Shown here: positions 1-51,435 of the stretch, piece after piece
Layout: each line of letters starts with the position of its first letter
How positions within the stretch are numbered: position 1 is the first letter of the stretch
Assembly: GCA_034189135.1 (NCBI GenBank)
Contig: JAXHVO010000031.1
Location: 1 to 51,435, forward strand
Length of the DNA: 51,435 nt
From: Thermodesulfobacteriota bacterium
Lineage (GTDB): Bacteria > Desulfobacterota > Desulfobacteria > Desulfobacterales > JAUWMJ01
Direction of reading: 5' to 3'
Program-made: the position numbers and the translations under genes
Notes under the pieces: model-generated
Told to the model about the DNA's origin: nothing
Database searches by the model: none
Seen by the model: the letters and a program-made list of their open reading frames with translations, nothing else

Positions 1-172
1 TTTTATCAATAATCCCTCATTCATTATCTTCATCTGATAATCGAGTGGAAACGCATAGGATAAACTTGTAACCTGAGATCCGTCTACGCCGGGACTATGG
101 ATAAAACTCTAAATAGATATCTGCAGAGCAATCTATTTAGTCAAAACCCCGCTTTGAAATTTGAAAATCTGA

Positions 173-787
173 TTAGTCTGATACATGAAATTCAGTTTCA
201 CCATGGGTTCTAATGAGTTTGCCAAAATATAGACAAAAGAGTTCATGACTGCCATCCAGATAAAGGCTTTCACGCTCATACTTTGAAAGACCTTTAAATT
301 CTCGAATGTCAATATATGGGGGTAGAACAATTGCAATATTTTTTGTTAACTCAAAAACTTTACTTAGTAGGGTGTCTGCTGGGGGACGAGTGTTTGAATT
401 TATGAACCGATATTCATGGTCAGGCCCACTTACCGCCCAATCCGGATCAATGAATGCAGCATCCACAGAAGGAAGATTGCCCAGTAAGCTTTGGTCTAAA
501 ATGTCCCCATGAATAAATGATACATGGTTTAAAAGTTCTGCTTTTTGCACATTATTCAGTGCTTGTTGCTGAATAGATTTATCTACTTCTACTGTAAATA
601 CATGCGTTGCAGTTTTTGCGAGAGACATCGTAGCAAAACCAGCTCCGGTACAGGTTTCTAAAACTTTGAGATCTTTAAAGCGTTCAGCAAAATGGGATGT
701 GAAGCGCTGATCACTGCCCATGATGTAAGTGCGTTCGTCGGCTACGAAATCGCCACCAAATTTTCTGCGGATTGCATTCAGGTCCAT
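173..787 (-). CDS. TGS1-like SAM-dependent methyltransferase
   Basis: A 204-residue class I SAM-dependent methyltransferase. Motif I is VLETCTGAGFATMSLAK (about residues 42-58). An acidic strand end (VFTVEVD) follows, which should bind the SAM ribose. The motif IV region reads FIDPDWAVSGPDHEYRF, which resembles the DPPWGGP motif of the Tgs1/RNA cap guanine-N2 methyltransferase family. The family acts on guanine exocyclic amines of RNA in eukaryotes; the bacterial substrate is not known to me, so only the chemistry is inferred. It has no operon partner: 372 bp upstream are gene-free and hold a MITE-like element. Base composition is AT-rich and the ribosome binding site is weak. The start is the ATG at 787. 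Confidence 0.75.
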   Translation of the reverse strand: MDLNAIRRKFGGDFVADERTYIMGSDQRFTSHFAERFKDLKVLETCTGAGFATMSLAKTATHVFTVEVDKSIQQQALNNVQKAELLNHVSFIHGDILDQSLLGNLPSVDAAFIDPDWAVSGPDHEYRFINSNTRPPADTLLSKVFELTKNIAIVLPPYIDIREFKGLSKYERESLYLDGSHELFCLYFGKLIRTHGETEFHVSD

Positions 788-939
788 TTATTTTTCAACC
801 GATTGGCAACATTTGATGGAGAGTATCCATACATCTTACAAAATACAGATATCACAATTTACACTTGTCAAATCGAGTAAATCTTTATTTTGATTATTGT
901 AAAAACAACTTTATCCAACGATACGTTAATATGAAAATT

Positions 940-1110
940 CACTACTGTCCCATTAAAATTGACGTAAAATGGCGCAAATGCAGCAATAACAAGGGTTTTC
1001 AGAGAATTTGAGTAGGTATCGATTTCAATTTGGACAAAATTTTGCTACTAATGATATCAGCAGGTTAGAACGTGAAAACCCTTGTTTTAGAGCTTAACGG
1101 GACACTACTG
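940..1110. mobile_element. MITE-like element with 9-bp target duplication
   Basis: A 171-bp gene-free element. Its ends are inverted: the left end carries TGTCCCATTAA and the right end, read on the minus strand, TGTCCCGTTAA. Inside is a perfect 14-bp inverted pair, AACAAGGGTTTTCA at about 989-1002 and TGAAAACCCTTGTT at about 1071-1084. The element is flanked by a perfect 9-bp direct repeat, ATGAAAATT, at 931-939 and 1111-1119, as expected for a target-site duplication. It encodes no transposase, so it would need one in trans. A 9-bp duplication fits some IS4-like families, but the parent element is not identified. Confidence 0.8.
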
Positions 1111-1159
1111 ATGAAAATTTATTCGATTTCTAAAGCCACATCCTTTGGTGCTGAATGCT

Positions 1160-1612
1160 TTACTTTGTTCCGTATTTTGAAAGCCAGAGTTCTATTTTAT
1201 CTCTGCGGCTGCTTGCCGGTTCCAGTTCCAGGTATTTTTTAAAGCCGAATGTCGCTTTCCTGGCATCAAAATAAGGGCCTGGGGAAGAAAATATGGTGGC
1301 AAGGTTGTAATACGCCTTGCTGTATTTCGGATCAATCCGGGTGACTTCGACGAATTCTAAAAGGCTTTTTTCGATCAGCCCTTTGTTGTAATAAATCACT
1401 CCCATTTTGAAATGGGCGTCAGGGTCCTTGGGATCATGTTTGAGAACTTTTTTATACTCTGCTTCCGCCTTTTCATAGGCTTTGTTCTTGTAATATACAT
1501 CCCCTGTTTTCCGGGAAAAAGAAACATCCTGGGAACATCCGCAGAAAAAAAACATTAGAATGGCTATCGTTACAAAAGTGAATGCGTGGCTTATTTTCCC
1601 CAACCTCTTCAC
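1160..1612 (-). CDS. TPR lipoprotein, TadD-like
   Basis: About 150 residues. A lipoprotein signal peptide with hydrophobic core ends in a lipobox (FFCGC), so the mature protein should be lipidated and exported. Three TPR-like helix pairs follow (for example KNKAYEKAEAEYKKVLKHDP and DAHFKMGVIYYNKG). TPR lipoproteins of this kind (TadD/pilotin-like) usually help secretin assembly in Tad systems; that role is inferred from the context. I chose the GTG at 1612 because it lies 4 nt after the stop of the CpaF gene and gives a normal signal peptide. The longer open frame upstream (to 1840) only overlaps the ATPase gene. It is the last gene of the Tad operon. Confidence 0.75.
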   Translation of the reverse strand: MKRLGKISHAFTFVTIAILMFFFCGCSQDVSFSRKTGDVYYKNKAYEKAEAEYKKVLKHDPKDPDAHFKMGVIYYNKGLIEKSLLEFVEVTRIDPKYSKAYYNLATIFSSPGPYFDARKATFGFKKYLELEPASSRRDKIELWLSKYGTK

Positions 1613-1616
1613 CTGG

Positions 1617-2714
1617 TTACTTTTTCCCACCAAACATGGTTTTGTTGAGGTTGTATCCGGCCTGTTCAATTTCATCCAAAAAACCCGGTAACAGTCCGGT
1701 GGCTTTGAGGGATCCTTCAATGCGACCGGTTGGCTTGATATTGGTCTGTTTAAAAATGAAAATGTCCTGAGTCCTGTACTCTCCTCGATCATCCAAAGGC
1801 AACACTTCGGAAATATGGGAGATTTTTCTGGACCCGTCATGGTAGCGGGAGGTCTGGACCACCAGGTGAATGGCTGAGGTCACCTGGGCACGGATCACCC
1901 GAAGCGGAAGTTCCACCCCGGAAAATAGAGACAGGGTTTCCAGACGCGACAGTGAATCAACCGGCGAGTTGGCATGGATGGTACCCATGGATCCCCCGTG
2001 GCCGGTGTTCATTGCCTGCAGAAGATCCAGGGCCTCCCCGCCCCGTATCTCACCGACAATGATTCTGTCCGGCCTTAATCGCAGCGATGATTTGAGCAGT
2101 TCTCGAATGGGGACTTCTCCCTTTCCCTTTTTATCGGGTGGCTTTGACTCAAGAGGCAAAACATGATCCTGCTGGAGCTGTAACTCGGCCGAGTCTTCAA
2201 TGGTAATAATTCGTTCTTCATTGGGGACCAGTGAAGAAATGGCGTTCAGCAATGAGGTCTTGCCCGAACCGGTCCCCCCGGAAACAATAATATTCATCTT
2301 ACCGTAAACACAGGCTTTAATAAACTCTACCGCATCCGGTGTGATGGAACCGAATGATACCAGTTTTTCCATGGTAAGGGTTTCGGCGGAAAACTTTCTT
2401 ATATCCAGGCAAAGCCCCTTACGTGCGCAAGGCGGTAGAATAGCATGGATACGAGAACCATCAGGAAGACGCGCATCCATGGTGGGGTTCTCCTCGTCGA
2501 TTCGTCTTTTGACAAATTGCGAAATGTTGTTTATGGCACTCCGTAAAGCATCTTCGGATTCAAACTTGGAATCCGAGCGCTGTAGCTTACCTGATTTTTC
2601 AATCCAGATCTCATCCGGACTGTTTACCATAATCTCGGTGACCTCAGGATCATCAAGGTACTGAATGATCGGTTTGAGAAAGCTTCTGACAGTGACTGAG
2701 AATTGATCGCTCAT
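1617..2714 (-). CDS. CpaF/TadA-family secretion ATPase (second copy)
   Basis: A 365-residue hexameric type II/IV secretion ATPase that would energise pilus or secretion assembly at the inner membrane. Walker A is [13 protein letters not shown] (about residue 144), the Walker B region is [20 protein letters not shown] (about 214), and the His-box region is [16 protein letters not shown]. It starts directly with the CpaF N-domain ([21 protein letters not shown]) and lacks the FHA domain and long linker of its paralogue at 8528-10165. Two CpaF genes in one locus are unusual and suggest either a switchable motor or a second apparatus. It follows the FHA-TPR gene with a 361-bp gap that contains a hairpin repeat and a TATAAT-like box, so it may have its own promoter. 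Confidence 0.93.
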
Positions 2715-2719
2715 TGGGT

Positions 2720-3020
2720 TTTCCCTGGTTTTTATTATATCAAATTAAACCTGGCCATGTGACCCAGGTCAGATACAAACGGCGACGAATATTCCGAATC
2801 GTTTACGCCCTGTTACGAGTTGCGGGTTTCGAGTTACGAGTGATAGAAATGAATTCTATCTTAATTGAATATTGAATTTACCCGGATAAAATTCAATATT
2901 TTGCTCAATAATGATTGGAATAAAATATGGTATAGAATAATCAACAATATTTCATATAAAAAAACAGGACGCTGTTTGGAACCCGTAACCCGTAACTCGC
3001 AACCCGAAACGAGTGGTGTT
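2720..3020 (-). repeat. Intergenic module A: heptamer hairpin repeat plus promoter-like box
   Basis: The 361-bp gap between cpaF2 and the FHA-TPR gene contains two arms of a degenerate 7-nt tandem repeat (consensus TTRCGRG). The left arm is at 2811-2842 and the inverted right arm at about 2980-3015. An inner palindrome of about 13 bp at 2867-2905 lies between them. Near the cpaF2 end, the minus strand reads TTTGATATAATAAAAACC, a possible -10 box. The outer flanks on both sides match those of module B (8275-8515), including the sequence spanning the stop codon of the FHA-TPR gene. Confidence 0.6.
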
Positions 3021-3075
3021 TATGATGCAGCACATCACAGGGGCAATCAAAGCCGAGTCCCTTGGATTCGGATAT

Positions 3076-4683
3076 TTACTGCTCATACTTGGCAATACGT
3101 TCTTTTGCCTTTTTATGATATTCATTTGCCGGCAAACTGGTTTGGACCAGCTGTTTCCATTTTTCAATGGCCTTAGCGGGGCTCACCGATTCAAGCACAT
3201 AACCTTCCTGATACAATTTCTTTGCCCTGAGTAAAAGCCGACTATTCAAGTCTTTAGCACCACGGTGCTGCGGATTACCCCTTAATACCTTGGCGCATTC
3301 CTTACTTGCATTTAAGAAATTGCTTTGGGAGTAATACTTTTTAGCTCGCTTATAATACGTATCGGCAAAATTGGCGTATATTGTGCTGGAATAATGGGTG
3401 CTTCGTCCCCCGGCAATTTTCCGGTCAAGACGGATCACCTTTTCACAAGTGGCAAAGGATTTATTAAATTGACGGTTTTTATATTGATCCATTCCCTTGT
3501 TAAACAGTAAGCGGGTATTCTCTATGGTTTTGGCCAGTTTTGAGGCCCGTAAAGTCAAATAGCTGTTTGATGGCAAACCCAACCCTGAAACAGCATCCAG
3601 CTTCCTAATGGCCGGGTTGATTTTACCCCCAGCATAATTAGCAATCGCCTGCCTGATCAAGGTTTTTCCCTTCTCTCGGGTGATGTCCGCCTTGCTGGCC
3701 GGTTTGGAATCTCCTTTTGAGCCGGTTTTATATTTTAAAGCATCCCGGGCAAAGGTGATTTCCAGCAACGCTCTCATAAAATACACGCTGTCTTGAGGAA
3801 TTTTTACCAGCAGGTTTATTCCTTGTTGATACTGGTATTTTTGGGTAAATGACAAACCCTTTTCCAAAAGTTCGCGGTTGTTCAGCTCCTCTTTGGCTTT
3901 TGCTAATCGTTTACCGGCATCGGGGTGTTCGGGATCAAAGGCAAGTAACCGTTGATATTTTTCCGCAGCTTCTTCCCAGAGATGCTTTTCCATAAATTCA
4001 TTGGCCGCTTTAAAATAAATAGTGGCTGCCTTGTCGGCCACTTCATCTTCAGTGCTGGGAGGTTTAACCAGATACACTGCTTTATCCTGGCGCACTTTGG
4101 AGGCATCATCTCCTTCTCGGGAAATAACGGAAACAATATAGGCGATGAAAACCAGCAGGATACCCCCGATGATCCATCTTCTATTCCTCCTGATCACATT
4201 TTGAATTCTGATCATGGTTAGATAGCCTATACTTTTCTTTTCCGAAAGGGTATCTGCGATAACCAGTTCCCGGGCGTCGAGCACCTGCGTTTCAGATAGG
4301 CTTTTGACTGTTTCCCGCATTTCATTCACGTCGGATTCCCATGTGTCGTTTAACCCGCCCTTTTCTTTTTCCAGCATCTTGTCAATGTCGGACTCTTTAA
4401 TTTCCATTTCGATTTTTATGCGGCCCAGTTTAATCTCATCCCCTTGAACCAGTTCGGTATCGGTTTCAATGATCGAATCATTCACCGTCACAACCGACTC
4501 TTCGCTCAGCGCTTTAATAATAAAATTTCTTTTCCGAAAAAATAATTTGGCATGCCGGTCGGAAACCTTGTCATCTTTCAGCACAATGTCGCATTTTTTA
4601 CCGCTGCCCAAAACATATTCCTTTGATTCCAGCTGAAAATCTCTTGCATCCTGTCCTGGCTCTTTAATAATTAATTTCAACAT
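3076..4683 (-). CDS. FHA domain membrane protein with TPR-like C-terminal half
   Basis: About 535 residues. The N-terminal FHA domain (about 1-95) shows the expected strands and the conserved Ser-x-x-His (VSDRHAKL), so it should bind phosphothreonine peptides. An acidic linker follows, then one membrane helix (RRWIIGGILLVFIAYIVSVI, about residues 165-185). The C-terminal half is predicted outside the membrane and is rich in TPR-like helix pairs (NEFMEKHLWEEAAEKYQRLL, TCEKVIRL, ASKECAKVL). It could pass a cytoplasmic phosphorylation signal to periplasmic pilus parts; that is inference. I prefer the ATG at 4683, since the longer form would start at a TTG. The gene is 64 nt downstream of the other FHA gene. 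Confidence 0.85.
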   Translation of the reverse strand: MLKLIIKEPGQDARDFQLESKEYVLGSGKKCDIVLKDDKVSDRHAKLFFRKRNFIIKALSEESVVTVNDSIIETDTELVQGDEIKLGRIKIEMEIKESDIDKMLEKEKGGLNDTWESDVNEMRETVKSLSETQVLDARELVIADTLSEKKSIGYLTMIRIQNVIRRNRRWIIGGILLVFIAYIVSVISREGDDASKVRQDKAVYLVKPPSTEDEVADKAATIYFKAANEFMEKHLWEEAAEKYQRLLAFDPEHPDAGKRLAKAKEELNNRELLEKGLSFTQKYQYQQGINLLVKIPQDSVYFMRALLEITFARDALKYKTGSKGDSKPASKADITREKGKTLIRQAIANYAGGKINPAIRKLDAVSGLGLPSNSYLTLRASKLAKTIENTRLLFNKGMDQYKNRQFNKSFATCEKVIRLDRKIAGGRSTHYSSTIYANFADTYYKRAKKYYSQSNFLNASKECAKVLRGNPQHRGAKDLNSRLLLRAKKLYQEGYVLESVSPAKAIEKWKQLVQTSLPANEYHKKAKERIAKYEQ

Positions 4684-4747
4684 TTCATTATATCCCAATC
4701 ATACCTTTTTTAGTCTCCAAGAATCCTTTCGCACCTTAAAAAGCGTA

Positions 4748-6010
4748 CTACTTGGCTTCTCGAAGCGCCTGGTTTAATCTGTTGAGAATATCTTTTGCAT
4801 CAATGTGCCTCAGGTTCTTTTTATCCGGTATCAGCCGCAATATCTCTTCTAAAACTTCCTTGGTTTTAAAATAGTTTTTCAGTCTAAGAGATTTTTTATA
4901 GGCAAACATCAGGTCTTTGTATCTCGATTCCAACTCCTTTTGCGCTTTGGCAAGCTGTTTTTCGGCTTTCATTAAAAAGTCCGGCCTGGGCCTGCACTCT
5001 TCACTGAACGCAACGGCTTCCTTAAAATACTGGCATGCCAGATAAATATTGACGTCGCTCACTGTTTTTTCATTAAACAGCTCTTCGCCCATACTGAAAA
5101 GGCGTTTGCCTTCATCCTCATTGCATTTTTCCGGCGTTAAAAACTCGATACGCAGATTCCTTACCGCCCATTTTTCCTTTGCAGGGGGATTTTTAGTGTG
5201 TTTAAACACCAGTGTATTTTCTCCGTTTTTAACCAGTAGTTTTCTGGGCAGATGCAGCACCTGCTCATCGGACCAGCTTTTAATGGCCAGGGGTGCGTTG
5301 GCAATTTTGCTTCCATTTAAGATGATGCTTATTTCACCGTCATAATCCACCCCACCGACCTCATATAAGAGATCGATCCTTTCTGATTTGGCGGTAAATT
5401 TGAAAATCGCCATGTGCGGGCGTGTGGGAATAGATTTTGTATACCCATAAACATCGGGAGCCGGAAGAAAGAGCGGTTTTTTAGACAGATTTGGCGGCCC
5501 AACAATAATTTCAGGTTCGGAAAATATTTTAAGCCCCAATATGACAGCGAAAAATATGATAAAAATAATCAGACTGATTCGTACCGCCTTTCTTTGTAAA
5601 AGGGACATCACGCCCTTTCCGGCAACCTTTTTATCTTTATCCTTCGGGGTTGGAATTCCATCGGGAGCCACATCACGGTCGGCTGAATCGGTTTCCGCAT
5701 CTTTTAATTCCAAATATTCCAGCACCACTTTTCCCAGGCTGAATTCATCCCGATGTTCCAGCCGTACCTTTTCACCGATCTGAAGGGCAGCTCCATTATA
5801 ATAGGTTCCGTTGGTACTCTTAAGGTCCTGAAGATACACCCGACCCCTTTCCACTGTAATGCGGGCATGTTTTCCGGTGATGGATCGGTCATTTAATACC
5901 AGATCATTCTCAGCTGCGGTACGACCTATACTGACGATACTCTGGTCAAATGAATAGGTCTCGCCGACACTCGGCCCCTTGACGATAACGATTGAAAATC
6001 TAGCAGACAT
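4748..6010 (-). CDS. FHA domain membrane protein
   Basis: About 420 residues. The N-terminal FHA domain (about 1-95) is well conserved: IGRTAAENDLVLND, SITGKHARI and LKSTNGTYYNG, with the Gly-Arg, Ser-x-x-His and Asn-Gly residues of a functional phosphothreonine pocket. A single membrane helix follows (ISLIIFIIFFAVILGLKIF, about 155-175). After it comes a beta-rich region that could be a small ligand-binding or jelly-roll domain, then helical repeats at the C-terminus. The start at 6010 has a clear AGGAG 10 nt upstream; the longer frame to 6055 has none. It belongs to the Tad operon and is paired with the next FHA gene, with the same order of parts: FHA, membrane helix, helical repeats. Confidence 0.87.
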   Translation of the reverse strand: MSARFSIVIVKGPSVGETYSFDQSIVSIGRTAAENDLVLNDRSITGKHARITVERGRVYLQDLKSTNGTYYNGAALQIGEKVRLEHRDEFSLGKVVLEYLELKDAETDSADRDVAPDGIPTPKDKDKKVAGKGVMSLLQRKAVRISLIIFIIFFAVILGLKIFSEPEIIVGPPNLSKKPLFLPAPDVYGYTKSIPTRPHMAIFKFTAKSERIDLLYEVGGVDYDGEISIILNGSKIANAPLAIKSWSDEQVLHLPRKLLVKNGENTLVFKHTKNPPAKEKWAVRNLRIEFLTPEKCNEDEGKRLFSMGEELFNEKTVSDVNIYLACQYFKEAVAFSEECRPRPDFLMKAEKQLAKAQKELESRYKDLMFAYKKSLRLKNYFKTKEVLEEILRLIPDKKNLRHIDAKDILNRLNQALREAK

Positions 6011-6170
6011 AATTTTATGACTCCTTCCTTGGGGCTCGCACAAAAATAACTTCACATTTTAAGCGCCGATACATCCCACCTGGCAGCGTTGCGAAAGCTC
6101 GGAATATGCTTTATATTCCTGTTCTTTCGCGCCTTGCCAGCCAAGCGCCTCAACACTTAAAATTGCGAAT

Positions 6171-6542
6171 TTATTTCTGCGCGAACCCTCTGGGTATAAA
6201 GGAAATTTTATCTCCTGCAACGCAGTGGTTTTCTTTTAACGCGCCGGCACAAAGTTCCAGCACTCCGGCAGTATTTCGCGGACCAAAAGCAATGCGAAAC
6301 TGCTTCAGCGATGGTACCGTTCGGGTAACCCTGTTACCGTGGTCCATAAATACCACATCGATCGCAAACCTCATAAATAATGTATGGATCGATCGGCATG
6401 CCGGGATATACAACCCTTCGCCTTTTTTTATTTCTTTTCGCCCCAGCAGTCCCCGGGTCCTTTGATAAAATGTGGTCGCTTGCATGATCCACTGCCCGAG
6501 CTCCTTTTGGGTGGTTGTGTTTACCGCTGAAAAAACAGGCAT
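6171..6542 (-). CDS. DUF192 family protein
   Basis: 123 residues of the DUF192 family. Family signatures are TRGLLGRKEIKKGEGLYI, SIHTLFMRFAIDVVFMD and GVLELCAGALKENH. DUF192 proteins are small, often exported beta-barrel-like proteins of unknown function; this copy has no signal peptide. Its ATG overlaps the tadC stop (TGATG), so the two are translationally coupled. A GTG one codon upstream is also possible. A DUF192 gene inside a Tad operon suggests a role in pilus biogenesis, but nothing in the sequence says which. Confidence 0.85.
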   Translation of the reverse strand: MPVFSAVNTTTQKELGQWIMQATTFYQRTRGLLGRKEIKKGEGLYIPACRSIHTLFMRFAIDVVFMDHGNRVTRTVPSLKQFRIAFGPRNTAGVLELCAGALKENHCVAGDKISFIPRGFAQK

Positions 6543-7408
6543 CACATTCCTTCGGCCATGAACTTGAGCATAATCGGCACCAAAATAATGATAAAGACCG
6601 CCGGAAATATGAATAAAATCAAAGGAAACAGCATCTTAACCGGCGACTCCTGGGCCAGTTTTTCAGCCTTTTGGAACCGTTCCCGGCGACGTATTTCAGA
6701 CTGTATACGAAGAACGTCTCCAAGGGGAGTTCCCATCTTATCCGCCTGTATCAATGCAGAGGTAAACGACCTGATTTCATAAAGATCGGTACGGTCTGCC
6801 AATCCCTCGAGTGCGTCCCTTAATGAAACACCGAGGCGCAAATCCTGAAGGAATTTTTCAAACTCATCCCGCATCGGTCCGCTTTCTCCTGTCTTAACCA
6901 CCCGATCCATGGCAAGAATGAAAGTTAAGCCCGCCTCTACCGCAAGTGTCAGCAGGTCCATGTGAAACGGAAGTGAATGCGAAAGGGCTATCTTTCGTCT
7001 GTTGATCATATCGTTCAGCCAGAGGTTTGGCAGATAATAGCCGATGAGGCCAAAGATAAGAGGCGCGATGGGATGGATGTTCAGACCCATTACCAGAACA
7101 ATCCCAAAAAGGGCACCGGCGATGGCGGCAATCTGCTTGACCGCCAGAAATTCAACCTGTATGAAATGAAAAGGATTTCCTGAAAGAATCAGTTTCTGTT
7201 TATATTTCCGGTCAAGCTTTTCAATATTCAGTTTCTGGTTGAAAACGGCTAAAAATTTAATCAGCGGTCGTATCGTTCGGATCAGGGCGGTTTGGTACTG
7301 ATCTCCCCGGTAATACATCTTCTCCATTTTTTCCGGCTGCAGCCAGTAGACACCCAAAATCAATAAGGTCACAGCCGCTCCGCTGGTAATATATATGAGT
7401 AGAACCAA
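6542..7408 (-). CDS. tadC: Tad pilus inner-membrane platform protein TadC
   Basis: 288 residues with a type II secretion system F domain. There is an N-terminal membrane helix, two central helices (IAAIAGALFGIVLVMGLNI and PLIFGLIGYYLPNLWLND) and a C-terminal pair of helices (LFPLILFIFPAVFIIILVPI). The cytoplasmic part has the characteristic LPFHMDLLTLAVEAGLTF and ALIQADKMGTPLGDVLR. TadC is expected to pair with TadB as the platform on which the CpaF ATPase acts. The start appears to be TTG at 7408; an AGGGTG lying within the last codons of tadB serves as the ribosome binding site, so the two genes are coupled. Confidence 0.93.
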   Translation of the reverse strand: MVLLIYITSGAAVTLLILGVYWLQPEKMEKMYYRGDQYQTALIRTIRPLIKFLAVFNQKLNIEKLDRKYKQKLILSGNPFHFIQVEFLAVKQIAAIAGALFGIVLVMGLNIHPIAPLIFGLIGYYLPNLWLNDMINRRKIALSHSLPFHMDLLTLAVEAGLTFILAMDRVVKTGESGPMRDEFEKFLQDLRLGVSLRDALEGLADRTDLYEIRSFTSALIQADKMGTPLGDVLRIQSEIRRRERFQKAEKLAQESPVKMLFPLILFIFPAVFIIILVPIMLKFMAEGM

Positions 7409-7411
7409 GAT

Positions 7412-8272
7412 TTACACCCTTATGGTGGTAATTTTTTTAAGTATGAAAAAACCGGTGATCTGCAACCCAAGCATGACACCAATGCTGATAATACCAATGG
7501 CTGAGGTAAACATGCGCTGCATGGCCGCAGGATCCATGACATACATGATGACGCCGATTACCGTGGGCATGAGCCCGACGATAATCCCCTGGAGTTTTCC
7601 CTGGGAGGTCAGGGCGTCTGTTTTTCCTTTCAGCTTATTGCGCTCCCTGATCACGTCTGCCATGGAGTCAAAGATTTCCATAAGATTCCCGCCCATTCCA
7701 TGGACAATATTGATTGAAGTTACCAACAGGCTTAAATCTTCGCTGGGTATCCTTTTGGCAAGATTCTCCAATGCTTCTTCAATATTAACCCCCAGCCTGT
7801 TTTCCCGTATAACCAGTCCGAACTCTTGCGAAATCGGTGCCTCCATCTCACGTTCAAGTGTCTCAATGGCCTGGACCAGGTTCATTCCTGAACGAAGCGC
7901 ATTGGAAAGTACCAACAGACCGTCAACCAACTGAGCTTCAAACTGCTGGTAACGTTTTTTTCTCAAATGCGATATGAAAAATCTGGGGGTAAAAAAACCG
8001 AATACGCCGAACAAAAGACCGACAAAAAAACTTCTGGACACAACAAGGCCGACCAAAAAGAAAAACCCGGTAATCGCCATGTTCAGTAAAAATATTTTCC
8101 TGGCGTCCTGGAAAATATACATTTCGCTTAACGCCTTGGAGGCCCTGTTCATGTAAGTTTTTCCGTATCCTTCAACCCCCTCCATGAACAGCCTGGAAGC
8201 CGCCCAGATAAAAAAACTGACGGAAACAAATATAAGACAGTATATGAGTGTTTTTTGAAGCAGATAGGACAT
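7412..8272 (-). CDS. tadB: Tad pilus inner-membrane platform protein TadB
   Basis: 286 residues with a type II secretion F domain. The cytoplasmic domain has the typical FEAQLVDGLLVLSNALRSG and LVTSINIVHGMGGNLMEIFD. Membrane helices lie at the N-terminus, around residues 50-85 and at the C-terminus (two helices). It precedes tadC by 3 nt. The 255-bp gap upstream, which separates it from the FHA-CpaF gene, holds repeat module B. The ribosome binding site is poor, so expression may depend on the promoter-like sequence in that module. Confidence 0.93.
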   Translation of the reverse strand: MSYLLQKTLIYCLIFVSVSFFIWAASRLFMEGVEGYGKTYMNRASKALSEMYIFQDARKIFLLNMAITGFFFLVGLVVSRSFFVGLLFGVFGFFTPRFFISHLRKKRYQQFEAQLVDGLLVLSNALRSGMNLVQAIETLEREMEAPISQEFGLVIRENRLGVNIEEALENLAKRIPSEDLSLLVTSINIVHGMGGNLMEIFDSMADVIRERNKLKGKTDALTSQGKLQGIIVGLMPTVIGVIMYVMDPAAMQRMFTSAIGIISIGVMLGLQITGFFILKKITTIRV

Positions 8273-8274
8273 TT

Positions 8275-8515
8275 TTTTATTCTACCAAATAAAACCCGGT
8301 ACTATAAACCAGATTAAAGACAAACGGCTATACCGAATTAATTAAGCTATTTTACGAGTTACGGGTTACGAGTTTCGAGTTGTTAATCGGAAATTATCCC
8401 TTTTTTATAACCCGTACCGCGGAACACGCAACTGGTGACTTTTATGCCGGGCCCTCTTACAGGATTATTCAAGGCCGAGCCTTTTAGGCTCGAATATTTA
8501 CTCTCCATATAAATC
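8275..8515 (-). repeat. Intergenic module B: heptamer hairpin repeat, paralogue of module A
   Basis: The gap between the FHA-CpaF gene and tadB contains the same 7-nt repeat (TTACGAG, TTACGGG, TTACGAG, TTTCGAG at about 8351-8380), with a degenerate inverted arm at about 8408-8433. Outside the arms it matches module A. Both share GACAAACGGC and CCGAAT on one side, a GGTTTTATTTGG/GGTTTAATTTGA stretch near the gene start, and the sequence around ATATTTACT (8496-8504) on the other. In A that last stretch is the end of the FHA-TPR gene; in B it is non-coding. Confidence 0.6.
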
Positions 8516-8527
8516 CGATTTAGCTGT

Positions 8528-10165
8528 TTAGTTGTGAAAAATACTCATATCAACATCAATACCTCTGTTCAAAAGGTCCTGAAGGAAATCAGGGATCCAG
8601 CCGGTGGCAATGAACTGTCCCCTGGTTTTTCCCGAGGCATCAAATCCTTCCTGTTTGAAATAAAAAATATCCTGAAGTATAATTTTATCGTCCTCAATGC
8701 CCGTCACCTCGGATACATAGGTAATCTTTCTGGAGCCGCATGTCAGTCTGGTCTGCTGGACGACGATATCCACTGCTGCAGCAATCTGCTCCCGAATCGC
8801 CCGACTGGGAAGGTCTTCGCCTGACATCATGACCATGGTTTCCAATCTCGATAGCATATCGATGGGGGAATTGGCATGAGCGGTGGTAAGGGAACCGTCA
8901 TGACCGGTGTTCATCGCCTGCAGCATATCGAGAGTCTCCCCTCCCCGGCACTCTCCCACTACAATGCGGTCCGGTCTCATTCTCAACGCATTCTTAACCA
9001 GATGTCGGATTTTAATTTCGCCTTTCCCTTCAATATTCGGCGGGCGTGACTCAAGCCTGACCACATGATCCTGGGACAGTTGCAGTTCGGCTGCATCCTC
9101 TATGGTCACAATTCGCTCGTCTTCAGGAATAAAGGAACTTAAAATATTTAAGGTGGTGGTTTTACCCGACCCTGTCCCTCCTGAAATCACCACGTTTTTT
9201 CTGTTTTCCACACAAACCTTGAGGAATTCGGCAATGGACCGGTTGATGGTGTTAAATTCCACCAGGTTGTCAACCGTAAAAGGGTCCTTGGAAAACTTAC
9301 GGATGGTAATACAAGGCCCATTCAAAGCCATGGGAGGAATAACTGCATTGACCCTGGAACCGTCTTTCAGCCTGGCATCCACCATGGGTGAGCTTTCATC
9401 GATGCGCCGTCCGATGGGGCTGACTATCCGGGAAATGATCCCCAGCAATGACATATCACTGTTAAAGATTTTGGGAGACAGGATTATCTTTCCGTTTTTT
9501 TCCACATAGATCTGGTCTTTACGGTTTACCATAATTTCGGTTACCGCCACATCTTCCATCAGATCTTCCAGGGGACCCAGTGCCAGTGCCTCATCCAGTA
9601 TGTCCTTAATCAGTATTTCCTGGTCAATTTCCCAGAGCACATCCGCTTCCGTTTCGTCCAGAATCTCCCGGACCATTTCATCACACTGCCGACGTAGTTC
9701 TATATCATTGATCTTTTTTACATCCAGTCGTCTCAAATCTATGATGTCCAACAGTTGGTTGTGAACGATGGTCTTAAGCTCAATAACCCTCGGATCTCTG
9801 TAATATTCAAGCTCTTCTTCAGGGGTCAGTTCACTTATTTTTCTTTTTTGTTTATCCTCATCAACGATGCCTTCCTTCACCTTAAGGAAATATTCGCCGA
9901 TACTGATGATATCATCGACCTGAACAGGCACGGATTTGAGCGCGGGTATTTTTCTTTCATTCACAAACGTCCCGTGTTTGCTGTTCAGATCGGCAATATA
10001 ATAACTGTTGGAACGTCTATATATTTCGGCGTGGTTGGTTGATACACCCGTCCGATCAAGAATCACATCATTTCCTGATGCCCTTCCGACTTTAAGCACG
10101 GACCTGGGAACGGACTCTAGTTTGGCTTTTCCTTTCAGGTTCCTGTATATGGCAATTGCGATCAT
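8528..10165 (-). CDS. FHA-CpaF fusion: Tad pilus assembly ATPase
   Basis: 545 residues. An N-terminal FHA domain (about 1-95: [31 protein letters not shown]) is joined by a helical linker to a full CpaF/TadA ATPase. Walker A is [12 protein letters not shown] (about residue 327), Walker B is [20 protein letters not shown], and the His-box region is [16 protein letters not shown]. It is the main motor candidate for pilus extension and retraction, working on TadB/TadC at the cytoplasmic face. The FHA domain implies that phosphothreonine binding could recruit or gate the motor. No Ser/Thr kinase is encoded in this window. The ATPase half is closely similar to the paralogue at 1617-2714. The ATG at 10165 has only a weak ribosome binding site. 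Confidence 0.93.
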
Positions 10166-10223
10166 AGTATACGCCTGTGTGGTTTTGCACTAATTTGAAT
10201 GAGATTGGATTTGATCATTTCTC

Positions 10224-11663
10224 CTAATCAAGGATGCTGAATTTAAGCTCTCTGTCTTCTTCCTGATACCTTTCCTGCATATTGTCTATCAGCTCCTTAT
10301 TTTTTGCATCCTCAGGAGTAATGACCTGAGGGGTAACAAAAATAACCAGCTCGCTTTCGTCTCGCCTGAAATTTCTTGACTTGAAAAGTTCGCCCAAGAT
10401 AGGGATGCTGCCAATCCCCGGTAGTTTATCAACCGATTTTGAATGGGTATTGCTTACCAGACCGGATAAGGCAATGGTCTGGCCGTTGGAAATATTAATG
10501 GACGTTTTGACACGGCTGGTTTGGAAATTGGGTATTCCATTGACAAAATCGGCGATATTGCTGTTTTCCACCTCGATTGCGGTTGCAATATTATCATAGT
10601 TATCGATAAAAGGTGAAATATTCAGGATAAGACCGTATTTTTTATATTCAACGGTGGATGAATTTGCCGTGACGATCGGAAGGGCGATTTCGCCGCCGGC
10701 CAGAAACTCGGCTTTTTCACCGCTCCTGCATAGAAGCTTCGGTTGGGCCAGGATGCGGCTTCGCTGATTGTTCTTAAGCAGATTGATATTCAACCCATAA
10801 TTTCCGGTTATAGTGTAAGCACCCACTAACGATTTTGCTTTGCCTCCTATGAATGTACTCTCAGCCTCCAACTCCGCACCAAAGCTCATCAGGTTGCCCC
10901 ATTTTATGCCCACGTCGGTCAGAGCCCCTTTATCGATTTCGATAAAATCAACGTTCACCAAAATCATTTTTTTCAGGGCGATCCCCACCTTTAAAAAATT
11001 CAACACATCTTTGGTAAAGGCACCCGCGATGACTTTGGCCTGTTTTTTAGCGTTTTCATCCGGTACATCACCGGTCAGAATGACCCGGTTACCCACCCGG
11101 ACTGCCTTGGCAGACGACAGTCCTGCGTTTTTAAGCTCATTATTGGCCAGCTCAATATTGGTGTCCAGAACAGTCGGGCTCAAGGTGGCCATAATAATGA
11201 CCTGAGGATAAAATTTTGAAATTTTTAAAATTTTCGTCATATCCTCCTCTCGAAGGACCATTCCATCAATAATAACACGCATTCCCACCGGTTTAACATC
11301 TATTCCTTCAACTCCGGTGAGAAGCCGTTTTAACTCTCCGGTCACCTCCCATGGATCCCTGGCGGAAACACGTATCAGTATGGTTCGCTCCCGGTCACCT
11401 TCATCCCATACAATCAGATTGGTTTCGCCCACACCCATAGCGGTTATCAGCACCTGGTTCGATTTTTCAAGCACCTTAACATCCGCAACGCCGGGGTTTC
11501 CCACCGCTATTCTACTTATGCTGGGAGTGCTTATGGTTTTTTGTTCGCCAAGGGTTAAATTCAATCTTTCTCTAGCCGCCGAAGATGTATAGAATACCAC
11601 TGACATAAGTCCGACCAGCGCTAAAATCCATGCAACTTGAATCCTTTTATGGGATCGGTTCAT
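10224..11663 (-). CDS. cpaC: Tad pilus secretin CpaC/RcpA
   Basis: 479 residues. A signal peptide ([15 protein letters not shown], cleaved near SSAARE) is followed by the N-terminal domain with [17 protein letters not shown] and [14 protein letters not shown], a BON-like stretch and the C-terminal secretin domain. The latter shows [38 protein letters not shown] and [12 protein letters not shown]. It would form the outer-membrane channel through which the Flp pilus passes. The start at 11663 has a purine-rich GGGGGAAAG site. It lies between cpaB and the FHA-CpaF gene, where many Tad loci have TadZ/CpaE instead; that gene is missing here. Confidence 0.95.
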
Positions 11664-11815
11664 CTTTCCCCCTGTTTATTCAATGATTAAAAACCACGCC
11701 CTTTACTGTTTAACGGCATTTTCGACGGATGTGGATGCTTATCTTTTTTCTTCTGCTCTCAACCTTCTGATTTTTGCCTCTGTGCCTTCTGCCTTTCTGT
11801 TCTGTTGCCTTCCTT

Positions 11816-12616
11816 TTACTTAGTGTCCACCTTCCCCCTTTTTATAACCTGAATACGGTCTCTCTTTTCCTGAATATTCCGCCGGAATTCCGCTTTCATA
11901 ATATCGGTAAAATCCATCTTGGGGATTTCTTTGTGGGTTTCAATGTCCTCCGGGTTTCTCAGTACTGACGCGAGCTTACCTTTTTGCTGGGCAAAAACCA
12001 CCAGTTCCGCTTCTTCCAAAGTCACCAATACGGTGATGGTGCTGTAGCTGTCACGGAAACCCCTTTCACCGGCTAGTGTGGTTCCGGTAGCAAGAATGGT
12101 AATGTTTTGCAGAAGGGTAAGGGTGGCTTCCTCTCCTGTTTCCTGGTTTCGAACCGTACAAAGAATATCAATGTGATCGCCGGGTTTGAGATGCCCTGCC
12201 ACGCCGCTTACCTGGTCCACCGGAACAGTGAGGGCTCGTTCTCCCAAAGTAATGGTTCCGGCCAATCCCTTATGGCGCAATTGTTTGATCTCCTCTTCCT
12301 GCCCCAGATCGGTCCAGAGGAGCGTGTCCCCCCGCTTTAAAGGAAAATTGAGTATCTGACCGGTAATTAGCTTGACATCCTTGGGATGTATCGCGTTTCC
12401 ATGAACATATTTTTCCGGCACATCCCGTTTAGCGACCATTCCCATTTCGAGCACAGTATTTGCCGATACATCCTGGGCCATGACCAGCACAGGCACCATG
12501 TTCATGCCCTTATACAGCCTCTTTTCCTGCCTTTTGATATAAAAATTGACCAGAAGTACCGCAATGACTCCGCATGCAATAGAACCGACGATAATCATCA
12601 ATGCTTTCTTGTTCAT
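11816..12616 (-). CDS. cpaB: Tad pilus assembly protein CpaB/RcpC
   Basis: 266 residues. One N-terminal membrane helix (MIIVGSIACGVIAVLLVNFYI) is followed by a SAF-like domain (VLVMAQDVSANTVLEMGMV, FPLKRGDTLLWTDL) and the RcpC region (GERALTVPVDQVSGVAGHL, KPGDHIDILCTV). CpaB is a periplasmic partner of the secretin CpaC, which is the next gene. The ATG at 12616 has an AAGGAAG site. The 152-bp gap to cpaC is rich in CCTTCTG-like pyrimidine repeats on the plus strand but has no gene. Confidence 0.93.
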   Translation of the reverse strand: MNKKALMIIVGSIACGVIAVLLVNFYIKRQEKRLYKGMNMVPVLVMAQDVSANTVLEMGMVAKRDVPEKYVHGNAIHPKDVKLITGQILNFPLKRGDTLLWTDLGQEEEIKQLRHKGLAGTITLGERALTVPVDQVSGVAGHLKPGDHIDILCTVRNQETGEEATLTLLQNITILATGTTLAGERGFRDSYSTITVLVTLEEAELVVFAQQKGKLASVLRNPEDIETHKEIPKMDFTDIMKAEFRRNIQEKRDRIQVIKRGKVDTK

Positions 12617-12634
12617 ATTGACTTCCTTTTCAAA

Positions 12635-13633
12635 TCAACTGTTTTTCATTTCCCGGTTTGTTATGGTGGTAATGATTTTTCCGGTGTATTCATCTTCCTG
12701 GATATAAATGGTGCATTCCCTTCCTTTGCGGGTATAAAACATTGTATTCTGCATCGACTGTTCTTCCATCACCCTTTCAAATACCGGGTCTGTGTTCCAT
12801 CCTTTCATTCTTGAATGATAAAAAAGGATTGTCCCGACAACTCCACCTCCTCCTTCGTATGAAACTAACCTGTCCATGGAAAGCGTATTTTCCTGCTCAA
12901 TGGAAAATATCCTCCGGCTGCCGGGATATCGCGGGACATCAGGGATGTCTTTTCCGGCTGTATCTCCATTGGTGTCCGGGAAAAAGTTGTTAAGATCAAA
13001 ATCCCGATCCGTCCACATGTTGATAATTCGGGTATCTTGAGTGCCGGGATTTTTCAAGGCAATGACGATTCTGCCGGTACCTATTGTGCCGAATTTGCCG
13101 GTTTCAGCCACCTTTTCAAATGTTTTGAGTATTTTTTCATCTCCCAGTAGCATGTCCGGATCATGAAACTCCAAAATGCCCAATAGACCCAAATCATCCC
13201 TTTCCACGCGAAAATGCTGATTGGATCTTAAGCAATCGAGTAATTTATTGATTTGAATCGCGCACGTCTTTAACTCCTTATCTCCAATTTTTTTTATTAT
13301 ACCCGCATCAATCTTTTTAACAGGTTGTGGCGGAAATTGTTTGGCATAAAAATCCAGGATTTTTGAAATATCATCTTTACTTTTTCCCAAGGTCATATAT
13401 GAAGTACTTCCGTTTACAATTATTTTCCTGGGTTCTGAGGTGTTCTGGTCATCAAACAGGTAACCCGGTATTGACCGGGTGTAAGATATAATACGTTCAA
13501 ATACCTTGGCTTCAGCATTGTTTTCACCGGGCCCGTATGTCAGGCCGAACCAGATTACGACAAGGCTGATCACAAGGATAATTAAAACCTTTACCGGTCT
13601 GCAGGATGATATTTTTATAAGTTTCAATTTCAT
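12635..13633 (-). CDS. Unknown exported or membrane-anchored Tad-locus protein
   Basis: 332 residues, family not recognised. One N-terminal hydrophobic helix (VLIILVISLVVIWFGLTY) could be a signal anchor. The rest is soluble, with two alpha/beta regions that look alike in outline: each has a stretch resembling a small domain around DISKILDFYAKQFPPQP and VGTILFYHSRMKGW. Phrases such as FYAKQF or FYHSRMKGW, after which a Trp and a short strand follow, suggest a repeated domain. It sits between tadE and cpaB with 18 nt to cpaB, so it is probably a pilus assembly or minor structural factor; this is inferred from position only. Confidence 0.7.
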   Translation of the reverse strand: MKLKLIKISSCRPVKVLIILVISLVVIWFGLTYGPGENNAEAKVFERIISYTRSIPGYLFDDQNTSEPRKIIVNGSTSYMTLGKSKDDISKILDFYAKQFPPQPVKKIDAGIIKKIGDKELKTCAIQINKLLDCLRSNQHFRVERDDLGLLGILEFHDPDMLLGDEKILKTFEKVAETGKFGTIGTGRIVIALKNPGTQDTRIINMWTDRDFDLNNFFPDTNGDTAGKDIPDVPRYPGSRRIFSIEQENTLSMDRLVSYEGGGGVVGTILFYHSRMKGWNTDPVFERVMEEQSMQNTMFYTRKGRECTIYIQEDEYTGKIITTITNREMKNS

Positions 13634-13695
13634 TCCAGTGCAAATTATTACATCATTATTGCATCAGGGATCCGGATTGTCCTAATTCTCAACTT

Positions 13696-14295
13696 TTAGC
13701 TTATCAAGTGCTTGAAAATTCCAAAAATATTCTTTACCATCTGCCATATCATGCCGAACATGTCATGCACCTTTGAATTACAGCCGTCCCATCCGTTTGC
13801 GGTGACATAATGGGACGATTCTATTTTATAATTGGCCGCATGCATATCACTTAAATCCAATGCCCCCAGTTGGGGGGCCACCTCATATTGAATTTTCAAG
13901 GAGGATATATTGGCTTTTTGGTCTGTCATTACCATGTTGATAATATCGAGCCCTTTACCAACGATTGTTTTCACCGCACCCCCGACGTTGCTAAAATCAG
14001 AAGGTATTTTCTGGGAGGTCACATACAGACCGGAAGATTTGTTATCAAAAAAATGTTTTGCGATCTTGCTTTTAGCCTGCGCGGTGGTCTGTTCTCCCCT
14101 GGCAAAATTCCACGTACCGTACCTTGCCGCGGCAAGTGTTTTGTGTTTGATAAGATATATATTGCCGATATACATACCCGCCCAGAGAAGGAGAACCACT
14201 GTAGGAAGAGCCACGACAAATTCGACCATGGATTGCCCATGGCTATTTTTGATAAGCAACGATATACGGCTTTTTAATGTTTTATAAATATCCAT
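13696..14295 (-). CDS. TadE-like minor pseudopilin
   Basis: 199 residues. The N-terminal TadE signature is GQSMVEFVVALPTVVLLLWAGMYIGNIYLI (about residues 20-48): a Gly before the processing site, Glu at +5 and a hydrophobic helix, followed by KHKTLAAARYGTW. TadE-type pseudopilins are processed by the prepilin peptidase and are needed for pilus assembly. The gene starts 1 nt after the stop of the preceding TadG part, so it is coupled to it. Its C-terminal half is specific to this locus and not recognised. Confidence 0.88.
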   Translation of the reverse strand: MDIYKTLKSRISLLIKNSHGQSMVEFVVALPTVVLLLWAGMYIGNIYLIKHKTLAAARYGTWNFARGEQTTAQAKSKIAKHFFDNKSSGLYVTSQKIPSDFSNVGGAVKTIVGKGLDIINMVMTDQKANISSLKIQYEVAPQLGALDLSDMHAANYKIESSHYVTANGWDGCNSKVHDMFGMIWQMVKNIFGIFKHLIS

Positions 14296-14296
14296 A

Positions 14297-15043
14297 TTAA
14301 TGAACCAGCCCCTGCCCGATACCCTTATCGAGTAATTTCTTAACGCTCGACGGAAGAATATTTGAAACCTTAACGCTAAAAAAACTGATGTTCAAATCAT
14401 CGAGTTTGCACGGCTTCAAACGCACATGCCAGTCCTGGTTAAACATATCCGCCTTGGTGGGGTTATAAATTTCCGCCTGGGCAACCGTCCATGTACGATC
14501 ACCCAGAATAGTGCTGGTTCCGAACGACTCGCTACCCTTTCTAAACTGTCCCAGGGGAAGCTTGTCTGGTGTGTTCTTGGAAACGATGACCGTAAATTTG
14601 GTATCCTTTTCCCAATCATCCCCGAGTATATAGGGGACGGCCTTTTTGGACGTATCCTCCTGCTCTACGTTCTTTTTTTTGCCCTTGTATGTACAACCTT
14701 GAAGGACCCACTTGGTTTCATAGCATTTGCCGTTTATTTTATCATAACAAGTAACCCTGCACGGTTTTTTATTGAATATAGATGTGTCTCTAATTGAAGG
14801 AGATCTGCAGGGATACCTGCCTGCAGGTGCTTTTCCTGGATCAAACGCTGAGCCGATTTTTTCGTATACCTTTTTGCAGTTGTATTCTATTCGTGATCCA
14901 CTCCAGGTGGGTTTACCTTTATTTTCATTACATTCCCTGCAGCTGGTGGTCAATTCTGTGGAGGCATGTTTTCCTCCTCCGCATAACTCCATTTTGCTTA
15001 ACTCTACCATACCTTCCCAGACTCCACCCGGGGGTGGTATCAC
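14297..15043 (-). pseudogene. C-terminal part of TadG-like protein, after in-frame TGA
   Basis: 248 codons that continue in the same reading frame as the gene at 15044-15886, separated from it by a single TGA. This part has no signal peptide or membrane helix. It is Cys-rich (11 or more Cys in the first 130 residues) and ends with a motif seen in TadG-type proteins: WTVAQAEIYNP followed by QDWHVRLKP. It could be translated by restart at the GTG at 15043, which has a GGGGG stretch 6 nt upstream, or at a nearby ATG (MVELSK). It could also come from readthrough, or be an inactive remnant. Without the N-terminal anchor, this piece alone is unlikely to be exported. Confidence 0.6.
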
Positions 15044-15886
15044 TCATGGACCCCCAACCGTCCAGAATGTTGTAAATGCGTGTCGAACTTTAATTCCGAT
15101 CAGTGGGATTTTCATGCCCAAGGCACTGTCCCAGCATAAAAAGTTTTTATATCCAGGACCTCCCTTTGTGGTGGGCGGACATAGATCTTTAAAAACACCC
15201 TTCTTTACCGGCAGACCACTGACCGGATCGGTGGGAAAAAAAATCGCGGTATAAGAGAAACCTGCCACATCCACCAGGGGATTTGCCCCGTTTAACTCCG
15301 CAATGCGGTTGGCTTCGTAAGCACCAAAAATAGGAGTAGAATGTTTGACAACTCTTTCAGACTGTTGAAGAACCTTCATGACTTTCCATAAGCCACTGTT
15401 CTTTTTGGTCAGTTTTTTCATTAATTTATTCATAGGTTTGGCGAGATTCTTCATGAATTGTTCACTATACTTCAAACAAGCCTTCCATACTTCACCGGCA
15501 GCAGCTATAATCGGACCGACATATGGAATACCTTTCATAGCGATCATGGCTTCGGCCGCCGCCAAGTTTACTTTTATGGCTGTTTCTGTGGCGATGTAGG
15601 TTTTGTTAAAAGCTTTGAAAAATATAATAAATCCCAGGCATTCGGTCATCCCCACATTCAGGATACTGATCATATTCATGCCCCGTGCATTCCAGATTCC
15701 ACCCGCCATCACAGCGGCATCCGCTGCATTCTGCATTTCAACCTTTGATGTGACACGATCACCCACATTAATTACCAGTGCAAAAAAACAGACCAGGGCA
15801 AACATGACAATGGCGAGAAAAACCAAAGTCTGACCCCCCTGGTCCTCATGGCCTGATTGTAATCGCTGGTAAATGAGTCTCATCAT
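15044..15886 (-). CDS. TadG-like Flp pilus assembly protein, N-terminal part, ending at in-frame TGA
   Basis: 280 residues. The N-terminal TadE/TadG region is GGQTLVFLAIVMFALVCFFALVINVGDRV followed by KVEMQNAADAAVMAGG, the classic pattern of TadG-like proteins: membrane helix, then a Gln-Asn-Ala-Ala-Asp-Ala block. The rest is an Ala- and Lys-rich helical stalk. The frame ends in TVGGP and a TGA, and the next codon onward stays open for 248 more codons. The combined protein of about 529 residues would be a normal length for this family. The start at 15886 directly abuts heptamer repeat C and has no good ribosome binding site. Confidence 0.78.
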   Translation of the reverse strand: MMRLIYQRLQSGHEDQGGQTLVFLAIVMFALVCFFALVINVGDRVTSKVEMQNAADAAVMAGGIWNARGMNMISILNVGMTECLGFIIFFKAFNKTYIATETAIKVNLAAAEAMIAMKGIPYVGPIIAAAGEVWKACLKYSEQFMKNLAKPMNKLMKKLTKKNSGLWKVMKVLQQSERVVKHSTPIFGAYEANRIAELNGANPLVDVAGFSYTAIFFPTDPVSGLPVKKGVFKDLCPPTTKGGPGYKNFLCWDSALGMKIPLIGIKVRHAFTTFWTVGGP

Positions 15887-15890
15887 ATCG

Positions 15891-15999
15891 GGTTACGAGT
15901 TACGGGTTACGGGTTGCGGGTTGCGGGTTATAAATAAGAATTATTTCCTATTAAAAACTCGCAACACGTAACGCGTAACCCGTCACCCGGAACAATTAC
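15891..15999. repeat. Heptamer hairpin repeat C
   Basis: Left arm at 15891-15930: GG followed by TTACGAG, TTACGGG, TTACGGG, TTGCGGG, TTGCGGG. An AT-rich centre follows, then an inverted arm at about 15956-15994 which read on the minus strand gives TTCCGGG, TGACGGG, TTACGCG, TTACGTG, TTGCGAG. The two arms can pair over about 35 nt with mismatches. It separates the TadE gene (16067-16663) from the TadG-like gene. Confidence 0.7.
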
Positions 16000-16066
16000 G
16001 TAATCACCAAACGAACAAGTTTAAAAAATGTAGTATGCTTGGTGATCAATATGGTTTTAAGATTTA

Positions 16067-16663
16067 TTAGCAACATTTTTTGGTTTTTACCTTACCTGCA
16101 GCCGGAAGTGTACAGCTGGCTTTAAAGGTAAATGTGTATAACTTACCTTTTTTTTTGCAATCGCGCTTCCACATTTCATAAAAAATTCTGTTTGCCAGCG
16201 GAATCCCCATGACATAGTGATATGTCACTTCAGCGGTCACATCCTGGTGAGGAGTCTTGGCATTAAGTTTAGCGGGTTTTAGTTCCACCGACACATTTGA
16301 ACGGGCCATATTATACCGCCGGGCCAGCTCAAAATCTATTCCGGTAGCACCTTCTACCATGTCTTCAATCGGCTTGATAAATTTCTCAGCCGATCCAAAA
16401 TCCTTCATGGGTGAAATCGACCAGCAGGCGATGATGGCGGCACGCTCCGCCTTTTTTTTTGCCACGGAATTGCCGCTATCCGGTAGGAAAACAATGGCAC
16501 TTCTCGCCGCACAATAAGCCGCATAGTTAACCACCTGCCTGGCGGACAGGAGCAAAAAAGTCTGCATAATGACCAGGCAGAGCAAAAAAACCACGGGAAA
16601 AACAACGACAAACTCTACCATTGCCTGCCCGCTTTCATCTTTTCTCAGCTTTTTCCCTGACAT
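16067..16663 (-). CDS. TadE-like minor pseudopilin
   Basis: About 198 residues. The N-terminal signature is ESGQAMVEFVVVFPVVFLLC, then a helix and RQVVNYAAYCAARSAIVF, typical of TadE (Gly before the cleavage site, Glu at +5). The rest is a soluble domain with DVTAEVTYHYVMGIPLANR and a Lys-rich tail ending in CC. The ATG at 16663 is preferred; a GTG five codons upstream at 16678 is possible, and neither has a strong ribosome binding site. It lies between prepilin peptidase and the TadG-like gene, separated from the peptidase gene by a palindromic element. Confidence 0.87.
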   Translation of the reverse strand: MSGKKLRKDESGQAMVEFVVVFPVVFLLCLVIMQTFLLLSARQVVNYAAYCAARSAIVFLPDSGNSVAKKKAERAAIIACWSISPMKDFGSAEKFIKPIEDMVEGATGIDFELARRYNMARSNVSVELKPAKLNAKTPHQDVTAEVTYHYVMGIPLANRIFYEMWKRDCKKKGKLYTFTFKASCTLPAAGKVKTKKCC

Positions 16664-16712
16664 TGCAATCAGTATCACTTAATTTCGACGAACTCCCAAA
16701 AAATCTGATATG

Positions 16713-16837
16713 GACGGTTTCGTAAAAAGTTCAAATTCAAGGCGTAGCGGTTTTTCAGGGATGAGACTATACTTATAGTATGTCGAGTTCCTGAAAAACC
16801 GCTACAACGCAGAAGTTGGACTTTTTACGAAACCGTC
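16713..16837. repeat. 125-bp near-perfect palindromic element
   Basis: The ends are exact inverted copies (GACGGTTTCGTAAAAAGT and its reverse complement). The inner parts also pair: GTAGCGGTTTTTCAGG at about 16743-16758 pairs with CCTGAAAAACCGCTAC at about 16790-16805. The centre (ACTATACTTATAGTATGT) is itself a palindrome. No coding capacity and no clear target duplication. It ends 4 nt from the stop of the prepilin peptidase gene, so it could also act as a transcript-stabilising hairpin. Confidence 0.8.
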
Positions 16838-16841
16838 ACGT

Positions 16842-17372
16842 TTATACCATACAAAGGGCCCATACACTTCCTAACGAAATGGCCACCCCATACGGCAGGT
16901 ATATGCGTTCTTCCGGTTTCTGCATCCTGTGTGCTTTCAAAGGATGCCGTAACAACGTAACCATATTCTTAAAGGTGGCAAGCAGCCTTCCTTTCCAGAT
17001 CAATAGGGCAAATGCCATCATTCCGCCGATTAACCCGGTGTAAAACATGGTCCACAACACGAATACGGTTCCTTTAAGCGCACCGATTGCCCCTAACAGC
17101 TTTACATCTCCCGCCCCCATCCCACCGGTTAAAAAGATAATAAACAACAGCGCCAGACCGGTAAAAAGACCGGCCAAACTCATAAGGATTCCATGTCCCG
17201 CTCCGCCTGCATAGCCAAGGATCAAACCCAGAGCCATTGAAGGGTACGTCTGGATATTATAGATTTTTTTTTTGGTGATATCAGTGAGAAATGAAGTAAG
17301 AACAAGTAAAATAAGAATAACGTTGCTGGCCAAAGTTATGCTCGAGACGTGCAATAAATGATCCGGCGACAT
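16842..17372 (-). CDS. cpaA: Prepilin peptidase CpaA/TadV (A24 family)
   Basis: 176 residues, a polytopic membrane aspartic protease of the short TadV/CpaA type without the N-terminal methylase domain. The two catalytic Asp residues lie in TSFLTDITKKKIYN (about residue 31) and in GGMGAGDVKLLGAIGA (about residue 90). Helices lie at about 10-28, 45-60, 63-85, 100-125 and at the C-terminus. It would remove leader peptides from the Flp pilins encoded just upstream and from the TadE-type proteins downstream. Confidence 0.93.
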   Translation of the reverse strand: MSPDHLLHVSSITLASNVILILLVLTSFLTDITKKKIYNIQTYPSMALGLILGYAGGAGHGILMSLAGLFTGLALLFIIFLTGGMGAGDVKLLGAIGALKGTVFVLWTMFYTGLIGGMMAFALLIWKGRLLATFKNMVTLLRHPLKAHRMQKPEERIYLPYGVAISLGSVWALCMV

Positions 17373-17403
17373 AGGATTATCCTGTCGAACTGGTTTTTAA
17401 TCG

Positions 17404-17607
17404 TTACGGAATTGGAAGGCTTACCATGTTCGCTATCAGCGAATAATAATCATTTAGCTTTGAAATAATTTCTTGGTTAAAATAGAGAGCCACGGCCACA
17501 ATCATGGCAGAAAGGATGGCATATTCTGCCATGGCCTGCCCTTTGTTCTGCCCGATCAGCTTAAAAATGGCGGCCGATATCAGCGTTTTTACTGACCTGA
17601 ATTTCAT
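17404..17607 (-). CDS. Second Flp-like pilin
   Basis: About 67 residues. The pilin signature GQAMAEYAILSAMIVAVAL has Gly before the cleavage site, Glu at +5 and Tyr at +6, followed by a hydrophobic helix and a short tail. It is shorter and more divergent than the first pilin and may be a minor pilin. The ATG at 17607 is chosen over a TTG at 17616; the ribosome binding site is weak. A hairpin at 17652-17671 lies between the two pilin genes. Confidence 0.85.
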   Translation of the reverse strand: MKFRSVKTLISAAIFKLIGQNKGQAMAEYAILSAMIVAVALYFNQEIISKLNDYYSLIANMVSLPIP

Positions 17608-17707
17608 GTATGGCAATCCGCTAAGTTCAGGTGTTTTTAAATTAAGATATTAGCAGTCTGGCATACCTGCTGAGATATTCATAATTCTTTTGATTTATCC
17701 ACACCTA

Positions 17708-17956
17708 TCAGTTTTCAAAATCCTTAACCGTAATATCTTTGCCCCTTTGTTTGGATGTATCTATGGTTTCCGCGCTCTTTTTGGTTTCTCCTCCCAGCTG
17801 GCCGCTGATAGCGCCAACGACTTCACGGATCTGCTTGCCGAACAGGGTATAAATACCGATTGCCGCGATGGCAATAAGGGCAACAATAATAATATATTCA
17901 GTCATTCCCTGCCCGTTTTTCCCCTTGACCAGCCTGGCTAATCTTTGCATTACCAT
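17708..17956 (-). CDS. flp: Flp-type major pilin
   Basis: 82 residues. A short basic leader (RLARLVKGKN) is followed by GQGMTEYIIIVALIAIAAIGIYTLF. The Flp signature has Gly at -1, Glu at +5 and Tyr at +6, then the hydrophobic assembly helix, and an unusually long hydrophilic C-terminus (GGETKKSAETIDTSKQRG). A strong AGGAGGG ribosome binding site sits 7 nt before the ATG at 17956. It is the first gene of the Tad operon, behind a consensus-like promoter, as expected for the major pilin. Confidence 0.92.
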   Translation of the reverse strand: MVMQRLARLVKGKNGQGMTEYIIIVALIAIAAIGIYTLFGKQIREVVGAISGQLGGETKKSAETIDTSKQRGKDITVKDFEN

Positions 17957-18059
17957 TTGTTTTCCCTCCTTGCAAATCCTTCGCTTTTAAGCGAAAATTG
18001 AAATAGCGTTTTTGTATCGACGATTGACTTTATCTTTGATAGTATGAAAATATAAAAAT

Positions 18060-18088
18060 ATCATATAATTAACAGGCGTATTTGTCAA
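18060..18088 (-). promoter_or_regulatory. Sigma70-type promoter of the flp/Tad operon
   Basis: On the minus strand: TTGACA (18083-18088), a 17-nt spacer, and TATGAT (18060-18065). This is a full -35 match and five of six -10 positions. Transcription would start near 18052, leaving a leader of about 95 nt before flp. The leader contains an inverted repeat (TTCGCTTTTAAGCGAA, 17979-17994). Confidence 0.75.
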
Positions 18089-18108
18089 GGTTTAAGTTGA
18101 CATGTTTT

Positions 18109-18241
18109 TAGCCGTTCACTATTTGAAACTTGAGATTATAGAGCAGAAATTCGGGAGGGATGACCCATGCTTTGCCTCTGGCTTCGCAGGGCAAGACCCG
18201 GGCACAACCGTGAACTGTGAATCGACAACTTTGAACGGCTA
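18109..18241. repeat. 133-bp segment bounded by a 10-bp inverted repeat
   Basis: TAGCCGTTCA at 18109-18118 is the exact inverse of TGAACGGCTA at 18232-18241. Between them is a GC-richer stretch than the surroundings, with small inner inverted repeats (TTGCC...GGCAA). No gene is seen. It lies in the 450-bp gap between flp and the divergent small-protein gene and could be a decayed MITE. No target duplication is evident. Confidence 0.4.
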
Positions 18242-18406
18242 CAAGGCATGAAGGTCAAACTGCCAATTTCTATTTTCTATTTTCAACATTTCATAAACCC
18301 TTACATTAATAAAATGACAGAAAATTTTCAAATGCAACATCCGGCGAGGTAAGACAAGTTTAAAAATACTGCGTCGGCTTTATTATGGCTTGAATCAAAA
18401 AAGCTT

Positions 18407-18847
18407 ATGAAACAGCTACTGATCAACAAGATGGTCAAAAATATAATTCTAAAAAAAATCAGAGTATATGTCATTCCGGTCATGGTAATGCTGATAGCCG
18501 TCACAGCCGGTGTTGACAACTGTCTTAAGGAAATTAAAATCCTGCAATTAATCGGAGGGACCGATGATATTACCCTGTTTGAAAATAATTTTAAGCATGT
18601 CAGACGCATACTGCCACCCTTTAGCGTCATCGGATATTATTCAGATAAAAAATACGATCCAAGGACGTTTTTTATGACCATATATACTCTGTCACCCAGG
18701 ATAGTTGTTCGGGAAATTGAGCATCCTTTTGTAATAGGCAGTTTCAGCAGGTTTACAAATCCTGATGAATTTGCAAAAGCCAACAACCTGTCAATTATGG
18801 AAACGTTTGATAAGAGTATTGTGCTGTTCAAAAAAAGGAGAGAGTGA
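18407..18847 (+). CDS. Small membrane-anchored protein of unknown function
   Basis: 146 residues, not recognised. A basic N-terminus precedes one hydrophobic helix (VYVIPVMVMLIAVTAGV). The soluble part is a small alpha/beta region with VIGYYSDKKYDPRTFFMTIYTLSPRIV and a basic end. The pattern suggests a periplasmic domain anchored in the membrane. Its stop overlaps the start of the glycosyltransferase gene (TGATG), so the two are coupled and probably act together in surface glycan or lipid modification. The ATG at 18407 lacks a clear ribosome binding site; the next ATG is 24 nt on. Confidence 0.6.
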   Translation: MKQLLINKMVKNIILKKIRVYVIPVMVMLIAVTAGVDNCLKEIKILQLIGGTDDITLFENNFKHVRRILPPFSVIGYYSDKKYDPRTFFMTIYTLSPRIVVREIEHPFVIGSFSRFTNPDEFAKANNLSIMETFDKSIVLFKKRRE

Positions 18848-20424
18848 TGATGCTCTTGATATCGTTGGCCGTACCGATTGCAGCGGCCTTTTTTATAGTA
18901 AGCATGGTGTGGCCGGAAAAAGACTTTTTTAAGTCGGATTTTGCGGTCAAAATCTGCCTGTCCATCGGTCTGGGGTTGGGACTTGCATCCTGGCTTTTCT
19001 TCATCTGCCTTGTACTTTTCGGATCTGTGACAAAATATTTTATCGTGTTTGATTTTATATTACTTACAGCCTCTTTCATTATTTTTTCATACAAAAAAAA
19101 GAACCTCTTTCATTCTAAGCTGAAATTCGAGTTCGTATCACCAGACAGGAAATATTTTCATTATTTTTTGTATGCCGGTTTTATTATCCTATCCTTAATT
19201 ACCATTATTTCATTTATTCTCCGGGTGTTAAACGCCCCTCATGGGAGCTGGGATGCCTGGAACATATATAACCTGGGAGCCAGGTTCATATTCCGGGGAG
19301 CTGCCGAATGGACATCGGCATTTTCGAACCAATATAGCTGGACTTTACCTGATCATCCTTTATTAATTTCAGTAGGTGTTGCAAGAGTCTGGAACTATGT
19401 GGGCAATGAAACCCTTATTGCTCCAATCTTGCAGGCATTTCTGTTTACATCTGCCACGGTCATGCTGATGGTTTTTTCACTTTCAAGGCTGCAGAACAAA
19501 AATCAGGGGTTGATTGCAGGCATGGTATTGCTTGGGACACCGTTTTTTAGTTATAATGGTTCATCCTTGATTGCAGACGTACCTGTTAGCTTTTATATTC
19601 TTGCAACACTTGTCCTGTATTGTCTTATAGACGAAAGGTATAAGAAAAAATCGGGGCTTGTTTTATTATGCGGGACTGTGGCTGGATTTGCTGCGTGGAC
19701 AAAAGATGAGGGGCTTCTTTTGATAGCATCAATTTTTATTGCCCGCTTTATTGTTGTTACACTGCAAAAGGGCCTTGGGGCTTTTTTAAAAGAGGCAGTA
19801 ATATTTTCAGCAGGGTTGACTCCTGTCCTGATAATTATTGCTTATTTTAAATTCCTGCTTGTTTCCCAAAACATCGTGTATCTGAAAGATCAACTAGCAC
19901 CAGCGACAATGCATATTTTCAATCAGGACTTTAATACCCTTTTTAATAGTCTGACCGATATTTCAAAATATATAATTATAGGCAAGACATTTCTCGTCAA
20001 GTTTTATGATCTTGAAAAATGGATGCTGATTGTATTCCCTGTATTTATCCTGCTTATGGGGCGATCAGATAAAAAACGGAACAATCCGGTCATATATACT
20101 TCCCTGTTGATATTAATGATTATGTTATGTGGCTATTTTACCGTTTATCTGGTTTATCCTCTCGATAATTTGGAATGGCTTTTAGAGGTAACAACTAAAC
20201 GACTTTTGCTTCAAATACTGCCGGGTTCAATATTTGTTTTTTTCTTATCATCGCCGCATCCGGAGAAACGACGTAGGAAGGTTCCAGGCTGCTACCGTTT
20301 GTCCGCTATCTGTTCTATGTTGAAATTTTTGAAAAATCGGCAAATTTTCCGAAAAGCGCTGCAATGCAGCCCAGAAGTGCCAGCCGGTTGTGTTGAATTT
20401 TCTTGTTTTCAGCCATTACCATAA
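18847..20424 (+). CDS. GT-C-type (GT39/GT83-like) membrane glycosyltransferase
   Basis: About 525 residues with ten or more membrane helices. The first large periplasmic loop has NAPHGSWDAWNIYNLGARFIF and WTLPDHPLLIS, as in ArnT/PMT-like GT-C enzymes that use polyprenyl-phosphate sugars at the outer face of the inner membrane. AKDEG lies in a later loop. The ATG at 18847 has an AGGAGAG site 3-8 nt upstream. The last about 45 residues are basic and Cys-rich and are encoded antisense to glyS (110-bp overlap), so the natural stop may have been lost. The acceptor is not identifiable. Confidence 0.75.
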   Translation: MMLLISLAVPIAAAFFIVSMVWPEKDFFKSDFAVKICLSIGLGLGLASWLFFICLVLFGSVTKYFIVFDFILLTASFIIFSYKKKNLFHSKLKFEFVSPDRKYFHYFLYAGFIILSLITIISFILRVLNAPHGSWDAWNIYNLGARFIFRGAAEWTSAFSNQYSWTLPDHPLLISVGVARVWNYVGNETLIAPILQAFLFTSATVMLMVFSLSRLQNKNQGLIAGMVLLGTPFFSYNGSSLIADVPVSFYILATLVLYCLIDERYKKKSGLVLLCGTVAGFAAWTKDEGLLLIASIFIARFIVVTLQKGLGAFLKEAVIFSAGLTPVLIIIAYFKFLLVSQNIVYLKDQLAPATMHIFNQDFNTLFNSLTDISKYIIIGKTFLVKFYDLEKWMLIVFPVFILLMGRSDKKRNNPVIYTSLLILMIMLCGYFTVYLVYPLDNLEWLLEVTTKRLLLQILPGSIFVFFLSSPHPEKRRRKVPGCYRLSAICSMLKFLKNRQIFRKALQCSPEVPAGCVEFSCFQPLP

Positions 20425-22426
20425 CCCCGTCGAAAAAATCATCCACCACGCCACGCAGTGACGCAATATCAAGCAGGGCCTGATCAAAAAATCCCTGATT
20501 CATCTTTTCTGTCACACTGTTTTCAACCTTCTTATAGGCGGATAAAAGCGCAGACTCGCTTTCATGTTCGAACAGATTTTGCTTCACTTCTCCTGCTTTG
20601 GGCGGTGTTTTGATATTACCCGATTTTTTAATAATATTTACCACCCGTTTAAATGTGATTGCCAGGGGCTCAAAATCTTCCTCGGCCTTCAGTCTTTCCA
20701 GTACGACTGCTCTGTTGTAAACATCCGGCACATTATCTGCTGAAGCACTGATCACAGCGGCGATTACATCTTTTGAATATCCTTTTTCAGCCAGTAGATG
20801 AGCCATGCGGTTTTTCAGGAATGTGTATACCTTTTCAGCCACATTGTCTTTTACCTTTATCCCTTTCGCGCTCAACAGGTTCAAACTTTGGTCAATGAGA
20901 CTTTTTATGGAAAATAAAAATCCTTTATCGTTTATGATCTGAATTATGCCTATGCCCTGACGCCTCAAAGCATACGGATCTGAAGCACCGGTGGGAATAA
21001 GGCCCACACTGAAACAACCGCAAATGGAATCGATTTTATCGGCAATGCTCAACACAGCGCCTGTCATTGTTTCCGGAAGCACCCCTCCCGAACGGGTGGG
21101 TCTGTAATGTTCCTCAATGGCGGCACAAACTGTAGGAAGTTCTCCGGCAATTTCTGCATAAACCCGCCCCATCACACCCTGCAGTTTGGGAAATTCAACC
21201 ACCACATTGCTCACCAGATCCGATTTGCACAGTGTGGCCGCTCTGGCAGCCTGCATCTTTAAATCTGAATCGCCTTTTTTTAAATTAAGGCCGGAATCCA
21301 CATTTTCGGCGACAAACTCCGCAATCCCGCGTACCCGCATAATCTTTTCATACATAGATCCCAGCTTTGCCTGAAAAAGAACCCCGTTTAATTTTTCCAC
21401 CCGTTTTTCATTGGGCACTTCTATATCGCTGTCATAAAAGAATTGAGCATCTGCAAGGCGTGCTCGGATTACCCTTTCATGCCCGGTGGCAACCAGACCC
21501 ATATCATTGGTAATGGTATTATTCACCGCGATGAAACAGGGCATGAGCTTCCCCTTTTTATCAATGACCGCAAAATATTTTTGATGCTCTCTCATAGCGG
21601 TAATCAAAATTTCATCGGGAAGACCGAGGAATTTTGTTTCAAACTTTCCCAGTACCGGCACAGGATATTCAACCAGGTTGGTCACGATGTCCAGCAGTTC
21701 TTCATCTTCCAGAACCTTGCCCCCCGCACTGCGGGCAACTTTTATAATTTCACCTTCAATGAACTTTCTGCGCTGCTGTATATCTACCAATACATTAACA
21801 CTGCGCATGGTTTCAACATAGTCTTCAGCGCCGTTGATTTTGACGCGGGCCGGGTTCATAAAGCTGTGACCGTATGTGTATCGTCCGCTTTTAATGTTCT
21901 CTAAAGCAAAGGAAATGATCTTGTTTCCGTAAAGGGCAACGATTGAATGAATCGGTCGTGCAAAGGAAATGGAAAGGTCCGCCCACCGCATGGTCTTGGG
22001 AAACGGGGTTGAAAGGATCACTTCCGGTAGAATACTGCTGAGAAGCTTACGTGAGGAAACACCCCTTTCCGCCTTTTTGGCGCACAGGTAGCTCCCTTTT
22101 TTCGTCTCCTTGATGGTAATCCTGTTTATTGGTACCCCCACCTTTTCGGCAAATTTTTTGGCAGCCAATGTCGGCTTGCCAGTTTTATCAAATCCCACCC
22201 GGCTTGGAGGCCCCGTCATTTCCGTTTTTATTGATTTTTGTCTGGCAGCAACATTTTCTACCTCTAGGGCAAGCCTTCTGGGAGTCCCATATAATTTTAT
22301 ATTCCCGTAATCGATACGGGCCTGGCTCATTTTCTGTTGAAGAGCTGAAGAAAGCGCTTTCAGAGCCGGTTCAATATATCCGGCCGGAATCTCCTCTGCT
22401 CCTATTTCAAGTAGTAGATTGTCCAT
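20315..22426 (-). CDS. glyS: Glycyl-tRNA synthetase beta subunit
   Basis: 703 residues, close to the usual length of the bacterial beta subunit. It starts with MDNLLLEIGAEEIPAGYI, the conserved N-terminus, followed by GTPRRLALEV, MRWADLSISFARPI, HEDD-type HD region REHQKYFAVIDKKGKLMPCFIAVNN, and DKIDSICGCFSVGLIPTGASDPYALRRQ. With GlyQ it forms the alpha2beta2 enzyme that charges tRNA-Gly. The start at 22426 has a GAGGT site and lies 10 nt after glyQ. The C-terminal DALR-like domain is complete, although its 3' end overlaps the convergent glycosyltransferase frame. Confidence 0.97.
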   Translation of the reverse strand: MDNLLLEIGAEEIPAGYIEPALKALSSALQQKMSQARIDYGNIKLYGTPRRLALEVENVAARQKSIKTEMTGPPSRVGFDKTGKPTLAAKKFAEKVGVPINRITIKETKKGSYLCAKKAERGVSSRKLLSSILPEVILSTPFPKTMRWADLSISFARPIHSIVALYGNKIISFALENIKSGRYTYGHSFMNPARVKINGAEDYVETMRSVNVLVDIQQRRKFIEGEIIKVARSAGGKVLEDEELLDIVTNLVEYPVPVLGKFETKFLGLPDEILITAMREHQKYFAVIDKKGKLMPCFIAVNNTITNDMGLVATGHERVIRARLADAQFFYDSDIEVPNEKRVEKLNGVLFQAKLGSMYEKIMRVRGIAEFVAENVDSGLNLKKGDSDLKMQAARAATLCKSDLVSNVVVEFPKLQGVMGRVYAEIAGELPTVCAAIEEHYRPTRSGGVLPETMTGAVLSIADKIDSICGCFSVGLIPTGASDPYALRRQGIGIIQIINDKGFLFSIKSLIDQSLNLLSAKGIKVKDNVAEKVYTFLKNRMAHLLAEKGYSKDVIAAVISASADNVPDVYNRAVVLERLKAEEDFEPLAITFKRVVNIIKKSGNIKTPPKAGEVKQNLFEHESESALLSAYKKVENSVTEKMNQGFFDQALLDIASLRGVVDDFFDGVMVMAENKKIQHNRLALLGCIAALFGKFADFSKIST

Positions 22427-22436
22427 GTTTACCTCA

Positions 22437-23309
22437 TTATCCTTTTTTCGACAAAGGAAACCCGAAAGCTTCTCTCTGCTTTAGATATTCTTCTGCACAC
22501 CTTCTGGCAAGGTTTCTTATTCTGGCGATATAACCGGTCCTCTCTGTCACACTGATTGCCCCACGGGCATCAAGAAGGTTAAAAGTATGCGAACATTTCA
22601 GGCAATACTCATAGGCCGGAAGAACCAGCGCATCTTCTATTATACGCAGGGATTCTGCTTCATACTTATTAAAAAGATCCAAAAGTGTGGCCACATCCGC
22701 CTTTTCAAAATTATAAGTGGATTGTTCAACTTCCTGCTGATGATGCACATCCCCGTAAGTCACTTCTTCGTTCCACTTCAGATCATATACATTATCTATC
22801 CCCTGCAGATACATGGTAATACGCTCCAATCCATATGTCAGCTCCACAGAGATCGGATTGAGCTCAATACTACCGGCCAACTGAAAATAGGTAAATTGAG
22901 TGATTTCCATGCCGTCCAGCCACACTTCCCAACCCAGTCCGGATGCCCCCAGAGTGGGAGACTCCCAGTCATCCTCAACGAATCTTATATCATGATCAAG
23001 CGGGTCAATCCCCAAAACTTTCAGGCTCTGAAGATACTGCTTTTGCACATCAAAAGGAGACGGTTTCAGTATGACTTGATACTGGTAGTAATGTTGAAGC
23101 CGGTTCGGGTTATCACCATAACGTCCATCCGTTGGTCTCCTAGATGGCTGAACATAAGCCACATTCCATGGTTCAGGACCGAGGGCTTTTAAAAGTGTGG
23201 TCGGATGAAACGTTCCGGCTCCTACCTCTAAATCGTAGGGCTGAACCATCACACATCCCTTGCGTGCCCAAAACTTGTGAAGCGATAGTATCACATCTTG
23301 AAAATACAT
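22437..23309 (-). CDS. glyQ: Glycyl-tRNA synthetase alpha subunit
   Basis: 290 residues, catalytic subunit of the class II alpha2beta2 glycyl-tRNA synthetase. Family motifs are [81 protein letters not shown] and [10 protein letters not shown] chose the ATG at 23309 (MYFQD) because an AGGAG lies 8 nt upstream; an earlier ATG at 23315 would sit too close to it. It is followed by glyS in one operon. Confidence 0.97.
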
Positions 23310-23409
23310 TATCATTACTCCTGTTTATTCGATTTTGGTTCTTGTCAATTTAGTTGGAGAAAAGGGCCAGGATTCAAGGGTTTGTTTTCTAAAGACTTTA
23401 TCATTGCTT

Positions 23410-24564
23410 TTAGCATTCTTTCGCTTTCCGCGATGTCTTGGAGCCTTCTGCCTGCCTCAAGGTTTCCGATGACAAAGACGGGTACCTTCCGTTTTCTATC
23501 CTTAGCCCGGTAGAATCTATTTTTGCATCAAGTAGACTGGCTCCTTTTCGGGTTGCAATCAATTCTTTCCATATTGTGTTTAATTTGTCAATGTTATCTA
23601 TTTCACCCAGGGCCCATATGCAACCGCCACCCCCCGCTCCGGTAAATCTGGCGCCACAATTATTGTTAACGGCCGTATCAACAAGCTTTTTCCCCATGTC
23701 GTCAAGCACATCAGGTGTCATTTTATTTCTGATGGCCATTTCTTTATTCATTGCCGCCGCCGCTTTTGTATAATTTTTTACGCCAACAGCGTCAATAAAC
23801 TTTTTCGTATTAGTCACAATTTCTGACCAAAGCCTGCGGTACCTGCCGGAAAGAAACTGGCTGATCCAGATTCCATTAATATTTTTTGACTCATGGGGCT
23901 TACCACAATAGGCCAATAGCAGATGTTTTTCCAATTTTTTAAAATATGATGTATTTACCACTGCCTCTTTCTTAAAGACAGACCCGATACTACCGGTCTG
24001 CCAGTGCCATGCATTCACGCCTCCGAAAGCAGCGGCAAGCTGGTCCTGTCGGCCGCAAGGCACTCCGGCGACACTTTCCTCTAACGCATGTGCGAGTAAA
24101 GCGACTTTTTTTTTGAATTTCCATGAAATGGCTTTCTTTTGTAAAACCTCTAAAAATGCGGCAACCAGAGCCACTGCAGCCGACGATGATCCCCCCAAAG
24201 CACTTCTTGGCGGTGATGAGGAATCAATTACGATATGAACACCTCCAGCTCTGAAATAGGCTGCAATGGCAAACATCAGCCCGAGCGGATGGTTAAACGG
24301 TGCCCGGTCAATAGCATAATCCGCACTTTTAAAACCTGTTGATGTCACTTTGACCCGGCCTTCTTTATAGGGGAACAGGCGTACATGAGTTCTGAGATCA
24401 AGCGCTAGGTTAAAAGTGCATGGCTTAAGATAGCCAAGCGGGTAACTAAAAGTATCGATATCGAGGGAACCGCCCATATCAATCCTGCAAGGGGCCGAAA
24501 CTTCCACCGGCTGTATTTCAAGTTTTTTTCCTAAAGCGAAAAGCATGATCGCACTTAAAAACAT
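23410..24564 (-). CDS. GHMP family sugar kinase
   Basis: 384 residues. GHMP motif 1 is APCRIDMGGSLDID, motif 2 is PPRSALGGSSSAAVALVAA (phosphate-binding loop) and motif 3 is RFTGAGGGGCIWAL. The enzyme would phosphorylate a sugar or related small alcohol with ATP. The GGSLDID region and length resemble heptose-7-phosphate, fucose or galactose kinases, but the substrate cannot be set from sequence. The start is uncertain: ATG at 24564 or at 24546. It lies between recO and glyQ; a role in surface polysaccharide supply would fit the nearby glycosyltransferase, but that is weak inference. Confidence 0.85.
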   Translation of the reverse strand: MFLSAIMLFALGKKLEIQPVEVSAPCRIDMGGSLDIDTFSYPLGYLKPCTFNLALDLRTHVRLFPYKEGRVKVTSTGFKSADYAIDRAPFNHPLGLMFAIAAYFRAGGVHIVIDSSSPPRSALGGSSSAAVALVAAFLEVLQKKAISWKFKKKVALLAHALEESVAGVPCGRQDQLAAAFGGVNAWHWQTGSIGSVFKKEAVVNTSYFKKLEKHLLLAYCGKPHESKNINGIWISQFLSGRYRRLWSEIVTNTKKFIDAVGVKNYTKAAAAMNKEMAIRNKMTPDVLDDMGKKLVDTAVNNNCGARFTGAGGGGCIWALGEIDNIDKLNTIWKELIATRKGASLLDAKIDSTGLRIENGRYPSLSSETLRQAEGSKTSRKAKEC

Positions 24565-24627
24565 CCTATAGACAATTTGTCATCGTTTCCAGCCAGCACA
24601 TTGGTTTTACGTTGAATAATGATGATA

Positions 24628-24703
24628 CGGGTTGCGAGTTGCGAGTTGCTGATGGGAAATAATCATTTTATACACCGTATCTCGCAACCCGTAGCGCGTA
24701 ACT
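24628..24703. repeat. Heptamer hairpin repeat D
   Basis: Left arm: ATACGGG, TTGCGAG, TTGCGAG (about 24626-24647). The inverted right arm at about 24674-24702 reads TTACGCG, CTACGGG, TTGCGAG, ATACGG on the minus strand. It has the same 7-nt unit and arrangement as repeats A-C but a shorter spacer, and lies between recO and the GHMP kinase gene. Confidence 0.65.
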
Positions 24704-24707
24704 CACC

Positions 24708-25472
24708 CTAAACCCTTATCTGGCGAAGGAATTTCAGGCTCCTGGGTTCTTTACCCAAATGATAAGGAACGAAAGCTTCCAGAAACTTGAGCCCTTCCAT
24801 AGAAGCTTGAGGAGTAAATCTGATCCTTTTGGCTTTGATTAAATCTTGTTTTTCAATCCAGAGAAGCTGTTTAATGGTCCCTTTGGAAAGGGCAATCCTG
24901 CCCGAAAAATTTTGCGAACAATTATGGCAAACAAGCCCACCCCTTGCAAGATCAAAGATAATTTTTGCCTTTTTTATTCCCTCCAATGGCGTCTTGCATA
25001 CACTGCACTGCCTTAAATTTGGGCTGTGACCCGAAATAGACATAAATCTCATCTGAAACAGGATACTCAATACGGCTTCTGGTGTATGGTCGAAATCGAG
25101 TTCACCCAGTACATACTTCAACAGGTGGTAAAGCTTGATTTGTTTTTCACCTTTCTCCATCCATTCATTGATAAGCTCTGCCCAGTAGCTCGCATATGCT
25201 GTTTTCTTTATATCCGCCCTGATTTTTAAAAAGGGCTGTTTTAGCATGGCTTCCTTAAGTACCGGAAGTCCTTTACCACGGGCTGAGCCGTATACAATAT
25301 CCAAAACAGAAAAAAGTTCAAGAATGCCTGAAAACCGTTTGGTACTTTTTTTGGCGGATTTTGCAATAACGGAAACTTTACCCTGGTTTAAGGTAAAAAA
25401 AGTAATGATAATATCATAGTCGCCAAACTCGATGCGTCGAAGCATAATGGCGGGGGTAGAAAAAGTCGGCAT
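24708..25472 (-). CDS. recO: DNA repair protein RecO
   Basis: 254 residues. The N-terminal OB fold has PAIMLRRIEFGDYDIIITFFTLNQGKVSVIAKSAKK. The helical middle and the zinc-binding C-terminal part follow, the latter with CSVCKTPLEG and CHNCSQNFSG (CxxC pairs). RecO works with RecR and RecF in loading RecA onto SSB-coated DNA in the recombinational repair pathway. It is 4 nt downstream of mgtE and probably co-transcribed. Confidence 0.93.
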   Translation of the reverse strand: MPTFSTPAIMLRRIEFGDYDIIITFFTLNQGKVSVIAKSAKKSTKRFSGILELFSVLDIVYGSARGKGLPVLKEAMLKQPFLKIRADIKKTAYASYWAELINEWMEKGEKQIKLYHLLKYVLGELDFDHTPEAVLSILFQMRFMSISGHSPNLRQCSVCKTPLEGIKKAKIIFDLARGGLVCHNCSQNFSGRIALSKGTIKQLLWIEKQDLIKAKRIRFTPQASMEGLKFLEAFVPYHLGKEPRSLKFLRQIRV

Positions 25473-25476
25473 GTGT

Positions 25477-26829
25477 TTATATACCGAGAAGAGCGGTGGC
25501 TATAATAAAATAAAAAGAAACACTGATTACGTCTATTGATGTGGTAACAAACGGGCCGGTGGCAACGGCAGGGTCAATATTTATCTTTGCAAAGGCCATG
25601 GGGACTACCGACCCCACCAGTGCGGCTACAGCCATGGAAGAAACAACGGCAAGGCCTACTGATACTGCGAAGGCCAACGTAGTGTAACGAACCTGGGCAA
25701 CGGTAGCAATCAAAAAACCATAGACCAGCCCAAGAATACAGCCCACAGTCAGTTCTTTTAATACAACCAGCCAGATATCTCTTATGTGAATACGACCGGT
25801 GGCAAGTCCGCGAACCACAATGGTGGAAGACTGAGTGCCGATGTTGCCCCCCATTCCCATGATAACGGGAATAAAAGCCGCCAGGTAAGCATATCTGGTT
25901 AAGCTCTCTTCAAAATAGCTGATCACAAAAAAAGCGATCATGCCACCGATGCAGCTGGCAAAAAGCCATGGCAGGCGGATTCTGGTGCTTTTTAAAACTG
26001 ATTTGGTTTCAACAAACCCTTCGCCCACACCTGCCATTTTCAGTATATCTTCGGTCGCTTCCTGCCTGAAAATGTCAATCACATCATCTACAGTGACAAT
26101 ACCCACCAGCCTGTTTGTCTCGTCAACCACAGGTACGGCCAGGATATCATAACGGGCGACAATTTTGGCCACTTCCTCCTGGTCCATGTCCGTCTGAACA
26201 GAAAAAACGTCCGTCGCCATGAAATCTTTCAGTGGTCTTTCGGGGGGAACAACAACAAGTTGCCTTAATGAACTGACGCCGGTAAGTTTTCCGTATTCAT
26301 CGACTACATATAGATAAAAGGGCATTTCAACATCCTGGTGCTCTTTTTGCAGCGATTCGATTGCCTCCTTTGCCGTTGTATCCTCTTTTAAAGCGATAAA
26401 ATCAGGAATCATGATACCCCCTGCGGTATCATCATCATACCGAAGGAGGCCTTCAACCTCATCAGATCCCTCTTTTTTCATTTTTTCCAGGATGGTATCG
26501 GACATTTCATCGGGCAAACGCCCGATCAGGTCCGCCACATCGTCTGTGGGCATGCTTTCCAGGATTTCGACAATCTCGTCCAGCTCCACCCCTTCAATAA
26601 AATTTAAAAAAATATCTTCTTCGAGTTCACTGAAAAGGATACCCTTTTGTTCTGTATCCTTTATCATGTCGAAAAGCCGGTGCTGGTCGGAAAGGGATAA
26701 AGACGGGAATACTCCCGACAGATCGGCTGCATGTGTTTTGTCTACAATATTGAGAAGATGGGAGGTGGCTCCACGTCTAAGCAACCGCTTTATGCTGTCT
26801 AAAAGTATTTTGTTTCTGTCACCTTGCAT
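25477..26829 (-). CDS. mgtE: Magnesium transporter MgtE
   Basis: 450 residues with the standard MgtE plan: an N-terminal superhelical domain (FIEGVELDEIVEILESMPTDDVADLIGRLPDE), a CBS pair (DTTAKEAIESLQ..., YDILAVPVVDETNRLVGIVTVDDVIDIF), a plug helix and five membrane helices with GMGGNIGTQSSTIVVRGLATG and a C-terminal TGPFVTTSIDVISVSFYF, which carries the ion-coordinating Asp. It would import Mg2+ with gating by the cytoplasmic domains. Confidence 0.95.
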   Translation of the reverse strand: MQGDRNKILLDSIKRLLRRGATSHLLNIVDKTHAADLSGVFPSLSLSDQHRLFDMIKDTEQKGILFSELEEDIFLNFIEGVELDEIVEILESMPTDDVADLIGRLPDEMSDTILEKMKKEGSDEVEGLLRYDDDTAGGIMIPDFIALKEDTTAKEAIESLQKEHQDVEMPFYLYVVDEYGKLTGVSSLRQLVVVPPERPLKDFMATDVFSVQTDMDQEEVAKIVARYDILAVPVVDETNRLVGIVTVDDVIDIFRQEATEDILKMAGVGEGFVETKSVLKSTRIRLPWLFASCIGGMIAFFVISYFEESLTRYAYLAAFIPVIMGMGGNIGTQSSTIVVRGLATGRIHIRDIWLVVLKELTVGCILGLVYGFLIATVAQVRYTTLAFAVSVGLAVVSSMAVAALVGSVVPMAFAKINIDPAVATGPFVTTSIDVISVSFYFIIATALLGI

Positions 26830-26888
26830 GGTTTTCTGTCTAAATCGAACTTTTTACAAGTTCATCATCTGTTATGGAATTTTGTATG

Positions 26889-26985
26889 CGTTCACGGAAT
26901 ATTGAAATTAGAAAATATAAATTGGAAATTGGTTTCATCTCTTCCGATTTTATAGTTTCCAATTTCAAATTTCAAGCCGTGAACG
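26889..26985. repeat. 97-bp inverted-repeat element between mgtE and rodZ
   Basis: CGTTCACGG at 26889-26897 is exactly inverted at 26977-26985, and further inward TTGAAATT/AATTTCAA and CCAATTTC/GAAATTGG type pairs extend the hairpin. It sits directly after the stop of the rodZ-like gene, where it could work as a 3' transcript hairpin, but it lacks a clean T-run. Confidence 0.5.
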
Positions 26986-26986
26986 G

Positions 26987-27736
26987 TTACGGAATCTTTA
27001 AATTAACAACCTGCCCGCTTTTTCCCGGCACCTCTATGGATTCGTTATTCAACAGCAATCGAATTCCACCTGCGTTTCCTATAAAAAGACTATACCCCAA
27101 AGTTGCTTTCAGCTCTACCTGATCACCCGGATTTAGATAATACTCATTGGGTTTTTGGTCATCAATGACAATCTTCATCCAAGTTTCTTCAATTGCCATT
27201 ATCTTTAGAATTAACTTTTCCGGTTTATTAGTAATCTGAATGTTTGCAGGTTCCGTATCATATTGAGGCTCAAAGGTCGCATTCCCCTCATTCTCAATAC
27301 CGGCTGCTTGGTCCGTATTGCTTTCCACCAGCTCGGTTGATGAAGATTTATTTTTAAAATAAGATACAGCGAAAACGGAAAGAAATATAAGACTTAGCAA
27401 TGCCACCACACAAAATAATAAGCGTCGCCAGAACTTTCCGCTGGGCATCTCCAAATCGGCCTCTGACTTCGCAAGTTTTTGAATGACCTTAAGCCGCATC
27501 TGGTAACGCCGGACAGCTTCATCCCCATCCGCATCGATTGCTTTTGCATAGGCACGTAAAAACCCTTTTACAAAAACCTTATCAGGCAGCTTGTCATGAT
27601 TTTCCTGCTCGATAAGGACAAGGTTATCTATCCTGATTCGGGTCTCTTCTGCTATGGTTTCAAGGCTGATACCCTTTAAAAGCCGAATATCCTGAAGGTA
27701 GCGCCCAAATGAAAGCGATTTCTTGTCTGTTGTCAT
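26987..27736 (-). CDS. RodZ-like HTH membrane protein
   Basis: 249 residues. An N-terminal Xre/RodZ-type HTH (GRYLQDIRLLKGISLETIAEETRIRIDNLVLIE, then FVKGFLRAYAKAI) is followed by one membrane helix (LLFCVVALLSLIFLSVFAV, about residues 110-130) and a C-terminal DUF4115-type beta domain (KLILKIMAIEETWMKIVID, YYLNPGDQVELKA, SLFIGNAGGIRLLLN). This is the full RodZ plan: a cytoplasmic MreB-binding HTH and a periplasmic domain, which supports rod shape. It is 9 nt from the SurA gene. Confidence 0.88.
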   Translation of the reverse strand: MTTDKKSLSFGRYLQDIRLLKGISLETIAEETRIRIDNLVLIEQENHDKLPDKVFVKGFLRAYAKAIDADGDEAVRRYQMRLKVIQKLAKSEADLEMPSGKFWRRLLFCVVALLSLIFLSVFAVSYFKNKSSSTELVESNTDQAAGIENEGNATFEPQYDTEPANIQITNKPEKLILKIMAIEETWMKIVIDDQKPNEYYLNPGDQVELKATLGYSLFIGNAGGIRLLLNNESIEVPGKSGQVVNLKIP

Positions 27737-27745
27737 GTGGTTAAT

Positions 27746-28735
27746 TTATCTTATAATTTTAATATGAGACCGGCTTTTTAAATCCTTAAGCCATGAGGCA
27801 TATTTCCGGTTTACATTATCTTGGTAAAGTTTCTGCGAAATCTCAGAGTTGGCTTCCTCAAGGGTTTTCCCGGGAAATTTTTGGATTTTCTGAATATAAA
27901 GAATTTGATACCCCTGGTCCGTATCGAGCACAGGAGTATAGTCACCTTCCTCAAGTAGTTTTATGGCCTCCTGCAACTGGGGTGAAAGATCTTTAATCTC
28001 GAACAGGCCTAAATCCCCTCCTTCAGAAGCCACCGGTGAATCAGAGTAAATTCTTGCCAGTTTATCAAAAGGTTCTCCCTGTTTCAGCTTATCCAAAACA
28101 GCTTCAATTTTTTTTAAGATTCTACTTTTTTCAGCCTCATCTGCATCCCCCGGAACTTTCATAATAATATTTCTTAAGTGATATTTCTTTTTGCCGGAGT
28201 ATTCATCCTGGTGATTCTGGTAGTACGCCTGTATATCCTCCGATGTAATGACTATTTTTGATTTTACTTCACGGCTTATCAGTTTTTCCCTGAGAATCTG
28301 TTCTTTAATTTGGTTACGATACTTCTCTAATGTAAGCCCCCGTCTGCTTAGTTCCCGGCGTAATTCTTCGTCTGTAATCAACCTTGTTTTCTTCATCCTC
28401 TCAATGGCATTGTTTATTTCCTGGGGACTCACGGATATTTTGTACCTCTTTATTTCCTGATCGGCAAGTTTCCTTTCGATCAGCATGTTCAAGGCATCCT
28501 CCCGTATTTTAAAGAGCATCTGTCGCTCCTTTTCATATGAGTAATTGGATGTCTTAATGCGATCAACATAGGGTTTAATGGTCTGGTCCAAATCATAAAG
28601 CAGCACAATTTCATCATTTACTGTGGCTACAATTCGATCAACGACTTCAGCCCCCCAAGCCTTTTGCATATCTAAAAAACAACCGCAACACAATAAAACC
28701 GCACCGGCAGCAAACAACACCAGCTGCTTTAACAT
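27746..28735 (-). CDS. SurA-like periplasmic peptidyl-prolyl isomerase
   Basis: About 329 residues. The signal peptide has a hydrophobic core (LVLFAAGAVLLCCGC). The SurA N-terminal chaperone domain (DRIVATVNDEIVLLYDLDQ, LIERKLADQEIKRYKISVS) is followed by one parvulin domain (YHLRNIIMKVPGDADEAEK, FDKLARIYSDSPVASEGGDLGLFEIKDLSPQLQEA). It should assist outer-membrane protein folding. A GTG start at 28801 is possible, but the ATG at 28735 gives a proper signal peptide. LCCGC could also act as a lipobox. A second parvulin domain is absent. Confidence 0.9.
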   Translation of the reverse strand: MLKQLVLFAAGAVLLCCGCFLDMQKAWGAEVVDRIVATVNDEIVLLYDLDQTIKPYVDRIKTSNYSYEKERQMLFKIREDALNMLIERKLADQEIKRYKISVSPQEINNAIERMKKTRLITDEELRRELSRRGLTLEKYRNQIKEQILREKLISREVKSKIVITSEDIQAYYQNHQDEYSGKKKYHLRNIIMKVPGDADEAEKSRILKKIEAVLDKLKQGEPFDKLARIYSDSPVASEGGDLGLFEIKDLSPQLQEAIKLLEEGDYTPVLDTDQGYQILYIQKIQKFPGKTLEEANSEISQKLYQDNVNRKYASWLKDLKSRSHIKIIR

Positions 28736-28776
28736 GTTCGAGTCTGTCACCAAAAATCCGTTATTACTTCTGTATG

Positions 28777-29466
28777 TTATGAAGAAAGAATTTTTTCCCA
28801 CTGCTTCTCATTAATTTCAATATAGAATCTTTTATGTATTTTTTCTATCCAGGATTTATAAATTTCTTCTATCTTTTTTCTGCGCAAATGTTTGACTATT
28901 TTTTCGTTCAAATCCTTCGATTTGTTTGCCAAATCCGGCTTAAAATTGGATGCCTTATAATTTTCTTCATAATACCTTGCAATATCATCTGCGGTAATCA
29001 CGATCTGATCTGATAGCTCTTTTTCTATCAGTTTTTCTATCAACATTCGCGTTTTTAACCCTTTTTTCCAGGATTCATAGGAAACTGCATATTCTAGTAA
29101 TATCTCTTCAAAAACGCCTTCAGGATAATCGCTTTTTATGGCTGCGACTGTTTTTTCAATTTCTGATTGCGGAATAGAAACACCCAATTCTTTGGCGCGT
29201 TCCAGCAGAACCATCTCTTCAGTCATCTGATTTAAAAGCCTCTTTTTAGCTTCTTTTAATGCAGATGCATCCTGCAAGGTGTTATGCGGAAAAGCGGCCT
29301 CGGCGATTTCAAAAGCTTTATTGTAGTCAAACACGGTTACCACTCTTTGATTAATCCGAATCAAGTATTCATCCTGATCTTTGGATTCCGGTTTCTCACA
29401 TGATGTGAAAAGGCAAGCCGTGAACAATAAAACGGTCGCCGCGATTATTTTCTGTATGTATTTCAT
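28777..29466 (-). CDS. SurA-N-like lipoprotein without parvulin domain
   Basis: 229 residues. A lipoprotein signal peptide ends in a lipobox (CLFTSC). The rest resembles the SurA/PpiD N-terminal chaperone domain: YLIRINQRVVTVFDYNKAFE, a long helical pair and QIVITADDIARYYEENYK. The parvulin catalytic domain is missing, so it probably acts as a chaperone or a partner of the SurA next to it. The mature chain is highly charged at its C-terminus. It lies between mfd and surA. Confidence 0.85.
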   Translation of the reverse strand: MKYIQKIIAATVLLFTACLFTSCEKPESKDQDEYLIRINQRVVTVFDYNKAFEIAEAAFPHNTLQDASALKEAKKRLLNQMTEEMVLLERAKELGVSIPQSEIEKTVAAIKSDYPEGVFEEILLEYAVSYESWKKGLKTRMLIEKLIEKELSDQIVITADDIARYYEENYKASNFKPDLANKSKDLNEKIVKHLRRKKIEEIYKSWIEKIHKRFYIEINEKQWEKILSS

Positions 29467-29501
29467 TGCTGAATGATAATCTCCTGCTTTTTACTAAACT
29501 T

Positions 29502-32500
29502 TTAATTGTTAACACGCTGTGCAATTTCTTTCAAGATTTTTCTCACTTGAGCCACCAGACCGTTAAAGCTGCTGTTGGAAAGCCTGGCTTTAAAAATATG
29601 ATCCGGCGAGAGCTCATAAAGCCTTTTATTGGACACAACCACATCAACAATACCCGGTGGATTTTTTTGGTGCACCGCTGAAAAATGAAGCATCAGCATT
29701 CCCCCTCTCAGGTCAAGCCGCTTTACCCCGGCCTTTACAGATAATACTTTCAGTATGATTTTTAACAGTAGATTGGCCGCTTCCCGCGGTAAAGCCCCAA
29801 AACGGTCCATTATTTCAGCTTTGAAATCCGCAATTTCACTCAACTCAGCCATTTTGGTCAAACGGCGATAAGCTGAAAGTCGCTGATCAATATCAGGAAT
29901 ATAGGACTCAGGGATATAAGCAGATATGGTAATATTAATTTCCGGCTCCAGGGATTCTATGACCGGTTTTCCCTTCAGTTGGGATACTGCGTTTTCCATA
30001 AGCTTTAAATACATGTCATACCCTACTGCGGCAATGTGACCGGACTGGGAAGCCCCCAGAATAGTTCCTCCCCCCCTGATCTTCAAATCACTCATGGCTA
30101 TTTGGAAGCCAGCACCCAGGTCGCTGTGTTCCATCAGCACCTTAAGGCGTTTTACCGCATCTTTTCCCAAGCTAGTTTCATCTGGAATAAAAAGGTATGC
30201 ATAGGCCTGTTCATCGGCGCGACCCACACGGCCGCGTAACTGATACATCTGGGCCAGGCCAAACCTGTCCGCCCGATTAACGATGATGGTATTGGCTGAA
30301 GGAATATCAAGTCCCGATTCTATTATGGTAGTGCACACCAGCATGTCAATTTCCTTATTCATAAACTTCAGCATCACCCGTTCTAATTCATCTTCATTCA
30401 TCCGGCCGTGGGCAACTTCCAGCCGGACTTCCGGTATCAGTTTTTTTAATTTTCCTGCCATTTTCCAGATACTGTGAATATTGTTATGAACAAAATAAAC
30501 CTGCCCTCCCCTTCCCAATTCCCTTCTTACCGCTTCAGACACGATGGCATCATCGATTTCAGAAATATAGGTAATGATCGCCCGGCGATACTCTGGAGGA
30601 GTTGAGATAACACTTATGTCGCGTATTCCCATAAGAGACAGATGAAGTGTTCGGGGTATCGGAGTGGCGGTCAGGGCCAGAACATCGACATTATGTCTTA
30701 TTTTTTTTAATTTCTCTTTGTGCTTCACGCCGAAACGCTGCTCTTCATCAAGCACTAACAGGCCGAGATCCTTAAATATGACATCTTTAGAAAGTAGGCG
30801 GTGGGTGCCTATCACAATATCGACTTTGCCGATTTTTAAATCGTTGATGATTGCCCGCTGCTCTTTGGGAGAACGGAATCTACTCAAACAAGCCACCTTT
30901 ATGGGATATCTTTCAAATCTTGAGGAAAATGTTTCAAAATGCTGCTGCGCAAGCACCGTGGTCGGAACGAGTACGGCAACCTGTTTCCCGTTAAAAACCG
31001 CCATAAATGATGCGCGAAGAGCGACTTCTGTTTTCCCATATCCGACATCACCGCATATGAGCCGGTCCATCGGGGTTGGCTTTTCCATATCGGAAAGCAC
31101 ATCATCTATGGCATTCAGCTGATCTTGGGTTTCTTCATAGGAAAAACCCGCTTCAAAATCATGGAGAGAACTGTCAATGGCCTCAAAAGCAAATCCTTGT
31201 TCAACTTTGCGTGCCGCATAGATTTTGAGAAGCTCTCCGGCTATCTTTTCTGCTGTCCGTTTGACACTATTTTTCACCCGTTCCCATGATTTTCCGCCCA
31301 TTTTGTCAAGGACCGGGTCAATGCCATCCACCCCCATGTACTTTTGTATCATATTCATACGATCCACAGGGAGGTACAGTTTATCCGAATCTTTATAGAT
31401 AATTAGGAGAAAATCGTTGGTCGATCCGTCTATCTTTAATTTGACCAGATCCTCATACCGGCCGATTCCATGCTCAACATGCACAATAAGATCTTCTTTT
31501 TTCAAATCTTCAAATGCCAGGAGTTTTGCATGAACACTTTGCTTGGGTTTCAACTTTTTGCGGTGTTTTGCACCGAATATTTCATTTTGCGTGATCACTG
31601 CAAGTGATTCGTCCGGCCAGACAAATCCTGATGAAATCCGGCCCAGGCAGATAAATTCAAAACCTTTACCCTGGGTGATATCTGAAAACCGGGCCATGGT
31701 TTTTGGCTCAACAGGATATGGGGCAAGAAGTGATATCAGCCGATCTGCCTGCGGTGTTGAATGACAGACAATAATGGTTTTCAATCCGGCTTGTGTATTA
31801 TTTTTAATCCATTGGGCAAGGGGTAAAAGAAGTCTTTCTTTTTCCATGTGAGTTTTTAACGCCAGACTCAAATCTGAATGATCATGCGTGGAAAGGGTAT
31901 ACTGCAGTGGACCTTGATCTTTATCATTTTGTTCCCTTAAAATGGGAAGTATTCTTAAGATCAAAGGTTTTTTCTTTAAAAACGTATCGGTGATATCTTC
32001 CCATTTTAAATACAGGCTTTCAGGCCTGACACACAGCCGCTTTTCACTTCGCGCCAGTTCAAAATTTTTAAATATCCGTGTTTCAAGTTCAGTGGCCGCT
32101 TTTTCCAGCTCTTCGGGTTCTGTATTAATAAAAAGGGTATCGCTCGGCAGGTAATCAAACAGGGTATCAAGCTTGGTATAAACCAGCGGAATCAGACTCT
32201 CCAATCCAGGAAATAGACCCTCATGCCTAATACGACTGATAATCTTTCTGGTCCTGGATACCGGCATATCAAGGCGGGACGCCCGCTGCCGTATCCGGCT
32301 TATGATTAGAGGAATACGTTTTTTAACTAAAACAGCCTCCTTGGCTGGAAGTATAACGGCTTCCTTAAGGTCTCTAATTTTTCTCTGGCTTGCGGCGGAA
32401 AAAGATCTGATGGAATCCACCGTGTCGCCAAAAAATTCGACTCTCAGCGGATCAGGATACATGGGAGAAAAAATATCCAAAATCCCTCCTCTGATGGAAA

Positions 32501-33017
32501 AATCGCCCGGTTCCTCTACAATAGAGGTTTCCTCATATCCACCGAAAATCATTTTCTCGATCAAAGCATCACGTTCAATCTCTTCATTCACCATTATCAG
32601 ATCAGCAAAGTGGATGATTTCTTTTCGCGGAATCATTTTCTGCAGCATCGCTTCCACTGTGGTCACCACAATGGACGGCCCATTATTTTCAATCAACTTA
32701 TATAGTGTCCGAATTCGTCTGGCTGCGGTTTCGTTGTGATAAGAGAGAAATTTAAATGGTGAAATATGATAAGGAGGAAAATATAGCAGTGCGGATGCAT
32801 CATTTCCTAAAAAAAAATTCAGATCTTCCAGAAGCCTTTCCGCATATTTTGGGGAAGGGGTCAGCAGAAAAATGGAATTCTTCTGCTTTTGGTATGCCCT
32901 TGAAATTAAATAGGCTTTTGCTGATTCTTCCAGCCCTGTGCATTCAATGGTCTGTTCTCTTGCAGATATTTTATCAATCAGGGTTTCAACTGAAATTTTT
33001 TCTTGATTTGGATTCAT
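29502..33017 (-). CDS. mfd: Transcription-repair coupling factor Mfd
   Basis: 1171 residues. The UvrB-like N-terminal region has YFPPYHISPFKFLSYHNE and ETSIVEEPGDFSIRGGILDIF. The RNA polymerase interaction domain (LIVHVEHGIGRYEDLVKL) is followed by the translocase with Walker A GDVGYGKTEVALRA, the DEEQ box LVLDEEQRFGVKHKE and GLDIPSANTIIVNRADRFGLAQMYQLRGRVGR, and the C-terminal TRCF domain (ITISAYIPESYIPD). Mfd removes stalled RNA polymerase and recruits UvrA. I chose ATG at 33017 over an upstream TTG. Full length, intact. Confidence 0.97.
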   Translation of the reverse strand: MNPNQEKISVETLIDKISAREQTIECTGLEESAKAYLISRAYQKQKNSIFLLTPSPKYAERLLEDLNFFLGNDASALLYFPPYHISPFKFLSYHNETAARRIRTLYKLIENNGPSIVVTTVEAMLQKMIPRKEIIHFADLIMVNEEIERDALIEKMIFGGYEETSIVEEPGDFSIRGGILDIFSPMYPDPLRVEFFGDTVDSIRSFSAASQRKIRDLKEAVILPAKEAVLVKKRIPLIISRIRQRASRLDMPVSRTRKIISRIRHEGLFPGLESLIPLVYTKLDTLFDYLPSDTLFINTEPEELEKAATELETRIFKNFELARSEKRLCVRPESLYLKWEDITDTFLKKKPLILRILPILREQNDKDQGPLQYTLSTHDHSDLSLALKTHMEKERLLLPLAQWIKNNTQAGLKTIIVCHSTPQADRLISLLAPYPVEPKTMARFSDITQGKGFEFICLGRISSGFVWPDESLAVITQNEIFGAKHRKKLKPKQSVHAKLLAFEDLKKEDLIVHVEHGIGRYEDLVKLKIDGSTNDFLLIIYKDSDKLYLPVDRMNMIQKYMGVDGIDPVLDKMGGKSWERVKNSVKRTAEKIAGELLKIYAARKVEQGFAFEAIDSSLHDFEAGFSYEETQDQLNAIDDVLSDMEKPTPMDRLICGDVGYGKTEVALRASFMAVFNGKQVAVLVPTTVLAQQHFETFSSRFERYPIKVACLSRFRSPKEQRAIINDLKIGKVDIVIGTHRLLSKDVIFKDLGLLVLDEEQRFGVKHKEKLKKIRHNVDVLALTATPIPRTLHLSLMGIRDISVISTPPEYRRAIITYISEIDDAIVSEAVRRELGRGGQVYFVHNNIHSIWKMAGKLKKLIPEVRLEVAHGRMNEDELERVMLKFMNKEIDMLVCTTIIESGLDIPSANTIIVNRADRFGLAQMYQLRGRVGRADEQAYAYLFIPDETSLGKDAVKRLKVLMEHSDLGAGFQIAMSDLKIRGGGTILGASQSGHIAAVGYDMYLKLMENAVSQLKGKPVIESLEPEINITISAYIPESYIPDIDQRLSAYRRLTKMAELSEIADFKAEIMDRFGALPREAANLLLKIILKVLSVKAGVKRLDLRGGMLMLHFSAVHQKNPPGIVDVVVSNKRLYELSPDHIFKARLSNSSFNGLVAQVRKILKEIAQRVNN

Positions 33018-33070
33018 AAACAAAGTAGTTGTTTCTCATTTGTGGGTAGTTAATGCATAATACATCTTTA

Positions 33071-33146
33071 GCCGGCGTAGCTCAGTTGGTAGAGCAGCTG
33101 ATTCGTAATCAGCAGGCAGGCGGTTCGACTCCGCCCGTCGGCTCCA
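33071..33146 (+). tRNA. tRNA-Thr (anticodon CGT)
   Basis: A 76-nt cloverleaf with encoded CCA. The acceptor stem GCCGGCG pairs with CGTCGGC (one G-U). The D arm is GCTCAGTTGGTAGAGC. The anticodon stem GCTGA/TCAGC holds the loop TTCGTAA, giving anticodon CGT, which reads ACG (Thr). The T arm is GGCGG-TTCGACT-CCGCC. It is transcribed away from mfd, and prophage genes begin immediately after it, so its 3' end is the likely integration site. Confidence 0.96.
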
Positions 33147-33152
33147 AACATT

Positions 33153-33192
33153 AAAAGGGATTACGGCCACTTAGGTCGAAATCCCTTTTTTA
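33153..33192 (+). terminator. Rho-independent terminator after tRNA-Thr
   Basis: AAAAGGGATT at 33153-33162 pairs with AATCCCTTTT beginning near 33180, followed by a T-run (CCCTTTTTTA). It ends the tRNA transcript at the chromosome/prophage boundary. It is also a possible part of the att region. Confidence 0.8.
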
Positions 33193-33239
33193 TACTAAAA
33201 CATAAAACTCGGCAAATCAAGGCAAAATACGGCAATTTT

Positions 33240-33626
33240 GCGCCCCTTTTTGTCCCCCTTTTTATTTTCATTTTTATCGGTGGAACACTTTCCGGCTGTG
33301 CATCACTCGATATCCATCCTGACCCCTGGACCAAAGATCAAAAAATAATGCAAGGCACAGTCACGCTGCTAAATATTATTGACTGGGGCCAGACACTCGA
33401 CATTGTAGATAAGCCAGACCAATATTACGAAATCAATCCATATCTCGGTAAGCATCCAAGTCGGGGAAAAGTTAATAAATATTTTTTCTGCACCATACCA
33501 GCAAAAATCCTTATAACTCACATATTGCCATCAGGTTGGCGTAAATGGTGGCTCGGCGTAAATATTTCGATTTCTGGCTATCTTGTGGGCCATAATTGGC
33601 ATGTAGGATTGAGGGCAAACTATTAA
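33240..33626 (+). CDS. Phage-associated lipoprotein gene lacking a start codon
   Basis: The frame is open from about 33192 and encodes a hydrophobic stretch (PLFVPLFIFIFIGG) and a lipobox (LSGC) before SLDIHPDPWTKD. It continues into DWGQTLDIVDKPDQYYEINPYLGKHPSRG, a pattern I associate with lipoproteins in phages of this group. No ATG, GTG or TTG occurs in this frame before 33348, which lies after the lipobox. So the gene has either lost its start through integration beside the tRNA, or uses a rare start (for example ATC at 33216). The given start is the first codon of the hydrophobic region, not a proven start. Starting at the ATG at 33348 would leave 92 residues without a signal peptide. 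Confidence 0.55.
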   Translation, partial: APLFVPLFIFIFIGGTLSGCASLDIHPDPWTKDQKIMQGTVTLLNIIDWGQTLDIVDKPDQYYEINPYLGKHPSRGKVNKYFFCTIPAKILITHILPSGWRKWWLGVNISISGYLVGHNWHVGLRANY

Positions 33627-33642
33627 CAACGAGAGGTTTGAT

Positions 33643-34233
33643 ATGATTTCAATAAACGTAAAATCAAATGTTAAACAATTTACCCGGCATTTAACCAGGA
33701 TTGAAAAGAAACAGGTGCCCTTTGCCACCGCCAGGGCCTTGACCTGGACCGCCCAGGACGTGCAAAAATGGTTGATCAAAAAAATTCCCTCAATCTTCAA
33801 CGTGACTAAAAAGTGGTGGCTCAAACAGCAGCCGACCGGAATTAAGATCAAACCGGCAAAAAAGAATTATCTGGTCTCATCGATCTATACCAAAGCATAT
33901 TTTGCCAACCTCCAGGAAGAAGGCGGAACCAAGCGGCCAACCAGAAGCAAGAATCTTGTCATACCGACAAAAAAAGTTCCAAAGTCCAGGCGTAAAGCCG
34001 GCGGTGCAGCGGTCATGTTAAAGGGCAAAAAAGTGTTTTCAACCGCCCGGGGTATTTATCGCAGAAAGGGCGGAAAGAAGAGCAGGACCATTGAACTGCT
34101 ATTTCATAAAGAGCGGTCCGCAAATATCAAGCCCCGGTTTAACTTTAGACAAACAGCGCACAGCATTGCCACTCGAATGTTTAAAAGAAATTTTTTACGA
34201 TCGCTGGCCGGTGCGCTAAAGACCAGGAGATAA
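33643..34233 (+). CDS. GpZ-like phage minor tail protein
   Basis: 196 residues, strongly basic. The N-terminal half has FATARALTWTAQDVQKWL, resembling the FAxAxALNxTA pattern of prophage minor tail protein Z (gpZ) proteins, which connect head and tail in lambda. The middle and C-terminal parts carry many Arg and Lys (KKVPKSRRK, RRKGGKKSR). A GAGAGG site precedes the start. Its place before the terminase genes rather than among the tail genes is unusual. Confidence 0.6.
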   Translation: MISINVKSNVKQFTRHLTRIEKKQVPFATARALTWTAQDVQKWLIKKIPSIFNVTKKWWLKQQPTGIKIKPAKKNYLVSSIYTKAYFANLQEEGGTKRPTRSKNLVIPTKKVPKSRRKAGGAAVMLKGKKVFSTARGIYRRKGGKKSRTIELLFHKERSANIKPRFNFRQTAHSIATRMFKRNFLRSLAGALKTRR

Positions 34234-34240
34234 TACAAAA

Positions 34241-34261
34241 GGGGGGATAAAAATACCCCCC
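34241..34261 (+). other. Six-G/six-C hairpin
   Basis: GGGGGG at 34241-34246 pairs with CCCCCC at 34256-34261 around an A/T-rich loop. No T-run follows, so it is not a classical terminator. It lies just after the GpZ-like gene, in a 137-bp gene-free gap before the SLOG gene; the rest of the gap shows nothing I recognise. Confidence 0.5.
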
Positions 34262-34370
34262 ACCTCAACATATTGATATTATAGCGGGTCCTTCTGGTTA
34301 ACATACTGCGGGTAACGCGCAGAGGGCGATACATTTTTAGTTCCAGGATTTTTCCCAGGGAGTTCGTTTC

Positions 34371-34715
34371 ATGAAAATTGCAATCGTCGGATCCAGAAGC
34401 TTTCAAGATTATGGATTGTTGATGAAAACTATGGCCAAACATAAACCAAGCGCAATCGTTTCCGGGGGCGCCAAAGGCGCGGACACCCTGGCGGAAAGAT
34501 ATGCCGGAGAAATCGGCGTTGACTGCATTATTTTTAAGCCTGACTGGAAAAGATACGGCCGGGCAGCCGGGCCAAAGCGGAACAAGCAAATCGTCGAAGC
34601 GGCGGACCGGATCATCGCATTTTGGAACGGAAAAAGCCGCGGGACATTCTCAACGATAACGCTGGCAATGAAGGCGAGGAAACCGGTTGATGTTGTACGA
34701 TTTGTGGAAAAGTAG
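34371..34715 (+). CDS. YspA-like SLOG domain protein (DUF2493)
   Basis: 114 residues, a complete small Rossmann-like SLOG protein. Signatures are MKIAIVGSRSFQDY at the N-terminus and IVSGGAKGADTLAERYAGEIGV, typical of the YspA/DUF2493 group, with an acidic pair near DRIIAFWNGKSRGT. SLOG proteins bind nucleotides or nucleotide-derived signals; the ligand here is unknown. It overlaps the next gene by 26 nt, so they are translated together. The ATG at 34371 has AGGGAG 8 nt upstream. Confidence 0.85.
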   Translation: MKIAIVGSRSFQDYGLLMKTMAKHKPSAIVSGGAKGADTLAERYAGEIGVDCIIFKPDWKRYGRAAGPKRNKQIVEAADRIIAFWNGKSRGTFSTITLAMKARKPVDVVRFVEK

Positions 34716-35670
34716 AAAAACCGGAATTCATTTTTTATTCGACTATACGCCAAAATCTCAATTTATGAAAAAGGGCAATAAAGACGATTTCGACGGAACG
34801 ACGATTAATTTTAAAATGTATAACACCGGGGCAAAAGAGTTTTCCGAAATCATCCAAGCTTTAAAAGAAATATTTAAAGCCGAGATCTCAATCGGGATCC
34901 CGCCGGCGACGGCCGAAGATAACAACATTCAAAGGATTTGCGATAAAGATATTTATTTTGAAGCCACCAAAGAAAGAAAAAAGCGCCACAAAACAACCAT
35001 AAAACTGAACGTCAAAAAAGAAACCGATCGATTAAAGATCAAGCGAACCCGGAAAAAAATAAACCGGGCTATTTTGTGTGATGATATTGCCACCACCGGG
35101 CACACCATGAACATTTACTCAAAAATTGCCATCAATTCCGGCGTGGGCGAAGTAATACCCTTTGCGATCGCACACAAAAAGGCAGCCAAAACATATCAAC
35201 ATGGAATTTATTTAACCGAAAAGCAGGACATTTACGATCTTAAACGTATAGCGGAACTTTTGAGCCTTTCACAAAGGCGCGTCCAACAATTAGTTAAAGA
35301 TCGGGTTTTGCCCAGGCCGAACAAAAGGGAATTCGACATGGCCGGCTGTGTTTTTGGCTATGTTAAATTTTTACGGGACCGCGCCGGCGGCAATGGCGAT
35401 TTATCGTTGAACGAAGAGCGCGCAAGGTTGGCAGCGGCACAAGCAAATTTGCAGGAATTAAAGATTGCCCAATTAAAAGGCGAATTAATCCCGGCCGATA
35501 AAATAGCCGAAACCTGGAGCCGAATTATCACCGCTGCAAAGATGCAGTTTTTAGCCTTGCCAGATCGGTTGGCTCAAATGCTTGAAACTGCATCCACAGC
35601 CAATGCCCGCCGGATCGTAATTGATGCAGAAATTAAAAACATTCTGGAAGCTTTAGCAGATGGAAAATAA
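34690..35670 (+). CDS. Phosphoribosyltransferase-terminase small subunit fusion
   Basis: 326 residues in one uninterrupted frame. The N-terminal part (about 1-170) resembles ComF-like phosphoribosyltransferases: EISIGIPPATAED, a long basic helix, then the PRPP-binding loop AILCDDIATTGHT (about residues 127-140) and GEVIPFAIAHKK. The C-terminal part (about 180-326) is a Nu1-like small terminase: HTH DLKRIAELLSLSQRRVQQLVKDRVLP followed by a long helix (AARLAAAQANLQELKIAQLKGELIP-type) and DRLAQML. The second part would recognise phage DNA and assemble with the large subunit encoded next (overlap 11 nt). No separate start for it is seen. GAGGAAA lies upstream of the ATG at 34690. Confidence 0.8.
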   Translation: MLYDLWKSRKTGIHFLFDYTPKSQFMKKGNKDDFDGTTINFKMYNTGAKEFSEIIQALKEIFKAEISIGIPPATAEDNNIQRICDKDIYFEATKERKKRHKTTIKLNVKKETDRLKIKRTRKKINRAILCDDIATTGHTMNIYSKIAINSGVGEVIPFAIAHKKAAKTYQHGIYLTEKQDIYDLKRIAELLSLSQRRVQQLVKDRVLPRPNKREFDMAGCVFGYVKFLRDRAGGNGDLSLNEERARLAAAQANLQELKIAQLKGELIPADKIAETWSRIITAAKMQFLALPDRLAQMLETASTANARRIVIDAEIKNILEALADGK

Positions 35671-37552
35671 TATACAAACGATTGATGCAACACAAAACCT
35701 TGATTTCTTAGCGGCCCGAATGCTTAACACCTGGCGTCCGGCCAAACCCATCACCGGCACCAAATGGGCTGAATCCAACCGAGTTTTGTCCAAAGAAAAC
35801 TGCCCGCTTCCCGGGCCTTACCGGGTGGCGGTCACGCCGTATATTGAAGAGATCCTAAATTGCGTGATGGATCCGATGATTGAGAAAGTGGTCTGTCAGA
35901 AATCGGCCCAGGTGGCCTGGACGGATGGAGTGGTAAATAACTGTGTGGGTTATTATGTGGATCATGAGCCATCGCCGATGCTGATCCTTTTCCCTACCAG
36001 CAAAATGGCGGAAAGATACAGCAAGGAAAAACTGGCGCCAATGATCCGGGATTGTATAGCATTGCGGGGAAAAATTGCCGAACCGAAATCAAGAGATTCG
36101 GGCAATACCATTTTATCAAAAAATTTTACCGGCGGGCATCTTGAACTGATAGGCTCGAACGCTCCGGCCAATCTTTCCATGTCACCGATACGGATCGTTA
36201 TTGTCGAGGAACCGGACCGGTGCGCGGCCAATGCAGGCGGTGAGGGGAATTCGCTTAAAATCGCTTTTGAGCGCACCAAGGCTTTTCATAATCGCAAGAT
36301 TATTCTAGGCGGATCTCCGACAATCAAGGGGCTATCTGAAATCGAGCGCGAAATGAAATTGACCGATCAGAGAAGGTTTTTAATACCCTGCCCGATATGC
36401 GGGGAATACCAGGAACTAAAATGGTCGTCAGTGGTATGGGACAAAAAACCCGGGCGGAATCATCTCGTTTATGATGACTATTTGCCTGAATCGGCCATGC
36501 TGCGCTGTATTAGCTGTGAAAAGGAATTCAGCAACGCGGAGAAAAACGAACAGCTTTCCAGGGGAATATGGCACCCGACCGCAGAATTCACCGGGGCAGC
36601 CGGATTTTATTTATCTGAACTGTTGTCCCCTCTTCCAAATTCCAAGCTTTCTGACATCGCTAAAAAATTTCTTGAAGCGAGAAAAGAATTAAAAGCCGGA
36701 AATGAACTTTTAATGATCACTTTTATAAATACTGCCCTGGGCGAAACATGGGAAGAAAAAGGCGAAGGCATTGAACAGCGGGACATTATCGAACGCGTGG
36801 AAACCTACCGCAAAAACGCCATCGATCCCGGGATATTGGCCATTACTTCTGCGGTTGATGTCCAGGACGATCGCCTTGAATGCGAAATTGTTGGTTGGGG
36901 AATGGGGGAAGAATCCTGGTCCCTGGACTATTTAATAATCGAAGGGGATCCGGAACAACCCGGAGTATGGAAAAAACTTGATAAAGTTTTAGAGCGCACG
37001 TTCAAGCGATCCGGCGCCTTGCTCAAAATAGCCTGTATGTGCGTTGACTCCGGAGCGCACACCAACGCCGTTTATAAATATGTTTTACCGCGCCAGGTCC
37101 GCAGGGTTTATGCCATAAAAGGTAAAAGCACCGAGGGGGATCCCATTGTCGGCAGACCATCAAGGCGATCGATCATGAAGGGTTTAAAACTTTATCCGGT
37201 CGGCACAGATACAGCCAAAACCGCTGTTTATGGTCGATTAAAGGTTGAAAAGCCCGGCCCCGGGTATTGCCATTTTCCGGATCACTATCCGGATGAATAT
37301 TTTAAACAGCTTACCGCAGAAGAACTTGTTACCCGATATGTTAGAGGCGTCACCAAACGGGTATGGAAGAAAAAGCGGCCACGAAATGAGGCTCTTGATT
37401 TAAGGGTTTACAACCTGGCAGCGCTCAATATCTTAAATCCCAATTTCAAAGTTCTACAAGCCAAGGCAGAAAAGGTCAAGAAAGAGAAACCGAAAGATTC
37501 CATGCGGGCACCCAGGCCCCGCAGACGAAAAAACTTTGTAACCAATTATTGA
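35660..37552 (+). CDS. Phage terminase large subunit, GpA family
   Basis: 630 residues. The ATPase domain has a Walker A-like QKSAQVAWTDG (about residue 79) and Walker B IVIVEEPDRC (about 176). Two CxxC pairs (CPICGE near 243 and CISCEK near 283) are typical of the GpA/lambda family. The C-terminal nuclease domain contains SAVDVQDDRLECEIVGWG and CVDSGAHTNAVYKY. It cuts and translocates phage DNA into the prohead. Its start overlaps the end of the small-subunit fusion. Confidence 0.95.
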   Translation: MENNIQTIDATQNLDFLAARMLNTWRPAKPITGTKWAESNRVLSKENCPLPGPYRVAVTPYIEEILNCVMDPMIEKVVCQKSAQVAWTDGVVNNCVGYYVDHEPSPMLILFPTSKMAERYSKEKLAPMIRDCIALRGKIAEPKSRDSGNTILSKNFTGGHLELIGSNAPANLSMSPIRIVIVEEPDRCAANAGGEGNSLKIAFERTKAFHNRKIILGGSPTIKGLSEIEREMKLTDQRRFLIPCPICGEYQELKWSSVVWDKKPGRNHLVYDDYLPESAMLRCISCEKEFSNAEKNEQLSRGIWHPTAEFTGAAGFYLSELLSPLPNSKLSDIAKKFLEARKELKAGNELLMITFINTALGETWEEKGEGIEQRDIIERVETYRKNAIDPGILAITSAVDVQDDRLECEIVGWGMGEESWSLDYLIIEGDPEQPGVWKKLDKVLERTFKRSGALLKIACMCVDSGAHTNAVYKYVLPRQVRRVYAIKGKSTEGDPIVGRPSRRSIMKGLKLYPVGTDTAKTAVYGRLKVEKPGPGYCHFPDHYPDEYFKQLTAEELVTRYVRGVTKRVWKKKRPRNEALDLRVYNLAALNILNPNFKVLQAKAEKVKKEKPKDSMRAPRPRRRKNFVTNY

Positions 37553-37553
37553 C

Positions 37554-37766
37554 ATGCCAACAAATAAAAAAATTCTAATCGGCCAAAATGAAATAATGGA
37601 TTATATTGGCATAAAATCAGTTGAACTGTTTGTAAATTTTATCAGATCCGGAATGCCTGCAAAAAAAATCAATGACCGCTGGTATGCCCACGGTGAAAAT
37701 CTGGATGAATATTTTAAACGTCTTACAAAAGTAAGGAATAAATCAGTCCCGTCAGCGACAAAATAG
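37554..37766 (+). CDS. Small MerR/excisionase-like HTH protein
   Basis: 70 residues. IGQNEIMDYIGIKSVELFVNFIRSGMPAKKINDRWYAHGENLDEYFKRLT-type layout: a helix, HTH pair, wing (NDRWYAHG) and a C-terminal helix, as in MerR-like or Nu1-like DNA-binding domains. It follows the terminase gene by 1 nt and may be an extra DNA-recognition subunit or a local regulator; the function is not known. A 7-bp palindrome (TGATTGT-ACA-ACAATCA) lies just downstream at 37784-37800. Confidence 0.65.
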   Translation: MPTNKKILIGQNEIMDYIGIKSVELFVNFIRSGMPAKKINDRWYAHGENLDEYFKRLTKVRNKSVPSATK

Positions 37767-37783
37767 TTTTCGTTAGACGGAGA

Positions 37784-38024
37784 TGATTGTACAACAATCA
37801 ACATTAAGATTTACTTGACTAACCACCCACCAATAATGATATCTTTATTTGAGGCCAAGTCTGGATATTCTCAATATATCTGTAGTCTCGTTTTTTTTGT
37901 TTCAAGAATTTGTCACCAATTTAATGGTTGATAGAAATTGACTATTTTTTTTGTCCCAATTAGGGTATTAACGAGACGTCTATTTAACATGCCCATATGG
38001 AACATAAACGAGATGTTTATTGAA
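37784..38024. promoter_or_regulatory. Upstream region of cargo block: palindrome and direct repeats
   Basis: The 289-bp gap between the HTH gene and the DUF2971 gene contains a perfect inverted repeat TGATTGT-ACA-ACAATCA (37784-37800) and a pair of near-identical 17-mers, ACGAGACGTCTATTTAA at 37971-37987 and ACGAGATGTTTATTGAA at 38008-38024 (37-bp period). GTTAGAC at 37771 and GTTAGGA at 38031 resemble integron core sites. The region is AT-rich and unlike the neighbouring phage DNA. Confidence 0.4.
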
Positions 38025-38055
38025 TAACAATGTTAGGAATTGCCTTAGGCTAACC

Positions 38056-38916
38056 ATGCTGATGACACCAAAATTAGAGGCACATTTAAGCGTTGCACCA
38101 CCAGCCAAGCTGTACCACTACACCTCAACGGAAGCATTTCGTTGCATTGTGGAACATAAAAAGATTTGGGCAACCGACGCATTTTATATGAATGACAACC
38201 AAGAGATTCTGCATGCGTTAAACTTGTTTCAAGAGACATGCAGATCTCTTGCCAAAAGTAAAGTCGATCATGAGCTTGCCTTTTTAGAAAAGCTACTTGG
38301 CGAGTTGAATTTTCAGAAAACAGATCAGCCACATATCTTTACAGTGAGCTTCTCAGCAAGCCGGGACCAGCTAAGTCAATGGCGCGCATATACGAGAAAT
38401 GGCGGATACGCACTTGCATTTAATGGGGATGCCTTGTCGCATGTCGCAGACACTCAGGGGTATCGACTTGTTAAGTGTGTATATCAACAGAAAGAAAAAA
38501 TTCAGCTCATTGAAGAATACTTAGATGCAAAGTTAAGCGTATCCGCGGTGGATCCAGATATATTAGCAGTAACTACAGCAATTGATTTTCTGGAAATAGC
38601 TGCAATGATGAAGCATCAAGGGTTTGCTGAAGAGAATGAGTGGAGGTTGATATCAACAAGTAGCCGCCTAAAGGTTGAGAACATAGAGTATCGCAGCGCA
38701 TTGAGATACCTAATTCCCTATCTGGAGGTCGATATCGGCACTACTAATATCCCGCAGCTTAACGACCCAAGAGATTACATCGGAATCAACGAGGTGCTTG
38801 TAGGACCAGTCCCAGAGCCAGAGTTGTCATGGCGATCCTGTATGCAATTACTTCAAGATCGCATGATTTTTTTTGAACAAATCACCCCTTCAAGCACCCC
38901 CTTTAGGGCGAGCTAG
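38056..38916 (+). CDS. DUF2971 family protein (cargo gene 1)
   Basis: 286 residues. DUF2971 features are KLYHYTSTEAFRCIVEHKKIWATDAFYMNDNQE near the N-terminus, FTVSFSASRDQLSQWRAYTRNGGYALAF in the middle and ENEWRLI near residue 200. The family is common in phages, plasmids and integron cassettes; its biochemical role is not known to me, and some contexts suggest defence or toxin-like roles. The ATG at 38056 is chosen; an upstream TTG would add 12 residues. Composition is more AT-rich than the phage genes around it. Confidence 0.7.
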   Translation: MLMTPKLEAHLSVAPPAKLYHYTSTEAFRCIVEHKKIWATDAFYMNDNQEILHALNLFQETCRSLAKSKVDHELAFLEKLLGELNFQKTDQPHIFTVSFSASRDQLSQWRAYTRNGGYALAFNGDALSHVADTQGYRLVKCVYQQKEKIQLIEEYLDAKLSVSAVDPDILAVTTAIDFLEIAAMMKHQGFAEENEWRLISTSSRLKVENIEYRSALRYLIPYLEVDIGTTNIPQLNDPRDYIGINEVLVGPVPEPELSWRSCMQLLQDRMIFFEQITPSSTPFRAS

Positions 38917-38968
38917 TTGTAAGATCTATGGACGTAAGCAATAGCATTCCTTACCTCGAACGTTAGCT
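38911..38968 (+). other. Weak attC-like site 1
   Basis: AGCTAGT at 38911-38917 and GTTAGCT at 38962-38968 are partly complementary, with GTAAG (38919-38923) pairing with CTTAC (38950-38954) inside. It sits between two cargo genes and overlaps the DUF2971 stop codon. The core site deviates from GTTRRRY at one position, so this is a weak candidate. Confidence 0.35.
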
Positions 38969-38997
38969 GCTAAACTATACGCCATAAAAAATTATTC

Positions 38998-39573
38998 ATG
39001 GGAAATTTTATGAACTTTCTTGCAGGCATATTTGGAAATAGCAAAAAACAGCTTGGAAAAGTAGCAGCTCATCTCATACCAAGGCTACAGGAAGTTAGAG
39101 AAAGGTGGACAGAATACTGTGTGGCACTATTAAATGAAATGGGAGTTTCACCAGCAAGAACCATACTCTCAGAAGATGGTTTAGCTTGTGTTGCTGCCTT
39201 TCAGTATTTCATGTTCACCCAACTTGCCCATGAAAAAAAATATATCAAAACTGCAAAAAGAGAAGAATTTTTCAATCTAATTGCTAACATGATAATCCAT
39301 GAGAATAATATTGCCAGAGACGCCTTCATATCCAAGCTCAAGTCCTTCGACGAAACAACCGAAACATCACAGCTTATTTTTATTTTAGCAGAGTGCGTAG
39401 CTAAGGATCTTGTTGGGAAGGAAGCTGTCTTAGGTGAGTCAGTGGCACTATCATCTAATGTAAATCTCCTTATTGTCATGACCAAAATGATTTCAGCTGA
39501 ATCATTCAGGGATTTTAAAACTGCAAAGGAATTCGAGAACATATATGACACCATGTTTAACCCTAACACGTAA
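38998..39573 (+). CDS. All-helical orphan protein (cargo gene 2)
   Basis: 191 residues, not recognised. The sequence is almost entirely helix-forming, with an amphipathic N-terminus (MNFLAGIFGNSKKQLGKVAAHL). No signal peptide, membrane helix or enzyme motif. The gene stands alone in 5' and 3' AT-rich DNA and ends 12 nt before an attC-like site. The product of the next gene has a similar length and an N-terminus of the same type (MFRKLRSLFSSSK), so the two may be distant relatives. Confidence 0.6.
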   Translation: MGNFMNFLAGIFGNSKKQLGKVAAHLIPRLQEVRERWTEYCVALLNEMGVSPARTILSEDGLACVAAFQYFMFTQLAHEKKYIKTAKREEFFNLIANMIIHENNIARDAFISKLKSFDETTETSQLIFILAECVAKDLVGKEAVLGESVALSSNVNLLIVMTKMISAESFRDFKTAKEFENIYDTMFNPNT

Positions 39574-39585
39574 ACCCAAAAATAC

Positions 39586-39659
39586 AGCTAACAAAGCCAT
39601 CTCAGAGTTACTGGCAGGGCAATGTGGCTTTGACTTTTCGATTTACCTTAACGTTAGGC
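39586..39659 (+). other. attC-like recombination site 2 (VCR-like)
   Basis: A 74-nt imperfect inverted repeat right after cargo gene 2. It starts with AGCTAACAAAGCC, has CAAAGCC (39592-39598) exactly complementary to GGCTTTG (39626-39632), and ends in AACGTTAGGC, containing the integron core consensus GTTRRRY at 39653-39659. The first part resembles the Vibrio cholerae repeats (TAACAAACGCC...GGCGTTT) in order and spacing. The next gene's ribosome binding site begins shortly after it, as in cassette arrays. Confidence 0.55.
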
Positions 39660-39686
39660 ATCGAATATCGGATCGGAGATTCTCTC

Positions 39687-40292
39687 ATGTTCAGAAAACT
39701 AAGGAGTCTATTTTCATCAAGTAAAGATGTCCCAACACCTCAAGAGAAAGCAAAAGCTGTATACTTTGTTTTAATTTCACAAGGAAGAGCTATAATCCGA
39801 GATATTCTTTACTCCGCCCCAGATCAATTTAAGGATTCTGAAGACTATAAGGCTTTTCTGGGAAACGAAATTGGCGTAATAATGTGTTTACACTCTACGC
39901 ATGAAGGCTATGAACGTTTTTTCGCAGATAGGCAGGAAAGTAAATTATTTGTTGCCACTCTATCTTCGTTATTTAAACATCATCTGAAAATATCTTGGGA
40001 GGTCTTTGAACTTTACGTCAGTCTCGGGGAAAATCATGAAAAGCCTGACAAAATATTTATGGACATCTTTACTAGTCGTATAGTTGCTTTTCTTAACCAA
40101 GACGATGAGGCCTTTACCAAAAAAGAAAAAACTTTATTTTACGCGCGGCATCCGGAATCATTAATCTATGCGGAATACTATGTTGCGATCTTTGAATCGG
40201 TTTGCCGAATTCTGAATGAATATGCTGAGGAATCCGCAAATATTAGAAAAATACGTGAAATGGCAAATGAGCTAGATGAATGTCTCAAATGA
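39687..40292 (+). CDS. All-helical orphan protein (cargo gene 3)
   Basis: 201 residues, not recognised. Mostly helical, rich in aromatic residues and Glu; an amphipathic basic N-terminus (MFRKLRSLFSSSKDVPTPQEK). No catalytic motif or export signal seen. A GGAG site lies 9 nt upstream of the ATG at 39687, between that codon and the attC-like core. Its 3' end is followed by another attC-like repeat. Small orphan genes in this form are typical of integron cassettes. Confidence 0.6.
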   Translation: MFRKLRSLFSSSKDVPTPQEKAKAVYFVLISQGRAIIRDILYSAPDQFKDSEDYKAFLGNEIGVIMCLHSTHEGYERFFADRQESKLFVATLSSLFKHHLKISWEVFELYVSLGENHEKPDKIFMDIFTSRIVAFLNQDDEAFTKKEKTLFYARHPESLIYAEYYVAIFESVCRILNEYAEESANIRKIREMANELDECLK

Positions 40293-40333
40293 TGTCTTTC
40301 ATTATTCAAACTTTATATTAAAGAGCTTTCTGT

Positions 40334-40409
40334 GGCTAACAACAGCTGCAACCTGAACTGGCTTTTCCTTTGGCGTTCCTAAACCAGCCGGTTAAGCTGA
40401 AATTTAGAA
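40334..40409 (+). other. attC-like site 3, core decayed
   Basis: GGCTAAC at 40334-40340 is followed by CAGCTGCAACC, which pairs with GGTTAAGCTG (40390-40399) with one extra base on one side; extrahelical bases of this kind are a mark of attC sites. Inside, AACTGGCT pairs with AGCCGGTT. The final core expected near 40403 reads TTTAGAA instead of GTTRRRY. It follows cargo gene 3. Confidence 0.45.
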
Positions 40410-40560
40410 TCTCCCACATATACAAACTTTCGGAGACTCCTCAAAAGTTGTGATATTTTATTGTCAATTGAAGTTTTAACTTAATTTCCAATTCTGTCAA
40501 ATCAAGTATAGGCCAAGGCAAATAGGCCTTATCCCAAAAACCCTGTCAATTCATTTAAGC

Positions 40561-40604
40561 ACCGGTTTCTTACCGGTTTCGTACCGGTTTCGTACCGGTT
40601 TTAC
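40561..40604 (+). repeat. Four tandem 11-bp repeats (ACCGGTTTCGT)
   Basis: Four units in a row: ACCGGTTTCTT, ACCGGTTTCGT, ACCGGTTTCGT, ACCGGTTTTAC. Each contains the palindrome ACCGGT at an 11-bp period, about one helical turn, so a protein could bind all copies on one face. They lie 10 nt before the terminator-like hairpin in front of the gpW-like gene. Confidence 0.7.
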
Positions 40605-40613
40605 CTTTTTAGC

Positions 40614-40657
40614 AAAAACCCCGTGTTATGTTTTCCCAAAATTTCACGGGGTTTTTT
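40614..40657 (+). terminator. Terminator-like hairpin directly abutting a start codon
   Basis: AAACCCCGTG (40616-40625) pairs with CACGGGGTTT (40645-40654), followed by TTT and immediately by the ATG at 40658. It has the form of a Rho-independent terminator, but the right arm also contains the CACGGGG that would serve as ribosome binding site for the next gene. It may stop cargo-block transcripts or control translation. Confidence 0.65.
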
Positions 40658-41203
40658 ATGACCGATATTCCAACCAAAGAACCATTGTCATTTCGCGCGG
40701 GCGATACCGTCAAGTGGAAAAAATCACTTGACGATTACCCGGCCACGTCCTGGACGCTCAAATATTTCCTGGTTATTCAATCCGATCAAAAAATTATTAC
40801 CGCATCACCCGACGGGACTGATTTTCTAATCACCATCACCGCCGCGGCATCTGCCGGCTACGTGGTCGGGCGCTATTCTTACCAGGCGCGTGTTGAGAAT
40901 GTCGGCGGAGATAAAACCACGGTCGGAGATGGCATCGTTAAAGTCAAACCGAATTTAGAGTTGGCGACCGCCGGTGCGGATTACAGATCCCACGTCAAAG
41001 CCGTTTTAGATGCGTTGGAAGCGACTATTTTGGGAAAAGCTTCCAGCGACCAGCTTTCATACTCGATTGCCGGCCGATCACTGTCAAAATTATCTCCGGA
41101 AGAACTGATTGCCTGGCGGGATCATTACCGGGCGGAATATCTCAGGGAAGAACGAAAGGCCGGACGTGGCCGCCCGCAAAAAATAAAGGTTCAGTTTCCA
41201 TGA
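40658..41203 (+). CDS. Phage protein with gpW-like C-terminal region
   Basis: 181 residues. The N-terminal half is beta-rich (LSFRAGDTVKWKKSLDDYP, TDFLITITAAASAGYVVGRYSYQARV) and not recognised. The C-terminal part (about 110-170: VLDALEATILGKASSDQL, SYSIAGRSLSKLSPEELIAWRDHYRAEYLRE) is like small head-tail joining proteins of the gpW type, which follow terminase and precede portal in lambda-like phages, as here. The ATG at 40658 is preferred; the ATG at 40628 lies in the loop of the hairpin. Its stop overlaps the portal start. Confidence 0.65.
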   Translation: MTDIPTKEPLSFRAGDTVKWKKSLDDYPATSWTLKYFLVIQSDQKIITASPDGTDFLITITAAASAGYVVGRYSYQARVENVGGDKTTVGDGIVKVKPNLELATAGADYRSHVKAVLDALEATILGKASSDQLSYSIAGRSLSKLSPEELIAWRDHYRAEYLREERKAGRGRPQKIKVQFP

Positions 41204-42777
41204 ATATGTTTCAAGGAAAAACAGTAGGTGAACATCTGGACAGCTTCAACCGGATCATATCGGCAGTTCGTAAATATGCGACAAAAGCCAATCAGTCATT
41301 GACGTTCAGGAAATTAAGGCCGGAACTGCGACGAAATCGACACCGGAGAAACTATACGGCAGCCGAAAACCATCGGTTGTTAAAAGATTGGCCCACCACT
41401 GGCGGTACCGCTGATGCTGAAATTTACTCAGCACTCAGGCCGCTTAGAATCCGCAGCCGGCACCTGGCCAAAAACAACGATTATGCCAAACGCTTTTTTA
41501 ATTTGCTGAAAACCAACGTGGTCGGACCCAAGGGCATCGGACTGCAGGCCCGCGCCAAAAACGACCGCGGCGAGCTGGATGAATCCGACAACAATCACCT
41601 GGAAAACGAATGGCGAAACTGGGGCAAAAAAGGCGTTTGCACCGTGGACGGCAAGCTTTCCCTGGTCGACTGCCAGAAACTGTTTATGGAAACCGTGGCC
41701 CGGGACGGCGAGGCGGTTGTGCGTAAAATAAGAAACTGGCCGGGAAACCGCTTTAAGTTCGCCCTGCAGTTTATCGAGCCGGACTTTCTGGATCACGAAT
41801 TAAATAAAACGCTGCCCAACGGAAACACCATTCGCCTGGGCGTCGAATTCAACCAATGGCGTCAGCCGGTGGCGTATCATTTCAAAAAACAATCGGCGGC
41901 GTTAAATATCTTCAGCGAAAGCGCAAATGTTTACGACCGTCACGAACGGATCCCTGCCGGTGATATCATCCATGAATTTATTGTGGATCGCATCGGTCAG
42001 AGCCGCGGCGTCCCCTGGCTGCATACCGCCGGTAAGCGCCTGCACATGCTGGGGGGCTATGAAGAGGCCGAAGTTGTTGCCGCTCGTACCGCAGCGGCAA
42101 AGATGGGTTTTTTCAAGTCGGATACCGGAGAAGAGTATGTCGGCGACGAAGAGGATCCCGAGGATACCACCCAGGCCCCGGTGATGAATGCCGAGCCGGG
42201 TACCTTTGAAGAACTGCCGGCGGGTATGGATTTTGTCAAATGGGATCCGGACCATCCCACCAGCGCTTTTGAAGCCTTTGTGCTGGCGATTTTACGCGGC
42301 GCGGCAGCCGGGTTGAACGTGTCTTATGTCAGCCTGGCCAATGATTTACGCGGCGTTTCCTACAGTTCCATCCGCCAGGGCGCACTGGACGAACGGGACG
42401 GCTGGCGCACCCTTCAGGGATGGCTGGTCGAGCATTTTTTGGCCGATATCTGGGAAAATTGGCTCACCATGGGGTTGACCTCCGGAGCGTTGAACCTGCC
42501 GCCGCGAAAATTCGATAAATTCAACTCGGTGATCTGGCAACCGCGGGGCTGGCAATGGGTAGATCCCAAAAAAGACGGTGACGCCAACGAACGCGACGTG
42601 GTGAACGGTTTTCGCTCGCCGCAGATTATCGCCGGCGAACAGGGCCATGACCTGATCGAAGTATATGAGCAGATCGCAGCAGCCAAGGAACTGGCTGAAA
42701 AATACGGTTTGCAATTAGGTATATTCAACGGGGGCAAAAATGAGCAAAAAATCATCGCAGAAATCGACCACGATTAA
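41200..42777 (+). CDS. Phage portal protein, lambda family
   Basis: 525 residues. Lambda gpB-type portal features: RIRSRHLAKNNDYAKRFFNLLKTNVVGPKGIGLQ, EAVVRKIRNWPGNRFKFALQFIEPDFLDHEL, IHEFIVDRIGQSRGVPWLHTA and LRGAAAGLNVSYVSLANDLRGVSYSSIRQG. It forms the dodecameric DNA entry ring at one vertex. The start overlaps the previous stop by 4 nt (ATGA), and its 3' end overlaps the protease-capsid gene by 38 nt. Confidence 0.95.
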   Translation: MNMFQGKTVGEHLDSFNRIISAVRKYATKANQSLTFRKLRPELRRNRHRRNYTAAENHRLLKDWPTTGGTADAEIYSALRPLRIRSRHLAKNNDYAKRFFNLLKTNVVGPKGIGLQARAKNDRGELDESDNNHLENEWRNWGKKGVCTVDGKLSLVDCQKLFMETVARDGEAVVRKIRNWPGNRFKFALQFIEPDFLDHELNKTLPNGNTIRLGVEFNQWRQPVAYHFKKQSAALNIFSESANVYDRHERIPAGDIIHEFIVDRIGQSRGVPWLHTAGKRLHMLGGYEEAEVVAARTAAAKMGFFKSDTGEEYVGDEEDPEDTTQAPVMNAEPGTFEELPAGMDFVKWDPDHPTSAFEAFVLAILRGAAAGLNVSYVSLANDLRGVSYSSIRQGALDERDGWRTLQGWLVEHFLADIWENWLTMGLTSGALNLPPRKFDKFNSVIWQPRGWQWVDPKKDGDANERDVVNGFRSPQIIAGEQGHDLIEVYEQIAAAKELAEKYGLQLGIFNGGKNEQKIIAEIDHD

Positions 42778-44695
42778 AACCGGCATTTTTTACCGCATGA
42801 CCGACGGCGGCGTGGATGTTCGCGGCATCGATGAAGAGAAACGAACGGTGAAGCTGTCCTTTTCATCCGAAGCGCCGGTGGATCGGTATTTCGGGCAGGA
42901 AATTTTAAACCATGACCAAAAAAGTGTCAATTTGACATTTTTAAACAGCGGTCGCGCGCCGCTGTTGAAAGATCATTTTTCGTTTGAACAGACAGGGGTG
43001 GTTGAATCCGCCAGGATCGGGACTGACCGTATGGGCCGGGCAGTGGTGCGATTTGGAAAGTCGCAGCTTGCCGATGACGAATTCAACGACGTGGTGGACG
43101 GCATTCGGTCGAACGTGTCGGTCGGATACCGCATAAACAAGATGGTTCTTGAGGAACAAAGCGAGGAAAACGGGGACGTTTACCGCGTGGTCGATTGGGA
43201 ACCATTGGAAATCAGTATCGTTTCGATCCCCGCGGATCAGAGCGTCGGCGTTGGACGCGCCGCCAGAGATTCCCGGGAGTTTGAAACCATGGTTATTAGC
43301 GAAAGGAGTGTAAACAAAATGCCTGATCAAATAGTTAAACAACCCGATGCCGTCGTTACCCGGTCGGATCCGCCCACAGCGGCCGCACCCAAAGCACCGG
43401 AAATCGATGTGGACCAGATTCGACGCGAAACCGCCCAAGCCGAACAGAGACGGGCGGCGGATATTATCGCGCTGGGTGAAATGCACGGCTATCGCGACGA
43501 TGCCATCCAGGCCATCAAGGACGGAAAAACCGTGGATCAGTTCCGCCAGTTCGTTTTGGACAAGCTGGCCGAAAAGGGCCTCACGCCGGTGGAGGATCCG
43601 GATCCGGCCATCGGGTTATCCGGGAACGAACAGCGCCAGTTTTCCTTTATCCGCCTGATTCGTGCCCTGGCCGATCCTAAAGATGCCAAGCTGGCCGAGG
43701 AGGCCGGGTTCGAGCTCGAATGCAGCCGGGCGGTGGCAGATAAAATCAAAAAGGCGCCGCGCGGTGCGTTTATTCCGTGGGACGTCATGCTGCACGGTCA
43801 ACGAGATCTGAACACCACCGATGACGCCGCGCTGGTGGCGACCAACCTGCTGGCCGGATCGTTTATCGACGTGTTGCGAAATAAGATGGTGGTCAAGCTG
43901 GCCGGCGCACGCATCCTGGACGGTCTGATCGGTAACGTGGCCATTCCCAAAAAGACCGCAGGTGCTTCCGTGTACTGGGTGGCCGAGGGTATCACGGAAA
44001 ACCCGACCGAAAGCGAAGCGAGCTACGGAACGGTTTCCCTGAGCCCGAAAACCGTGGGCACTTACACCGAAATTACCCGGCAAATGCTGTTGCAGTCCAC
44101 CCCGGCCATAGAGATGCTGACCCGCGACGATCTGGCGGTGGCGGTGGCCCTGGGCATCGATCTTGCCGCACTCCACGGCACCGGGGTAAGCAATCAGCCC
44201 ACCGGGATCGCGGCCACGTCCGGCATCGGCAGTGTGGCCGGCGGCGCCAACGGACTGGCACCCACCGATGATCACATTATCGACCTGGAAACCGAGGTTG
44301 CCATCGACAACGCCGATCTGGGCGCTCTGGCCTATATCACCAACGCCAAGGTTCGCGGCAAGCTGAAAAAGACCGATATCGGCACCGATACCGGCCAGAG
44401 GGTATGGGATCGTCAAAGCCCCAAATCACCGCTGAACGGATACCCGGCCCATGTGACCAACCAGGTGAAAAGCGACCTGGACAAGGGAACATCCACCGGC
44501 GTTTGCAGTGCCATCTTTTTCGGCAACTGGTCCGATCTGTTAATCGGCATGTGGGGTGCTCTGGATATCCTGGTCGATCCTTACACCTACAGCAAATCCG
44601 GCGGTCTTCTGGTCCGGGCGCTGCAGGATGTCGATACCGCGGTCCGCCATGCCGAAAGCTTTTCGGCCATGCTGGACGCGTTAACCACACCTTAA
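42740..44695 (+). CDS. Fused prohead protease and HK97-type major capsid protein
   Basis: 651 residues. The N-terminal 190 residues resemble HK97-type prohead proteases (RGIDEEKRTVKLSFSSEAPVDRYFG, LLKDHF with a candidate catalytic His, IRSNVSVGYRI with a candidate Ser, EPLEISIVSIPADQSVG). A Gln/Ala/Glu-rich scaffold-like helix (about 230-300) follows, then the HK97 capsid fold (AEGITENPTESEASYGTVSLSPKTVGTYTEITRQMLLQS, ALHGTGVSNQPTGI, FFGNWSDLLIGMWG). One gene thus encodes protease, scaffold and shell. An internal start at 43319 could give capsid alone. Confidence 0.9.
   Translation: MSKKSSQKSTTIKTGIFYRMTDGGVDVRGIDEEKRTVKLSFSSEAPVDRYFGQEILNHDQKSVNLTFLNSGRAPLLKDHFSFEQTGVVESARIGTDRMGRAVVRFGKSQLADDEFNDVVDGIRSNVSVGYRINKMVLEEQSEENGDVYRVVDWEPLEISIVSIPADQSVGVGRAARDSREFETMVISERSVNKMPDQIVKQPDAVVTRSDPPTAAAPKAPEIDVDQIRRETAQAEQRRAADIIALGEMHGYRDDAIQAIKDGKTVDQFRQFVLDKLAEKGLTPVEDPDPAIGLSGNEQRQFSFIRLIRALADPKDAKLAEEAGFELECSRAVADKIKKAPRGAFIPWDVMLHGQRDLNTTDDAALVATNLLAGSFIDVLRNKMVVKLAGARILDGLIGNVAIPKKTAGASVYWVAEGITENPTESEASYGTVSLSPKTVGTYTEITRQMLLQSTPAIEMLTRDDLAVAVALGIDLAALHGTGVSNQPTGIAATSGIGSVAGGANGLAPTDDHIIDLETEVAIDNADLGALAYITNAKVRGKLKKTDIGTDTGQRVWDRQSPKSPLNGYPAHVTNQVKSDLDKGTSTGVCSAIFFGNWSDLLIGMWGALDILVDPYTYSKSGGLLVRALQDVDTAVRHAESFSAMLDALTTP
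43304..43321 (+). promoter_or_regulatory. Internal ribosome binding site and start for capsid-only product
   Basis: AAGGAG at 43303-43308 lies 10 nt before an in-frame ATG at 43319 (residue 194, MPDQIVKQP). It falls exactly at the boundary of the protease and scaffold/capsid parts. Initiation here would give a protein of about 458 residues. Confidence 0.65.
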
Positions 44696-44795
44696 CCGGG
44701 AAAGATATAAGGGTTGACGAATGGTTTTAGCAACCACCAACGCGGGCGCGCTCATATCCGGGCGCGTCCGCTCAACTACCAACAAGGGGGTTATT

Positions 44796-45068
44796 ATGCC
44801 CGAAATCAAGCAAATTACCATTGCCCGCAACACGGTTGCGGGAGGAAAAGCGGTGGAAGTGGGTGACGTGTTAACCGTGGGAGAAGACATCAGCGAAAAC
44901 GACGCCCTGTTTTTAACCCAGATCAAAAAAGCGGTTTCTGATGTTGATGTAGAGAAAGACATGGAAATCGATCCGTCAAAAATGACGGGGCCGGATCCGG
45001 AAAACCGTGAAACCGAGCAGGAAAAGACAATCGCCAAACGCGGGGCGAATAAAAAAGGCAGAAGGTAA
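44796..45068 (+). CDS. Small phage protein between capsid and head-tail genes
   Basis: 90 residues, not assigned. EIKQITIARNTVAGGKAVEVGDVLTVGEDISENDALFLTQIKKAV looks like a small beta-rich domain followed by an acidic and basic tail. Proteins of this size and place often bind the head-tail junction or decorate the capsid. The ATG at 44796 has a clear AAGGGGG site; an upstream in-frame ATG (44721) would add 25 residues with no such site. The stop codon lies inside the left arm of a hairpin at 45063-45120. Confidence 0.6.
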   Translation: MPEIKQITIARNTVAGGKAVEVGDVLTVGEDISENDALFLTQIKKAVSDVDVEKDMEIDPSKMTGPDPENRETEQEKTIAKRGANKKGRR

Positions 45069-45120
45069 AAGGCTGAAGACTGAAGGAAAAAGCGTTCAAT
45101 CACCCTTCAGCCTTCTACCT
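45063..45120 (+). other. 15-16-bp hairpin after the small head gene
   Basis: AGGTAAAAGGCTGAAG at 45063-45078 pairs with CTTCAGCCTTCTACCT at 45105-45120 (one mismatch) around a 26-nt loop. It lies in the gap between the small gene and the head-tail joining gene, includes the stop codon of the former, and has no T-run. Confidence 0.65.
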
Positions 45121-45154
45121 TAAACCTATTACCTGAAAACATGGAGTGTTTTTA

Positions 45155-45457
45155 ATGGCCTTTACCGAAGACATCGACACTTTTTTCAACACCGATGATT
45201 TTGCCGTGGCGGCGACCTATACCCCGCTTGTCGGCCTGCCTTCCACCGTAAACGGCATATTCGACGATGAGTATTTTGACGAGGTCGGCGGCTCGGTGGG
45301 CATTGAAGGATCGCAGCCGAGATTTACCTGCAAACTGGAAGATATTGCCGCCGTTGAACAGGGTGACGCTTTGACCGTTTCCGGTGTATCATACGAGATC
45401 GTTAATGTGCAAAAGGACGGCACCGGCATTGTGGTTTTGGTATTAGAGGAACAGTAA
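45155..45457 (+). CDS. Head-tail joining protein (gpFII-like)
   Basis: 100 residues. A small beta-rich protein: FAVAATYTPLVGLPSTVNGIFDDEYF, RFTCKLEDIAAVEQGDALTVSGVSYEIVNVQKDGTGIVVLVLE, the standard layout of head-tail joining proteins of the gpFII/attachment group. The start at 45155 (MAFTED) has GGAG 8 nt upstream. It is followed 3 nt later by the tail terminator gene, as in other siphophages. Confidence 0.75.
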   Translation: MAFTEDIDTFFNTDDFAVAATYTPLVGLPSTVNGIFDDEYFDEVGGSVGIEGSQPRFTCKLEDIAAVEQGDALTVSGVSYEIVNVQKDGTGIVVLVLEEQ

Positions 45458-45460
45458 CAC

Positions 45461-45871
45461 ATGGCTCATAAAAGAAAACAGATCCGGGACCAGGTCAAAA
45501 CGGTTTTAACCGGCCTGGTCACCACCGGAAACAGGGTGTTTGTCAGCCGTGTGTATCCGCTGAAAACCTCTCAGCTTCCGGGACTGCTCATCTATACCGT
45601 GGAGGAAGAAAGCGAGCCTGGCGGAAGCCGGGCAATCGATCGCATGCTTACCCTGGCCGTTGAAGGCTATGTCAAAGCCATCGGCGGGGCCATCGATGAC
45701 ACCCTGGATCTGATTGCCGAAGAGGTTGAAGGCGCCATCGATGCGGACCGCAGTTTAAACGGCCTGGCGGTGTATGCCCATATCGCATCAACCGAAATCG
45801 AATTTGACGCCGAAAGCGACAAACCGGTGGGCATTATTGTGATGAAATTTTCCATCAATTACCGAACATAA
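45461..45871 (+). CDS. Tail terminator-like protein (gpU-like)
   Basis: 136 residues. RDQVKTVLTGLVTTGNRVFVSRVYPLKTSQLPGLLIYT and LDLIAEEVEGAIDADRSLNGLAVYAHIASTEIEFD match the layout of lambda gpU-type tail terminators, which cap the tail and stop its elongation. Its place between head-tail joining and tail tube genes fits. Confidence 0.8.
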   Translation: MAHKRKQIRDQVKTVLTGLVTTGNRVFVSRVYPLKTSQLPGLLIYTVEEESEPGGSRAIDRMLTLAVEGYVKAIGGAIDDTLDLIAEEVEGAIDADRSLNGLAVYAHIASTEIEFDAESDKPVGIIVMKFSINYRT

Positions 45872-45881
45872 GGAGTCAATC

Positions 45882-46274
45882 ATGGCAGTACAACATGGAA
45901 ATGACGGCATTGTAAAAGTGGCCACCAACGCCGTCGCCGAGGTTCAGAAATGGACCTATGAGGAAGAAGATGTCGCCCTGGCGCCGATCACGTCCATGGG
46001 GGACACGGAAGAAACCTATTTGCCATCGGGATGCAAAAGAGGCGGCGGCAGCATTGAATGTTTGTTCGACGATGCGGACCCCAACGGACAGGATCTACTG
46101 GTGATCGGATCTTCCGTTTCGCTCAAACTTTACCCGGCCAACGATTCAAGCGGGGACGTGGAATATTCCGGGGACGTATATGTCGAAAAGCGCTCCGTCG
46201 AGATCAGCAAAGAGGATCCCAACGCCATCAAGTTTGATTTTAAAGGCGTCCTTGCGAAAGGAACGGTGGTTTAA
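45882..46274 (+). CDS. Major tail tube protein
   Basis: 130 residues, beta-rich. GNDGIVKVATNAVAEVQKWTYEEEDV, SGCKRGGGSIECLFDDADPNGQDLL and KRSVEISKEDPNAIKFDFKGVLAKG fit the gpV-like tail tube fold of siphophages. An AAGGAGTCAATC site precedes the ATG. The stop overlaps the next start by 1 nt. Confidence 0.8.
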   Translation: MAVQHGNDGIVKVATNAVAEVQKWTYEEEDVALAPITSMGDTEETYLPSGCKRGGGSIECLFDDADPNGQDLLVIGSSVSLKLYPANDSSGDVEYSGDVYVEKRSVEISKEDPNAIKFDFKGVLAKGTVV

Positions 46275-46609
46275 TGGATATCATCGAAAACGCAAAGCAG
46301 CATTTCCAGCAAAAGGAAACCAAACATATCGAAGTGCCGGAATGGGGCGACGAAAACGGGCCGCTGATTATCTATGCCGAACCATTGACGTTGAACGATA
46401 AACAGCGGGTTTACAAAAAAGCAAAAGAAGGTGAATTGTTATCTCTTGCATGGGTGCTGATCTGGTTTGCCAGGGACAAAAACGGTGAAAATCTTTTTAC
46501 CATTGAACATAAACACGCCCTGATTCATGCGGTTGATCCGGCTGTTTTATCTAAAATTGCAAACGAGATAATGGAAGCGCCCACGGTGGAAGAGCTTGAA
46601 AAAAAATAG
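46274..46609 (+). CDS. Tail assembly chaperone, short form (gpG-like)
   Basis: 111 residues. MDIIENAKQHFQQKETKHIEVPEWGDENGPLIIYAEPLTLNDKQRVYKKA-type start, typical of tail chaperones, and a helical rest. It ends at a TAG directly after an A8 run (46599-46606), where ribosomes can slip to the -1 frame. The short form would bind the tape measure protein during tail assembly. Confidence 0.82.
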   Translation: MDIIENAKQHFQQKETKHIEVPEWGDENGPLIIYAEPLTLNDKQRVYKKAKEGELLSLAWVLIWFARDKNGENLFTIEHKHALIHAVDPAVLSKIANEIMEAPTVEELEKK

Positions 46610-46746
46610 CAAGCGATCCGGACCTCTATAACGAATACCGAATTGCAGCGGCTTTGCGTAAAACGCTCGCCGAAATCCGGCAAATTTCGGTGGAAGAATA
46701 CAACGGCTGGATCGCTTTTTTTAATTTAATGGAAAAGCAAGGTTAA
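46274..46746 (+). CDS. Tail assembly chaperone, -1 frameshift product (gpGT-like)
   Basis: Predicted joined product of about 157 residues. The zero frame GAA AAA AAA TAG contains the slippery heptamer A-AAA-AAA (46600-46606). After -1 slippage the frame continues from 46606 with IASDPDLYNEYRIAAALRKT and 26 more residues, ending at 46746 in NLMEKQG, just before the tape measure start. The -1 frame has no start codon of its own at its beginning, and its coding-like sequence would otherwise be unexplained. This is the conserved G/GT arrangement of siphophages. Confidence 0.8.
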
Positions 46747-46748
46747 AT

Positions 46749-47972
46749 ATGGCCAAAGATGTTAAATTTGACATTCGGGGACAGGACAAATCCGCCGCGG
46801 CGTTTAACTCGGTTAAAAGAAATCTTAGCGGAATTACCAAATCCCTGGGAGGCCTGAAAACCATGGCCGTGGGTATGGCGGCGGGTGTGGCCGGCATTTA
46901 TGCCCTGGGTAAAGGCATCGAAACCGTCACCCAGGCGGCCATGACCCAGCGGGACGCCGAGGCAAAGCTCGGAGCGGTTTTACAATCCACCGGCCACGCC
47001 GCCGGCTTTACCCTGGACCAGCTAAAAAACATGGCCGCCGGTTTGCAGCAAGTCACCACTTTCGGGGACGAAACGGTGTTGTCCGGCATGGCCATTCTGG
47101 CCACCTTTAAAAATATTCGGGGCGAAGGTTTTGAACGCACCGCCAAGGCCGCCCTGGACATGTCCACCGTCATGGGCACCGATTTAAAATCTTCTATGGT
47201 CATGCTGGGTAAAGCGCTGAACGATCCAATAGCCAACTTAAGCGCCCTTTCCCGGTCAGGCGTCCAGTTCAACGTGCAACAGAAAGAAATGATCAAGGAT
47301 CTGGTTGAATCCGGCGACCTGATGACCGCCCAGGGCATTATTCTACAGGAGCTCGAATCACAGTTCGGCGGTGCGGCCGAGGCCGCGGGCGGCCCCTTCA
47401 ATAAGGCCCTGGGGCAGTTGAAAAACGCCTGGGGGGATCTGCTGGAGGAAATCGGCTTTGCCATTGTGGACAACGAGGCTTTTATGGCCATCCTGGATGA
47501 AGTCAAAAACATCATACAGGAGATGATCCCTTATGTGGGGGATCTGGTGGACGATTTTGCGGCATGGATCGGTCCGGCGGATCAGCTCCGGGCCAAACTG
47601 GACATGTTTTTAGCAACGGTAAACGCAATGATCTGGCCGTTAAAGCAGCTGTGGAAACTGATGAACCTAGTCGGCAAGGGAATCGGTACCGGCGCGGCCA
47701 TGGCCTATACCGCCGGTGAAAAGGTACTCGGTTATCAGACCGGGACCGGTCCGGCCGGCCTTCCTTCGGACGGTCTTTTTTACGGCCATAAAAAAGAAAT
47801 CGTTTTAAATCAGGCGGAATCAGAGGCGATGCGCAGCGGCGCCGGCGGCGGTGAAAAGCATTACCATTTTCACCTGGAAACCCTGGCCGCCGATCCAACC
47901 ACCCTGCGCAATGCGGCGCAAATTTTCAAAAGAGAAATGGACGCCTTAGATCATCGATGGGGGGAAGCTTAA
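46749..47972 (+). CDS. Tape measure protein, short
   Basis: 407 residues. FDIRGQDKSAAAFNSVKRNLSGITKSLGGLKTMAVGMAAGVAGIYALGKGIETV at the N-terminus (helix plus hydrophobic segment), followed by phage-tail length-type motifs (TTFGDETVLSGMAILATFKNI, ALDMSTVMGTDLKSSMVMLGKALNDP, GPFNKALGQLKNAWGDLLEEIG). The C-terminus has an HYHFHLETLA strand. By the usual rule of about 0.15 nm per residue, the tail would be roughly 60 nm; this is an estimate. It directly follows the chaperone gene. Confidence 0.88.
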   Translation: MAKDVKFDIRGQDKSAAAFNSVKRNLSGITKSLGGLKTMAVGMAAGVAGIYALGKGIETVTQAAMTQRDAEAKLGAVLQSTGHAAGFTLDQLKNMAAGLQQVTTFGDETVLSGMAILATFKNIRGEGFERTAKAALDMSTVMGTDLKSSMVMLGKALNDPIANLSALSRSGVQFNVQQKEMIKDLVESGDLMTAQGIILQELESQFGGAAEAAGGPFNKALGQLKNAWGDLLEEIGFAIVDNEAFMAILDEVKNIIQEMIPYVGDLVDDFAAWIGPADQLRAKLDMFLATVNAMIWPLKQLWKLMNLVGKGIGTGAAMAYTAGEKVLGYQTGTGPAGLPSDGLFYGHKKEIVLNQAESEAMRSGAGGGEKHYHFHLETLAADPTTLRNAAQIFKREMDALDHRWGEA

Positions 47973-48716
47973 ATGGCCTGGACGGTGACATTTTACCCGT
48001 ACAATATTCTGGAATCCGGCACAGTCGATGTGACCGGGGATCCGGACACCGGATTTCCCGAAAGCCGGCTGTACGACCGGGCGGTTTCGCTGTTCTGGAA
48101 AGATACGGTGGCAGAGGCCAAAAATTTCACCGCAGACCAAGGCGCATCCGGCAACCTGGGAGTCGATTTTCTCGCCATTCCCAAGCATAACTTTTCCGGC
48201 ATCGCCATGCAGTGGCAGTACAGCAATGACAACTTTGTGGCCGATATTCATGATGCCGTCATTGACTGGAACCAGGGAGACAACAGCCAGATCATTAAAA
48301 CCCTGGCAAGCCCGGTCACACAGCGTTACTGGAGGGTGACTCTGGCATCCATGACCAATCCCAAATGCAGCGAAATTTTCATGTCAAAGGGTTATTCGTT
48401 CAATGCGCTGCGTGAAGGCAATCCCACCGGGCGCGATATCGATAAGGTCCGCTGGCAGGAAACGGTCGGCGGCGTGGAACGATCGACCAAAATCGGCAAC
48501 AAACGCAAAGCCCGCACCTATAATTTCTGGATGTCGGCTGCGGAATATGCCAGCTTACTAACCATTAAAAATTATCTGAATGATTATGCAAAACCATTCT
48601 ATTTCAAGGATCATAAAGATAATTATTATATGGCCAGATTTGATGGCATGCCGGCAGAAAATTTTGATCACAATACACATACCCGCGTGATGGTTAATAT
48701 CAAAGAGATGATTTGA
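47973..48716 (+). CDS. Phage tail protein (distal tail or baseplate)
   Basis: 247 residues, not assigned to a named family. YDRAVSLFWKDTVAEAKNFTADQGASGNLGVDFLAIPKHNFSG and YWRVTLASM have the look of a discoidin-like beta domain, while the C-terminal part (YNFWMSAAEYASLLTIKNYLNDYAKPFYFKDH) is like distal tail proteins. The ATG follows the tape measure stop directly (TAAATG) with GGGGGGAAG before it. In siphophages this position holds a distal tail or baseplate component. Confidence 0.65.
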   Translation: MAWTVTFYPYNILESGTVDVTGDPDTGFPESRLYDRAVSLFWKDTVAEAKNFTADQGASGNLGVDFLAIPKHNFSGIAMQWQYSNDNFVADIHDAVIDWNQGDNSQIIKTLASPVTQRYWRVTLASMTNPKCSEIFMSKGYSFNALREGNPTGRDIDKVRWQETVGGVERSTKIGNKRKARTYNFWMSAAEYASLLTIKNYLNDYAKPFYFKDHKDNYYMARFDGMPAENFDHNTHTRVMVNIKEMI

Positions 48717-51435
48717 AAACTTTATCCGCCTTTACAGAAGCCGCCATCGATAATCCCCATGTCGATGTCATCCGGCTGGTTGAAATTACCATCGGCAGCA
48801 TTACCCTTTATCTGTGCGACCGGGTTTTCGGTGATGACGGCCTTTGTGAGTTCAACGGTCAGCTTTACGAGCCGATGGTTTTATCCTGGGGCACGATTAA
48901 GGCCGGACGCATCGATCCGGTCACCTATCAAACCGAACCGGGAGAGGCCGGCTTTACCATTGACAATTCAAAACCGGTGGGCGGAGCCGCTTCTTTTACC
49001 GCCCTTTTTATAGATAACGACCCGCAATACTGCTCAGTCATCATTTCCCGGATCCACGCCGGCGCGACTGCGGCCGCTGACAGGGAAAACCTTTTTGTGG
49101 GCCACATGGAAGATATCGCCGAAATGACCGTTGACCGTACCACGGTGATTTGCAGCGGGTTTGAGCTTAGTATCATCAACAAATTTTCTCACACCATCGT
49201 GGACCATACCACCTACCCCGGTGCCGATCCCGACGATATCGGCAAGATGGTTCCCGCCATTTATGGCCGGCCCAAAAGAATCCCTTGCATTGCAGTCGAT
49301 GCCGGCGGAAAAACCACCATCGCCCAGGATATGACCGAAACATCGCCGGGCAACAGCGGCACCCTGGAGGTTTCCGACGCGACCGCCCTGCCCTCTTCCG
49401 GCGCTTTCACCATCCAGATCGACAGCGAGCAGATCCGCATCGCGTCCCGATCGGGAAACACCCTGACCCTGGCCGCATCCGGCGCCCGGGGCTATAATTC
49501 CACCACTGCGGTGGCCCATGACAAGGGCGCCGCCATGGCCGAAATACAGACGGCCTATGTGTACCTGGTGGCCGACCATCCGGTCAATTCCATCGATGCG
49601 GTCTATGTGGATAATATTCGGCAAACATCCGGGTTTACGACGTACACCGGCCAGACCGGTGACGAATATACCGGCTATGAAGGAAAGGCGGTGATCGTTT
49701 TTACCGTGTTGCCCGAATATAAAAAACAGGTCAACATCGAGGCTGATTCATCATCCCTGGACGGCAACGACAGCGGCCACTCTCACTCATCGGCCCAGCA
49801 AACCATTGAGTGGTATTTTGACGATGCCGTGGTCACCGATCCGGTGATCAGTAATCCGGACAATATCTGCGATCAGAATTTAACCAATTATGCCACTTTT
49901 GAATATGACTCACAATGCCGGCTGGATAAGATCACCGACGAACAGTATTCCGGCCCACCCCAGGAATACCGCATCGCCATGAGGGTGGGAACCATACAAA
50001 GCGGGCTTACAATTACCGGGACTTTTTACGGCCTCACCGGACTTTACGGGGCCATAGCCACGTCGGCTCACAACGGGACAACAAAATACAGTCCCTGGAC
50101 CACTGTGGACGGAAATACAAATACGTGGACCAAACTCAGGACTCAAACGCTGGTGCCGATGTATGTCACCTCATCGGGAGTGAATTCGGGCACCATCGCC
50201 GAGGTTTGGCTGGAAGTCAAATACACGCCCCAGGCGACTGTTTCCGGATATGCAAATGTATCGATTACCGGCGCTGTGACCCTGACCGGAAATTCCACCG
50301 CCGAAACCGTGATCGGCAAACTGATTGCCGCCGATTTACAGGGCCAGCCGGATGACGCATCCGGGACCTATACCGACACAGCCAACGCCCTGATCGAGCG
50401 GCCGGATCATATCTTAAAGCATATCCTGCTCAGCCGCTGCGGGCTGTCCGGTGTGATCCATGCCGTGTCCTATGCGGCGGCCAGCACCTGGTTTGCAGCA
50501 AATAGTTTCCGCCTGGCCGCTCCCATTTTACAGCCGCCAAACGTGCGCAAGCTGATTAACGATATCGCCATCCAGGCCAGGTCCCTGGAGTTCTGGGAAG
50601 CAGGGGAACATCACCTGGTCCACATCCCCGACAGCTTTTTAGAAGATGAATTATCGGTTTTACTGTTACACATGGACGGCACTGACGGGTCCACCCTTTT
50701 TACCGATGACGGTGTGACCGGTCACACGGTCACACCCTATGGCAACGCCCAAATTGATACGGCCTATAAAAAGTTCGGTACCGGATCCGGGCTGTTCGAC
50801 GGAGACGGAGACTATTTAAGCATCCTGGATCATGCCGACTTTAACATGTCATCCGGACGGGTGGACATCGATGTGTGGCACCGGTTTCAAAGCGCGAATC
50901 AGACCGTCGTTATTTACAGCCAGTTTGTGGACAACACCCATTTTGTGAAACTGGTCGTTCATTATAACCTGATCAGTTTCCAGATCCGAAACGGCAATGA
51001 TGTGGTCAATTTTTCCCGGGTTTATACCGGTGGATTTACCGCAGGCGTCCAGTATCATTTCGCTTTGATCCGGGGATGGAATAACAGCATCGGCACCTGG
51101 GCGATCACCGTCAACGGCCAGATCATGGGAGATGTTTTTTTAAACGACTGGGGTAAGATTACCGATCCAACCGTATTACCGGCCAGCACCGCCAACGGTG
51201 TCGCCTTTAAACACGATGGCTCATTGATGGCAGTGGCGCACGCTACTTCTCCCTATATCACCATTTATAACACATCTGACTGGAGCAAGATTACCGATCC
51301 GACCACCTTACCAGCCGGTACCGGTCAAAATGTCGCCTTTAATCACGACGGTTCGCTAATGGCGGTGGCACATAGCACCTCTCCTTATATTACCATTTAT
51401 AACACCAGCGATTGGAGCAAGGTTACCGATCCTGC
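48713..51435 (+). CDS. Large tail protein with LamG-like domain and 44-residue repeats (partial)
   Basis: 907 codons and still open at the right edge. Start is TTG at 48713, overlapping the previous stop. The N-terminal part (VIRLVEITIGSITLYLCDRVF, GTIKAGRIDPVTYQTEPGEAGFTIDNS, GMVPAIYGRPK-like region) resembles a tail hub protein. A beta-rich middle follows, then a LamG/concanavalin-like domain (HMDGTDGSTLFTDDG, FDGDGDYLSILDHADFNMSSGRVDIDVWHRF, about residues 650-810). The last part seen is two full repeats of 44 residues (DWSKITDPTTLPAGTGQNVAF, HDGSLMAVAH, SPYITIYNTS), typical of a beta-propeller-like phage fibre. It probably binds host surface glycans or proteins. Confidence 0.8.
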   Translation, partial: MKTLSAFTEAAIDNPHVDVIRLVEITIGSITLYLCDRVFGDDGLCEFNGQLYEPMVLSWGTIKAGRIDPVTYQTEPGEAGFTIDNSKPVGGAASFTALFIDNDPQYCSVIISRIHAGATAAADRENLFVGHMEDIAEMTVDRTTVICSGFELSIINKFSHTIVDHTTYPGADPDDIGKMVPAIYGRPKRIPCIAVDAGGKTTIAQDMTETSPGNSGTLEVSDATALPSSGAFTIQIDSEQIRIASRSGNTLTLAASGARGYNSTTAVAHDKGAAMAEIQTAYVYLVADHPVNSIDAVYVDNIRQTSGFTTYTGQTGDEYTGYEGKAVIVFTVLPEYKKQVNIEADSSSLDGNDSGHSHSSAQQTIEWYFDDAVVTDPVISNPDNICDQNLTNYATFEYDSQCRLDKITDEQYSGPPQEYRIAMRVGTIQSGLTITGTFYGLTGLYGAIATSAHNGTTKYSPWTTVDGNTNTWTKLRTQTLVPMYVTSSGVNSGTIAEVWLEVKYTPQATVSGYANVSITGAVTLTGNSTAETVIGKLIAADLQGQPDDASGTYTDTANALIERPDHILKHILLSRCGLSGVIHAVSYAAASTWFAANSFRLAAPILQPPNVRKLINDIAIQARSLEFWEAGEHHLVHIPDSFLEDELSVLLLHMDGTDGSTLFTDDGVTGHTVTPYGNAQIDTAYKKFGTGSGLFDGDGDYLSILDHADFNMSSGRVDIDVWHRFQSANQTVVIYSQFVDNTHFVKLVVHYNLISFQIRNGNDVVNFSRVYTGGFTAGVQYHFALIRGWNNSIGTWAITVNGQIMGDVFLNDWGKITDPTVLPASTANGVAFKHDGSLMAVAHATSPYITIYNTSDWSKITDPTTLPAGTGQNVAFNHDGSLMAVAHSTSPYITIYNTSDWSKVTDP
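51146..51435 (+). repeat. 132-bp tandem repeats in tail gene
   Basis: Units start at 51146, 51278 and 51410 (the last is cut by the window edge). The spacing is exactly 132 bp, i.e. 44 codons. Protein identity between the first two is about 85 percent by eye, while many third codon positions differ, which suggests selection on the protein. Confidence 0.85.

What the first reader, a model, noticed from the sequence alone, without database searches (positions are those of the whole stretch)
34690..35670. Phosphoribosyltransferase fused to terminase small subunit
One 326-residue frame joins a ComF-like PRTase domain (PRPP loop AILCDDIATTGHT) to a Nu1-like small terminase with HTH. I know of no described terminase with such a domain. 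It could couple packaging to nucleotide or PRPP level, modify DNA or a nucleotide, or counter host defence. A sequence slip joining two genes is possible but would need two genes that abut without a start codon in between.
Basis: partly seen in the sequence, partly recalled or inferred. Interest (0 to 1): 0.72.

Follow-up and report, generated by a model that had tools for sequence, protein, structure and literature searches.

The report
Enzyme domain fused to DNA-packaging protein
A virus integrated in a bacterial genome carries a gene that joins a nucleotide-enzyme domain, of a kind used in bacterial anti-virus toxins, to the protein that starts DNA packaging, beside a likely controlling partner gene; it may tie virus-versus-virus defence to packaging, but this is untested.

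Summary
Window 34690-35670 is one frame of 326 codons: residues 1-~167 are a ComF/ShosT-like phosphoribosyltransferase (PRTase) with intact PRPP loop, residues ~180-326 a small terminase (phrog_57, E 1e-25) overlapping the large-terminase gene, in a prophage at tRNA-Thr.

The preceding gene (34371-34715, 26-base overlap) is a SLOG protein related to DprA/ShosA/PsyrA. DprA/SLOG plus PRTase is the logic of the ShosTA and PsyrTA/RqlHI toxin-antitoxin defence pairs. Against a sister provirus (large terminase 88% identical), 1.1 kb carrying SLOG, PRTase and another terminase DNA-binding domain stands where the sister has 0.3 kb. Three other phages have a SLOG and a PRTase at the terminase locus: as separate genes in two; in MW202482.1 the PRTase is fused to an HGGxSTG domain whose only other phage relative found sits directly before a large terminase. 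Neither gene was found in 121 control terminase loci.

Best reading: a prophage-borne SLOG-PRTase effector module fused to the small terminase; a variant of a known kind. No reads were available, so a one-base error at the joint is unlikely but not excluded. Function is inferred.

The parts
33071..33146 (+). tRNA-Thr (cgt), likely attachment site of the prophage
   Evidence: ARAGORN; the 3' end and following bases are shared with the sister provirus L016 (82.6% over 161 columns)
33643..34233 (+). minor tail / neck-type phage gene, left neighbour
   Evidence: phrog_1924 E 6e-30; 90% identical to the gene before the small terminase in L016
34361..35481 (.). 1,121-base block that stands where L016 has 316 bases (L016 1398-1713): SLOG, PRTase and DNA-binding part of the small terminase
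   Evidence: blastn of window 32901-51435 against L016; at protein level the similarity of the terminase resumes at 35401
34371..34715 (+). SLOG gene (YAcAr, 114 aa), candidate partner or antitoxin of the PRTase; overlaps the next gene by 26 bases
   Evidence: PF10686 E 3.6e-17 and PF02481 DprA E 2e-9; PADLOC ShosA E 7.3e-7, PsyrA E 5.3e-6
34676..34679 (+). GAGG, ribosome-site-like, 10 bases before the ATG of the fused frame
   Evidence: duplex energy -7.5 kcal/mol against a background mean of -2.9
34690..35670 (+). fused frame, 326 aa: PRTase plus small terminase
34690..35190 (+). PRTase domain, residues 1-~167 (PRPP loop 35068-35106)
   Evidence: the end is set by eye where relatives stop
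35191..35229 (+). linker of about 13 residues, the joint
   Evidence: by eye between the end of PRTase relatives and the HTH of terminase relatives; no start codon in frame
35230..35667 (+). small terminase: winged HTH (~181-232) and helical C-terminal part
   Evidence: phrog_57 E 9.7e-26; predicted with high confidence in the second model
35660..37552 (+). large terminase, GpA type, overlaps the fused frame by 11 bases
   Evidence: PF20454 E 1.2e-94, PF05876 E 5e-75

Best explanation
A temperate phage carries, in its terminase region, a two-gene SLOG-PRTase module that works like the ShosTA and PsyrTA/RqlHI pairs, and here the PRTase is one protein with the small terminase. Shown: the open frame, both domain identities, the overlapping SLOG gene, the block difference from the sister provirus, and the recurrence of SLOG plus PRTase at three other phage terminase loci. 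Inferred: the SLOG restrains (or senses for) the PRTase; the PRTase uses PRPP on a base or nucleotide; the terminase part gives DNA binding and oligomerisation, as the helicase part does for the PRTase of RqlH, and still serves packaging. The likeliest benefit is to the prophage: an effector against rival phages or satellites, held in check until foreign DNA or the packaging stage disturbs the SLOG.
For: One frame, two homologous halves. SLOG partner with 26-base overlap. PRPP-loop residues intact, D131, D132, T135, G137 in 15 of 15 rows. Five other phage genes comparable with L016 or L017 around the joint align over nearly their whole length in one frame, so no general decay or poor assembly. 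SLOG plus PRTase also at the terminase loci of L010 (G093) and L086, both found without SLOG as a query, and of MW202482.1, where the PRTase is again fused to another domain; 0 of 121 control terminase loci have either. A DprA+PRTase pair in a P2-like phage hotspot beside cos protects against T7 and lambda, and DprA homologues are antitoxins (PMC9122126, passages). In RqlH the PRTase is toxic only with its partner domains and needs its PRPP pocket (PMC4670107, passages).
Against: One assembly, no reads. Close relatives have the small terminase alone. The matches of the window SLOG to ShosA and PsyrA cover about 50 residues only, P0001 has no ShosT match at E 0.1, and no helicase. YAcAr SLOG genes are common in phages (960 of 50,697 records), and 12 of 13 such loci examined have no PRTase motif nearby. 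Most of the related PRTases in IMG/VR lie beside RadC, not SLOG (26 of 40). The window PRTase lacks about 12 residues before R96, so activity is not assured.
Confidence: 0.45

Rival explanations
1. Two separate overlapping genes that one sequencing or assembly length error, or a recent mutation in this prophage, has joined in frame. The SLOG-PRTase cassette is real but not physically coupled to packaging.
For: An ATG in another frame at 35201 is followed by a stop about a dozen bases later, so one length change there would be enough. Separate PRTase genes at terminase loci exist in L010 and L086. The fusion was seen once, and homologous small terminases are separate. Lack of a ribosome site at the joint is weak evidence against this, as four of eight terminase starts checked in relatives (L016, L017, L018, L027) also lack a strong one.
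Against: That ATG has no ribosome-site-like sequence (-1.8 kcal/mol). Comparable genes around the joint show no frameshift against L016 or L017. MW202482.1 has a second PRTase fusion in a terminase region.
Confidence: 0.25
2. A PRPP- or nucleotide-sensing small terminase: the PRTase domain is a sensor that adjusts DNA binding and so packaging to the nucleotide state of the cell, as PRPP does for the PRTase-fold repressor PurR.
For: PRTase folds have been taken over as DNA- or RNA-binding regulators: PurR and PyrR are so described in PMC9005727 (passage). The domain sits next to a winged HTH.
Against: It does not account for the SLOG partner or for separate SLOG-PRTase genes at other terminase loci. 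PRTase relatives in other contexts are neither fused to terminases nor near them (as far as examined).
Confidence: 0.12
3. Counter-defence: SLOG and PRTase together process a nucleotide-derived immune signal or repair NAD-type depletion in the host; the join to the terminase only secures late expression.
For: Viral SLOG domains are proposed to counter host signals derived from ADP-ribose (PMC9503650, passages).
Against: PRTase pairs with DprA/SLOG partners that have been tested are toxin-antitoxin or defence systems. A small terminase is a late protein (recalled), too late to stop an early host response.
Confidence: 0.1

Closest known systems
ShosTA, and the DprA+PRTase defence pair of the P2-like phage hotspot beside cos (PMC9122126)
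   Same: SLOG/DprA-type protein encoded next to a ComF-like PRTase; carried by a phage near its packaging region; a true ShosA/ShosT pair on viral contig L171 overlaps like the window's genes
   Different: SLOG is a short YAcAr protein, not full DprA; no ShosT model match for the window protein; the PRTase is fused to a small terminase
PsyrTA / RqlHI
   Same: PRTase joined to a DNA-acting protein, with a DprA-like antitoxin; best PADLOC match of the PRTase part is PsyrT
   Different: the partner of the PRTase is a small terminase, not a RecQ-like helicase, and the domain order is reversed (RqlH has the PRTase at its C-terminus)
Small terminase, phrog_57 / Nu1 type
   Same: winged HTH, helical C-terminal part, place before a GpA-type large terminase
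   Different: extra N-terminal PRTase of about 167 residues; 77 related frames closed at the 5' end are 157-211 aa
PRTases of phage polyvalent and MuF proteins (PMC5512222)
   Same: ComFC-like PRTase in a multidomain phage protein encoded among morphogenesis genes (passages)
   Different: fused to a small terminase, not to MuF; SLOG partner
UOF77580.1 'prtase' of phage MW202482.1
   Same: PRTase fused to another domain in a terminase region, with a YAcAr SLOG gene beside it
   Different: N-terminal HGGxSTG domain, PRTase C-terminal; SLOG convergent; Terminase_6N-type large terminase; one further gene between it and the large terminase

Membership tests
Small terminase (phrog_57) | Profile match over the whole domain | tested here: met
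   E 9.7e-26, residues 176-324 against 7-171 of 199
Small terminase (phrog_57) | Gene directly before the large terminase | tested here: met
   11-base overlap with a GpA-type large terminase
Small terminase (phrog_57) | Ring oligomer that binds the packaging site | not testable with these tools
   needs purified protein
PRT (phosphoribosyltransferase) family | PRPP loop with DD and T.G | tested here: met
   LCDDIATTGHT; D131, D132, T135, G137 in 15 of 15 rows
PRT (phosphoribosyltransferase) family | PRT fold | tested here: inconclusive
   Model pLDDT 61, pTM 0.59; Foldseek best E 0.037, none at 0.001; VIA-align Z 6.1 (orotate PRTase) and 5.9 (ShosT, 139 aligned), the listed rows nearly all PRTases or PRPP synthetases
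PRT (phosphoribosyltransferase) family | Pfam gathering score | tested here: not met
   PF00156 17.1 bits against 26.3; L010, L086 and several others of the phage group also fall short
ShosTA | PRTase gene beside a DprA/SLOG gene | tested here: met
   SLOG 34371-34715
ShosTA | Match to the ShosT model | tested here: not met
   no ShosT match for P0001 at E 0.1; only PsyrT
ShosTA | Full-length ShosA/DprA partner | tested here: not met
   ShosA match covers residues 2-51 of 114, 117-170 of 303 in the model
ShosTA | Toxicity neutralised by the partner; phage protection | not testable with these tools
   needs expression in a laboratory strain
PsyrTA / RqlHI | Helicase domain in the PRTase protein | tested here: not met
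   no helicase family in Pfam at E 1
ComF/ComFC | Four-cysteine zinc finger before the PRTase | tested here: not met
   only two cysteines, C84 and C130, in residues 1-176 (sequence); finger described in PMC9005727
ComF/ComFC | NCBIfam comF cut-off | tested here: not met
   27.3 bits against 233.55

The most novel reading that the evidence does not exclude
Phages of unrelated groups have independently fused a SLOG-controlled PRTase effector to their small terminase (window: PRTase N-terminal; MW202482.1: PRTase C-terminal to an HGGxSTG protein that probably holds the small-terminase position), making a packaging-stage effector that acts on nucleotides or DNA at the packaging site and excludes competing phages or satellites.
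Probability: 0.22. Interest if true: 0.82.

Novelty: new variant of a known kind. Interest (0 to 1): 0.6.

Why it matters
DprA/SLOG-PRTase pairs are known as toxin-antitoxin and anti-phage systems, but their trigger and the substrate of the PRTase are poorly understood (my reading of the passages). A natural fusion of such a PRTase to the protein that recognises phage DNA for packaging, beside a SLOG partner, names a concrete place of action and makes trigger and substrate directly testable. It also marks the terminase locus of other phages as a landing site for such cassettes, beside the cos hotspot of P2-like phages.

Tried and rejected
Searches that gave nothing: tblastn of the whole protein (E 0.01) and of the PRTase part (E 10) in 50,697 phage records; peptide-pattern scans of viral contigs with P0001, the PRTase part and alignment A1; genome contigs with P0001; blastn of the cassette in plasmids and phages. 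These pattern scans find close relatives only. So no second copy of this exact fusion came from these collections.

Profile A2 over 389 genomes of the class mostly returns generic cellular PRTases (347 of 389 genomes have some match at E 0.001); among the rows listed only G000 and G093, both members of the alignment, stand out (E < 1e-40; next 1.6e-10). A1 over 395 genomes of the phylum found the window's own genome only (1 of 395 at E <= 1e-12). A phrog_57 scan of 395 genomes of the phylum lists 16 matches at E < 1e-10; G000 has the longest stop-to-stop frame (332), then 288 (G409, whose ORF from its start codon is 203 aa, without PRTase) and 270 (G497, not inspected).

Considered and rejected: that the N-terminal part is a chance frame; that it is ComFC (no zinc finger); that SLOG beside the PRTase is the rule for this PRTase group. 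Among 40 IMG/VR PRTase loci 26 have RadC, 3 a YpsA SLOG, 1 DprA, 1 ArdC, 9 none of these; their PRTase frames, present whole in 36 of 40, are 169-267 aa and were not scanned with a terminase model. Of 18 phage records with such PRTases I fetched 8: 5 have a YpsA SLOG, 1 RadC, 2 neither. Of 960 phage records with a YAcAr SLOG I fetched 10, and with 3 IMG/VR loci 1 of 13 has a PRTase. The SLOG link is therefore claimed for terminase loci, not for phage PRTases or phage SLOGs at large. By Pfam the SLOGs of L010 and L086 are nearer DprA than YAcAr, and that of L086 stays below the cut-offs.

The chance figures 1.3e-4 (2 of 2 loci against 0 of 121) and 3.2e-6 (3 of 3, window included) treat loci as independent. 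L010 and L086 are related (PRTases 61% identical), many controls are related to each other and have short flanks, so the figures are rough. MW202482.1 was found through its SLOG and is left out of them.

The full-length model had no PRTase rows in its alignment, so its first ~176 residues are not to be read; Foldseek with it gave only weak MerR-type look-alikes (best E 0.17). A mixed alignment of PRTases and terminases (A3) misaligned the domains and was dropped. A first paper search for ShosTA by word start returned unrelated papers.

Full report
WHAT IS THERE. Its second half is a small terminase: phrog_57 matches residues 176-324 at E 9.7e-26, the frame overlaps the large-terminase gene by 11 bases, and about 90 C-terminal residues are 66% and 64% identical to the small terminases of the related phages L016 and L017. 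Its first half is a phosphoribosyltransferase (PRTase). Single-protein matches are weak (PF00156 E 0.0035; comF E 3e-6; PsyrT E 7.7e-5), but in an alignment with 14 phage PRTases K42, P71 and the PRPP-loop residues D131, D132, T135 and G137 are shared by all 15 rows, Y19 and H100 by 14, R96 by 13. A profile of that alignment finds orotate and hypoxanthine PRTases and, at E 0.013, ShosT in the PDB. The predicted model is moderate (pLDDT 61, pTM 0.59). Foldseek has no match at E 0.001 or better; its best, E 0.037, is an orotate PRTase. VIA-align lists nearly only PRTases and PRPP synthetases, led by an orotate PRTase (Z 6.1) and ShosT (Z 5.9, 139 residues aligned), which are middling scores. By eye the window PRTase is about 12 residues shorter than relatives before R96.

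THE MISSED PARTNER. The gene just upstream, 34371-34715, encodes a 114-residue SLOG protein of the YAcAr family (PF10686 E 3.6e-17) with matches to DprA (PF02481 E 2e-9) and, over about 50 residues, to the antitoxins ShosA (E 7.3e-7) and PsyrA (E 5.3e-6). It overlaps the fused frame by 26 bases. Both genes have a ribosome-site-like sequence (-7.7 and -7.5 kcal/mol; background mean -2.9, 5th percentile -6.6); the other-frame ATG at the joint has none (-1.8). This is weak evidence, since four of eight small-terminase starts of relatives (L016, L017, L018, L027) lack a strong one too.

WHERE IT SITS. The prophage begins at a tRNA-Thr (33071-33146). The related provirus L016 (IMG/VR 3300031983_000058, large terminase 88% identical) carries the same tRNA 3' end, the same neck-type gene, and then a small terminase of 166 residues with its own ATG and another DNA-binding domain; its held upstream DNA shows no SLOG and no PRTase. 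By blastn the two are colinear up to window 34360 and again from 35482; 1,121 bases of the window stand where L016 has 316. At protein level the terminase similarity resumes at 35401. So SLOG, PRTase and the terminase's DNA-binding domain differ as one block with one edge inside the terminase gene; which of the two states is older is not known. L017 (large terminase 72% identical) also has a separate small terminase.

HOW RARE IS THE FUSION. Of 79 loci with relatives of this small terminase (of 96 found; the tool kept 80, one already held), 77 have a frame closed at its 5' end, 157-211 residues long, and none of the 79 extends more than 60 codons upstream of the match. The PRPP motif is absent from the held upstream DNA of 38 of 38 large-terminase loci, some with little upstream DNA. 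With profiles, 0 of 121 control terminase loci (775,717 bases) carry such a SLOG or PRTase. No relative of the PRTase part was found in 50,697 phage records with the window sequence as query.

BUT THE PAIR RECURS AT TERMINASES. In G093, a genome of the same order, the terminase locus L010 has a separate PRTase gene (155 residues from its ATG), a gene that looks HNH-like to me (Pfam found nothing in it), a small ORF, a SLOG gene on the other strand (PF02481 E 8.6e-11), then small and large terminase. The IMG/VR contig L086 has a SLOG gene (PF02481 E 1.2e-6, just below the cut-off) divergent from a PRTase gene 61% identical to that of L010, then a weakly HNH-like gene, a small ORF and a GpA-type large terminase. 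Neither was found by way of SLOG. Among 13 loci found through SLOG, one, MW202482.1 (complete circular phage, Podoviridae sp. ct4oC223), has a 333-residue protein, annotated 'prtase', convergent with the SLOG gene; one further gene of 132 residues lies on the same strand between it and the large terminase. Its C-terminal part is the PRTase (PF00156 E 2.8e-8; ShosT and PsyrT E 7e-6), its N-terminal part an HGGxSTG domain (29.2 bits, cut-off 29). The only other phage record that resembles this N-terminal part is Pasteurella phage Pm86, where the protein lies directly before the large terminase (pairwise E 4e-10), the usual place of a small terminase (recalled). That this domain is a small terminase is my inference.

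WHAT IT IS LIKE. In P2-like phages a DprA+PRTase pair in a hotspot beside cos protects against T7 and lambda, and DprA homologues are the antitoxins of shosTA, syrTA and rqlHI (PMC9122126, passages read). In RqlHI the PRTase is part of a helicase protein; changes in the PRPP pocket abolish most of the toxicity, the PRTase alone is not toxic, and the DprA-like RqlI restrains it (PMC4670107, passages). ComFC, a competence PRTase, binds PRPP and single-stranded DNA, and ComFC of other species interacts with DprA (PMC9005727, passages). PRTases fused to MuF proteins of phages (PMC5512222, passages) and sporadic fusions of SLOG domains to DNA-binding domains (PMC9503650, passages) are described. 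For the ShosT structures I saw PDB titles only. The IMG/VR contig L171 has a true ShosA/ShosT pair that overlaps like the window's genes. By the models the window pair is not a member of ShosTA or PsyrTA (membership test); it may work like them.

HOW IT MAY WORK. Shown: gene order, overlap, domains, recurrence. Inferred: the SLOG protein holds the PRTase in check; the terminase part brings the PRTase to DNA as an oligomer; when an invader or the packaging stage disturbs the SLOG, the PRTase alters a nucleotide pool or nucleotides at DNA and blocks the rival. Trigger and substrate are the weakest steps. A join by error or recent mutation, and a PRPP-sensing terminase, are the main rivals.

IS THE FUSION REAL. 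There are no reads. A start codon in another frame lies at 35201, so a single-base length error within about a dozen bases would be enough. Against this, the five genes around the joint that can be compared with L016 or L017 (33643-34230, 35672-37549, 40658-41200, 41113-42741, 42773-44689) align over nearly their whole length in one frame, so neither a poor assembly nor general decay is visible. I put a true fused gene at about 0.75.

PRINT. 'Terminase small subunit' with 'phosphoribosyltransferase domain' found 0 papers; 'terminase', 'fused', 'phosphoribosyltransferase', 'DprA' found two, whose PRTase passages tell of no such fusion. The library holds open-licence papers only.

Noticed in passing
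window 37554-40292: Between large terminase and the next structural gene lie a DUF2971 gene (38020-38916; PADLOC PDC-S31 E 3e-5) and two frames of low G+C (38998-39573 and 39624-40292; 37.7% and 36.9%) with no significant family: perhaps a second cargo or defence island.
   Followed up: partly
L171, 1378-2905: An IMG/VR contig carries an overlapping DprA/PRTase gene pair with strong ShosA (E 1.6e-96) and ShosT (E 7.4e-44) matches.
   Followed up: partly
L132-L171 and L087-L095: A group of short phage or mobile-element PRTases, 26 of 40 IMG/VR loci with a RadC gene beside the PRTase, 1 with ArdC; a DNA-processing neighbourhood that I have not seen described.
   Followed up: partly
L093, 2501-3511: PRTase and YpsA SLOG in one frame of 336 aa in an unannotated gut phage contig; the PRTase end is missing, so it may be an assembly or deletion product.
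   Followed up: no
L016, 1892-2284: The sister provirus has a 130-residue frame between small and large terminase that the window lacks.
   Followed up: no
window 48713-51433: Last frame of the contig, open at the end: a tail-type protein whose held end repeats '..SLMAVAHSTSPYITIYNTSDWSK..', which looks like beta-propeller repeats.
   Followed up: no
window 1617-17372 (minus strand): Host genes that look like a Tad/Flp-type pilus or secretion cluster, with two CpaF-like ATPase genes and FHA-domain proteins, named by eye from the translations.
   Followed up: no
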